Position numbers and translations under genes: made by a program
In this document: positions 1-64,000 of the stretch, one piece after another
Position numbering within the stretch: the first letter of the stretch is position 1
Layout: each line of letters opens with the position of its first letter
Assembly (NCBI RefSeq): GCF_030704535.1
Contig: NC_081817.1
Coordinates: 27,901,001 to 27,965,000, forward strand
DNA from: Vitis vinifera
Lineage: Eukaryota; Streptophyta; Magnoliopsida; Vitales; Vitaceae
Direction: 5' to 3'
DNA length: 64,000 bases
Notes under the pieces: generated by a model
Database searches by the model: none
Seen by the model: the letters and a program-made list of their open reading frames with translations, nothing else
What the model was told of the DNA's origin: nothing

Positions 1-1116
1 GACGAGTTCCCTTTGGAATTTTATTTTATTTTTTTTTAAAATATAAAATTTCAAGAGACGAGTTCCTTTAGGAAAAAAAATATATTTTTTAAAAAATATT
101 TTTTTTTTTACATGGAACTCGTCTCTTCAAGAGACGAGTTCCCTTTGGAATTTTTTTTTTTTTTTTTTTAAATTTGGGATTTTTTAAAATAAAAAATATA
201 TTTTTTTTCCTAAAAGAACTCGTCTCTTGAAATTTTATATTTAAAAAAAAAATATTTTTTTTAGATGAGAACTCGTCTGTTAGGAATTTTGAGGAATTGT
301 TTTTTTTTTTTTTTTTAATATATATATATATTTAAAAAAATAGTTTTTTTTACATGGGAACTCGTCTCTTGAAGAGACGAGTTCCCTTTGGAATTAATTA
401 ATTTTTTTTTTTTTTTTTTTAAATTTGGGATTTTTTTTTTAATATATATATATTTTTAAAAAAATAATTTTTTTTTTACATGGAACTTGTCTCTTGAAGA
501 GACGAGTTGCCTTTGAAATTTTTTTTTTTTTTTTAATTTGGGATTTTTTAAAATAAAAAATATATTTTTTTAAAAATATATATTTTTTTACATGGAACTC
601 GTCTCTTGAAGAGACAAGTTCCCTTTGGAATTGTGTGTGTTTTTTTTTTTTTTTTTAATTTGGGATTTTTTTTTAATATATATATATTTAAAAAAATATA
701 TTTTTTTTTACATGGAACTCGTCTCTTGAAGAGACGAGTTCCCTTTGGAATTTATTTTTGTTTTTTTTAAATTTGGGATTTTTTAAAATAAAAAATATAT
801 TTTTTAAAAAATATATTTTTTTTACATGGAACTCGTCTCTTCACTTTGGAATTGTGTGTTTTTTTTTTTTTTTTTTAATTTGGGATTTTTTAAAATAAAA
901 AATATATTTTTTAAAAAATATATTTTTTTTACATGGAACTCGTCTCTTCAAGAGACGAGTTCCCTTTGGAATTTTTTTTTTTTTTTAAATTTGGGATTTT
1001 TTAAAATAAAAAATATATTTTTTTTCCTAAAGGAACTCGTCTCTTGAAATTTTATATTTAAAAAAAAAATATTTTTTTTTAGATGAGAACTAGTCTGTTA
1101 GGAATTTTGAGGAATT

Positions 1117-1161
<45 letters not shown>

Positions 1162-1473
1162 TATATATATTTAAAAAAATATTTTTTTTTACATGGGAAC
1201 TCGTCTCTTGAAGAGACGAGTTCCCTTTGGAATTAATTTTTTTTTTTTTTTTTAATTTGGGATTTTTTTTTTAATATATATATATTTTTAAAAAAATAAT
1301 TTTTTTTTTACATGGAACTCGTCTCTTGAAGAGACGAGTTCCCTTTGGATTTTTTTTTTTTTTTTTTTTTTTAATTCGGGATTTTTTAAAATAAAAAATA
1401 TATTTTTTAAAAAATATATTTTTTTTTACATGGAACTCGTCTCTTCAAGAGACGAGTTCCCTTTGGAATTGTG

Positions 1474-1507
<34 letters not shown>

Positions 1508-2161
1508 GATTTTTTTTTTAATATATATATTTTTAAAAAAATATTTTTTTTTTACATGGAACTCGTCTCTTCAAGAGACGAGTTCCCTTTGGAATTTATT
1601 TTTGTTTTTTTTAAATTTGGGATTTTTTAAAATAAAAAATATATTTTTTAAAATAAAAAATATATTTTTTAAAAAATATATTTTTTTTACATGGAACTCG
1701 TCTCTTCACTTTGGAATTGTGTGTGTTTTTTTTTTTTTTTTTTAATTTGGGATTTTTTTTTAATATATATATTTTTTAAAAAATATATTTTTTTTTATCT
1801 TTGGATTTTTTTTTTTTTTTAATTTGGGATTTTTTAAAATAAAAATTATATTTTTTAAAAAATATTTTTTTTTTACATGGAACTCGTCTCTTCAAGAGAC
1901 GAGTTCCCTTTGGAATTTTTTTTTTTTTTTTAAATTTGGGATTTTTTAAAATAAAAAATATATTTTTTTTTACATGGAACTCGTCTCTTGAAGAGACGAG
2001 TTCCCTTTTTGAAATTTTTTTTTTTTTTTTTAAATTTGGGATTTTTTTACATGGAACTCGTCTCTTCAAGAGACGAGTTCCCTTGAATAATTGTTTAGAA
2101 TTTTTTTAAAATTATATATATATTTTTTTTCATGGAACTCGTCTCTTGAAGAGACGAGTTT
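1..2161. repeat. T-rich palindromic tandem satellite with higher-order structure
   Basis: About 20 imperfect units of roughly 80-125 bp. A typical unit has a long T tract, the phrase aatttgggatttttt, a run of A/T inverted repeats and a palindrome with 14-nt arms (GGAACTCGTCTCTT and AAGAGACGAGTTCC) around one central base that is G in some units and C in others. Good palindromes lie at 114-142, 357-385, 714-742, 935-963, 1196-1224, 1314-1342, 1432-1460, 1558-1586, 1879-1907, 1976-2004 and 2053-2081. Variant half-palindromes occur near 207, 268, 1033 and 1084, and a deleted form near 828 and 1692. These variants return in the same order, which gives a period of about 830-865 bp. Short open frames starting with Met-Glu-Leu-Val-Ser-Ser are by-products of the repeat. 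The array runs off the left edge of the window. Confidence 0.9.
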
Positions 2162-2172
2162 GCTTTTTTTTA

Positions 2173-2330
2173 CACACCCTCTCTCCTCTCTCACCCTCTC
2201 TCCTCTCTCCTCTCTCCTATCTCCTCTCTCTCACCCTCTCTCCTCTCTCCTCTCTCCTCTTTCCTCTCTTCTCTCACCCTCTCTCCTCTCTCCTCTCTCC
2301 TCTCTCCTCTTTCCTCTCTCCTCTCTCCTA
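2173..2330. repeat. Pyrimidine-only CTCTCCT-type minisatellite
   Basis: This is a nearly uninterrupted C/T run built of about 7-nt steps (ctctcct) with periodic tcaccc interruptions. It begins about 10 bases after the last palindromic satellite unit. One strand is all pyrimidine and the other all purine. No gene is supported; the open frames across it are low-complexity Ser/Leu/Pro artefacts. Confidence 0.85.
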
Positions 2331-4366
2331 TGTGGCAAAAACTACCCTATATTTGTAATAACTTCTGCCAATACAGTAATTTAAGCATAACTTTTTTAAA
2401 TTGCTGTACTATTGAGAAAAGTCCTATACATATGCTCTTGGCTTATGTTTCCACTTTTGAATGATTCACTGAAACAGGAGATATAGTCGGCCTTTATTCC
2501 AGAATTATACCAAGAGAGTGGACAGAAGTGTACTCAAGGCAGTACATTCTATGCTGCAAAGATCTCTCCTTTCCTGCTCAGCTCTCTGTTTGAATCCAGG
2601 TCACATTTTCTCATATATGTAAGATTATGCATTGCATTCAACTAGAACTACTTCCCAGTCTAATGATGCTTGCTTACAGTGTGAAGTAAATTTCAGTTCG
2701 AATTTGAACCGTAGCATTGCCTCCTTAGAACTCTCAAGCTAGTTTTAAAGTACCATTCTTAGATTCTTCTGTGATTTCCTACCAATGCAGGTTAAAATGA
2801 AAGGTCATGCTGACTGCTTAATCCTACCAATGCAGGTTAAAATGAAAGGTCATGCTGACTGCTTAATCAACATGGAAGAGAGCATTTCAATTATACAAAA
2901 ACACACACATTCTATTTTTTTTCTACATAAAATTATTATTTTTCATTTTTTTTTCATTAAGCAAATTAAATCAGACTTAATGTGTTGGATTTGTTAACAA
3001 GTTTATTAATTTTTTAAAATAATTTAAAACTTAAATAATAAATTCATTAATACTATAAATTTCTAAACAAAAATTGATTTAAAATAACTCTTTTATTTTT
3101 CTTTTATATAAAATTGTTATTTTCCAATTTTTTTCACTAGGTAAATAAGTTCCAAATTAAATAAGACTTAATATATTTCAAAAATAAATCTAATCATTGA
3201 AAAATAAATAAAAGAAAAAGACCAATCTAATTAATTATAGATTAAATCAAAACATTTTAAAATATTATGTTTAAAATTGAGTGCTAAATATATGCATATG
3301 TAATAAAAAACTTAACTCATCTATACGTTAAAAAAGTACAACTTTATTCATTATTCATATTAAAATTATTTATTTTTAATTTATTTGTAATTACAAAATT
3401 ATTTTCATTTTCAATAAGACTTCAATTAAATTTAATTAATTAACATTATATAAATTGAATTTAAAATTTTTTTATAAAATCAAAACAATATTTTTTAAAA
3501 AAAAATAATTTATCCTAATAAGTCATTTTGTTTTTTATTTTTTAAATCCTTTCATAAAAACAACTCATCAAATATCCTTATTTTTATAAAATATTTAAAA
3601 ACATTTTTTTTTTGGTTTTTTAGCTTAAAAACAATTTCTAAAAACAAGTATAAGAAGTCACAGTCAAACAATAAATTAAAAAATAAAATAAATTAAAGTA
3701 ATTATTTAACTTATATTAAAAATATTTTTATCTTATAGCAATTTTGTTTCACTAGAATAAAAAAAAATTGTTTCATAATTAAAAAAATCATTTTATTTTT
3801 TAAAAATACTTAATTTGAATTTGATTTCATATTATTATAAATTAAATTTATAAAATTTTTACAAAATAAAAGTAAGAAATTGTTTTTAAAAATAATACAA
3901 ATTCTTTAATCCAAACAAATTTTTAAATTTTTATTTTAAAAAACTATTTTTTAAAACATCTTACTAACACTCTTGTTTTTTAATTTTTTTTAAAAAAATG
4001 TCTTTTATTTTTTAAAAATAGACTTCAAAAAATGGATTTTAAAAAGCATAGCCAAATAGGCCCATAATTTTTCTAAATTTGTTCTTTTACATTTTGAAAA
4101 AAAAAAGGGTAAAAATAGATTATCAAATATTATTTTCAAAACTAATTTAAAATTTTTTAATTATAAAAACAGAAATTGAAAAAGAAAAGTGGGACCAAAC
4201 TACCCAAACTATTTCATTTCGAAAAAGGAAAATTTTAAGGAAATTCTAATTTTTTATTCATTCAAATAAATTTAGCCTAAAATCAAGATTTTTAATATTT
4301 AAAATTACGATTCTACCCTCATAGCTTTTAATAGCTTCGGCACCTTCCTTGAGAAGCTAAACGACA
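2331..4366. other. Intergenic stretch upstream of the first gene
   Basis: From 2340 to 2880 the base composition is balanced and includes a short exon-like open segment (about 2479-2599, between an AG and a GT) that I could not tie to any gene. From 2880 to 4320 the sequence is very AT-rich and I see no coding or mobile-element signal. The last 100 bases should hold the promoter and 5' UTR of the gene starting at 4367, but I found no convincing TATA box. Confidence 0.5.
2778..2867. repeat. 45-bp perfect tandem duplication
   Basis: Two adjacent identical 45-bp copies, 2778-2822 and 2823-2867, each beginning cctaccaatgcagg and ending gactgcttaat. I see no differences between them, so the duplication looks recent. 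Confidence 0.9.
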
Positions 4367-7300
4367 ATGGAAGCAGAAGCGGAGAGCAAAACCAGTGGTG
4401 GTTGGAGCTCTGCAACCAACTGGAGCATAGCCGAGGGCGGTCTCGTAAATTCTATCACCGTCGAGTCCTCTCTATCTCCGATCGATGAGTCGCCGCCGAA
4501 ATCTCCCCTCATTCTGAATCCTCCCTCAGCCGATTCCGCCCCCTGCGAGATCAAGAGTGAGTCCTCCAAATCCCTCTCCTCTGTTTGTTTTCATGGAAAA
4601 TTGTTTGTATTTCTCGAGCCGGATTTTTCTCTTTTTTCGTTTTTCGTTTTATTCAGTTCGGAATTTTGTTGATGCTCGGTGATCCTTTGTTTGTTTCCGT
4701 GGAAAGTTATTTCTCTTTGTCGGGAAACAAACAGAGTTTGAATTTTTATCTTGTTTTTTTATTTTATTTTTATTTTTAAAGTTTGTCTAATTCAGAAATT
4801 TTTGTAGGACTTCGTATCGATGAATGTTGAATTTTCCCATAGCTTGGTTTCTGAGAAAAGCAGATCACGGCTTATGTTTCTTAGAATGAGAAACTAAACA
4901 TTTAGGATTCAGAATTTTTAATTTCTTTTCGTTTCCATGTGTTTTCTTTGTTCTTTGTTTGTTTCCGTGGAAAGTTAATTCCCTTTGTCGAGAACAGAGT
5001 TTGAATTTTCAGAACTTTGTGAACGAATTTGTGTCGATTAATGTTGAATTTTACCTTCAGTTTGGTTTTTGAGAAACGGAAAATCATGGTTTATGTTTCC
5101 TCAAGTGAGAAACTAAAAATCTAGGATTAAGAAATTTAATTTCTGTTTTTTCTTTTTCTTTTTTTTCATATATGTAACATGTATATGTATTGTTTCTGAA
5201 GAAAAAAACAGTGTTGGAACTCTTTTATTTTCCCTTTTGTTTGCTTCAGAAATTTGTATGGTAATGGTGATTCTTTCTCCTCTCTTTATGTCCATGTTTT
5301 GCTTTTCTCGAGAAACAAAATAGCACGGATTCTTATGTGTGAGTTTGATTTTTAATAAGAAGTTTACAAAACTAATTATTATGTGGAAAAGAATAAAGAT
5401 TTCAAGATCCATATTTAATGAAAAATTTGTCTATAAACTTTAGGTGGAGTATTTTTTTTCTTTTAAATGGAAGAATGTGGTTAAGTATTGGTTTGTGAAT
5501 TGCCTTTATTGATGTCTCAAAATAATGGGTAAAAGTACATTACAAATATAACAAAGATAATAGAAAACAATGGGCAAAATTATGGAAATAGACAAAATTA
5601 TATTATTTTGCAAAATGTTTGAGTTGGTGGAGGTCTTTTGTATTTATTGGGAAGGAGAAAAGATCAAGAGCCATAGTTAATGAATGCTATGTGCATAAGC
5701 TTAGGCTTCCTATGGTTATGGTTTTGACTTGGGGATTATGGTACTCCAGGGGTTGTAAATACTAAGTTAATGAAGGTGATAGAGAATTGTTTAAGATGGT
5801 TTGGATGAGTGTAATGGGGATTCATGATTGTGTGTTCAAGGTGCTCAAGGATGAGACAGATCAAGAAGAACTTAGGTGGAGGCAATAAGAATATATGCAT
5901 ATAACAGTTTTTGTGTAAGGGAGGATGTGATCCTAGATAAAGCTAAATGGTGGACTAGGATTCATTTAGTGTGCCTGAAATAGTTGGTATATAGGCCCTC
6001 ATTGTCATCGTTTAGATTGCTTGATTTTATAGGTGTGAGTGAAGGGGGGGAATTGATTGATCTGAATTGAACTAGCAAGTGCTGTATCATGACATGTTTA
6101 TAAGAGCTGATCTTCTTTTATGAGTATTTTTTTTTTTTGGATTGGTTTTTAGTGTAAATAGACAATCATCCATTTATCATGATGGGCTTTGTTGATTGGC
6201 TTAGCTCTAAGTAAGGAGAGGGAGCTTGCTTTTGTTTTTCTCTCTTCCTTTTGCTTGCCTGGTGGTGCCTATTGTGTGTGTGTGTGTGTGTGTATGCCTT
6301 TTGCCTACAAATAAAATAAAGTAAAGACTTGTATATAAGGGGTGTTGCACTGTCTATGATACCAATATTCAATAAAAAGTACTTCTTCTGTGGTTTTCTT
6401 CTTTCAAGGGAGAATAGAACTCCAAGGTAGGGTATGTTTGAACATCATGTGGAAATTGAATTTGATTATACTAAGGCATTTTTTGAAATTACTAATTGAG
6501 TGAAAAAGATTGAAGATTTCAAGATATATAATAAATGAGTTATTCATGTGTAAGCTTTGGTTCAAGCATATTTCTAGATTTTGGCAGAATTAGTTTCAGA
6601 ATAGCCCAAATTGATGTGTTGAATAATTGGTGAAAGTATATGAGTGAATATAGCAAAAATGATCAAAAATAATGGAAATGTAGCATATTATATTATTTTT
6701 AAAGGATGTTTGAATAGTTGGATATCGTTTTTGGTTTATTTCAAAAGAATGAGATCGAAGCATTGAAGATTTTTTGCTTTAAAACACTTCAGGAGCTAAG
6801 AGTTACTGAATGATTTGTGCATATGCTTGAGGTCTTCATGGTATAGGTGTTTACTGACAGGATTTGTAGTACTTCAAGATTATAGATGCTACCTTATGAA
6901 AGGTGAGACAAAGTTGTTTAAGATGGCTTGAATGTGTGTATTATATACTAATCAATGCATCAGAGGAGGAGTAATTTGATTCAAGTTGAAGGTGCTGAAA
7001 TGATGAGAGAGATAAAAAAAATGAACTTATATGGGGGCAATAAGAAAAAATACAATGGTTTTTTTGCATAAGGGAGGCCCTTGATAGAACTAATGATGGA
7101 CTAGAATATAGGGCTAGGTTGTTGTTGTTTGCTTGACTTTATTAGCTGTTGATGAAGATTGTTTTAATAGATGAAGTAATATCTGTGTTTAATTTTCTTC
7201 TTTCAATGGATAAGAGAAAATCTACAATCGGGCATGTTTGGACAGCCCATGGAAGTTGAATGGTTCCATTGGATTTCTTTAACATTTGGAAGCGCAAATC

Positions 7301-10300
7301 TGAATGGTACCCATTAAAGAAATCACAACTATCAGGCATCATTCTCCTCTCCCAATGACAGATGGGCCTCTTACATCTGTTAATGGATCAGAAGTCATGT
7401 CTATGTTATATGATTCTTATGGTTATAATTAGCAGATAAAAGCACGCCCACATCCTTATAGCTGGAAATGAAAAGCATATGGGTATGCTCACCTTTTAGG
7501 ATACTGTAAAATGATAAAGTAAAGGGAACAAGAGTTTGGCCACTTGTGAAAGATATATTGCTGTTCTTTTATTCTTCTAACACTAATAAATTAGACACCA
7601 GGATCTATCACAGGCGATCAGACACCCCTGTTGTTTAACTTTCCAGAAACTCTGGGAAGTTTAGTTCAGATTCTCAGTTTAAACTAGGGTTTTGTTTATT
7701 GATAATGCAATGGCCAAGGATTTTTATGGCATGTTTTTTGGATTGTCTGTGAGGTTGGTTATGTCTTAGAGGTAATCTGAATGTTCTTAAAGCTTGCAGT
7801 TGTTTTGCTGCCTGACTTTCCAACTGTTATAGCCAGGCACTTAGGCCCTATTCCCAATACTTCTTTTTCCTGTACTTCTAGTTTTTCTAAATATTATCTG
7901 TCCTCAGCACCCCTAACATCTTACAGATATGCATTCTTGTTAAGAAATATCTATTTATTTTTTTCACTGAGTTAACCAGATAGGGAAAATTGCCTTAAAC
8001 CTTTCCTAGTTTCCTTATAAATGATAAAGATGTTCTTGAATTGCAGTTAGCTTCACTCAAAAACATGAGGTACGGCAGGTCTATGTTCGAAGTACGGCTC
8101 GAGTCTATGAGATGTACTGGGCACCTGATCTGCAGAGTATCAATGAATATCTCTGTACTGTTCGCTGCAGCATTGCTGCCAAAGATGAAAAATCACTTCA
8201 TGCAACTGATATTGAAGAACCTGTTTCTGCAAAAATAGAAGGGTCTGATGGGAAACCGGCTGAAGAGAATTTGAAAAATGGCAGTAGTGTTAGCTCAAAT
8301 GAAGATGGCTGGGTGGAGGTAAAAGTTCCTGATTCCCATTCACTTGATAACAGAAGCAGTTCTTTGCAATCAAAGATTAATACCAATGTAGGAAGGATCT
8401 CACAGGTATGTGCTTCACTTTTTGACAACATACATTTAACCAAATCTTTTTCCTGTCCTGTCTTCTTGATGTTTGTCATAGGGGTTTCTTCCATGGTTGC
8501 TTTCCATGTCTTGACAAATTTTACTTTTTAGTTTTGTACCAACCCACCAGAGAAGAATAACAACAACAACAAATAACCATTTAAAAAAAATAACACAGTA
8601 AAATAGCTCATTCTCTTCTCCCTTGTCACCGATATTTAAAATGCTAGAATAGGTTTACTTCAGGATTGAAGTGTGGTTAAGGTGATATTTTAGGGGAAGT
8701 AGCAATAAAAGTGGTTCATGATTTGGCTTTTTTTTTTTTTCCAAATGTATGAGGAGATATATAGCTGGTCAAAGCTTCAGCACAAAACACAGATTGATGA
8801 AATATGTTGACCTTATGTGGTGACCCTCCTGATACCCACCATGAAAACACACATTCAGACAGTGAAAAGGACTCCTAATGATTTGACAGTACTTTTGGAA
8901 GGGATTTTGATAAAGTAGTGTGTCATGTTGGCTCTTGAACTAAGCAATGCTAACTCTTTGACAGAAGGGTACAAATAAAGGGAAATTTGATGATACAGGA
9001 AATAAGGCACAAAAATACAATAGAAGGGAGAATTAGGGTGGGTCTTCATAGAAGTTAACTGAGAATATAGGAGAACCATCAAAAAACACTCACTAACATA
9101 ATATGCTTTGTTACTAATTGAAGTAAACTTTCAGGATTTTTATGAGGCTACAGCAGAGATTTCTGATGCAGACCCTTGCATATCCCTTACACTTCGATTG
9201 CTGTCGCTTCAGAATAAAGAATGTGTATATGTTGACGAAATTTATGTGTTTGCGGATCCTGTTGTGTCAGACAGTTCAGACAGTCAGGTGGGATGTGTGG
9301 AAAACCCAGCTGGAAGTTCTCTTATGGCCATGCTTGTGCCTACCCTTTTGCAACTATCTAAAGCAGGGATTAACCAAAAACAAGCTAAAAGCGTGCCTGA
9401 TACAAGGGAAGATCAGAGGTTCTCAAAAATTGGGTCAACAGCAACTGATTCGGCCAATATTTCAAATAAGATTCAGCTGGAAGGAAAATCCTGCCTTCCT
9501 GTTCAGCAGGAAGCACATGAGGCTGCTGCTGAACAAGCCCCTGCCTCGGTGAAGATCTCCAACCTAGTTGCAGGGAGCAAACCTGATTCTGCTGCAAAAG
9601 AAAATAATTTGCCGTACAATCAACTTGAAAAAACCATGGAACAGCTTGTTTTGCGAGTTGGCAGAATAGAATCTCTCTTTTTGAGGTTTGAAGAAAGCAT
9701 GCTAAAGCCCATAAGTAGCGTTGAGGCCAGGCTCCAACGAGTGGAGCAACAACTGGAAGCACTCACCAAGAAACTCGAGGGCCCTGGAGTCATCTCTAGC
9801 ACCAGAATTTTTGCTCCTGAATTTCAATGCAATGAATCAGATTCCAACTCCTGTACTGAACCAAGTGATTATCCTAGTCATGGAGCATTGGAATGTGATA
9901 AGAAGGATTCAGTAAATGCCTCTCTCCTGCTCCCTAGTCTTGTGGTTATTGCACCAGAGTTTTCAAATGGTGATGATGAAGAAAATGATGCATCAGAGCA
10001 AGTGAACGATTCTCAGAGGGATGAAATCAGAGAAAATGATGCATCAGAACCAGTGAAGGATTCTCCCAGGGATAAGCCAAAACATACCATGTCAGTTGAT
10101 GATGCTTTAGCTTCTGCACTCGCTGGATTTCTATCATCCACTTCTACCAGGCCATCAAAATATACTGAAACTCTGACAGTTAGAGCTCCAGAGTTTCCAA
10201 GTGAAGAAGATAGTAGTGAGGACAAAATAGCTTCACCAAGAGTTCATCGTGAAATATCTAATGGGACAGAGAACACTAAGGATTCTATTTCAACTTCCTG

Positions 10301-10976
10301 CAATCTTTCTTCTTCAGAGAGTGGTGTGGAAGTGGATAATGACATTTTGGGTGAAACAGCTGAAGGAATTGAGAAACAGGGCCAGCTTGGTTATGACGGG
10401 GAAGAAGTCAATTCTGGGGAATCTGCTATCAGCTTTTCGATTGTTGAAGAAAATATGACTGCATCCAGAATAGATGATCATCAGACCATAGAAGAAACCG
10501 ACAAAACAGAGGCTAGCAGCATTCCAATTTCTGATGAAATTTATGTTCCTATCCATTTTCTTGGAGACCAGATTGATGATGGCTCCGATACTCCCACTCC
10601 CCAGAAAGAAACTGTTGAAAGCACTTATCTAACTAATGCTACAGAAGTTAAAGATGGACAAACTACCAAAGACATTCTGCAAGATGTTCTCCAATTCTCG
10701 TGTTCTTCTGCAGTGGATTTCCAAGTTCCAATATTGGATGTGAAGTTCATTTCTCAGGAAAATTCCAATACCAACTCCTCTCTTGAAGGCCTTCTGACCG
10801 ACACCCCAGAACCCAACTCATCCAACCTTGAAGCTTCTTGCATTGAGGAAACCACCAACAACCATCTTTTGTTGGACTTTGACAGTTACACTGAGGCGCC
10901 TGCAGGTATGGAGGGTGAAAAACTGCAGGACCCTCACACATGCAGCAAGGATGGACCGTTCGAGAGTCTCATATAA
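4367..10976 (+). CDS. Plant protein of unknown function with central coiled coil, three exons, 796 aa
   Basis: Exons are 4367-4556, 8047-8405 and 9135-10976. All have GT-AG borders and the phases agree (one base carried over intron 1, none over intron 2), giving 796 residues ending in TAA. Residues 1-63 are acidic and Ser/Pro-rich. Residues 64-230 look globular (ISFTQKHEVRQVYVR, then VYEMYW, and after exon 2 YVDEIYVFADPV). That pattern suggests a beta-sandwich, perhaps galactose-binding-like, but this is inference. Residues 345-397 form a heptad-rich coiled coil (LEKTMEQLVLRV onward). The rest is acidic and probably disordered, with the motif APEF at 410, 456 and 534 and a duplicated ENDASE(Q/P)V segment near 465-485. 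I see no signal peptide or membrane segment. The conserved-looking exon 1/2 join and the long intact frame argue for a real gene. I do not recognise a named family, and cell location and partners are unknown. Confidence 0.82.
4688..5150. repeat. Diverged tandem duplication near the 5' end of intron 1
   Basis: About 4688-4925 and 4955-5150 align along their length. Shared phrases are tttgtttccgtggaaagtta, ctttgtcg, acagagtttgaatttt, atgttgaatttt, ggtttatgtttc or cttatgtttc, and gagaaactaaa. This is a duplication of roughly 200-250 bp inside the first intron of the 4367-10976 gene. Confidence 0.75.
5450..7270. repeat. Ancient tandem duplication within intron 1, one copy carrying a retroelement tail
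   Basis: Unit A (about 5450-6470) and unit B (about 6550-7270) share ordered, diverged blocks. The A/B pairs include gaattgcctttattgatgt with caaattgatgtgttgaataa, gtttaagatgg at 5790 and 6918, ggcaataagaa at 5881 and 7037, gtaagggagg with cataagggagg, and ttttcttctttcaa at 6393 and 7193. Unit A is longer because it contains the retroelement-like piece at about 6160-6335. Confidence 0.65.
6160..6335 (+). mobile_element. LINE 3'-end-like fragment with GT microsatellite
   Basis: The stretch gattggcttagctctaagtaaggagag resembles the phrase gattgagctccaagtaaggtgagg at 19490-19520, which precedes a LINE-type tail. It contains (GT)n at about 6275-6294 and ends gcctacaaataaaataaag. It lies in intron 1 of the first gene. 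The match is short, so the call is tentative. Confidence 0.4.
7271..8046. other. Remainder of intron 1 with no recognised element
   Basis: Ordinary intron sequence leading to the acceptor ttgcag at 8041-8046. I see no mobile-element or gene signal in it. Confidence 0.5.
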
Positions 10977-11682
10977 CAAGTGTTTCATCAGGTGATCATA
11001 TTCTAACTTGTACATAAAATTTGCCTATATGCAGAATGGTAGTTAGGTGATCATGTTTCTTTGAAACCACCATCTTGTTTAATTGAAAGCTACTCATTTT
11101 CTCAGATAGCTACGTTTTCTGGCTTAATTTTCCTGGTGTTGAGATTAGATGCTTCAGAATATCTGTATAAAGTTAGGTTTTTTGGGAAACGAAAGAGAAG
11201 GAAAATGGTTTGTTCATTCAGGAGCTTTTGAGAATGAGAAGTGATGTTATGCAGCTATATATATATACACGTCTATTTGGACAAGCTGTTCGTTGAATAG
11301 GTTTAATGAAAATGACATTACTTAATCGTTTTACACTTGAACCCCATTTGGGAGTGATTTTGAGAAGACTAAAAGGGCCACTTCCAAATAAAAATGGTGT
11401 TTGACAAGTTCTTAAAATGTGCAATCCAAACTACCTTACTTGTATGACATGACTCAACAAGTACATCCACTTTAGTTCCATCTATATTTGGTGGAAGTAA
11501 CCTTGATCATCATCGCAAGGTTTAAATTCTATATATGTTCTAGTATTAATCATTGTGAAGTTGTGAAGACCTATCAAAATAATAACAATTTTTATTTATC
11601 TTTCAAGAGGAAACATGCATTTCTCGTGAGTTTCCATTTATTCTTCAAAAAATGTGAAAAATTCTCTTAATTTTGCACCACA
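10977..11682. other. 3' flank of the first gene
   Basis: This probably contains the 3' UTR of the upstream gene in its first 200-300 bases. I could not place a polyadenylation signal with confidence. An AT dinucleotide run lies near 11258. Nothing else is recognisable. Confidence 0.4.
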
Positions 11683-11881
11683 AAGATGATTGCTCTCTTT
11701 GGTCTTGGGTTAGGGGTTCCTTAGCAGAGAGTCATTCTTCTCTTGTAAGTTTTGTAGACTGGATAGACTCCTAGTTAGGGAAGGTGATGTGTATACTCGC
11801 TGTATACTTCGATGGCACCGATTTTTGGTATTTCCTCCTTTCGTTTAATATACTTCCTTTTTTACTTATAAAAAAAAAAAA
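11683..11881 (+). mobile_element. 5'-truncated LINE 3' end
   Basis: The sequence ends ttacttataaaaaaaaaaa and is preceded by tgtatactcgctgtatactt. The LINE tail near 29700-29790 has the same layout (gtatactccctgtatgc, then ttacttatcaaaaa). In frame, a segment reads SLVSFVDWIDS followed by a stop, like SLIDFVD at the end of the LINE fragment at 25476. It is therefore the last 200 bp or so of a LINE with its A tail. Confidence 0.7.
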
Positions 11882-12049
11882 TATATGTCAATGATGCTAA
11901 CCCTATAGGGACCTAAAATGTCCACTTATTTAAGGATAATTAGTATTCATTAGATCTTATTTGACTATAGAACAAAACAAATTATTAATATTTACTCATA
12001 AAAGCAATTTTGACATTCTAGGTAGATGAGAAAAAAAAAAACTAATTGT

Positions 12050-12500
12050 AACCTTCTTAAGGCTTCTAAAAGGATGAGTGCATCATGAACAATACCTTTC
12101 CATCTAGTCTAAGCAAACGTGGGAGCATAATATTTTGGATAGTCATATCTTTCCTGCTAATGCATGCTATTTGTCTAACTATTGTAACCACAACTAATAC
12201 ATGGGTTCCATCAATTCTCTTAATACAATTCTTAAAACATGACCAATATCAAATGACCATTTCTTATTTTATTAGGAACCCTCCTAAACTGTGTCACTTG
12301 GTTTTAGCATATCAATAATCATGAGATAACCAACATTTAATACCATCTTAAATAATTGAGATATGAGTGTATCGGAATGTTGCAATCTTTCTTGAATCAT
12401 CCTATCGGTAAACCCATGACTTATTGTAGTAAGATCTTCATTAAGGGCACATCGAAACCTTCTTTTAGGCCATATATTCCTAATATGTGTTTCTATTATG
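12050..12500 (-). pseudogene. Decayed PIF/Harbinger-type transposase fragment
   Basis: On the minus strand, pieces of a DDE transposase can be read across several frames. They include ISHGFTDRMIQERLQHSDTL, then CFKNCIKRIDGTHVLVVV, then RKDMTIQNIM, and in another frame KGIVHDALILLEA. Plant Harbinger transposases have IDGTHv.v..P, then RKg..tQNv, then GWEGsaHD in the same order. Frameshifts and stops separate the pieces, so it is dead. I found no terminal inverted repeats or target duplication. The family call rests on remembered motifs. Confidence 0.6.
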
Positions 12501-15087
12501 TCTTTTCATTCTAAATAACTCAAAACATCTAATTTCATGAACATTCAAAATGTTTATCGTAAAATTATATGTTATGTGGTGGGAAGGTTTACAAGGAAGT
12601 GATTTTCATAAATAAGCACATACAAGAAAGACGCAATATTGAACTTTAGGATCTTCACATCCTTAATAAAAGTCACTCTCATTTTCTTAGATGTTACCTA
12701 TTTGTTTAATTATTGGTCCCACACAAATTCTAGAGCAACTTTTGATACCATGTAAGTGTGATGAATGGTATAAACTTAAAAATGTCAAATTTTAATTTAC
12801 AATGTTGAACATGAAAGATGAAAATTTAGAAGGTGTTAGTAAACAAGATCTCACAAATTGTAAGTTACAAGATTTTGCCAAAGGAGATAATAATATTGCA
12901 GTTCTTAATATATTCATATCCTTGTCATAGATTCGAATTTAGCATCCAAATATCGGGTTCATAAGTTCAAAATTAAGTTTTTGAAAAGATTTTCAAATAG
13001 GATTAACTCAAAAGATGTCTTCTATAATGATAAGTAGTGCTATATATTTTTAACAAGTTTAAACTAGAACAATATTATGTAACAAAAATATGTTTTAATA
13101 TTAGAAGAAGAAACAACTCAAAATAGTTAAATATGTTTATGCTTACACCATGTAATATGATAAACCAGAATTTTCTAATATGACAATATTTCTAATTTTT
13201 GGTTTAGAAATTATGTTTTTATGGATGCTTGTATAAAATATAAGAATAATTTTCACTTTCCTTGACCTTATTGAACTCAAATATGGGAATCCAAATATGC
13301 CTCCCATGGTGCTACTAAAAAAAATGTTAGAAAAATAAAATAAAGAGGAAAATTAGAATAAAAGAAAAAAAAATATTTATAATTACTAACTTATTTTAAT
13401 TTTTAAGTATGTGTGACTTTTTTAATATTGTTGATGATAAACAAATACGAGAGTACTATTTTCCTTAACATTTTTTATTACTTTTTTTGGAATCGAACAA
13501 TCCCTTAATTTTATTAGTAATGAAATAAAAATTGTGTCATATATCGTTATTAAAAATAAATAAATTATGTAATAGTTGAATTCTAAAAAATTATAATATT
13601 TATTTTAAAAAATAATAAATAAAATATCAAAGATTTAGAGACTATTTGAAAGTTGTTTTCAAAAATAGTTTTCTATAACAGTAATTGGTTTAAAAATAAT
13701 TTGATAAAAATTTGTTTTGAAAATGGGGTGATTTTTTTAAAACAAGTTTAAGTTTTTTTTTTTTTTTTTTTCAAGTGTTTTCTAGAGCAGCATAACTTTG
13801 CATTATATATAAGTTTAAAGTGATTTCATGGAGAATAGGTTGGGAAACTATTTCTCATATTTGAATTTGTTTCAAAAAGAAATTAGAGAGAATCATGTAA
13901 AATTACACTATTAAAAAAGAATAGACTTTTTAAGAATTTTTAAAAAATAATTCTATAAACATGCAGTCCAGTAACAATATAGTTAAATAAGATTATCCTT
14001 CAACTTTTCTCTCCTCCATAAAGCCAATTACTAATTTTGTTTTTTTATATATATATATATAATACATCACTAAAAAATATTATAAAAATATTTTATTTTA
14101 TTATATTAAAATATTTAGGGCTTATTTGTTAATTATTTTTTAGAATAATTTTTTGTTCTTTAAAATAAAAAAAAATTATTTTATATTTTTTGTTCTTAAA
14201 AACAGAAAATAAGATGTTTTTAAATAATATTTTTTAATTTATTTGATGTTGTTTTCACTTCTATATTTTAGGATTGTTTTAGAAAATAATATGTAAAATG
14301 ATTAAAAATAAAGTACTAGATATAAGATTTATTTTAAAAATATATTTAAACATATTAAAAAAGTGTAAAAAATATTTCAAGTTCCCAAAAAAAAAATTGT
14401 TTTACAAGAAAACAGTTTTAAAACATTGTTTTTCAAAATTATTTTCTAAAACAGCTATCAAACATGCCTTAGTGAATGTTTAGATACCTTGCAATTTTTT
14501 ATTTTTTAAATCAAAAAAATTTCTATATGAACATTTTATGTAAAAAATATAAATTTAAAAATCACTTTTAAAATTTCTTAAAATTTATTGTTATAAAACT
14601 TTTTTAAGACCTTAATTTTTTTAAACAATTTTAAAAATAATTATTTGATATAAAAGTTACTATTATTTTCTAATTCTAAAAATATAAAATATGAAATATA
14701 TCCTAAATATTAAGTGTTTTTTCTTAAAAATATTTCAAAGGCCACTAAATAAAATTATTACCATTAAAGGCATTTTCACTCCTGAATATTTAATATTAAA
14801 TAATTTTACGTATTTTTAAACGGCTAGAAAATTAATATTAAATTTTAAAATGGAGATATTATTTCTTAATTTCACCCCAAAAAAAAAGAAGAAAAAACAT
14901 CTATTTAAAAGATTTTATCATTTTTTCTTCCTACTAGAATAAGGAAGACAAGGTACAAGATTTACAGCAGGAGGTACAAGCACTCCACATCGCTATTGAA
15001 TTACTGTGACTAAGGCCTAGATTTTCAAATGCTTAGGCGCTAGAAGCTGGGAAGACTGAAAGCTAGGGTTTTTGCGAGCTTGGAAGC
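12501..15087. other. AT-rich intergenic DNA upstream of ARP7
   Basis: Very A/T-rich, with T tracts (13748-13771) and AT runs (about 14046-14062). I see no supported gene. The final 150 bases (about 14940-15087) are less AT-rich and should hold the ARP7 promoter and 5' leader. Confidence 0.5.
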
Positions 15088-15482
15088 ATGGAGGCAGTGG
15101 TGGTCGACGCTGGTTCCAAGCTTCTCAAAGCTGGATTCGCTGTTCCAGATCAGGCTCCTTCCATGGTAACCGCTTTTCCCTATGAGTGCTGAAGTTTTTG
15201 TAGTGAATGGAACCCTAGATTGTGAATTATTGGTCTGTTTTGTCTCTGCTTGGCTAAGAAGAAAATTTCGTTTGAAAATTTGGGAAAATTCTCTGTAGAT
15301 GACCCCTTTATTGTGATTGTTGAAATTCTCGGTTTTTTTACAGCAAATTAGTTGAAGTCCTGGATTGAGAAATAGTGATCTTCTCTTGCTCTATGTTTGG
15401 GTTAGGGGAAATCTCCTGTACGACCCTGTACGTGGAATGCTGAAATTTCGGTGTGTGCACATGTGGTGCTTTCTTTCTTTTT

Positions 15483-15549
<67 letters not shown>

Positions 15550-18500
15550 TTAAAATTTTCAAAGGAAAAGATGAAATTTTGAGTGATCCTCTTACTTAAA
15601 ATGTCAGTAGTTCAAACTTATTACAAAAGTAGCATTTTTCCTGAAATTTTTCTTACCAAGTGCTAAGGTTTTGTGGTCACTGAAAGGCTGCAATGAGAAG
15701 TATTGGTCTCTTTTGCCTGTTTTTGATTGAGGAGAAAAATTCTCTGTAAATGATACCTTCACTGGAAATGTCAAAATTTTGTTTTCCTACAGCAAAAGGT
15801 AGCATATTGTTGAACTTGATAAATATTAATGCTAAACTCTTTGTAATCATCAAAATTCTAGATTGGGCTGGTCCCTTGCCCTCTGTTTGGTTGTTGAGAG
15901 AAACAAGTAAAAAAGGTGGAAAATTCTTTGTAAATAATCCCTTTGCTGGAAATGTCAAAATTTTGTTTTTCTAAAGCAAAAGATTTAGCATTTTGTCAAA
16001 ATTATTGTTTACATTCACCAAGTTGTAAAATTTCCCTCAATAGATTGAGATATCTTGGAGTCCTTCCCTCTGTCTTGTTGCCGAGAAAGCATGTTTGAAA
16101 TTTCTTCTGTCACCCCACCCCTTGAAAAGTTTGTTTTCGTTCAACCATTTTTCTTGGTGGAACCAAATAATCACATATGTTGTTTGTTAAATGGGATCCC
16201 AAAAGTTATAAATTGTCACCTCTACTAAGCCCAATGTATGTGTTATGGTCGATGGAAGTATGGAACTAAAATTTTGTCATGAAGAATTAAGACAAAATTA
16301 TTGTCATGTGGAAGTTAGATCATTTGTACAATTTGTTCTGTTATTTTGTACTTTGTAATGAGTCAAACTGTGCCTTGGGCACTCATTGTATACCTCCTTT
16401 GCACATAGGTTGCATCCTGTACCATTATGCACCTTTCAATAACTTCGTATTCCTTATAAAAAAAAGGGTAGAATTGTTTTCTGAACTAAACTTGTGATTA
16501 CCTTCACTTAGCTGCGGGAATTGTGAGACTCAATTCATCTTGGACCATTGTGCATTCATGATTGGATTTGATGGTGTTACTCCTCACAAATTTGAAGTGG
16601 TGTTTTTTTTTGTTTTTGTGGCCTTTATGTTCTATAAATGCTATTTTCATGTCCTTATCAATTTTTTTGCAAGCTTTCTGTATCTTTTTTATCTTTGTTT
16701 CTTGGCTAGATAACTTTAATGTGAACAACAAAAAACAATATTGTTATGAATCTCTGAACCTTTGGTATTAGTGATTGGCTGACAGCATAATGTATTTGAT
16801 TTTTTTTTTTTTTCAAATAAACATTCTTCCTCAAAATAGGTACTTGGTCTGCAGTTATTTTCAGTGGGAATGTCATTTTTTGTTCTCCTTTGAGATTTTG
16901 TGAATGGCATGACATGTGAATTTACATTTCTTCTTTTTATTTCTTTCAATCTTGGTTGATAAATATGTTGAAGGAAGGTTTTTGACATCTCTAAAATATG
17001 ATCCAGATAATTCCTACCCAAATGAAACGCACACTTGAAGATGGACCCTTGACAGACAGTTCGTTATTTGAGGACATTACTGTTGATCCAGTTGTGCGAG
17101 GTTTTATTAGAGATTGGGATGCCATGGAAGATTTATTGAATCATGTTCTCTACACTGGCCTCGGATGGGAAATGGGCAATGAAGGACAGATTTTATTTAC
17201 AGACCCACTTTCAACTCCCAAGGTTAGCAGAGTCTTTCATTGTTTTTAGTTAAGTTTGTTGTTCAGTTGTTTACACAAAAGACAAAATGCAGTCATTCAA
17301 GTCAATCTATTCTCTAGAAGCAATAAGAATGGAATTTTAATTGTGCAAAACAGTGGATGCTGGGATCAAATGTTGACACATTTTAATCCAAAGTTGTTGA
17401 GTCCTTTTCTTTGGGAATTCTGGGTTTTTCCACTAGAATAGAATGTGTCGTTACCAGATAACTCAACATTCTATTTGGGTTGATCACAATGAATATTGAC
17501 ATCCTGAAATCAATTGACTGTACAGGTAGTGGATGCTACTGGATAGTTCAGTGTTCTATTTCAGTTTAACCACTATAAAAGTTTCTGCGATGGATATAGT
17601 TCTGGTTCTTTTCTTTTTTTTTTCCTTTCCTCTTTCCTTTAAATAGAAATAAAAGTAGTTCTATGTTCCAGGCTTTCAGGGAACAATTGGTGCAATTGAT
17701 GTTTGAAACATTTAATATCTCCGGCTTTTATGCATCAGAGCAAGCAGTATTATCACTTTATGCTGTTGGACGAATCTCAGGCTGCACTGTTGATATTGGT
17801 CATGGGAAGATAGGTACGCATGCCTAAAAGAAGGAAACCTATCCACTGCTGTTGTTTTTTTAATCTAATGAAATTTCCTTTACATATTTGTTTATTAAAT
17901 GCCTCTCTTGGTGCTGGATGAGTGTGGATTCATGTGTATGTGCGTGCGTGCAAGTGAGATGGTATAAATGAAGCTTAACTCGAACAAGTTATATATTACC
18001 TGAAACAAATGGGGATGGCGAGGAATGCCCACTTTTGCATACAATCAACAAATTCATTTGCTCTTATAGTTTTTTAGGTGGCTCACACATGCAAAAGTCC
18101 AGATTGTGGACAGTCTAGTCTGCCCAGTAGAGAGGGAAGGAAAACCTTTCATCTGATTTGTCTTAATCAAGGGGAGAGTCCTTCGAAAGGCTTAAAGAGA
18201 GGGGGCCGAATGTTGATCAAATTATAAATATGTCTTTGGGAGCAAGAAGGGATGGGAGTGGGCCTGGCTTTGGCTGTCCATGGCTTGGTCCAGGCTGGGC
18301 TTTGATGGATCCACCACTCATCCCAGGGGCCCAAGCTTGGTCCTAGGCCTGAGCCTAGGCTTTGGCTTCCGGCTGATCCTTTAATGGAATTTGCCTTAGC
18401 TTGGTGATCAATCAGAAAATCATGAATTTTTTTGGTTGAGCTTTGAGTCCCTCTGCTTACCTAGTTAAGTAAAAAATGTAAGCGGGCTTCAGCCAGGCTT

Positions 18501-21500
18501 GGGTCAGCTCATTTTTAGAATTTGGGGCAAGGTTCAGTGTGGTCCAGGCCAGTCTACGGCCTGAATTTTTCTGGCCACAGTTGGTCTTCAGACTAGCCTA
18601 GTCCTACTGCCCTGGCAAGGTGCAGGGCAGTCTACATGGTCCAGACTGGGCCGTGGCTCAGGAAATTCAGGCCTGGCTCGCTTTCAGACCTTAGGTCTAT
18701 TCTCCCTCCGCCAGGAGTAAGGAATGTAAAGATGGTCCTGTTTTTGTTGGCATATGTTTCTTTGACCTTTTATCAATTGATCTGATCTTAAGAAACAATT
18801 TACATGTGTCGACAAGGGTTGGAGGTGTTTGAACTCAAATTTGTCAGCAATGTCAGTTGACTAAGCTAGTCTAATATTGTGAAGTGTATGTGTAATGGGA
18901 ACCTTAACCATGGACATGGGTGTTAGTCTGCTCTCACACTCTCTCTCTCGCCCTTGGTGTGTGTGTGTGCATGTGTGACCACATGCACGTGTGTTGCTAG
19001 GATGGCTCATGGGTTGGGTTATTTAAGTGCCTTGAGCTTGCACTCACCTCAAATGTACAATGGCATAAAGCTCTCACCCTTTAGAACTGTAGAAGTCAGT
19101 AGACTTTTATGCATGTACACCCAGTTTCTAATGTACTCTGGTTCTTTTTACTTTCATAGTTTTGGGCTCAGATTGAAAAAGGTTCCTTTTCATCTAAAAT
19201 TGAGCTTTTTAATGCTTCTACTAAATCATATGTATATTTTTTTTATCAAAAAAAAGTAAAAAAGTAAATAAAGAGAACTTATCAAAAAAAAAAGAAATAA
19301 GTAAATAAAGAGAGGGATGAGCAGTCCTTCCCCCAAGCACAACGCTACATCTCTTATCAACAGCAAGGAAAACTATCTACTCCAGGTATAGATGAAAACT
19401 ATCTATATTCTTTTAGTTGACATGGATGGTTTGTTCCCTTACAGCATTGTATGCATAAGTTTTTTTTAATTGGATGATTTGGCTTCACTAATTGATTGAT
19501 TGAGCTCCAAGTAAGGTGAGGATGTTGTTTTTTGCGTATCCCTTAGCTGAGTTTGACCTTTTGATGTCTTGTATACACCATGTATGCTTTTGAACGTCCT
19601 TTTGTTATGGGTTGTTAATATAATTGATCTTTGCCTATCACTAAAAGAAGGTTTTTTTTTTTCATAGACAAAGGTAGATTGAATTAAGAAGACGTCAAAA
19701 CAGGGGGCGCACTCTATGTATATAGGCGATATACAAAAAGAGCCAAAACTAGGCTTCAAAAGAAATAAAGAAACTGGAGAGAAATAAAGCTAGCCACCAT
19801 GCCAATCACCCAAAAAATTTAGAAGAAAGGGAAAATCTAAATCCAAAAACTGATGATACCACTCTAGAAGTGAACGGAAAAAGAGGTTTCCCAAGCTTTG
19901 GTTTGACAACTCTTCCTTTTGGAACGTTCTTTGGTTTTACTCTCCCGAAATACACCAAAAAAGACAAATAGGCGCCAATCTCCAAACTGCTTTCGTCTTC
20001 TTTCCTAGTCCCTTTACTTTCCATTCTAGAAGAAGATTTTTCACTGAAGTTGAGAACACCCACACTAGTCCAAAAGATGATAGCAGCAAAGTTCATAGCT
20101 CCCTTGTCTTACCACAATGAATCAGAACATGGTCCGTCGATTCCTCACTGTCTTTACAAAGGGTGCACCTATTGACCATGGACCAGTCCCTTTTCATTAA
20201 CATGTTTATTGTTAATTTTTTTCCCCTAACTACTTCCCAAGCAAAAAAACGAGTCCTAAGAGGACCATACAAACCCCAAATCTCTTTGGCTGGAACTAAA
20301 AAGCTATTCTCGGCCCTTAAAGACCTGTAATACAATTTGACATTAAACTTTCACCTCCCATCGTTCTTCCAAGCTAAGGAATCCTCCCCTTCTTGAACCT
20401 TTATCGCAGAAATATGTTCCAAAAAACGAGTCACCTCCTCCAATTCCCAATCTTGGAAGGATCTTCTAAAGTGCACCTCCCAACATCCGTCTTCACCGCC
20501 TTGTGTCCCCCATAGGTCAGCCATTGAAGTAGATTTATGGGCTGCAATTCTGAACAGCGTAGGGAAAAGATCCTTCAACTTAGAATTCCCAACCCAAATG
20601 TCCCACTGAAATCTCGTGTGTCTACCATTTCCAATATGGATGCTAGTTCTAAGAAGGAAAAAAAAGTTTTTTTTCAAAACTGCAACTGTGTGCTCATCCA
20701 GAAAATACTGTTCCACTTGAATAACTGTTTGTGTTGTACCTTGTATTTTTCAACTTTTTAGTTTTGCCTATAAAGAAAAATGTGTTTTTCAACTTTTTAT
20801 TTTTCATTTTGTTACTTTTTACCAGATATTGCACCAGTAATTGAAGGTGCAGTTCAGCACATTGCCTCGAGAAGATTTGAAATTGGAGGTGTTGATTTGA
20901 CAAAGTTGCTTGCTCAGGAACTTGGTAAATCCAACCCAACAGTGAATCTCAACATAACTGACGTTGAGAGGTTAAAAGAGCAATATTCATGTTGTGCCGA
21001 AGATGAACTTGCTTATGAGAAGATCCAACGATCATGCCAGAGAGAGCAACATACCCTGCCTGATGGACAGGTTTGTGTTTTGGTTTTTTAAACTTGGTAT
21101 CTAGCATAACTTGGAAGCTTGTTTGGATAAATGATTTAATTTTTATTTAAATGATGTAGAACTATAATAAAAGCTTCAAATAACTGAAGGTTGAATGTGT
21201 AAAAGTTTATGGTTGTAAGTGCTGAAAATTAGAGCTAAGTAAGGTAAGATGAATTGGGATTCAATTGGGACCTAATCAGTTATACTGTTAGGTTAAAATT
21301 ACGGTTGTGTATGAAGAAGGGTTAGGGCTTATTAAGGAAGCTATGATAAAATCCATGAAAATTTTCTGTGACTAGCTAATTGCTGATGAAAATCTTGTCT
21401 GTTCAAATGATGTATTTTGGAGTTTACTCCAGGAACTTAAACAATCTCTTGTTATGAAAGAAAAAATTGTTTTGATAGGGATATTTGTCAGGGTATCAAT

Positions 21501-24500
21501 CACAATCTCAGTTGTATGCATAACTTGGAAAAAATGCATGTTCACGTTCTATGTTTTGTACATAATTTGAAAAATTATATACCTTTGTTCATTAGTTTTC
21601 TACTATTTCCTAGTTGAGTGTAGTTTATATGTCAAGTTATCTTCTTTATCTAACATGAGAACTGTTCCGTGTAAAATTGTGCTTCTGCCTTCAACTCTCT
21701 GAGGGAGTGCCTGGTCTAGATTGTATTTGACAATAGCATTAAGACAGTGTTTGAATTTTTATCTATAAATATTTTGGTGCTTCACTGCATGATAGCTTTA
21801 TGATGGGTTTCATGGGAAAGTTTTCAAAATTCAGTTATATAGAAAATCAAGAAACACAACATTTGGTGGAGCTAGGACAAAAGTTAGCATATCCTAAATC
21901 AAGTCCTCTCAAAATTGCTTCTGCCTTGGTTTGCAATCAAGAAACAACTGTTTCACCCAAAAGGAATGCAGAAGAGCAAGATAAAGGAAATCCAGATGAG
22001 ATCTTAATTGCATTGTGTATTGCCGTCAGCAAGCAAAGTTATGGTCCAAGTTGTGGGTAGGGGCAACGAAAATCCTCAAGGATGTGGGTTGAGGTAGTGA
22101 GTGAAGAGATGTTCACATATGATTTAATGGAAAATATATCTTCCGTAGAATATATGGCATCCATGTTACATGGGCTCGGGTGCAGGTATGTATAGGTGTT
22201 GGATCCTTTGCATCCCAAAATCTTTGAACATGGGGATTCTGTTGCGAAGAATCTCAACTATGGGTGCGGGTATTTAGATGCAATATTAATTAACACTAAA
22301 TATAAGCATAGTGAGATAAGTTATCTATAATACTACATAGTTAATTGTAATTTGAAAATATATTTATTTTATCTTTTCTATTTTAAGAAGATGTTAAGCT
22401 TATTTTACTTAGAGATTATTGGTAATTGTACATGAAGAACTTTTTTATCATATGTCTTTTATTTTAATAGGATGTTGATAAAATATTTAAGACAATATCA
22501 TACCAATGATTAGTTTAGAATTCATATTTAATTTATTATCGTATTTAAAATTTAAATTTTTTTATATTAATTATTATAATTTATCTCAAGATTTTTGAAG
22601 ATATTCATTTTGATATTTATCTTTATATTGTTGTGATGTTAATTATTATCTTTAAATTTTATTTTAAAAATTAAGAAAGAGATAAAGCAACTATTAATTA
22701 TTATATTTTATTATGATTTTAAAAAAAATTAAGAAAGAGATAAAACACTTATGTTACAAGAGTTAAAAATTAATTTAAAAATTCTTTAATTTTTATTACA
22801 AGAGCTAAAAATTAGTTTAAAAGTTCTTAATTTTTTTATTATAATTTATTTTATATTATTGTCTATTATAATTTTTAAAGATTAAGAAAGAGATATAGAT
22901 AGAAATAAATGTATTTGAAGCAGTATAAATGCCATTTAAAAAAAAAAAAAAGAGATAATGCAACTAAACAGCCGTATCCAATGCAATATATCTGTATTTG
23001 ACACAGATCTCACACCACACCCATGTTATATTTGTCTTGCTGTGACCTCTCAAATTCTCAAAACTTTTGTCACTCCATCCCCACAGGGGCAAAGAGCTGT
23101 CGACTGTGCTATTGGTGGCTCTGGGGAAGTTTCAGGGATGGAGAACCCATTGTTGTCTTGTTGTGCTATCAGAGGCTCCAAGGAAGTTGGAATGGGTATT
23201 TTCACCAATAAAAAATAAGAATAGGATTGATATAGCTGATCTAGAATAGTTGAAATAAGGTTTTGTTGGCCTGTGATTCACTTTGACTACCTTGTGTGGA
23301 TTAAACTTGTCATATGTTTGAACAATTGTCAATTCATATCTAATCCATTCTCCTTCAGCTCTTGAGAATTAGAGAATGAGATCTTTGGATGGATGCAGAT
23401 TTTAATTACAAAATATTCAGGCAATTAAGTCCTTTTTTTTAAAAAAAAAAAAATCATTTTGCTCATTGAAATCATACAGAAAAGATGATGGTGAATGATT
23501 CTGAAACATGTAAGCCACATCTCTCACATGCAGTATTTATGTTCCAAACATAGTTCTCTTCATAGCTCATGCATGCTACATAAGTTTCTTTTTTTTTTCT
23601 ACCCATGCTTCATGATGACGTTTTTGGTTTAGGACATTCAATGTCGTTATATGTTTGAGTGTTACCCTCTCAAATATTGGTTCAGGTGATAAATATTGGA
23701 AGGGAGCGATATACTGTTGGTGAGGCTTTATTTCAGCCATCTATATTGGGTCTAGAAGCACATGGAATTGTTGAGCAGCTTGTTCGTAGTATCTCAACCG
23801 TGTCATCTGAGAATCACAGGCAGCTGCTGGAAAATACTGTGCTTTGTGGCGGCACTGCTTCCATGGGTGGTAAGTTTTGATTCTTTGATTGTAGTGAATC
23901 AAAATATGGTACATTATCATCATATGGAATTAAGGTAGAGTAGTAGATTATGACTTTGTTTTTGTTTGATAGGAGGATTTAATTTTTCCTTACACTTCAA
24001 CTGTGATATTCATGCATGTAGATCATTTAAACAATGGGATCTGCTAACTGTGGAGATTCCTAGCTGTAAATATGGTTACCATTTTTTTTTTTCTCTTTAT
24101 GATAGTTGAATTGAAACAGTATCATTCAGCATTAGTACATAACAGTTTCATGGTATCTTTATAAATGAAATGTCCCTGCTGCCATACACAACCACAGAAA
24201 ACAAACAGTGCTTACCTTCTTGACCATCCAACAAACATGTTGTCTCTTTGAGTAATGGAGATTGATGGAAAGCTTCAAAATGGTTCTAAGAATTGGACCT
24301 GTGTCTTCACTTCAGTGAGTCCCAATCTATCAAGTACTCTAATTTTGGCCTCTAAGTTCCTAATCCATATTAGCTAATACTTGCTGCTATAATCTACTAA
24401 GTTGCATTTTAATTCCAACAGACTTGACAGGTCCTTGTAAAAAATCAACCAGCCTGGTTTTGAACGAAGTATATAATGAAAACTGATCCATCAAATATTT

Positions 24501-27500
24501 GATCATGGGCTTCTTCTTGAATGTAGTTTAGTTCAGTGAGAAGTATCCTGCCAATCTCATAAATTAGTCATGTTCAGTTATGCTGAATAATTTTCTTGGA
24601 TTGTAAGTTCATTTTGTAAGAGTTATTTGGAAAACTAACATGTGGCATACCTTCTCTCAAGGTAGTTCTCAAGCTGCTCTGGTTAGTCTGAGTATGTGTG
24701 GAATGATCTAATTCATTTTTGTGACCTAAACTACTAGCTTGCTGGATTCATTTTCAGTTAGGGAATGATTTCATTAGGGCCTAAGAGTTATTGCATGGGT
24801 TAGTAAGAGGTAGAAGTTGGGAAATTCCATTTCGAGAGTGAGTGATGCAGGTTGCGTACTTCTCCTAAAGAGGCTTGTTCTTATCCAGTGACTTTTGACA
24901 TGGATGCTTGTTGGACACAACTAGATATGTATTAACAAATTTATATTTAGACATAATTTTTGAAAAATTGGATACCTTCAAATATGTTCAGGATATCGCT
25001 TGAGGTGTTTAGGATTCAGCAGGTTCAAATCATTATTTTCTTTCGGGGAAAAAAAAAAGTCTAGGATTCTTCCAAAAATGTGGATCTTTTAAAAAAAATG
25101 TATAAATGATAACCTTTATAAATCATAAAAGCGCATCTGATAAAAACAAAAGTCATAAAAGCGCAAGCCATCTTATGTAAATAAAGAAATGTGATCAAAA
25201 GGGCTACTGGTACTCAAAGCTGCATAGCATTATGTACCATTTGTGATTATAGATGTGCATTCTAGGGGAACTGGTGAATTGAATTTGGTCCTATCAAAAT
25301 CAATTTCAGTTTCTTGAATATTATATATACCATATCTTGTAATACATTTTTTTTGATAGGTAAAGGAAAATTTCATTAAAAGCCAAAGAGGCTAAAGAGT
25401 ATACACGGAGTATACCAGAGAACAAAAGAACAAAAAACAACAAGGCAGCAAGCATGTCCCTTAGTTGGTAGCTAATCAGTCTACAAAATCAATCAAAGAG
25501 AAAGTGTGTTCCTCTATATACACCCTAGCCCAATTCACAAAAGTGTACAAAAAAATAGATTTAATTTCTTGGTCATTCCTCTCAACATCGTTGAAGGCCC
25601 TCCTATTCCTTTCTTTCCAAATGGTCCACAACAAGCAGAGGGGGGCAGCTCTCCAAGCTTTCTCCATTTTCTTGCCCACAAAAGAACCATGTCATCCCAA
25701 GAGGTTCCTCCTAACAGAGGAGTGCATCACCCATTGCACCCTAAAAAGGGAGAAGATCAGAAGCCTTAACATTCTAGCCTTCTCACAAAACAAAAAAAGG
25801 TGATATGTGGTTTCCTCTTCATTTTTGCACAGATAGCACCTGTTGGGGATGTTCCAACCACTTCTCTTTAGGCAATCAATGGTGAGTAGCTTGCTCCAAG
25901 CCGCCTCCCAACCAAAGAAGTTAGCCCTAATTGGAACCCAAGGCTTCTAGATAACTCTAGCTGGGATTTCTTTTCGAATCTTTTTTTGGTAGGTAATTTT
26001 AACCTGGAACCACCCTTATCCCCATCCCAACCCCATGGCAGTTGAGCCAAGTCTCTTGTGCTTATGCACGACCATCCTTTTGTTTTGGTAAATCCATCTT
26101 TCGCAACATTATAAGTTATTTAATGATGAAAGAGAATATGATGTCAGATTATAGACCTATTAGCTTGGTTACAAGTTTGTATAAGATAATTGCTAAGGTC
26201 TTATCAAGGCGTTTACGCGAAGTTCTTCATGAAACAATCTCTGGTTCTCAAGGAGCCTTTGTTGAAGGGAGACACATTCTAGATGCTGTGTTGATAGCCA
26301 ATGAAGTGGTGGATGAGAAAAGAAGGTCAGGGGAGGAAGGAATTGTTTTCAAAATCGATTTTGAGAAGGCCTATGATCATGTGGATTGGGGCTTCTTAGA
26401 TCATGTGCTTCAAAGGAAGGGGTTCAGCCAGAAATGGAGATCATGGATAAGGGGTTGTTTGTCTTCTTCTAGTTTTGCAATCCTAGTTAATGGGAATGCA
26501 AAGGGTTGGGTTAAGGCTTCTAGAGGTTTGAGACAAGGAGACCCTCTCTCTTCTTTCCTTTTTACTTTAGTAGCAGATGTTCTAAGTAGGTTGTTGTTCA
26601 GAGCAGAGGAAATTGGGCTTACTGAGGGTTTTTCTGTGGGGAGGGATAGGACAAGAGTGTCTTTGTTACAGTTTGCAGATGACACTATCTTTTTCTCTAA
26701 AGCCTCTTTAGAACATCTTCAAAACCTCAAGATTATCCTTTTGGTTTTCGGGCAAGTTTCTGGTTTAAAAATCAACTTAGAGAAAAGCACCATTTCAGGT
26801 ATTAACACTAGGCAGGAGCTATTGTCTAGTCTGGCCTCAGTTTTTTATTGTAGAGTGTCTGAGTGGCCTTTATCTTATTTAGGTCTTCCTTTGGGAGGGA
26901 ACCCAAAGACAATAGGCTTTTGGGACTCGGTGGTTGAGAGAATTTCGAGAAGATTGGATGGTTGGAAAAAGGCCTATTTGTCTTTGGGAGGGAGGATTAC
27001 GTTAATTCAGTCTTGCTTGTCTCACATCCCTAGTTACTTCCTCTCCCTCTTTAAAATCTCAGCTTCAATTGCCTCAAAGATTGAGAAGATGCAAAGGAAT
27101 TTTCTATGGTCTGGGGCAGGGGAAGGGAAGAAAGATCATCTTGTCAGATGGGAGGTTGTTAGCAGACCAAAGGAGTTGGGAGGTTTGGGTTTTGGGAAGA
27201 TTTCTTTGAGAAATATTGCTCTCTTAGGGAAATGGCTTTGGAGGTTCCCTAGAGAAAGGAGTGGTCTTTGGCATAAGGTTATAGTGAGTATATATGGGAC
27301 ACATCCTAATGGATGGAACGCCAACATGGTGGTTAGATGGTCACATAGATGTCCTTGGAAGGCTATTGCTCAAGTTTTCCAGGAATTTTCCCCTTTTGTT
27401 CGCCTAGTGGTGGGCAATGGGGAGAGAATTCGCTTTTGGGAAGATCTTTGGTGGGGTAACCAATCTTTGTGCTCGCAATTTGCTGATCTTTATAGAGTTA

Positions 27501-30500
27501 TTTCTGTGAAAAACCTCACTGTTTCGAATGTCCTTGACAATTCCTTTCCATTAGCTTGGAATTTAAATTTTCGTCGCAATCTTACCGATTCAGAAATTGA
27601 TCTCCTTCAGAGATTAATGTCCTCCCTCAGTTCAGTGCGTTTCTCTCCTTCTTTGGCAGATTCTAGAGCGTGGTCTTTGTCTTCGTCAGACTTGTTTTCA
27701 GTGAAATCTTTTTTCTTGGCCTCGTCAAAAGTCTCTAATCCTATTTTGTTCCTTCCGGCCAAGTTTTTGTGGAGTTCAAAAGTCCCTTCAAAGGTTAAGG
27801 CCCTCGCTTGGATAGTAGCTCATGGGAAGGTGAACACCAATGATAAGTTGCAATTGAGAAGACCCTACAAGTCCCTCTGTCCTCAATGGTGCATTCTTTG
27901 CAAAGGAAATGGAGAGTCGATTGATCACCTTTTTCTTCATTGTCCTGTTACCATTGGACTCTGGAACAAGTTGTTCAAGCTAGTTGGGTTGGATTGGGTC
28001 CCTCCAAGGAGTTTTGAGGACATGTTGGTTATTGCTTTTAAAGGCTTGGGGAACTCTTTAAGAGGCAAGACTCTTTGGCAAGTTGCTTGCCTTACTTTGG
28101 TTTGGATAGTGTGGCAAGAGCGAAACAATAGGATTTTTAAGGATAAGGGGAGATCGGAAGAGACGTTATGGGATTTGATTTTGTTCTATTCCTCTCTTTG
28201 GGCTTCTTGTTCTGCAGCTTTTAGAGGAGTTCCTCTAAATGTGTTACAACTCAATTGGAGTGAGGTTTGCGCTTCAAAAGTTTGAGTTTGTGGGGGTTTC
28301 TCTTTGTTTTTAGCTAATGTTGGGTGTTTTTTTGTTGTTCAGATTGTGTAGGAAGGACCTCTCATCCTTCTAGTGGTTTCTTTTGTTTCTTCTTTCTTTT
28401 CTTTCTCCTGTATCTTTCCTTCTATTAATATATTTCTCTTCGTTTCTGATCAAAAAAAAAAAAAAAGAGAATATGATGTCATCATTTGTATCATAAAAGT
28501 TGGCCTAAGTTGGGAGGGGGAAATATGGAAAGAAAAGCCCACTTAGTCAATTGGAAACTGGTGTGTGTGGGTAAGGAGAAGGGGGGCTTGGCTTGAGGAA
28601 GCTAGTTCTCTTGAACAAAGCCTTGCTTGGTAAATGGGTTTGGAGATTCGCTCGGGCCAAGGACGAGCTGTGGAAGCTGCTCATGGCGAAATATGGGCAA
28701 GAGGACCTTGGTTGGAGGACTAAGAAGGCAAATGGGGCGTTTGGTGTTGGGGTTTGGAAGGAAATTTTGAAGGAATCTGATTGGTGCTGGGATAATATGG
28801 CTTTCAATGTGGGAAAAGGCACCAGAATCAGATTCTGGACTGATCCTTGGTGTGGGGGTGTTGAGCTGTCCCTAAGATTCCCTCAGCTCTATGCCGTGGC
28901 TGCCCATAGGAACGCCACGGTGGTAGAAATGTGGGACCAGAATTCTGGTCAAGGAGGCTGGAATTTAAGGTTTTTCATAGATTTCAACGATTGGGAGTTG
29001 GACTTGGTAGGTGAATTACTTCAAGCCTTAAGGGGTCAAAGGGTTACCTTGGAGGAAGACTCGGTTTTTTGGAAGGGAGGAAAAAACGGGCAGTTTGGTG
29101 TTAAGAATGCATACAGCTTGTTGATCAGCCCCATTGCCTTCGTTTTCCCCAAAAAAGGCATTTGGGTGGATAGAGTCCCAATTAAACTAGCGTTCTTTGT
29201 GTGGGAAGCCACTTGGGGGAAGGTTCTTACCCTTGATAGACTTCAAAAGAGAGGGTGACAACTTCCTAATCGATGCTTTTTATGTGGTAGCGAAGAGGAA
29301 AATGTAAATCATTTGCTCATTCATTGTACAGTGGCCAGAGTGTTGTGGGAGATTGTCCTTGGTTTGTTTGGTGCCTAGTGGGTTTTTCTAGAAACTGTAA
29401 AAGAGGTTCTACTTAGCTGGAAGGGCTCTTTTGTGGGTAAAAAGAGGAAAGAAATCTGGAGATCCATTCCGTTATTTATTTTTTGGATGGTTTGGAAGGA
29501 GAGGAATAAACTAGCTTTTAGGGGGGGAGGGGGGAGTTAGCTATTCAGAAACTTAAAAATTCTTTTGTTTGTAATGTGTGGGGCTGGGCAAAATTGTATA
29601 GTGGAGTGGAGCCGCGCTCCCTTATAGGCTTCTTGGAGTGGTTAACCTCCATTTAAGGGTTGGTATGTTTTTTGTCTTTTTTTGGTTATGAGGCCTTTGT
29701 TGCTTTGTATACTCCCTGTATGCTATGTGGCTTTTTTGCCTTGTGTTAATATATTTCGTGTTTACTTATCAAAAAAAAAAAAAAAAAAAAAAAAGCTAGC
29801 CTAAGTTAACACTAATCAATTTTTTTTTTCTTTGATAGGTAAATTTTTTGTCCCTATTGGGACTTGAACTTGGAACCTCCCATAAACCCTCCTCATCCCT
29901 TTAACACCAATCAATATTATTAAGGATAAAAGGTTGCATACACTTGACTTTATGGAATTTTGTTTAGTGTGATGCTATTAAGACATGTGCTGCATATTGA
30001 AACACATCCTTTCTAGTGCCTTACTTTCATTATGCATTAACACCAAAACGGTTGGATCTGAGTCAGATACTTTGGTCCTCCCTTTTTTTGGTTCTGGTAG
30101 AATCATTTACTGCCATGTTACATTTTAGTTTTTGGTGTTAATGGATTTGGTCCCTGAAGCACCAACATCAAATGATTTGATATGTGTTCCATCTAGTTAG
30201 AGAAGGCCTTGATGAAGGTAACATAATTTCTTGATCTGGAGGAACCTTTTCCTCGTGCTGCTGACTTCAGGTGATTTTGCTCCCTAATGCAGGTTTTGAG
30301 GATAGGTTCCAGAAAGAAGCTAGCCTATGCTCCTCAGCTATTCGTCCTTCACTTGTAAAGGTAATTTCTAACATTTCTATTAGATCAGTCCTACCTATCT
30401 CACCGATCAGCATTTATTCCAGAAAGTTAATTTGTTTTGAGCATTTATGAATTTCTTTTCAAACCTTGTTATTGTTGCTTCATTGGATCTTGCATGTGAT

Positions 30501-30698
30501 CCTTCTTCTGATTGTTTGCTTGTTCTGATTGTTTGTTCATTATAGCCCCCAGAATATATGCCGGAGAACTTGACAATGTATTCTGCATGGGTGGGAGGGG
30601 CCATACTGGCCAAAGTAGTGTTCCCTCAAAATCAGCATATAACCAAGGGAGACTATGATGAAACTGGACCTTCCATTGTTCACCGAAAATGCTTCTGA
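15088..30698 (+). CDS. ARP7: Actin-related protein 7, chromatin-remodelling subunit, seven exons, 361 aa
   Basis: Exons are 15088-15165, 17007-17222, 17672-17813, 20826-21070, 23686-23869, 30293-30360 and 30546-30698. All borders are GT-AG and the phases agree, giving 361 residues ending RKCF; Arabidopsis ARP7 is of about that length. Actin-fold signatures are present: the phosphate-1 loop [12 protein letters not shown] (residues 8-19), the phosphate-2 loop TVDIGHGK (137-144) and the adenosine motif CGGTASMGG (281-289). [26 protein letters not shown] and [18 protein letters not shown] match what I recall of plant ARP7. In plants ARP7 is a nuclear, essential subunit shared by SWI/SNF-type remodelling complexes. 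The gene is unusually long because introns 1, 3, 4 and 5 are large and carry LINE pieces; intron 5 alone is 6.4 kb. The frame is intact, so I take it as functional. Confidence 0.95.
15210..16100. repeat. Imperfect internal repeats in ARP7 intron 1
   Basis: Three or four diverged copies share an order: a phrase like aattctctgtaaatgat.cc, then tggaaatgtcaaaattttgtttt, then ctacagcaaaa. The clearest pair is about 15735-15815 and 15925-16000; weaker copies begin near 15285 and 15395. They look like old tandem duplications of intron sequence. Confidence 0.6.
15487..15542. repeat. (CT)n microsatellite
   Basis: An uninterrupted CT dinucleotide run of about 28 repeats in intron 1 of ARP7. It is likely to vary in length between individuals. 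Confidence 0.95.
18230..18700. repeat. GC-rich island of degenerate GGCCTGGCTTGG-like words in ARP7 intron 3
   Basis: Within AT-rich intron DNA, this stretch is rich in short related words such as gggcctggcttt, ggtccaggctggg, tcctaggcctgagcctagg, cagccaggcttggg, ggtccaggccagt and attcaggcctggctcg. No open frame or known element explains it. Confidence 0.55.
19470..19650 (+). mobile_element. LINE-like 3' tail fragment
   Basis: It contains attgattgattgagctccaagtaaggtgagg in outline, then cttgtatacaccatgtatgc and ttgttaatataattgatctttgcctatcac followed by a short A-rich end. That is the layout of the LINE tail near 29690-29790 (tatac..ctgtatgc, ttaatata, cttatcaaaa). It abuts the minus-strand LINE piece that follows. 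Confidence 0.5.
19650..20710 (-). mobile_element. Degenerate LINE, C-terminal part of the reverse-transcriptase ORF, antisense in ARP7 intron 3
   Basis: On the minus strand the frames read [16 protein letters not shown] and [13 protein letters not shown] (20351-20716), then [20 protein letters not shown] and [18 protein letters not shown] (20093-20335), and last a Ser/Lys-rich tail. This is the order of the region after the RT core in plant LINEs, including the zinc-finger-like CxxC...HxxxHC module (zf-RVT). Frame breaks show decay. A T tract at 19652-19661 may be its A tail on the other strand. The RT core is absent. Confidence 0.75.
21071..23685. other. ARP7 intron 4, no confident element
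   Basis: AT-rich (22270-22960) with two less AT-rich flanks (22040-22270 and 22960-23220) whose composition suggests an insertion. I could not find ends, a duplication or a family. An A tract lies at 22939-22951. Confidence 0.35.
25350..25990 (-). mobile_element. LINE 3' fragment, antisense in ARP7 intron 5
   Basis: On the minus strand, across frames, it reads [20 protein letters not shown], then [18 protein letters not shown], then [19 protein letters not shown] (25476-25679) and FSLIDFVD. This is the zf-RVT region and C-terminus of a plant LINE. A T run at about 25350-25357 followed by gataggtaaagg marks its A tail. At least one frameshift is present. It lies head to head with the larger LINE at 26147. 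Confidence 0.75.
26132..28481 (+). mobile_element. 5'-truncated LINE insertion with 15-bp target-site duplication, in ARP7 intron 5
   Basis: The direct repeat GAGAATATGATGTCA lies at 26132-26146 and again at 28467-28481. Between them is a LINE that starts in the middle of its reverse-transcriptase region (26147) and ends in an A tail (28452-28466). The 3' untranslated part ends ctattaatatatttctcttcgtttctgatc. The perfect duplication and the unbroken ORF mean a young insertion. It lies sense to ARP7, inside intron 5. The endonuclease domain and ORF1 are missing, as expected from 5' truncation on insertion. Confidence 0.92.
26147..28285 (+). CDS. LINE reverse transcriptase ORF, N-terminally truncated, 712 codons open
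   Basis: The frame is open from the element's first base and ends in TGA at 28283-28285. It has no start codon of its own; an open frame continues upstream into host DNA to an ATG at 26042. Non-LTR reverse-transcriptase blocks appear in order: [40 protein letters not shown] (catalytic Asp), [21 protein letters not shown] (catalytic Asp pair), then [10 protein letters not shown]. The C-terminal part has [33 protein letters not shown] and [18 protein letters not shown] (zf-RVT). The apurinic endonuclease domain is absent, so this copy cannot move by itself. It is a mobile-element relic within an ARP7 intron and not a host gene. Confidence 0.88.
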   Translation, partial: DYRPISLVTSLYKIIAKVLSRRLREVLHETISGSQGAFVEGRHILDAVLIANEVVDEKRRSGEEGIVFKIDFEKAYDHVDWGFLDHVLQRKGFSQKWRSWIRGCLSSSSFAILVNGNAKGWVKASRGLRQGDPLSSFLFTLVADVLSRLLFRAEEIGLTEGFSVGRDRTRVSLLQFADDTIFFSKASLEHLQNLKIILLVFGQVSGLKINLEKSTISGINTRQELLSSLASVFYCRVSEWPLSYLGLPLGGNPKTIGFWDSVVERISRRLDGWKKAYLSLGGRITLIQSCLSHIPSYFLSLFKISASIASKIEKMQRNFLWSGAGEGKKDHLVRWEVVSRPKELGGLGFGKISLRNIALLGKWLWRFPRERSGLWHKVIVSIYGTHPNGWNANMVVRWSHRCPWKAIAQVFQEFSPFVRLVVGNGERIRFWEDLWWGNQSLCSQFADLYRVISVKNLTVSNVLDNSFPLAWNLNFRRNLTDSEIDLLQRLMSSLSSVRFSPSLADSRAWSLSSSDLFSVKSFFLASSKVSNPILFLPAKFLWSSKVPSKVKALAWIVAHGKVNTNDKLQLRRPYKSLCPQWCILCKGNGESIDHLFLHCPVTIGLWNKLFKLVGLDWVPPRSFEDMLVIAFKGLGNSLRGKTLWQVACLTLVWIVWQERNNRIFKDKGRSEETLWDLILFYSSLWASCSAAFRGVPLNVLQLNWSEVCASKV
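28497..29807 (+). mobile_element. Second, older 5'-truncated LINE with diverged target-site duplication
   Basis: Flanking repeats AAGTTGGCCTAAGTT (28497-28511) and AAGCTAGCCTAAGTT (29793-29807) match at 13 of 15 bases and look like an aged target-site duplication. The interior (28512-29792) ends in a 20-plus A tail. Its frames read [32 protein letters not shown], then [37 protein letters not shown] and [18 protein letters not shown]. This is the C-terminal half of a LINE ORF. It is broken by a frameshift near 28595, a TGA at 29256 where related copies have Trp, and further stops. It belongs to a different subfamily from its neighbour at 26147. Confidence 0.85.
29819..29910 (-). mobile_element. 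Possible tRNA-derived SINE-like fragment
   Basis: On the minus strand the sequence reads gggaggttccaagttcaagtcc and later tacctatcaaagaaaaaaaa. The first phrase resembles a Pol III B box (GGTTCRANYCC) and the second an A-rich tail. A similar phrase (ggtaggtaattttaacctggaacc) lies near 25991. It is short and uncertain. Confidence 0.3.
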
Positions 30699-33600
30699 CA
30701 CTTTCTATCTGAATGATTTCTTAAATGGTTAGTCATCCTACTGTACTGTAACTTATGATTATGATGATGGGGGAAAATCATCAGTTATGTGGAGTCACAA
30801 CATGTAAAGAAAAATTCTGAGCAACTTATGTGATATACACTCTTGTAGTGGATAATTGAAATCAAGGGTCAGCCTTTTGTACGCCACACCCATCATGAAT
30901 TTAATTATTCAACAAAAGAAATCCTCGTTAAAAAAAAAAAGGGAAAGGAAAAATTATCATGTGCCTGTTCAATCTTATATTTGCTTCTCTACTTGAATTT
31001 GTTTTTTCCTTTAGGAAAGGTGTATGCCAGTTTTCTGACATTGGAGATGTGGAAAGGAATGATCAGGCTATGATTCTACCATCAACTTTTGACTTGTGGT
31101 CAGGTCCCTTGTAGTAGTCACAATTCAGTTTCTTGCATTTTTAATTGCCATTAGGCTCTATATTACTCTAGGATGGACTCTGTAGTTTGCCCCACTAAAG
31201 AGTAGTGATTCTGTAGTTGTTTGTTTAGACTGTCTGTTGTTGAGTTCAATTTCTGTTCATGCAGTCCCAACTTTCCTTGGACTTCAACTCATCTCCTTAA
31301 ACATTAGGCAACTTTTTGAGTTAGCTTACATCTCCACTTCCCTAACATCCCTGGAGATGCACTTCTGGTCCATGGAGATTAGCCTGTACCCCGACAGAAA
31401 AATGGATGGAGGGCTGGATCCTCATTCCTCCTCAGTAGAGGATAGCATTCCCTCTCTTAACTCCAAAAAGGTTCATCATCAGTCTAGGCGAATAGCAAGA
31501 TTTAGGGAAGGGATTGGCTTGATGTGCTCAGTTTGCAAAGTAGGTGTTCAGACTTCAGGAATTCCTAGGCGCCCGGACTGGCAGTTGTTGACAGTTGGTT
31601 AAGACTCCTTTCTCAGCTTAGAGTGAATGTAACTAGGATGAACAAGTAGTGTGTAACAAGGGTTTCTCCGAGCTACCATCTAGAGGGCTAAAGCAAATCA
31701 GAAAGGCACTTTTGAGAATCCAGCAAATCTAGCTTCTATTTTACCTAAAGATTCATCATGTGGGGAGTTTTCCAATTGAAGCAACCAAGAATTAAAGCTT
31801 CAACCCACCAAGCAATGAAGGTTTGGCCCAAGTTGTGATTGTACTCTGGAGTCATTGGCTTCAGAAAGGAGAGAGGGTACAACATGTGGGTTTGAGGGGG
31901 AGGGCTCCATTCACTATCGAAAATAATTGATGGTACCTTTGTTAGGTGGTTTGTGCCCATATCCCTTTAGTGGTGTTAAAAGCTGAGGACTCTTCCATTT
32001 TAGATTCAAATCCCAGGGAAAACAACATGAATCTTCCCCCATTTCCTTTCTGCATCCAAACAAAGGTAGGGTTTTTCCTACCCTGCATCAAACAAAACTA
32101 GGGTTTGTCACTTTGAAAGTGATCTTCTTGTCTTTAAAAGAGATGGTCAATGCAGATGCCATGATTGTACAAAAGAGTGAATGGGTCTTCCCCTAATCCC
32201 CTTTTTTCTCCAAGTAACCCACATATTTTTCTTATTTGTCATGTTTGTACATTTGGTAAGCATTTCAAGGTAAGTCCAAATATGAGTCTATCCTTCCACC
32301 TTACACCACTTAAACTTCAGAGAGTTTCAAAATTGAAATAAAGGAAAATTGCAAGGTGTGCTACATCACAAGATTGAAATTATGTTTGACATATTTGCTA
32401 AGTATTCTATCACTTTTCTACTCTAGACCACTTAAATGCTAAGGAAGTGATATGGGTCTTTCTTGGGAGGTGATGAGCATCCATGAGTCTACCCTACATC
32501 ACTTAAACATCAGGGAGGTGATTAGGGTTTCTCCCTCTTATCATAATTGGTTATACTTGCAATAGCATAATGATGTTAGAAGGAAATTTTTTAATAAATA
32601 TTAATGGCTAATTATAATAATTATGGAAGTTTCAAATTTGAAATCATGGAAAATGGCAAGGAAGTTACATCACAGATTCCTACCGTGCATTTAAGAGCTC
32701 TGAAACAAAGAATAATGAAGGAAGATGACATGGAGAAAGGGCTGGATTGGTTAATTAATTAATTAATTAAATATAGAAAGAAAATAATGAATTTACACAA
32801 AAATATTAAATGATAAGGGTAATTCTTATATTGAATAGAAGCATCTTTGGCTTGAAATCGTTTAAAATACTTAGATCTTGAGTCCATTAAAGTACCTTTT
32901 ACTAGTGATTTGTCTTTATATTTCATTGAATAGAGTAGAAATAATTGAATTCTAAGAGAGAAAATGTTGGAGAAAAAGCCTACTTTGATGAAGGGGATTT
33001 GACATCTCTCACTACTTTATATGAAAATTCAATCAAATCATATTAAGAGATAATATTTAATATTTTTTTCAAACTTGTTTTTAATAAAATTTTGCATTTT
33101 ACATTTCTCCTTATTGAGGTAAAGTAAAAAATTTCAAAAAGTGAAATTAATATTATGAAACTTTTATTAAATATAAAACAATATTTTTATTAAATTAAAA
33201 TATTGAATTTTATAAGAAAATGAATATATATATATTTTCACAAGCTAAAATGAAATTTTTTTATAAGAAATTCATAAACTTTTGTAAGTCAGAAGTTGTT
33301 ATTTAGCTTAGAAAAAAGAGTTTTTATCTTATTGAAAATAAATCCAAACATGGCCTAAGATGCAAAGGGCCAAAAACACTTGAAAATTTGGCTGCAGTGT
33401 CATGTATGAAAACACATCTCTATTAAGCAAAATAATACAATAACAAGAGAGTTGACAAGGTAGTAAGCAACAAAGTTTCAATTATGGAGTGGGACCCAAG
33501 CCCGCAGTGGCTCAGTGAACAAACACCCCAAAATCCAAAAGCCCTACTTTCCATCCACACATCACAATCTCAACCCCACCACACACCATCTAAAAAAAAT

Positions 33601-34267
33601 AAAAATAAATAAAATTGAAAAGCAAGTGCCCACAACCTTAATCCACAGAGACACACGTACCCACACGCACAAACCCACAAAAAGAACATCCCTATTCTTC
33701 ATCATTTTCCTTCTCTCTAGTCTTTTCTCCTCACCCCCACTTGTCCCAATTCACCATTGATGCTCTTTTGAGATTGTCAATGGCCAAAACCCCACACACC
33801 CACATACAGATACACACCTACACAAGACTTATTTTTCAATTCTAAATGGAAACTGCAACTACTGCATGTCGTCAATCATGAATATACAAATGGGGTGCTC
33901 AAGATTTTTGGGATCTCAAGGGTTTCCCACTTGGGAGAGAGATATGACTATCTTTTGGTGTCCCTTTCTTTTGATTAAAATGGAACTACACCAATATATA
34001 TATCTTATATATACGTGTTCTATATATACAGAGAGATGGGTGATTGAGATTTTTAAGATCTTTGAGAAGCCTCATCATAATAATTGGTCCACTTCCCAGG
34101 TTTGTCTTGGTGCAACCCTGTCATGGACTGGTGCATACTCCTGCAAACATGTCATCAAAATAATAACAAATTATTCTCAGCTTTTTCCTGCAACTTTGTT
34201 TTGTTTTGTTTTGTCATCACTCCAATGATCTAGCAACCAATCCTAATATTTTATCTAAGTGTTGTGT
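30699..34267. other. Intergenic region between ARP7 and LOG
   Basis: The first 400 bases probably include the ARP7 3' UTR. An open frame at 31237-31602 (121 codons) has no recognisable domain and I do not support it as a gene. From 32560 to 33450 the DNA is AT-rich with nothing identified. A TTAA run lies near 32752-32770. Confidence 0.45.
32280..32540. repeat. Short imperfect repeats containing cacttaaa...aggtgat
   Basis: Three loosely related words recur at about 32303, 32427 and 32498: accacttaaacttcagagag, accacttaaatgctaaggaagtgat and tcacttaaacatcagggagg. Each is followed by a phrase of the type (gg)gt.tttctt or gggtttctccc. It is a small decayed tandem array. Confidence 0.4.
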
Positions 34268-35420
34268 TTAAATATTATGAAGAGGGTCTGCATTTTCTTG
34301 GGGTTGTTGTGGGGATACCTCCATTTTCTTGATGAGTTCTTCTGCCGTGGTTGCTGAAATCATGATATTCCTTGCTGAATCTTCTATGAAACCCTCCTCT
34401 ACTCCTTTGTCAAATAGGGTGAGCAAGCTGTTATAATACCCATCTACATTCAATAATCCCACCTGTTACAAATTTTAATATCAACAAGAAAAGACTAATT
34501 AAAAAAAATCAAATGTTGAAAGGTACCCATTTGCCAAATCTTGAAGATGATTGGAAAAAAGAAAAAAGGACCCATCTTACTGGTTTTTCATGAATTCCTA
34601 GCTGTGACCAGGTTATCATTTCTAATAGTTCTTCCATGGTTCCATAACCACCTAAGACACAGTTTAGAACTTTGATTAGAATATAAACAATTAGGGACAT
34701 GTATGCATACTTGAGTGAAAGGGAGAATATGGTGATATACAGACCCGGAAGTGCAATGAAAGCGTCTGCATTTTTCGCCATTTCTGACTTCCTTTGGTGC
34801 ATGTCTGCAACTGTCTTCACTTCTCCTATGGTTTCTCCTGATATCTGCGAGTGGGGTTTGAGTTTTGAGTTGTTTCACTGGGAAAAAGTATATGTTAAAT
34901 GACACTTAGAAGAAGGAAAATTAAGTATTTTTGAGGGAAGAATGATGGATAGTATTACCTCATGTGGCAAAAGAGCTCTAGGAATTACTCTAATACAAAA
35001 AGAAGACGAAGAAATATGTAAATTGTCTTACTGAAACCCAAAGAAAAAGCAAGGGACTAATAATGTGGGAAAAATGAAAAGTACCCAAGAACATGGCAAC
35101 CTCCATTGAAAACAGTCTGAGAGATTAAACCCATTAGGCCTACACTTCCTCCACCATATACCAAATCAATCTTTCTCTCAACCTGAGAACCAAATAGAAA
35201 TGATAACAGGAAAGAACCCAAAAGATGCAAACAGATGAAGAAGAATCTATGTACATATATCCCCTTAAATTGATTTTATTACCAGAAGATTACCAAGCTG
35301 AAGAGCGGCTTCACTGAATGCAGACTTGTATCCAGGTCTGCTACCACAGAAGACACAAATTCTTTTGAACCTTTGTTTGTTTTGATTTGTTGCAGATGTA
35401 CTGTTTTCTTTTCCTTCCAT
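34268..35420 (-). CDS. LOG: LOG-type cytokinin riboside 5'-monophosphate phosphoribohydrolase, six exons, 210 aa
   Basis: On the minus strand the exons are 35283-35420, 35085-35182, 34959-34989, 34745-34844, 34581-34651 and 34268-34462. All have GT-AG borders and consistent phases, giving 210 residues, close to the usual LOG length. LOG enzymes release free cytokinin bases from nucleotide forms in one step. Visible signatures are [10 protein letters not shown] (residues 17-26), [10 protein letters not shown] (55-64), [12 protein letters not shown] and the catalytic PGGYGTMEE (122-130). The third exon is only 31 nt. I chose the ATG at 35418-35420 (MEGKEN) because LOG proteins normally begin this close to the [10 protein letters not shown] block. 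An in-frame ATG at 35571-35573 would add 51 Ser/Ala-rich residues. Which LOG paralogue this is cannot be told from the sequence alone. Confidence 0.93.
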
Positions 35421-35639
35421 TCTTCTCCCAAGAAGGGTAGTGGGAAGAAAGGAGGGAAGGGAGGTATTTGCAAAAGATGTATGAAAGATTGTGTTTTGAG
35501 AGAAGCTAGCAGAAGAAGCAGAAGCAGAAGCAGACACCTTTGCTTTTGATTCTCTCCACACCCCTTTATCCAAACACTTCTTTTTGTCTGCTTAAACAAG
35601 TACTTGGTGTTGGTGAACAGCCCAACAAGAGCCCATCTC

Positions 35640-35679
35640 CATCTCTCCTTTTATCCTCCTCTCCCCTCCCTCCCTCCCT

Positions 35680-35717
<38 letters not shown>
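35640..35717. repeat. Pyrimidine-rich tract with (CT)n upstream of LOG
   Basis: It runs from (CCCT)n-like steps (about 35664-35687) into a CT dinucleotide run to about 35716. It lies 100-300 bp upstream of the LOG coding start, in its promoter or 5' leader. Such CT tracts are common at plant promoters; a regulatory role here is inference. Confidence 0.8.
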
Positions 35718-35718
<1 letters not shown>

Positions 35719-36007
35719 AGAGGCCAATAAATATTTTATGACTGTTTTGTTGAATTTCTGAGAAAACCCATACCTATCATCTTTCCTTTTGTGTCCATCT
35801 CACCATTGCCTTCGCTTTTCTCATTTTATTGACCGCCTTTTCATCCTTGATGGGCTTTTGGACCAGTAGTTGCCCCATGCCTGATGGGCCTTGGACCAGT
35901 AGTTGAAGATATGGTCCAATTTCTTTTCTATATTTTTTATCATATGGCCCCTTTTAATCCTCTCTCCCTCTCCCTTCATCCATCCTTACAGCTTAGACAA
36001 GTAGGGT

Positions 36008-36010
<3 letters not shown>

Positions 36011-36042
<32 letters not shown>
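36011..36042. repeat. (CT)n microsatellite
   Basis: An uninterrupted CT run of about 16 repeats. It lies within a wider stretch, about 35830-36180, in which phrases like atgggc.ttggaccaatag recur (for example near 35850, 35883, 36083 and 36138). Confidence 0.85.
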
Positions 36043-36048
<6 letters not shown>

Positions 36049-36180
36049 TAATGGGCTCTCTCTGTCTCTCCATTCCCATCTTTAATGGACCTTGGACCAA
36101 TAGCTAATAATCTCCTCTCTCGCCCTTCATCCCCAATGGGTGTTGGACCAATGCTTCAAGACAATGCCCATTAGTTAACC

Positions 36181-39100
36181 ACCTCTCCTTTGATCACTGA
36201 CCCATCTCTAAATCAAATAAACCCCTTCCAAACCACATTCCTCACATGGTTTCTAGATCCAAATCCATCACATCATAAGTCTGATCATCATTATTGGAAA
36301 ATGCAGGCCCACCCAAAAAAGAAAACAGAAAAGAAAGAAAGATTATCATTCGGAGAAAGATTATTATTGTACCACTTCCATGGAGAAGCATGTTGAGAAA
36401 GATAAGAATTCATTGCATGTTTCATTGTACCATCTTCAAATCTATGCATGACACAGTGTGGGACCATCCAAAAGTTGCAAACAGTCCTTGAAATGGACCC
36501 ATATTCCAAATCACCATTCACATTTCTGTTACTTTTCACAGGCCTGCCTGTTCTTAGCTAATAATTTAGTGTTGTACCACAACTAAGGGTTTTCAGTGCT
36601 ACATTTCTTTTTTACTCTCTCATGTTTCACTTAGTTTGAGAAGATACTTTATGCTACAAACTTTATGGCCATTTTACCATGCCCACTTGCTTTTTCACCC
36701 TATCATTTATTCTCCATTTCTCTTCCCTTTCCTAAAATCCACATGCTTCATTCATCCATTTTCAATCTCAAACCCTAAAGCCATCTTTAAAGTTAAAACC
36801 TAACTACAAATCAAAAGAAAACTTTATTCTAAGAAAATATTTGTAGAGAAGATATCATCACTTAATATTAATAAAAATTAAAATTTAAAGAATAAATAGT
36901 AGAGAAGATAATATTACTTAATATGTGAAATCTCCTAATCACATCTTTTGAAAATCAAAGTAAAACCCTTTTAAAAAACTATTTTCAATTTTGAAATTTA
37001 ATATTCCTTCAATTATGATGTAGATATACAAATTCTCAACAATTAAATATTTGTTCCAAATATTTAAATTTACACACCTAAATTGGGTTATCCAAGATCT
37101 ACCCCAAAATTTGAGAGTATCCAACATACAAAGTTTTATGATATGGGTGACGTATCATATCCAAAATCCAATCTATTTGCATCCCAATTCATTATTCTCA
37201 ATAATTGTATTTAACTATTTTCTCCTTCCCTTGAGATTTCTTTTGAAGCATTCTCATTGATTTTTGGGTATGGAACATGTTATGTTTGTACTGTGGGTGA
37301 TGATGACTTGTGGAGGCAGAGAGAATAATTGAGATTGAGTCAACTACAAAATCATTGTTTCTTTACAACAAGGAAGTACCCTTTTTTTCCTGTTTTGATT
37401 GATATGATGAGTGAATATCATGTTTTTATTATTATTATTTTTTAACATTTAATTTCAATAGTGAATGACACATTCCATTTGTTGCTTGTAAAGGAGGAAT
37501 CAATGTCCTTTTACTTTTGTTGTTACTCAATCCATGGATGGAACTTAGATTATTTGAATAGCAATGATGCATGAATGCAGCTTTTTAATCAACCTTCTTC
37601 CCTAGATGTTTTTCATGGGCCTTTCAATTTTGAATGTATCATTGGCTTTATATGTGTTGAATTAAGGTTTAAGTCAATGTGATTGAAAACAAATTGTAAT
37701 AATATGGTTTTATTTAAATAAATAGTTTTACAAACATAATCGAGATGAGTTTGATACTGTATATTATAAAAAGATTGACATTTTTCATTAATCGAATATT
37801 GTTGTTCATTTTAAATGACATAAGTTATAATATTTTATAAAATCAAAGATATTTATTTGGGTTTCAATCTCAATAATATTACATTAATTACTAGATGTAT
37901 TTTATATAGTGCAATATTTTAATCGAAAAATTATATAATATGTTATCATTTTCATCAAAGAATAGTTAATGTATAGAATTCAATATAAAGTGAAATTGAA
38001 TCTTAGTTTGGAGTTTTCCTTTTACTTTATTATTACTCTATGTTTACTAGTATGTTTTTTATTTTTTATTTTATATTGACCAAAGCAAAGGGAAAAGCAA
38101 AAAGCTTTGGCTTTGGACCCAACCCTAGAAGAGGATAGGCTTCAAAAGAATAGTACTACCTTCAATCAATATAACTAAAGTTCCTATCTCTTGTATATAT
38201 TTAACAAATACTCCTTGGTCTCCATTCAATAATTCCCAAGACTAACATCCACCAATGACAATAATTAACATATATAAATACAAACCCTAATCTATCTATG
38301 GCCTATAAAAGAATGGATTAAACTACAATAATTAACATATATAAATACAAACCTAATCTAATCCATAGTCCATAGACAAATGGATTAAACTACAACAAGA
38401 TTCCTCTTCTCTCTCCCTCTCTTATTATATAGTACATAAACCTAGCTAGCTAGATTCTTCTTTATCCCCTTTAAAATACTATTTCTTTTAGTTAATAAAT
38501 GTACATTTGAAATATTTGAACAATCCTATTTTAAAACTCCCATCAGTTAGATGATTCCCAGCTTCAAAAGTTAGTTAATTTGGGGTCATTGTCATCATCT
38601 GCCCTTTAATGGAAAGTAACTAACTAGAGAGGTAGAGATAGAGATAGAGATCAACCTATTTATGTGAAGTAGCTTGACAAATTCATCAAGATAGAGTGTA
38701 TAGGTGTAAATATATATAGGATGGAGTCAACTGATTGAGATATAGTCATTGAGAGAGCTCCATCACCATGATTGTGTTGCTGCTCAAAAGTCTACATCAA
38801 TATATATTATGTAAATGATTTTTGTCACTTTGACAATGAAGTAATTTCATGGTATTTGGGGATGGTAGGTATAGAGGAAATTTGAGGATTGGGGTTTGGC
38901 TTTGCTTTAATAAGGGTGGGTAGATTGGACGATTTTAATTACCCTTTTTTGTTTTAAAGAGGAATAAAATATTATATTGAACTCAAAATTTGAATCATTG
39001 ATGTGATATGATTAAATTTAAACTGTTTGATAAATGTATAAAGAATAAGGAGTTGGGTATAAAAAAGTTGGATCAAAATATAAAAAAATATGGCCAATGT

Positions 39101-42100
39101 ACAAAACAAAAAGAAATCAATATAAAGTAATAAAACTATTTTAAAGATATAAAGTAATCAAAATTTTTTTGTCTCGCTTTTGCTTTGAGGGGTTTTTTTT
39201 TCTTGGATAACACTTTTTGATGTGGTACAAAAATGTCTTCTCGTACCATAGTTTTACCCTCAAATATAATCTTGGGTATTGTAAGAATTACTAGGTTTAA
39301 AGCCATAATTCACACATATTTCTAAATATATCTCTAGAAGAAAAAAAATAGGTTAATATATATCCATCCATCATAAGTATTATGAACTTTTTATATGATA
39401 AAAGAGATTATTAAGATTTAGTTATTTCATTGAAGGTCATGATAGTATGACTCTCCCTTATCAACTTGATTCAAATCTCTAAATAATTGCAATAATGTAT
39501 TACTTCAAATAAATATATCATTATTTGATGCATTTTTTCCTTAGTGCATGACACGTATATTACAATGATTAGGATAAAGTGTTGCAATCCCATGAGAATA
39601 GGTTAAATCCAAAACCCATTTTCGATTCAATTGTAGACTACAACTTACTTGCATGAAACCATAATCGACGACTCTTGATTGCTAATGGGTCATATAGTTT
39701 GGTGAAATAATTCCATTGTTTTGTATGCATTACTTGTCATACTATAAGAGTCGATCATGCTTGAAGTCTTTACCCTAATCACTACTAATTGAAGTTCAAT
39801 AGAGAAAATAAATCATATATTATTTATGCAGGAGATTTTCATGACTTTTGTCAACTTTTAAAATGTTTCAATTATTTGGTGTAAGTAGACCGTAAGATTG
39901 ATGTCTATAACGTAAAATACTTCTAGCATTCTTGCACATAATTTTAAATATATTTTTATATAGAAGTGATCCATATCTATTTTTCATTAGTTTATAAGAT
40001 GGTTTAAAGTGATTATTAAGACTTGAATATTGTTTCATTGAGAAACATGCTAATATGGCCCGGTCTAGAATGAGTTTTTGGCTTTGGTTCAAATTTCATT
40101 GCTAAGTAAATCTTTGATATTTAGCTAGGTCATTTTAAACAAATGTGATCAACTACTTCAAAAATATATTCTCGTTTGATGCAACTTTTTTCTTATGTCT
40201 TAAGGGATACCCATGCTACAATGGTTACAAATGATTGCAATCCCATGTGGGTGAGCTAACTTTAAAAGCTGGCTCCCATAGAATTGGAATCATTATTGAT
40301 TTTCGATCAATCATGTAGTGGTAATATTGTTCCCAAGTGTTGTATACCCACCATCTCTTCCTATATTGGGGTTTGGTTTGAACTTGGGCGTGGGCGTGGG
40401 CCTGGCCCTGGAAGCTACAGTTTGGGATGACCCACCTCTCTTATTCTCATGAATCACAGCCTTACACTAATGCTTGAAAATTCCAATATTCTTATTTTTT
40501 TTCAATTAATAGTCTTGGTCACATCTTGGGTTAGGGTTTGGTAGAGATCCTTATTCATTCTTAAGAACATAAAAAAAAATTTAAATATAAGATGAAAAAA
40601 TCTCCTCCTGATTTTCTCTCTTTTTCTTTTATATTTTGTCTATAATTAGACAATAGAATTAGTATTCATTTATTTTTGCCTCCTTGTCTTTTTTTATTTT
40701 ATTTTTTTTTAATTTCTAAAGAGAGGTTTAGTATGAATGGTGGCAAAGGGGGTGTGATTCATGTGGTTCATGGGGACACGTATTTGCCTCATAAAGTCAA
40801 ATTTATTGATAAAATAGTGATTGGTTAGCTCAAAAAATGCAATGTGAGCACCAAGCAAGGATTTCCATATCCTTGAGTGGGTATGATTTTGTTTGTTTCT
40901 TTAAAAAGTTGGCTAACTCTTTTAGGTAATTTAAGGACAAATGATAATTTTTTATTTCTTTTAATATTTGAGTAATGAAATTGAGACACTTGTCATGTTG
41001 GATATGGCACATCTAAACCCTAGGTCAAGTCACATATCGAGCTTAAAGAACCAACACAAGAATAACATTTAAAATAAGATAAATGCGGCTACAATTTAAA
41101 AGCAATGTTTTTTTTTATTGTTTTAATTATTTATTGAAGATTATTTTGTTATTTTTTCAGATTGAGCCTTGGACATGAAAAATTAGGATATCTTAAAAAA
41201 AAAAGTTACATGTGATCCAAATGATTCATCTTTGGCATTACATTTTATAACTTTTTGTTTAATTTTATGCAAAATCATTTGTCTTTGCTTGAAAAAGTAA
41301 TTGAAGAGGTAGGTTAGAGTGAATGGTGTCCCTTTTTGTTCATAATGTATATTTGTTAAAAATAAAAAATAAAAAAAAATAAAAAATAAAATATGAATTA
41401 AGCTAAATAAATTATTTGTATTTTCTTTTATGTTCAACCTTACAAAATCTCATTAATCACGATGTTCATTTGTTTTTTATTTACTTTTTATTTTGTATGA
41501 CCTCATAAAATCTTATCGACTTGATAAAAACATTATACCATGATTATGATACCTTCATAATTAAAGAAAAAAATTCATATTATTATATAAATAATAGACT
41601 CCTCTTAATTATATAGGAATCTTTAAAATCATGAAAAAACCGAGAATTTAGAATGGGTGATTTCTTTATTGGAGGGAATAGACTTCAACATTTAATGTGG
41701 AAAACATATAAATTTGTAAAAAATATCATACATACAGGCAACTTCTAAATTATACGTGCACATCCTTGAATCATACAACTTCTATGAGAGGTAGACCAAC
41801 CCTTACACAAACATTTTCATAATATTTGTTTTTCCTCTCTCTCTCTCTCTCTATGTATATACTTCTCATTTTTTTTGAAGTCAAATGAAGCTTTGTTCAC
41901 GTGTGGCCTTTACACTTTGAGTAATGATGATTAATACAAAGAAACATGTATAAGGTGTCATTATCAAAGTTATGGCTCTCTGGTTTATAGCACCTAAGGC
42001 CCTGCTTGGGACCATTCTATATATTATTGTAGCCTGGTCCATTACCTACTTTGATTTGGGCATGATTTGGATGCCCAATCTACTATCTTTTTGCTTTTGG

Positions 42101-42409
42101 TTGCAGCCCATCATCGTCAATGGAGCCCATACTGATAGGAAGTAGAATTCAATCTCTCTATTAAAAAAAATTTATTGAATGCAACAACATTGTCTGCTAA
42201 CACATACTAGGGTTTTACACATTATCAACTGCAAACTGAGGTAAGAACAAACCTTAACTGCAATGAATCACTAAATCCCACCAAAGTATCCCTAATTGCA
42301 GTATATAATCCATACATTTTTGTTGTTTTAACACATAAATTAATAGAAACTATATGTATAAATAATAGATATTTACAAAACCCTAGCTGGATAATTCAAC
42401 CTCTTCTTC
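36181..42409. other. Gene-free region between LOG and the polygalacturonase cluster
   Basis: About 6 kb of mostly AT-rich DNA. I found no supported gene, RNA gene or named mobile element. The part from about 41740 to 42409 is the 3' flank of the first polygalacturonase copy. Blocks of it recur beside the second (49560-50660) and third (58550-58890) copies, for example ctaaggccctg, cctactttgatttgggcatg and ctagggttttacacatt. Confidence 0.5.
38258..38394. repeat. 67-bp tandem duplication
   Basis: Two copies with a period of 67 bp, each starting acaataattaacatatataa and ending aatggattaaactac, with a few differences in the middle. Confidence 0.85.
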
Positions 42410-45400
42410 TCAAGAACATGTTGGAGATACCCTACCCCTAGTCTCCAACTCCATGACATTCATACACGTAGAGTTCGCTTCTCGGTCCTCTTCGTATGAT
42501 ACTAGGTCTATATCCTGCAGCACAATGCCTTGGCAAGGGAAGGTGCTGCTGCAGTTGAATTTTATGGCCATTTCTGATGCACTTGTGCCTTTGATGTTCT
42601 TGTAGACTACGCCTTTTATTTGGACAGCCGAGTCCTGCAAGCCATTGGATGGAGAATAGTTGTGTGGAAGTCAGACAAATGAAGGGCTGTGATTGAGTTT
42701 GAAGTTGATGATTAGGGTTTACCTGTTCTTCGCATGGAGTGTCTTGATCACAATAGTTTTGGTCTATGATTATGGGATTGCTCACATTTTCCATTATAAT
42801 GTTTTGAAATACTATGTTTTTAGCATACCCTGATCCTCCCTGCATCAAAACAACAAAGCAAAAGAATATTAGTTTTGGGTGTTCAACAGTGTAAATAAAT
42901 TGACAGATTTTTTCAAATTAATTGCTTTCTACATCACATACAATGATACAATGATAGTTATTATTATTTTTTTTTTTTTATAGAAATATGGTAAGGATAT
43001 TCTCGATTTTATAAATCCTTACTTACTATGATAAATTAATTTCACTAGAAGTTGAATAACATATCCTACCGCTATGATTTTACTTGTCTATACATCATTT
43101 CATTCGATATTTTTAGATCCCACCTTTGTTTTGATGGTTACATATCACTATGTAGTTAAAGCATTTCTAATTATGAATAGACTTCTATGACCATAACATA
43201 TTTGTAATTTACTTGAACATGAGCAAAATTGCTTGGGGGATTTTTTTTCCATGATTGTCATTTATTTGTTTTATCTTCTGTGGGTAATATAATATGTCAA
43301 TAAAAAGCTTACCATATATAAGAATAATATAATATCAATTGTTCTTTAGTCATGCACACATTTATATATACATTTGATTGTGTGTGAATATGACTAAGTT
43401 ATATAGGACACTTAAGAAAGGATGATTCAAAGCCAAGTCTTTGTGTGTGAATATGACTAAGTTATATAGGACACCTAAGAAAGGATGATTGAAAACCAAG
43501 TCTTACCTGCCAAGTCTTTATTCTCACTCCATTGGTGGTTCCTATGAGTTTTGCCTTATTCACCATCACATTTGAAACAAAGGCTTCTGAATTTCCTTCT
43601 CCTAAGCTCCCAATGCTGGAAATGAAAATCATGTGAAGTGGGTAAGGGAAAGGTAGTTGAAATTGAACCATGTTTATCAGAATGTTCTTCAAAAATAGAA
43701 CATTTTAGGGTAACAAACCCTTCCTTGATGTGATACAACTACTGTACAAAAATGCCTTTGACTTTTTAAAAGAAAAAAAAAATGCATGAAATGGCATGCT
43801 GTTTTCTCTATCAAGTTTTGTTTAATAAATGACTAAAAGTCTGAAAAAACACTTCAAAGATTGCGTTTAACTTACTTTTGTTAAATTATTTCTTTTGTCA
43901 ACTAAACTTTTACAATATCAATGCTTTTAATTTTATAGGAAGCTTGGAAAGGTAGGAAGAAGAGAAAGGATTAAGATTAAGGTTTAATGGGGGATGTACA
44001 AGATAAAGCCTATGAGGATGATTTTCAATTGAAAAAAAAAAAAAAAAACCCGGTGTTGATCAAGATTTAGCAGTGGGGTCATTTAGTACTATTTCTCAAT
44101 TTGAAAAAAGGAAACCTCCGATGGATGCTGTTAGAAGTCTCAAACTATTTGTCCACGTAAATTAAATTCGAATTATAAATACTTATAATTTTATAAAAAA
44201 TTATATAAAAATATTATATTTGCCCTCCTTGGGAGTTGGAACTAGTTGAGTATAGAGTTGGTTCAAGTTGAGATATTGAACCTGATTCCATGACCTGGCC
44301 CACAGGTTACATCCAGGGCTTGAACATTTTTGGACCCATTTACAATGGAAATGCAGTCATCACCTTCAACCAACATAAAACAAAAACATCAAAGTCTCAT
44401 GAAAGATCAAAAGTCCTCTTATGTCAACAATATTCAATTATTTTTTTTCTCTAGGTTTAATTACCTGTTCTGATAACACTGCTAATGATCTGAACATTTT
44501 GAGAGCCTGTCACATGAATTCCATCAGTGTTGGGGCTGTCCTCTGGTGCAGTCAACATGACATTAAAAGCTTGAACATCCACAGATTGCTCAAACCTAAC
44601 ATGCATTTGCTGGGCATTCTTTATATTGAGGCCACACACTCTCAAATTCTCGCATCGCCTGAAGGTTACCGCCTGTAAACCAAAGGAATTCGATAAAAAA
44701 AGACCGTCCCCATCTATTATTTCATGCTAAGTAAAAGCTTTACAAGACAAAGATTGGGGATCAAGGGACTTACAGTTGGTGCCACAGTGCAAGGCTGCAT
44801 GTAAAAGTACTAGTAATTAGTCCTTATTAATGACAAATAGAATTCAATTAAGTCAAAGGATTTCTCATACTTGAGTTTTGTTGATCTTGCATGAATTTTT
44901 CCACCATATCTTTCCATTGCCATCGATGGTTCCTTGACCTTCTACTATGAAGTTTTTTATGTTGTTGAACAAGAGCCAATGCCTCCTATCTTTCGCATAG
45001 TCAGAACGATCGTTGGAAGCCACGATCATTCCCAAGATCTGGTATGTTTAATCATGAAAGATTTTGAGTTTTTGGGTGATGGAACTATGGAATTTGATCA
45101 TACTCTACATATAATTAACTAAACTGATGATCACCTTTAACATTACAAAATCAGATTTGCAAGGGCCTGAAAAAGTAATTGGCTTAAGACGGTACTTTTT
45201 CTCAGGGACAACAAGCACACCTACGTTTGAAGAACAAGTCTCTTTCCAAGCTTTCTTGAATGCCTAAAAACCGAAAAATGAATCAGAATTCAATCAAACA
45301 GAGTTGAAAACTATACCAATTACTGTCTCCATTGTTGATGGTACCTCAGTATCATCTGTTATTCCATCACCTTCTGCTCCATAATCGTCAACATTCACCT

Positions 45401-45674
45401 CTCCCAGCAAGGTTGCAGGAGTACCCAGCTGATCATATCTCATGGAATCGATGATTTCAGGCTCGTACTCCATCTTCAGGTTCGCGAACCTCTCCTCAAA
45501 GTCATCATTCCGGTCATCATGAATGGTGCCAAAGAATGAAGGGTAGGCACTTGGATCATAACCAGGTGCTTGATCAAGAAAATTAGCAAGAGGGTCATCC
45601 TGGAAACTGCTAGAACACAAAGAAGAAGAGATCAAAGTGAAGAAAAGTGAGAGAAAAAGGCTTCGTGGGAGCAT
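42410..45674 (-). CDS. GH28 polygalacturonase, secreted, nine exons, 462 aa (first copy, intact)
   Basis: Minus-strand exons are 45345-45674, 45135-45263, 44871-45038, 44774-44794, 44465-44672, 44282-44363, 43507-43615, 42723-42839 and 42410-42634. Every border is GT-AG and the phases agree, giving 462 residues. The enzyme family cleaves alpha-1,4-galacturonan in pectin outside the cell. Residues 1-24 form a signal peptide (SLFLSLFFTLISSSLC). All four GH28 motifs are present: NTD at 264-266, GDDC at 286-289, GHG at 309-311 and RIK at 344-346. The Asp residues of motifs I and II are the expected catalytic ones. An acidic propeptide-like segment (about 25-85) precedes GEVNVDDYGAEGDG. Exon 4 is only 21 nt. 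An upstream in-frame ATG at 45687-45689 would add five residues. Endo- or exo-activity cannot be decided here. Confidence 0.93.
43378..43505. repeat. 63-bp tandem duplication in intron 7 of the first polygalacturonase
   Basis: Two near-identical copies start tgtgtgaatatgactaagtt (43381 and 43444) and run to ccaagtct. The second copy ends right beside the donor of exon 7 (43507). The second polygalacturonase has a single copy at about 51750-51806, so the duplication arose after the genes separated. Confidence 0.85.
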
Positions 45675-45754
45675 TTTGTGAGAGATCAAAGCTTGGTAGA
45701 ATGGTCTAATGAGAGTAAAACTGCTATGTCATGGTGGGCTTAAGGGGCTTATAC

Positions 45755-45762
45755 ATTTATAG
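45755..45762 (-). promoter_or_regulatory. Putative TATA box of the first polygalacturonase
   Basis: The minus strand reads CTATAAAT about 80 bp before the ATG at 45674. The second copy has the same word at the same relative position (53720-53727). Confidence 0.6.
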
Positions 45763-48700
45763 AAAAAGTGAACTGAAGTTGGTTTTGGAAGAGAAATATG
45801 GAGATGAGAATGGAGAATGTGGACAAGCAATTGGATGATTGAGAATGATTTTTCATGAGTAGAGGTATAGATTGGGGTATAAGAGATTGAGACGAAAGGT
45901 TTACTTGTTTGTTTAGCAAGACTTTAACCTCACATTTTCTCTATGACGAAGAAATTCAGTGGTTAGTTACTGGTATTACTTGTGTACCAACTCAGATCCA
46001 TCAGCAAACTACGCATTACTTTCTACAAATATCTATAGAATGGTATCATCACAAACTTTACTCAATCGAGTTCTCTCTCTCTCTCTCTAGATATATATAT
46101 ATATATATACACTATAATTCACATTTCATTGCTATATGAATTTTCAAATACAATGATTAATGAAATAATAAGTGTGATTTGAATAATACATCTCTTTTTG
46201 GGGTTAATCCTCCTTGACATCTATTCACATGGGAAAGATCTTAGTTGACATGCCTTATTGCATTGAAGATGACCCGTCTTCCAATTAGCAATGCTAAAGC
46301 AGTTCTTCATGAAATGACTTGTTTAGAAAGTGTACTTGGAAAAAAAAAAAATACAAATTAACATTATTCAAATTCATATAGATATGGTTTAGTATTGGGG
46401 TCAAACAGCCATGGGTATATATAGAATATATATCCCATGCATTTTGATTGTGTAAATTTTGAGCAAAAGAAAAAGGGTGTTAACCAATTACCTATCTTAT
46501 CTCATGCACATGTCTATCACCATCACATAATTAATAGAATCATGCTCGTCAAAATCAACTTGGTAATCATCACCAAATACCAAAAATATGGACCCCAACC
46601 CATCCAAATGAGGTGGGTTTTGGTTGAAAAGAAAACCTTTTGTCAGATTAGGCAGCATTGTTACCAATGTACCTTTCTCTAAAATGTTAAATTTGGAGAG
46701 ATTGAACCCAATTATGAATCAAAATTTATCAATTTTATTTTAAAAATATTTTCAATTCTTTTAGCATTTTAAGAATGAGTAAATGCTAGATTTTTCTATC
46801 AAAGCCAAACAATAAATAAGTGCCCTTAGCCTTGATAAAAACAAGTCATTTCTCTTTGAGTCCATACTATTCAAAAGGAGTATAATATTTTATGTATTCA
46901 AATATTCTAATTTGGATTTTAAAATGTTACAAAATTTTGTGTTTACAAAATTATAAGATAAATCAATGTATTTAGTAAAAAACAAAGAGTCAAAGTTGTT
47001 TTAAATAAATTCAAAATTCAGGTCATGAGTGAGCTTGGGTCGGTTTTGGGTCACATGGATTCAAGCTAGGAGCCCCAAACATGACCTAATTAAACACCAT
47101 AGCCAACAATATGAAAATGACAAGAATAAATAAGAGATGATATTGTGAAAGAGGTGGGGGCTAAGGTTGGGTAGAGTGAGTTAGGGATGTTAGAAGTATC
47201 AATCTTTTTAGGTAATTTAGTAGCTTGTAAAGAAGGTGAGTTTATAGTAAGAGAATGGGATTGGCGTGTGGTTGTGGGAGTGAAACAAGTGTTATAAAAT
47301 AGCATCATTAAGACTTGGCGTGGTGTGTTTGTGAAAGTGCATGGAGAGGATGATGATGATGGTGATGGAGTATGGAGTATTTAAGTTAGTTGTTCTTGTC
47401 ACCACTCTAAGGCACCTTGTCTTTGAGACATAATTAAATTTTTAAGACTTCTTTGAATGATGCTTTTTTCAATAGATAGTTAACTAGTCACCTAATTGTG
47501 TTAGTTCTTGAAATGGGTATTTGTTTTTTCTTCTTACTATAATCTATTTTGTTTTATCTTCATTAATCTATTGGAATGGTTGTGAAATTTTTAGGTTATG
47601 TTTGGTTCTAAAAAATTTGAGAGAAAAAGTGAAGAAAAAAAATAGAAAGGAAAAAAAAAGAGGAATAGTGAAAAAAGAAAAAATGAAAATAAATATAAAA
47701 TAAATAAAATCTTTTTATACATTGTTTTAGATTTTTTTAACTTATTTTCCTTGATTTCATAAAAATTTTAAAATTTTAAAATATATAAATTTATAATTAT
47801 ATTTGATTTTCTTTTATATTTTTTTATAGTGAAATTAAATATAAGAAAACTATTTTTCTTAATGTTTTTTTTTTTAATTTTTTCTAATTCTTTGTTAAGA
47901 TGTTATTTATCAAATATTATTTAGAAGCTTTTTAGAAGAGAAAGTGAAAAGTAATTTAATCATGTCGAGAAGTAATTTGATTACATTTGAAAGGAAAATT
48001 TTCTCCAAATACCTTGTAATATGATTATCGTAATTCAATTATTAATATTTAATTTCACTTGAACAAGTGATCAAAACATGAGGATATGACACCTTTGTGA
48101 TATTGAAGAATTAATCGACATTCATAATTAATCTAGGTTAACATCATATATGAAATATAAGAAAAAAAAAATTCTACATATTTCTATTACCTTTGGATTA
48201 AAAGTAGTTGTTGCCTGTGGATTAAAAGTAAATGCTCTAAAAACAATAATCAATTTTCAAGTTTCAAATTTTTTCATGATGATTCACATTTCCTACTGCA
48301 TTTTCTTTATTTTTTATACATATATATATATTTTTAATTTCTTCCTTTTATTCCCTCTCATCATTGAAAGACAAAATCTCTATTTGATTGATTTTTCATC
48401 AATTTGATTAGTCCACTTAGTCTATTAATTAGAAATAAAAATAAGAATAAAAATTCATTCTTATGAAATCAATTTTACTTTATATATCAGATTTTGATCG
48501 TTTTTTATTTATTTTTTATTTATTTTATTTTTTATGATGTGACTATCTTTATTCTCACTTCTATTTTCACATGCCTAATGTGCACCCATTCACATATGAT
48601 ACTTAATCCACTTTTCTATTAGGTGAACATCATATAGTATTAAGTGAAAGATTAGTTAATTAATGGTTTATAAATTTGGGTTTTCCTAATTTGTCATGAT

Positions 48701-50745
48701 GTAGTCAAATTAAGACATGAAATTTAGAATTTGATGACATGTAGCATAAGACTAATTAGAAGTGTCACCTTAATCATTGTTTAGTTGAATTTTAGATTTC
48801 CATTTCCAGGCAACCAAGCAAAGATGGATTGTGTGACCTTCCTTCCTTGGTCTTTTGGCTACTTGATTTGGATGAGGAATGATAGAGAACTTGGTTTCAA
48901 TTATGAAACATTTAATCATTGGATTGTTTGAATGTAATAGAATTATTAGTTGATTTAATTGTACTAAAATCTTAGGGCATGTTGAATTTAGAATCTTAGA
49001 TGAGTAATTTTTTTAAATATTTTTAATAATTAAAATAATATAAATTTAAACCATTGATATATCTTATTTCAACCATTCTCTATCTCTATCTTTAAAAACT
49101 TTTGTTAAGGGACAACCAGAAAAATAATATATTAATGCTATTCATTATTATTAAAAAAATTAAAAATTTTAAATATTAATTATGAAAATCTATAAAATTA
49201 TACAATCAAAATACTAAAAACATTAAAAAAAAAAAGAGGTTTAGATTTTATAAAAAAAAAATCACCATTAACCTTTAAAGGAAAATATCAAAAGAATTAA
49301 AAAATAGTAAGAAAAACAGTTAGAAAATTTCAAATTGGGTTGGACTTTTCAAGGTTTGTTGCTTGTGGGTTTTGGGCTTTGATTGGACAACCCAGCTCAA
49401 GTAGGCCCACAGTGTTATCGGCCTAGCAGGCCCAATAGTTCCCACTACTTTTGGGCTCATTTAGGGATTGAACATGGAAGTTCGGAATTAGTGATTTAAC
49501 TATTTCTGTGTATTTATTTAAGATGAAAAATATATAAATTTTTTGAATTTCTGTTAATTATGTGGACTCATTTGATAGATAACATCTACATGATATGATG
49601 AAGCAACCCTTGCACATAGAATTTTCTCATAGTGTTTGGTTTTTCTTCTTTATCAAAATTATGGCCTCTAGTTTATCTGCTAAGGCCCTGTTTGGAACCA
49701 ATCTATACTTGTACTGAAAAGCTGGCTTGGTCCATAACCTACTTTGATTTGGGCATGCTTGAAGTATTATGACAATGTTTTGGTGTGTAGGAATGAACAT
49801 TTTATTCATTTTTTCTCATTTGTTTTCATATTTGGATAACTTAAATGATAATAAGATTGAAAAAAAAAACCTAGTAAATTTTTTTTTTTTTTATGATTAA
49901 TTTATCTTCATTATTGGTAGGTATTTTGATTCCTTATGTTAGAATTACTATTTTATCACATCATTTTCATTAGGTTTGTATGATTTTTTTATCATTAATT
50001 TTTATTTATTGAATGAATATTATTTTTGTTAGTTTATTATGTAGCTAGAAAAATCTCAAAAATGTTCTTTAAATGAAAATAAAAAATTATATTATATTGT
50101 GTAAGAGTATTATTGTCAATTTATTCAATCCTCCATTCCCATTCCCATCGTTACCAAAAATTGAAATGAAAACAAATTCCAATATTATATTCCTAAGTAC
50201 ATCCAAATACAAAAATTGAAATCGCTAAATTTATTCTTATTTAAATGGCTAAGCTTGTGCACAAAATTAATTCAATGAAAATATCATTTTCTTGCTTTAA
50301 CATAGTCCAACACACTTTTGATGGGTCTATATATTATCTATCAAGATGTTATATTTATTTTTCACACAAATTAATAAGATGACTTGGAGCCTAGACCTAG
50401 CCAACCCCCCCTCACCATATCACATATGCTACTTCTGATTGTAACAACATTGTGTGCTAGGGTTTTACACATTGTGCAACTTCAATATGAGTAACAACAA
50501 ACCATAGGTATAATCTTCATTGTAGTAAACCATCACCAAATCCCCCCAAGTTATCCCTAGTTGTAGTATATAATCCACGTGTTTCGCGTTTTTAACACAA
50601 ATGACACTTACTATATGTATAAGTAATTGATGTTTACAAACAACTTAGATGGATAATTCAACCTTTTCTTCTCAAGAACACTATGGAGAAACCCTCTCTT
50701 GTCTCCAACTCCATGACATTATTACATGCAGAGTTAATTTGCTTC
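45763..50745. other. Spacer between first and second polygalacturonase copies
   Basis: 45763-46700 is the 5' flank of the first copy and recurs, diverged, 5' of the second copy (53728-54780). Shared phrases include gagattgagacgaaagg, gattgtgtaa.ttttg.gcaaaag and ccaaaaatatgga. 46700-49550 is AT-rich with no gene I can support. 49560-50745 is the shared 3' flank of the second copy. AT and CT dinucleotide runs lie at 46076-46109. Confidence 0.5.
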
Positions 50746-53640
50746 TCAGTTCTCTTTGTATACTAGATTTATATCCTTCTGCACAATGCCTTGGCAAGGT
50801 AAGGTCTTGCTGCAGTTGAATATTATGGTCATTTTTGTTGCACTTGTGCCTGTGATGTTCTTGTAGACTATGTTTCTTATTTGGACAGCTGAATTCTGCA
50901 AGCCATAGGATGGAGAATAATTGTGTTGAAGGCAGACAAATGAAGACTTGTGATTGAGTTTGAAGTTGATGATTAGGGTTTACCTGTTCATTGCATGGAG
51001 TTTCTTGATCACAGTAGTTTTGGTCTATGATTATGGGGTTGCTCACATTTTCCATCTTAATGTCTTGAAATACTATGTTTTCAGCATACCCTGATCCTCC
51101 CTACATCATAACAAGAAAGAAAGAAAGAAAAAAAAAAAATTAGTTTTGGGTGTTTAAAAATATAAATAGAATGATGGAATTTTCGAATTAATTGCTTTTA
51201 CAACCGATATGATAATATATGTGAATTAATATATATATGTATTTTAATCAAAACCATGTACATACATGAGCAAAAATTTTTAAAAAATATGAGATTTTAA
51301 TGTGGTTCAATGATGAATGCAATTCTTATGTCCGTGGAGTGTACCAACACTCAACAATCCACTTATCAAAGGAAGAAAAAGGAGTACAATGGTGAAGTTC
51401 CTAGAAAAAAACACCTAATTACAACGGCACTTTTTGAAGAACTAAAATCCTAAAACATAAAAGGTCAGGGTTAAATGTAAAATAAAGACAAACTCGTCAT
51501 TCATTATATAAAATCCTACGAATTGATTGGGACTGATTCATGTTTCACAATTCAACAAGAACACAAACATATATTTAACAGTATTATCTTTTAAATGATT
51601 TTGTAGATTATGAATAAGTTATATGAATAACTATTTTTAAATGGGAATATGGTATATAAACTTTGGATTTTATACATATTTACTTACCATGAGAAAAAAC
51701 TTTTTTTCTTTTTTTTTTTTTTTTTTTCTCACACACATTTGTTTAGCCTATATGATTAAGTTATATAGGATACCTAAGAAATTAAGGATGGTTGAAAACC
51801 AAGTCTTACCTGCCAAGTCTTTATTCTCACTCCATTAGTGGTTCCTATGAGTTTTGCCGTATTCACCATCACATTTGAAACACGAGCTTCTGACTTCCCT
51901 TTTCCTAAGCTCCCAATACTTATCAAAATATGAAGTGGGTAAGGAAAAGGTAGTTGAATTGAACCATGCTTATCAAAATATTCTTCAAAAATAGAACATT
52001 CTAGGGTTTTTCTAGTTTTTTATTTTTATTTTCGCAATCAAACTTTTTCACAAACTATTCTGGGGTATGATAGGATATAATATTCCAGAAAAATCTTTTG
52101 CTTGCCCTCCTTGGAACTAGTTGAGTATAGAGTTTGTTCAAGTAGAGATATGGAACCTGATTCCATGACCTGGTCCACAGGTTACATCTATGGCTTCAAT
52201 GTTTGTTGATCCATTTACAATGGAAATGCAGTCATCACCTTCAAACAATAAAACAAAAGCATCTAAGTCTCATGCAAGATCAGAACTCCTCTGAATTTAA
52301 TTATTTTTTCTCTTGGTTTACCTGTTTTGATTACAGTTTTAATGATCTGAACATTTTCGGACCGTGTCACATGAATTCCATCAGTGTTAGGGCTCTCCTC
52401 TGATGAAGTCACCATGATATTAGAAGCTTGAACATTCATAGATTCCTCAAAGCTAACATGCATTTGCTGGGCATCCTGTACGTTGAGGCCATACACTTTC
52501 AAGTTGTCGCATTGGACGAAGGATACCGCCTGTAAACCAAAGGTGTTCGATAAAAAATCTGTATATCTCCATCCTCATACATAAAACTCCTATAGAATAA
52601 TACTTTTATGACTAAGAGAAGTTATGATCTTTATCGAAGTTATTGATTTAAAGAGAGCATTATGTTTCTACTGTATAATACTTATTCATCTTATTATTTT
52701 ATGCTAAGTAAAACTTCACGAGACGAAGATTGAGGATCAATGGACTTACTGTTGGTGCATTGGTGCAAGGCTGCATGTAAAAGTACTAGAAGTTAGTCCT
52801 TTATTAACACGAGTAGAATTCAATTCAAAGGATTTTTCATACTTGAGTAATGTTGATTTTGCATGAGTTTTTCCACCATATCTTTCCATTGCCATCGATG
52901 GTTCCTTGACCTTCTACTTGGAAGTTTTTTATGTTGTAGAACAAGAGCCATCGGCTCCTATCCTTCGCATAGTCTGAAGGATCTTCAGAAGCCTTGATCG
53001 TTCCCAGGATCTAGTACGTTTAAGCATGAGAGATTTTGAGTTTTTGGGTGATGGAAGTACAAAATTTGATCATACTTGGTGTAAAATTAACTAGAACTCA
53101 CCTTCAACTTTACAGAATCAGATTTGCAAGGGCCTGAAAATGTAATTGGCTTAACATGATACTTCTTATTCTGAGGGACAACAAGCACAGCTGTGTTGGA
53201 AGAACAAGTCTCCTCCCAAGCTGTCTTGAATGCCTAAAACCCCAAGAAAATGGATCATAATTCAATCAAACAGTTGAAAAAACTACATCAATTACTGTAT
53301 CCACTGTTGATGGTACCTCAGTATCATCTGTTACTCCATCACCTTTAGCTCCAAAATCATCGACATTTACCTCTCCCAGTGAAGTTGCAGGAGTACCCAG
53401 CTGATCATACCTTGTGGAATCGACGATTTCAGCTTCGTACTCCATCTGCAGGTTCGCGAAACTTGCCTCAAAGTCAACGGCCCGGTCCTTATCAATGGTG
53501 CCAAAAAATGGGGGGTAGGCACTTGGGCCAGGTGTTCCATCAAGAAAATTAGCAAGATTGTCATCCTGGAAACTGCTAAAACATGAAGGAGAAGAGATCA
53601 AAGTGAAGAAAAGTGAGAGAAAAAGACTTTGTGGAAGCAT
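50746..53640 (-). CDS. GH28 polygalacturonase, second copy, 436 aa, C-terminally shortened
   Basis: Minus-strand exons are 53317-53640, 53102-53233, 52843-53010, 52750-52770, 52322-52529, 52157-52238, 51810-51918, 50984-51100 and 50746-50895. Exon sizes match the first copy except at exons 1, 2 and 9. The frame is open throughout, with a signal peptide and all four motifs: NTD 263-265, GDDC 285-288, GHG 308-310 and RIK 343-345. Two oddities stand out. The exon 7 acceptor (gataag) lacks a pyrimidine tract. The last exon ends at TGA 50746-50748, where the first copy has CGA (Arg), so about 25 C-terminal residues with two cysteines are lost. The coding start is 53638-53640; an upstream in-frame ATG at 53686-53688 is less likely. 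It may still be active, or be at the start of decay. Confidence 0.8.
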
Positions 53641-53719
53641 TTTGTGAGAAATCAAAGCTTGGTATAATGGTGTAATGAGAGTGAACATGCTATGTCATTG
53701 TGGGCTTAGAGGCTTACAT

Positions 53720-53727
53720 ATTTATAG
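53720..53727 (-). promoter_or_regulatory. Putative TATA box of the second polygalacturonase
   Basis: The minus strand reads CTATAAAT about 80 bp before the ATG, the same word and spacing as in the first copy. Confidence 0.6.
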
Positions 53728-55500
53728 AAAAAGTGAATGGAAGTTGGACTTGGACAAGCAATTGGATGATTGAGAATGATTTTTCATGAGCAGAGGTACA
53801 GATTGAGGTATAAGAGATTGAGACGAAAGGGTTACTTTCTACAAATACCTAAACGTTGGATATTGTATATATATTCTTAATTTTATAAGATTCAAAACAC
53901 TGCATAATGAAAAACAATTTAATTCATATTCTATTTTTTTAATCAGTAACAAAGGTGATATTTATTTTTTCAATTGAAATTTGAAAAAAATAAAATAAAA
54001 AATCTATTCTAAAATATTCAAGCCTTAATAAACCTTAAAATTTCTTTTCTCAAGCGAAGATTAATAAATATCCTTGAATCTACAATATAACTTATATGAA
54101 AATACCATTAATAGGAGAAATAACCCATATTCGATCAAGTCTTATATATACACTAACATAATTGATAATATACTCTACAATTCACATCTCTTTGCTACAT
54201 CAATTTTCAAATACAATTATGGATCATGAAATATCATTCTTACCATATGTAGTGTGGTATGAAATGATAATTCTCTTTTTTGGTTACTCCTTTTTTATAT
54301 ATATCCACATGGGAAAATTCTTAGACATATGCCTAATTGCAATGAAGATGATCCATCTTCCAATTAGCAAAACTGCAAGAATTTCTTCACGAAATGACTT
54401 ATAGAAAGTATACTTGAAAAAAAATAAAAAAAATACAAATGAGCATTGTTCAAATGTATATAGACTTTAACCTATTAGTATTGGCATGCATGGGTCAAAC
54501 AACCATGGACAGATCTAGAATAATGGGTATTTCCCATTTTGATTGTGTAAGTTTTGGGCAAAAGAAAAAGGGTGTTAAGCTAATTACCAATTTTATCTCA
54601 TGCATATGTCTATCACTATCACATAACTAATAGAACCATGCTGATCACAATCAACTTGGTAGTCATCACCAAATGCCAAAAATATGGATCCCCAACCCAC
54701 TCATATGAGATTTGGATGTTTATTTAGATAGATTAACCTTTCTCTAACATGTTAAATTTGGATAGATTAAACCCAATTATGAATCAAAATTAGTTTTTCA
54801 AAATATGTTGAGTTCTTTTAGTATTTTAAGCTCACCAGCTAATACTAGTTTTTCCTATCATATTCAAACAATAAATAAGTACCTTAATAGTAGAAAAGAT
54901 TAAATGAAAATTTCAAAAGAATTAAAAAATGGTAAGAAAAATAGTTAGAAAATTTTCAATAATTTCAATAAATTTTAAAGGAAAAAACATAATTTTTTGT
55001 TTTAAAGAATTCAATAATGAAAAATGTGACCAATCAACTTAATTTTTTAAATCCTCTAAGGGTGAGGCTTGTATGACATGTTTTATAGGTTGTCATTTTA
55101 ATGAAACTCTTGTCTCATTAATCATACAACAATGATGATAAATAATGTTAATACTATATCAGCTAATGAGAACCTGATTAGGGGATCTAGAAGAGCTCAC
55201 ACTATGTTACTAGTATCTTTTGATTCAATGTAAACGATATTTTATATTTTGTTAGATCCAAAAGAATCTTGTGTGATCAACTTGATCATCTAGGGTAAAT
55301 AATGATGCATCAACTCATTATAAAGTCATATAGACTTGCGTTATAAAATAAGAAGTTTTTACTTAGTGATAGACCTATCTATATACTTGAAAGGTAGTAT
55401 GACATGTTGTACAAATTATCATTTTGATGAAATAATTTTCTGGTTGTTAGGCAGAAGTTGATTTCTAGAAGAACGACATAAAATTCCTTAGGTTTTTTTT
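53728..55500. other. 5' flank of the second polygalacturonase and AT-rich spacer
   Basis: Up to about 54780 the sequence is related to the 5' flank of the first copy. From 54800 to 55500 it is AT-rich and may contain further decayed retroelement sequence, which I could not assign. Confidence 0.4.
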
Positions 55501-58082
55501 TCCTTATGATACAAGTGAATGTGATTTGATATCCTTGAAGGATAATTAATCAACACAATAATAAACAGATGCGCACCTAAAGCATTGTAAAATAGTTGAA
55601 ACAAACAATAATATATATCCTAGTAGGATAAGGATTTATTATAATGATAAATGAAATCGAGGCATGCCTAAAGCGTGATAGACTTATCAGCTCAAATGAT
55701 GTAAGTCCCTAGAAGAGGAAAACTCGTGAAAAACTTGACACTCTCATAGAGGCCATAAAAATAAATGATTAGTCTAAAATTGATGAATGTAGAGTCCCTA
55801 GAGAGACACAAATAACACAGGTAGCTCTTGAAGATGCATGCATATATTGAACAAGTAGGCCTTAAAGAGGTGCAAATGGAATGAATAGCCCTTAGAGAGA
55901 CACAAATATCTAAAAAGATTTCTATTAGTTATGTACATGACATGAGAAAGATGATATGAACATAATGTTTGTATTCATCTTGCTTCTAGATAGTTGTTGA
56001 TATCATGAGGAATGATAAAGATTTCAAATCATGAATTGTATAAGAATCTTGACATAGAAATAATTGGCCAAAATAGAAAGATGTAAACAAACAAAAGATG
56101 TTGATCTTATTGAATATAAATGGAGCTAAAGTCTAACATTTGAAGATGTAAAAATTATTGGATACCAATGAGAAATTATACAAAAGTGTATTTGAGATAA
56201 TGCAAAAATTGTAGCATAAGGTGTATTTAGAAACCTTATATTGACTCTTGTAATGGCTCAATCATATTCCTAACAATCAAGATTGATCATCCTTGAAGGA
56301 TTTAAGATGCACTATATAATATATATGGATCTATAGATATGTTCAAATCCTTTAAGGATTCAAACTACATGAAGCAATAAAGTCCTTAAAGGATAATGTT
56401 GAAGCAAATACATCCCTAAAGGATATAAGATACTTGAAGCACATAATTTGAAACATTGTGTATTCAAGAGGCTACAAAAACCCTTGTATGGATTAAGAAA
56501 CCCAAATGCATGTGTTACAATCATCTTATTGAATATTTGTTGAGGGAAGAATATGTGTATAATTTTATTTATCCATGCATGTTCATTAAGAAATTATCAA
56601 TTGGAATTGCAATTGTTGTAGTATATACAAACAATATGCATCTTTCTAAAACTCTTGAAAAGCTCATAAGAATAGTTGACTACTTGCAAAGAAAGTTTGA
56701 AATGAAAGATCTTAACAAAATTTTTCTTGACCTGTAGATTGAGTACTTACTAAATAGAGTGTTTTTTTATTAATTAACATATATAGAAAAAAATCTTAAA
56801 GCACTTTTAGATAGACAAATGGTATGCATTAAGTTCCCCATCCTTGGTCGTTCACTTGAAGTGAACAAGGATCTATTTCATCCTGAGGAAGATAATGAAG
56901 ATTTGCTTGGTCCAAAAGTACTATATCTCAATGCAAATTGGTGTTCTACAGTAACTCAAAGACATTGGAATGAAATCAACATATATTGTGTTATTTTCTT
57001 GGAACCACGAATATGAGTTTATTTTATGTAAAAAGAGTATAATCACAATTCTTAGATACACAAATGTCGATTACCTTTCGAATCCTTACAAAGCTAGGTC
57101 TCAAATAGGATATATGTTTACTTGTAGTGATATTACAATATCATTATGATCAGTAAAGCAGAGCATGGTAGCTACTTCTTCAATTCATTTAATAATACTT
57201 GCAATTCATGAAGCAAGTCAAGAATGTGAGTGGTTGAGATCTATAATCCAATCTATTTGAGAATCATGAAAACTAGCTATCTTCTATTAAATATAATTTG
57301 ATAATGCTATATGAAGATAATGTTGCATCATGTATTGAAGAAATTAAAGAATGATATATATTAAGGGTGATATAACTAAGCATATGTTGCTCAAGTTCTT
57401 TTACACCATGAGCTCCAAAGGAGGGGTGAAATTAATGTAATACTCAAGAAACTCATATATAATATTATGATGCAACCAACTCAAAGATCTTCATGCTGAG
57501 CAACTAAAGAAGTTATAATCATGTCAACATGATTATACTTTTGGGATACACTGACTGGAAAAAGTATATTCATTGACTGGAAAAAGTATAATCATGCAAC
57601 AGTCAAGAAACTCATATATAATATTGGGATGCGTCGACTCAATGATCTTCATACTGACCTACTAGAGAAAGTATAATCACATTAAGATGAGAGAGAGTAG
57701 ATTGATAAGGATATCACTATACTATACTCTTTTTCCCTTTATTTAGGTTTTATCTCATTGAGTTTTACTAGCAAGGATTTTAATATGGTAGTTGTAGTAG
57801 TCCAAAAGCATATTATACTTTTATTCCTTCACTAGTTGTTTACTTATAGGGTTTTTTTTTTCCTAGTAAAATTTTAATAAGACATACTCAAAGAATGGTT
57901 GTCATTTAAGGGAGAATATTATAAATATTTATGGTAGTTTGTGGGTATCATGTTTGTACTATTACTATATTGGTATTACCCTTGGCCTATAAATAAGAGT
58001 TATGAGTTAGTAAAGAGAGACCGAATAACTAAGTTATTTTCTTTTCGTTTTCTCCTTTAATCTTTATGTTTATTTCATAACA
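55500..58082 (+). mobile_element. Decayed Ty1-copia retrotransposon, pol region and 3' LTR
   Basis: Translation across frames gives scattered copia pol pieces in the right order. They are VFKRLQKPLYGLRNPNA (about 56459, the reverse-transcriptase SLYGLKQ block), PCMFIKKLSIGIAIVVVYTN (where intact copies have YVDD), FEMKDLNK, SLEVNKDLFHPEEDNEDLLG, QRHWNEI, and further on LYEDNVASCIEEIKE (RNase H). Stops and frameshifts are many. A purine tract aagggagaa at 57908-57916 is followed by a putative 3' LTR of about 165 bp ending cataaca at 58082. It includes the phrase cctataaataaga. I found no 5' LTR, so the 5' end is missing or unrecognisable. Confidence 0.75.
57440..57680. repeat. Local repeats before the copia 3' LTR
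   Basis: The phrase caagaaactcatatataatatt occurs at about 57442 and 57602. The word actggaaaaagtat occurs at about 57555 and 57577. The phrases gatcttcat.ctgagc and gatcttcatactgac follow each long copy. It is a tandem duplication of about 160 bp with internal rearrangement. Confidence 0.7.
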
Positions 58083-60516
58083 AATAAGATTTTATTTATT
58101 TTTTAATTTTACTTAAACCTTAATACATTATTAATACTTAATGGTAAGCGCTACTTTTTGGGTAATAATATTTAATTACCATTAATTTTAACTTAAAATT
58201 TTTTTAAATCTTTTCCCTATTTTATCATCCTAAATATTTTTTCTACAAGTGTACTCTTCACAATTTAACTATCCGACAAGGAAGTTCAAAATCATTAAAA
58301 AAGAAAAACAAGTCATACATCCAAAGAAAATGAGAATATTTGACAAAGATTCTATATTTATATCAATGTTATACTCTATTATATTAAGTGAATTAAGTTG
58401 GAGAATCTGGGTATCACAATTCTTTAGATTGAAGACATGGATATGCATAAATACTATTTATTTATAGACGATATAAAATATAAAGACACTTATAAGTATG
58501 AAATACGTAGTTTTATATGTTAAAAAGCTAAGTTTGTGTCAAGGGAAACATCATTTTCTTGCTTTAACATAGTGTAACACACTTCGGATGGAATTTTTAT
58601 ATAAAGGTTTTTTTTTTTTTTTTGGGTTCAATTTTTAACTCAAATTGATAAGATGGCTTGCAGCCTAGACCTAGCCAACCCCCTTCACCATACAATACAT
58701 GCTGCTTCTTATTATAACAACAATATGTGCTAGGGTTTTACACATTATTCAACTTCAATATTAGTAACAACAAACCCCAGCTAGCTATAATCTTCATTGT
58801 AGGAAACCATCACCACCCCAAGTTAACCCCATTTACAGTATTAATCCACATGTTTCACCATTTTCGTTGACACATGAACACTATGGAGAAACCCTACCCC
58901 TAGTCTCCAACTCCATGACATTAATACATGCAGAGTTAATCAGCTTCTCAGCTCGCTTTTTATACTAGATTTATATCCTTCAGCATAATGCCTTGGCAAG
59001 GTAAGGTCTTGCTGCACTTGAATATTGTGGTCATTTTTGTTGCACTCATGCCTGTGATGTTCCTGTAGACTATATTTCTTATTTGGACAGCTGAGTTCTG
59101 CAAGCCATAGGATGGAGAATAGTTGTGTTGAAGGCAGACAAATGAAGGCTTGTGATTGAGTTTGAATTGATGATTAGGGTTTACCTGTTCCTTTCATGGA
59201 GTTTCTTGATCACAGTAGTTTTGGTCTATGATTATGGGGTTCTTCACATTTTCCATCTTAATGTTCTGAAATACTATGTTGTCAACATTCCTTGATCCCC
59301 TGATCCTCCCTACATCATAACAAAGCAAAAAAAAATGAAAAAAAAAAAGAAAAAAAAGAAAAAAAAGGGTTTTCGAGCTATTAAAATATAAATAAAATGA
59401 TAGAATTTTCAAATTAGTTGCATCTACAACAAATACAATTATATATGTGAATTCATGTATGTAAAAATATATTTAACAGAAATATGGTGTAAATTCTCTT
59501 GTTTTGATACATATTTACTTTGCATATAAAAACTTCAAGAAAGAACCTTCATTTTTTTTGTTTGGTCTCACACATTTGTATGTGTACATGTGTTTGTTTG
59601 CCCCATATGACTAAGTTATATAGGATGCCTAAGAAAGGATGACTGAAGTCTTTATTCTCACTCCAATGGTGGTTCCTATGAGTTTTGCCTAATCCACCAA
59701 CACATTTGAAACCTGGGCTTCTGAATTTCCTCCTCCTAAGATCCCAACGCTGGAAATGAAAATCATGAGAAGTGGGTAAGGGAAAGGTAATTGAATGTGT
59801 AGTGCCAGCGAAAGCTTTGATGCAAACAATGTTAGTTCAAGAACACAAAGATAAAACAATCACACATACGGTACACGAGGTTTTAACGTGGTTCGGCCAA
59901 CCATGCCTACATCCACGGATGAGAGAGAATAATTTCACTATACAATAGAGAATATTACAGAGGATAAAACCAGATACAACTATTGGGTTTGATTACTACT
60001 CAAAAAGTGCTATTTTGTAGCTTGTAATTAATCCTTTTAAATACTTTTGAGTAGTAGTTATTGCCTTTTAACTCAATTAACATGTTAAGGACCCTTGCAA
60101 TCATTTCTAATCAAATTGTGTAAGTTTTGGTGTTTTTGATAGCTTTTTGATCACCAAAGCAATCCGAGATTGAGGGAGAGTTGTATATAGTTCATGGCAA
60201 AGCTTTTGGAAGCTCAAATTCATGAAGAACCAAGCTTTGGAGCTCCATAGCCCTTTGCCAAAGTCGTTCAAAGTATGCAAGGAGAGAGGAAAAACAGAGT
60301 GAAGGAAAACAGAGGACAGCAGCTGCAGTCTTCTTTCGCACTTTTGGAGCACTTCCCGAAGTCCATTTTCTACATTCTATATACCATTTCAAAGCTCAGG
60401 AAGTCAAGAATCCAACGCTTCAAACCGTGTACGATTTGGAGCTGAAATGAGGAAGTTATAGCCTTTGGAAGATGACTGCTCTAAGCTGAAGGAAGGATTC
60501 AGCAAAGTGTTGCGAA

Positions 60517-60699
60517 ATCAGCCTTTTGTTGCGAGAATTTCGCAGCCTTTTTGTACAGTGCTTTGGATTTCCCCTGAAGTTTCACGCCGCGATGGAAGCC
60601 AAACACCACAAGATGAAAGCCAACTTCGTAGAGGTGTGGAATCAGCCTTTTGCTGCAAAGAAATTTCGCAGACCTCCTTGTGCACCTGCGAAATTTCGC
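60517..60699. repeat. Duplicated module with GCGAAATTTCGC palindromes inside the nested LTR
   Basis: The phrase aatcagccttttg(t/c)tgc followed by a.aatttcgcag occurs at about 60518-60547 and 60640-60670. A perfect 12-bp palindrome GCGAAATTTCGC lies at 60688-60699, and partial versions lie at 60512, 60531 and 60717. Confidence 0.75.
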
Positions 60700-60871
60700 A
60701 GACACCATTTTCTCTTGCGAAATGGTCCCTAAAGCTTCCCGATATTTGCGACCGACACTTTTGGATATTTTTCTTCAGATATTTTTGTATAAATTTCCAT
60801 TTTCTCCTTGTATTCAGCCACTCATGTAATTCCTTAGCTAGGAAGTATCTAAGGAAGGGTAAATTACCTTC

Positions 60872-60880
60872 CTATATAAA
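60872..60880 (+). promoter_or_regulatory. Putative TATA box of the nested LTR
   Basis: The word CTATATAAA occurs in the middle of the LTR, where the U3/R border of a gypsy LTR is expected. Confidence 0.5.
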
Positions 60881-61916
60881 CTCCCTTGCATCCACTGTAA
60901 TCATATATGTAATCCATATCGATCAATATATAGAATATACAGAGCCTTGCTCTGTTTTTCCTTCTCTTTCATTTTTCATTTCTTTTTCTTTCTAGCCAAC
61001 CAAACTCTGAGAATTTTTCCTCAGAGGATGAGAGGCTAAGCTTTTTGTCTCTTGGAGTAAGGTAAGCCGGGTAAGTTTCCACATGCATAATTTGGAAGTT
61101 TTGTTGTTTTAGTTTTTAATGAAGAGAAAGTGTGACCCGTTAATGGTTTTTATCTTTTTAGTTAACTTAAAACGCCTTTAAATCACCTGGGCCAACACTT
61201 GGTAAGGCAAGTGATCTCTGTCCATGGAGATGCACTAGTTTACCCCTTTCGAGCCTCTGGGAGGTGACTTGAAGGTAGGATTTTCTAGAATAGCCAACAC
61301 TTGGTAAGCTTTTGGACTCCTAGGAGACATCCATTAGTTATCTCTTGCGAGCTTTTGACGGGTAATCCAAGGTTAAAGATCACCTTGAATGGCAAGTGCT
61401 AGGTGAGAGGTATGAGCCATTGCAAGGTGCATCAGTGAGAGGGATTTAGTGTTTGAACCCATTAATGGGAAGCATCTGTACAACACCGGTTGGAGAAGGA
61501 ACTATATGTTAATTCTCTAATGCGAGGAAAAGAAACAAGTGACCGAAACTCCCTTTTTGTATGAGGAATCTGAGCCTAGTGATCTGAAATTCCAAGAAAC
61601 ATTTTTCTTTGTAAGTAAAATCAGTTACTATTTTTGGTTAGTTTAAAACCGAACTTTTTCCATTTAAACAAGTTTATGTTTTCTTTTAAAGTTAACCTTG
61701 AAATGAAAAGGCACCAATTCAACTTTGAATTAATATCATTTGTGAAGTGAAAACCCATTCCAGTGAACGATCCTAGAGCCACTATGCTATAGTAGCTTTG
61801 TCTTTGCTACCCTAGTATATGGTGTAATAGGTTATAAATTTTGTTGATTACTCCCTCAATCAAGGAGCACCAGCTGGACACGAATCAGTTGAGACACCAA
61901 GTGGGCACGAATCAAA

Positions 61917-61934
61917 TGGCGCCGTTGCAGGGGA
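61917..61934 (+). other. Primer binding site, tRNA-Asp type
   Basis: The 18 bases TGGCGCCGTTGCAGGGGA lie two bases after the LTR end. As I recall the 3' end of plant tRNA-Asp, they match its complement with one mismatch. Athila-like and related gypsy elements use this primer. The tRNA match is from memory. Confidence 0.6.
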
Positions 61935-64000
61935 TCGAACCCCGAATCAAATGGTGCCATTGCCACTGCCGCTGCTAGGGACGAATCAGGGTTCCCGAAA
62001 CATCCCATGTTTCCCCACTCCTTGTATCCATACCTTACTACGAGCCCTCTCGCTCCACCAGGTACCTCCCGTTCTTCCTCACATCTCTATCCACCTCGTA
62101 TAGTCTCTATAGGCTCATCTCCATCTCATAACTTTTTCCCCTCATGACCTAGAATATTTATAGAGATATTTCCAACAACCTTCCTTATTCTATAAGGAAG
62201 TCTAATATTACAATAATATATCAACCTAGAAATATTCTATATAATATTCTTTACAAAAAAGGAATCTATACTAATTAGGAATTTGGGACACTTCCTAACA
62301 GAATGTGAACCATACTTATCAAAATATTCTTCAAAAATATATAGAAGATTCTAGGGTTTTACTTGCTTTTTAATTTTTTTTTTCTCAATCAAACTTATGC
62401 ACAAACTATCCTGGGATATGCATGATTGGATGTAATACAAAAATATCTATGTTTTTCTGAAAGAAAAAAACAGACATGACGTGTTATTTTATCCATCGAA
62501 TTTTATTTTAGTCTTCATCGGACGTCTTCCAAGTTTAAAGGTTTGAAAAATGCTCTTGAAATATATTAACTTGCAATTGTTGAATTATTGTTTTAGATAA
62601 ATCTATCAACTAGACTTTTAGAGCATAAATGTCTTCAATTTTATAGGAAAAAAGAGAAAGAGAAGGGAAAGGTTAGGGTTAAGGTTTGATGAGTATAGTT
62701 GGAAAGGGAAAAAATGAGGATAGTAATTTTGTTTTGTTCATAATTATTTCATTTGAAAAGGAAATCCGCGGGTTAAGAAGGGAGAACCTAGAAAGAACCC
62801 TAGAAAGATAATGTTAGAATTTTAGAACTATTTGGTTAGAGAGATTAATTTGACCCATATATTTTATGAATAAATAATGGAATTTGTTTTTGCTTGCCCT
62901 CCTTGGAAGCAGTTGAGTATAGTGTTGGTTCAAGTTGAGATATTGAACCTGATTCCATGACCTGGTCCGCAGGTTACATCTATGGCTTCAACGTTTTTGG
63001 ACCCATTTACAATGGAAATGCAGTCGTCACCTTCAACCAAAAAAACAAAAGCATGTAAGTCTCATGAAAAATCAGAACTCCCCATAATTCAACTTTTTTT
63101 TTTCTCATGGTTTACCTGTTGTGATAACAGATTCAATGATCTGAACATTTTCTGAGCTGGTCGCATGAATTCCTCAGTGTTGGGGCTCGTCTGTGGTGAA
63201 GTCGTCACGATCTTAAAAGCTTCAACATTCACAGATTGCTCAATACTAACATGCATTTCCTGGGCATTCTGTACTTTTGAGGCCATTCACTTTCAAGTTG
63301 TCGCATTGAATGAAGGATACCGCCTGTAAACCAAAGGTGTTCCATAAAAAGGGATGTCTCCATCTTATATAACGGGGAAACCCCTGTAAAATAATACTCT
63401 TGAAATAAGAAAAAAAAAATTATTATCTTTGTAGGAGCTATTGATTTATCAATAATGAATATTTATTAATTTTGAAAAAGTGTATTTGCATGTTCATCTT
63501 AGTATTTTATGCTATGTAAAGCTTCACAAGATGAAGATTCAGGATCAATGGACTCACCGTTGGTGCCTCGGTACAAGGCTGCATATGTAAAAGTACTAGT
63601 GGTTAGTCCTTAATTAATGACAAATAGACTTCAATGCAAAGAATTTTTCATACTTGAGTTTTGTTGATTTTGTATGAGTTTTTTCACCATATCATTCCAT
63701 TGCCATCTATGGTTCCTTCACCTTCTACTTGGAAGTTTTTTATGTTGTAGAACAAGGGCCAATGGCTCCTATCGTGCGCATAGTCTGAAGGATCATCAGA
63801 AGCCTCGATTGTTCCCAAGATCTAGTATGTTTAAGCATGAAAGAATTTGAGTTTTTGGGTGATGGAAGTACAAAATTTGATCATACTTTACATATAATTA
63901 ACTAATTAACTCACCTTCAACGTTACCGAATCAGATTTGCAGGGGCCTGAAAATGTAATTGGCTTAACATGATACTTCTTAACCTTAGGGACAACAAGCA

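Follow-up and report, generated by a model that had tools for sequence, protein, structure and literature searches.

The window, which is the whole stretch of DNA that we analysed (64 kb), begins inside an A/T-rich tandem array. The left edge of the window cuts this array, and positions 1-10 are the end of a right palindrome arm. The right end of the array is at 2162, and only 2.2 kb of it lies within the window, at its edge. The A/T content is 81% over positions 1-2175. No open frame of at least 130 codons overlaps the array. A CCTCTCT / CACCCTCTC microsatellite, detected with TRF at 2178-2329, starts about 15 bases past the right end. Farther on, a 45-bp tandem duplication is present at 2777-2868, with two copies and a TRF match of 100%.

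The rest of the window presents features of another kind. In a domain scan over six frames, the open frame 26003-28285 matches RVT_1 and zf-RVT, and 28575-29258 matches zf-RVT. RVT_1 with zf-RVT presumably recalls plant LINE elements, and we note 26003-29258 as a LINE-type remnant. On the minus strand, 42438-42917 matches glycosyl hydrolase family 28 and is polygalacturonase-like. This match is included in a pair of diverged region copies (42000-46000 and 50000-54200), which align in five pieces and are 83-95% identical. The same scan gave no domain match in the frames 8040-8531, 9102-10976 and 45294-45728.

Palindromes and unit structure of the array

The units of the array are arranged head-to-tail, as those of a satellite or tandem repeat are. 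They measure 77-135 bp from the start of one palindrome to the next palindrome or half-palindrome. The TRF periods in the array include 77, 97, 107, 118 and 126. The spacers between palindromes differ chiefly by the length of their T runs and AT runs. They belong to two types, which partly alternate.

The palindrome consists of two 14-bp arms around a single base. It combines the perfect arms and the short spacer that are looked for in spacer inversion. We scanned the 64-kb window for GGAACTCGTCTCTT-N-AAGAGACGAGTTCC at no more than 3 mismatches. This pattern matches 14 sites, 11 of them exactly; the inexact ones start at 482 (2 mismatches), 594 (1) and 2134 (2). The coordinates that the first-pass annotation gave for nine palindromes are all correct on the scan. 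Those at 482, 594, 1976, 2053 and 2134 extend its list. At the same threshold, the 29-mer is absent from 100 dinucleotide shuffles and from the rest of the 64 kb beyond the array.

The central base is G in 8 of the 14 sites and C in 6, and never A or T. The switch between G and C noticed in the first reading is real in the sequence. Two further units, at 828 and 1693, keep a half-palindrome, and both show C at the centre. The features of the array are listed below. The strand signs of the 65-bp block are relative and do not refer to an ancestral orientation.

1..2162, A/T-rich tandem array, right end (from base composition, TRF and unit lengths)
27..91, minus strand (relative), 65-bp block, inverted; as reverse complement 98% to 1007-1071 and 97% to 190-254; perfect A/T palindrome 75-90 at its right end
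114..934, plus strand, higher-order repeat copy 1 (alignment)
114..142, no strand, 29-bp palindrome, centre C (pattern match)
190..254, plus strand (relative), 65-bp block in the other orientation, with a perfect A/T palindrome at each end (191-206 and 245-262)
357..385, no strand, palindrome, centre G; 31 bp long as 356-386 (pattern match)
482..510, no strand, palindrome, centre G, two arm mutations at 488 and 509 (pattern match)
594..622, no strand, palindrome, centre G, one arm mutation at 616; positional partner 1432 (C)
714..742, no strand, palindrome, centre G; positional partner 1558 (C)
828..843, no strand, half-palindrome, centre C, right arm deleted
935..1797, plus strand, higher-order repeat copy 2 (alignment)
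935..963, no strand, palindrome, centre C; positional partner 114
1007..1071, plus strand (relative), 65-bp block in the other orientation, with a perfect A/T palindrome at each end (1008-1023 and 1061-1080)
1196..1224, no strand, palindrome, centre G; 31 bp long as 1195-1225; partner 357
1314..1342, no strand, palindrome, centre G; partner 482
1432..1460, no strand, palindrome, centre C; partner 594 (G)
1558..1586, no strand, palindrome, centre C; partner 714 (G)
1693..1708, no strand, half-palindrome, centre C, right arm deleted; partner 828
1788..1804, no strand, unit junction that lacks the palindrome entirely (TTTTTTTTTAT joined to CTTTGG, about 1798)
1879..1907, no strand, palindrome, centre C (pattern match)
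1976..2004, no strand, palindrome, centre G (pattern match)
2053..2081, no strand, palindrome, centre C (pattern match)
2134..2162, no strand, last palindrome, centre G, with a degenerate outer end (pattern match)

The losses are thus of two sorts: one arm is missing at 828 and at its partner 1693, and a whole palindrome is missing once (about 1798). The arm losses at 828 and 1693 are probably one event.

Folded as single-stranded DNA, the 29-mer gives a 13-bp stem and a 3-base loop at -13.5 kcal/mol, the same for both centres. None of 200 shuffles reaches this energy. Many spacers contain a second perfect palindrome, AAAAAATATATTTTTT. Where two of these stand head to tail they form perfect 32-bp A/T palindromes (790-821, 897-928, 1393-1424 and 1655-1686), so those units hold two kinds of hairpin. 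The 65-bp block is present in two orientations. Therefore, a segment of the array has changed orientation at a visible scale.

Taken as a whole, the array is probably an A/T-rich local satellite of the plant nuclear genome. Most likely, it was amplified as a higher-order repeat and is either young or homogenised. It has no demonstrated function and, as a repeat, it is ordinary.

The central base and its surroundings

The two copies of the higher-order repeat provide five position-matched pairs of full palindromes. Their centres are C/C in 114/935, G/G in 357/1196 and in 482/1314, and G/C in 594/1432 and in 714/1558. In the last pair, the centre is the sole substitution over 114 aligned bases, and there is also a 21-bp tandem duplication. 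The spacer base of this palindrome is seen in both orientations with the arms and flanks unchanged. An inversion of one base is formally a transversion, and within a single sequence the two look alike. Besides its centre, the pair 594/1432 differs by one arm base and in the T and AT runs. The two switched pairs neighbour each other, and a single exchange between units could have shifted them together.

We compared the centres with the rest of the aligned sequence. With n = 5 and a test framed once the alignments had been seen, switched centres occur in 2/5 pairs versus 19/801 other aligned sites (Fisher p = 0.006), and some of these 19 differing sites are alignment effects within A/T runs. On the same terms, G/C swaps affect 2/5 centres versus 1/150 other G/C sites (p = 0.002). 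The half-palindromes are excluded from the five-pair test, and the sites of the pair 828/1693 (C/C) are counted among the others.

We also compared 65 columns (28 of the arms, 1 of the centre and 36 of a spacer block). Only at the centre does the same variant base recur. G/C swaps are also found off-centre: at 509, at 2162, and at arm position 12 in both degenerate copies, 268 and 1086.

The flanks are directional. CAT stands directly to the left of the palindrome in 14/14 sites, with an extra G in two of them. CTTTGG stands directly to the right in 10/14, and a degenerate form of it at 482, 1976, 2053 and 2134. Since the flanks hold one orientation, any inversion must be confined to the interior of the palindrome.

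Centre states may be partly inherited with the spacer lineage. When 13 full units are placed on a tree built from their spacers, with the terminal unit 2134 and the half-palindromes set aside, at least 3 centre changes are required. The shuffled mean is 4.6 (P = 0.12), and exchange of units confounds this tree.

Two of the arm mutations are mirror images of each other. They are the C to T change at 488 (unit 482, arm column 7) and the G to A change at 616 (unit 594, column 23). Both are CpG-type transitions and they lie in neighbouring units. For this reason, two separate deaminations are a simpler explanation than inversion of a whole palindrome, which could also yield the pair. In none of the units is a mutation mirrored in its own opposite arm; homogenisation of the arms by template switching is not visible in them.

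The arms are well preserved, with 3/364 substitutions in 13 units when the terminal unit 2134 is left out, and 5/392 when this degenerate unit is included. The 36-bp spacer block AATTTGGGATTTTTTAAAATAAAAAATATATTTTTT is substituted at 2/324 positions across 9 copies, 7 of which are perfect; these copies were chosen at no more than 5 mismatches to a typed reference, which biases the count towards conservation, and type-B spacers are left out of it. Arms and spacer block do not differ (3/364 versus 2/324, Fisher p = 1).

The first-pass annotation had described conserved arms among widely varying spacers. This is true mainly of the lengths of the T and AT runs, but not of substitutions. It had also derived a structural role or a mobile origin from the conservation of the arms. 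The equal conservation of the spacer block leaves that argument unsupported: inside this array, arms and spacer diverge equally, which is, on the scale of one array, the outcome that was named there, for copies across the genome, as contrary to the idea. With a spacer block that has changed as little as the arms, the array gives no sign of selection on the hairpin, and we reject selection on the arms. We attribute the uniformity of the palindrome to the youth or homogenisation of the entire array, and not to any special constraint on the arms.

Known inversion systems and grape satellites

Spacers between inverted repeats are known to invert. In yeast (Saccharomyces cerevisiae), the reported inversions concern arms of more than 9 bp and spacers of 2-5 bp, and they are recurrent and reversible (PMC8604942). 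Perfect arms remained unchanged there in nine of ten genes (PMC8604942). The grape array resembles this system, as that report presents it, in its arms of more than 9 bp, its very short spacer, the reverse-complemented state of the spacer and the existence of two states. However, the yeast cases are 2-5 bp spacers in genes of different strains, and here the spacer is 1 base in units of one array (PMC8604942). As we understand its design, the yeast study sought multi-base changes, so single-base spacers would not be counted there (PMC8604942). Template switching is described as yielding inversion of the loop (PMC8794818). Likewise, plastid genomes are reported to present small inversions of hairpin loops, of 5-50 bp, which are recurrent (homoplastic) (PMC6342102, PMC12928735). 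The likeness consists of a loop between inverted repeats that occurs in both orientations. In contrast with those 5-50 bp inversions, here it is a 1-base centre in apparently nuclear DNA (PMC6342102, PMC12928735).

Among the described grape satellites, the nearest anatomy that we found is that of VvSat85, which also has a palindrome in its monomer (PMC10845522). Its monomer is given as 187 nt and its almost perfect palindrome as 43 nt, whereas the present units are 77-135 bp and the palindromes 29-31 bp, a comparison by lengths only (PMC10845522). One TRF period of the array, 107 bp, recalls VvSat1 and the 107-bp grape centromere repeat (PMC10845522, PMC10199708). Nevertheless, VvSat1 has 51% A/T on average, and the 16 grape satellite clusters of that survey span 48-77% (PMC10845522). 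The array, with 81% A/T and units of 77-135 bp, differs from VvSat1 by length and composition, the two traits compared (PMC10845522, PMC10199708). As far as the published descriptions go, VvSat85 does not fit the array by its lengths, nor VvSat1 and the 107-bp repeat by their A/T content; the array may still belong to one of these families.

The exact 29-mer has no match in viral contigs and in bacterial and archaeal genomes, as expected for a plant repeat. A distant blastn search returned one plasmid match, covering 4% of the query and lying mostly on a long T run, and none in phages. In a text search of the literature for the arm sequences, neither 14-base arm is among the matches listed. 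A text with the full arm would also match a 10-base part of it and rank at the top, so we infer that the arm is absent from all the matches of this search. Judged by title and the start of the abstract, none of the papers listed describes this repeat.

Proposed inversion of the centre and competing explanations

How could the centre change and the arms stay the same? According to calculation, an inverted repeat with 14-bp arms and a 1-base spacer is predicted to form a hairpin on a single strand. This hairpin could be extruded during replication or repair. The polymerase would then switch template inside the first arm, copy the tip of the hairpin from the other strand and return. With perfect arms, nothing would betray this event except the middle base, which would be reverse-complemented from G to C or the other way round. 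Such a hairpin could also be responsible for the units that have lost one arm or the entire palindrome.

The first-pass annotation had left the choice between inversion of the core and simple mutation. Inversion is the better supported of the two, though not proved. The recurrent change at the centre, the near-identical flanks and the inverted 65-bp block point to it. Our best reading, which we regard as reasonably probable, is a hairpin-mediated inversion of the 1-base spacer in a young or homogenised A/T-rich satellite. If so, the mechanism is most likely one that is already known, here at the smallest possible spacer.

The main rival is a single old point mutation at the centre, in either direction between G and C, which might produce a similar pattern if unequal crossover and gene conversion shuffled it among the units. 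Because identical arms hide the exchange, a centre mutated once would appear switchable. Rearrangement by units is indeed plain in the higher-order repeat, in the spacer types that differ after 828 and 1693, and in the high uniformity of the array. If conversion between identical palindromes had spread one G/C variant, the result would be hard to distinguish from inversion. The off-centre G/C swaps fit this explanation too, as does the lean of the centre state towards spacer lineage, which is non-significant (P = 0.12). Nevertheless, the sole recurrent variant would have to hit the exact point of symmetry (1 column in 65) and be a G/C swap, and no other variant of the arms or the spacer block has reached a second copy. 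We consider this origin possible but rather doubtful.

The remaining explanations concern the data and the nature of the palindrome itself. Copying in vitro is open to template switching at hairpins, and an event of this kind, or a consensus error at the palindrome centre, could have exchanged G for C in sequencing or assembly. However, it would be unusual for errors to reach roughly half of the units. Moreover, the other three of the matched full pairs show no difference at the centre, and the two half-palindromes, which have no second arm, form a C/C pair; an artefact is thus very unlikely. We give equally little credit to a functional palindrome (a protein-binding, replication or transcription element) under selection within the array. 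Its consensus is exact in 11/14 copies, but the spacer block is no less conserved (2/324 versus 3/364), and units without a full palindrome persist, with a half-palindrome in both higher-order copies (828 and 1693).

Least probable of all is a tiny fold-back mobile element, similar to a MITE, caught in the tandem array. The anatomy would suit, as it is an inverted repeat. However, the 29-mer has no copies beyond the array within the 64 kb, and no direct repeats were seen beside the palindromes in flanks judged by eye. Nor does the array overlap an open frame of 130 codons or more. Outside the array, at no more than 3 mismatches, the 64 kb contains no right arm and three left arms, each with 3 mismatches. 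We know of no MITE as short as a 29-bp palindrome.

Returning to inversion by way of the hairpin, a stronger version of it can be proposed, tentatively and at somewhat less than even confidence. Every palindrome would act as a reversible switch between G and C, which template switching would flip considerably more often than point mutation changes a base, and the array would be a natural repeated assay of this process. If this is true, such switches elsewhere would enter the record as transversions from G:C to C:G and would be missed by screens for multi-base changes. If the flipping is confirmed, hairpin-mediated inversion would become measurable in a plant nucleus by means of long reads. Likewise, some apparent G/C transversions at the centres of odd palindromes would be inversions of a single base.
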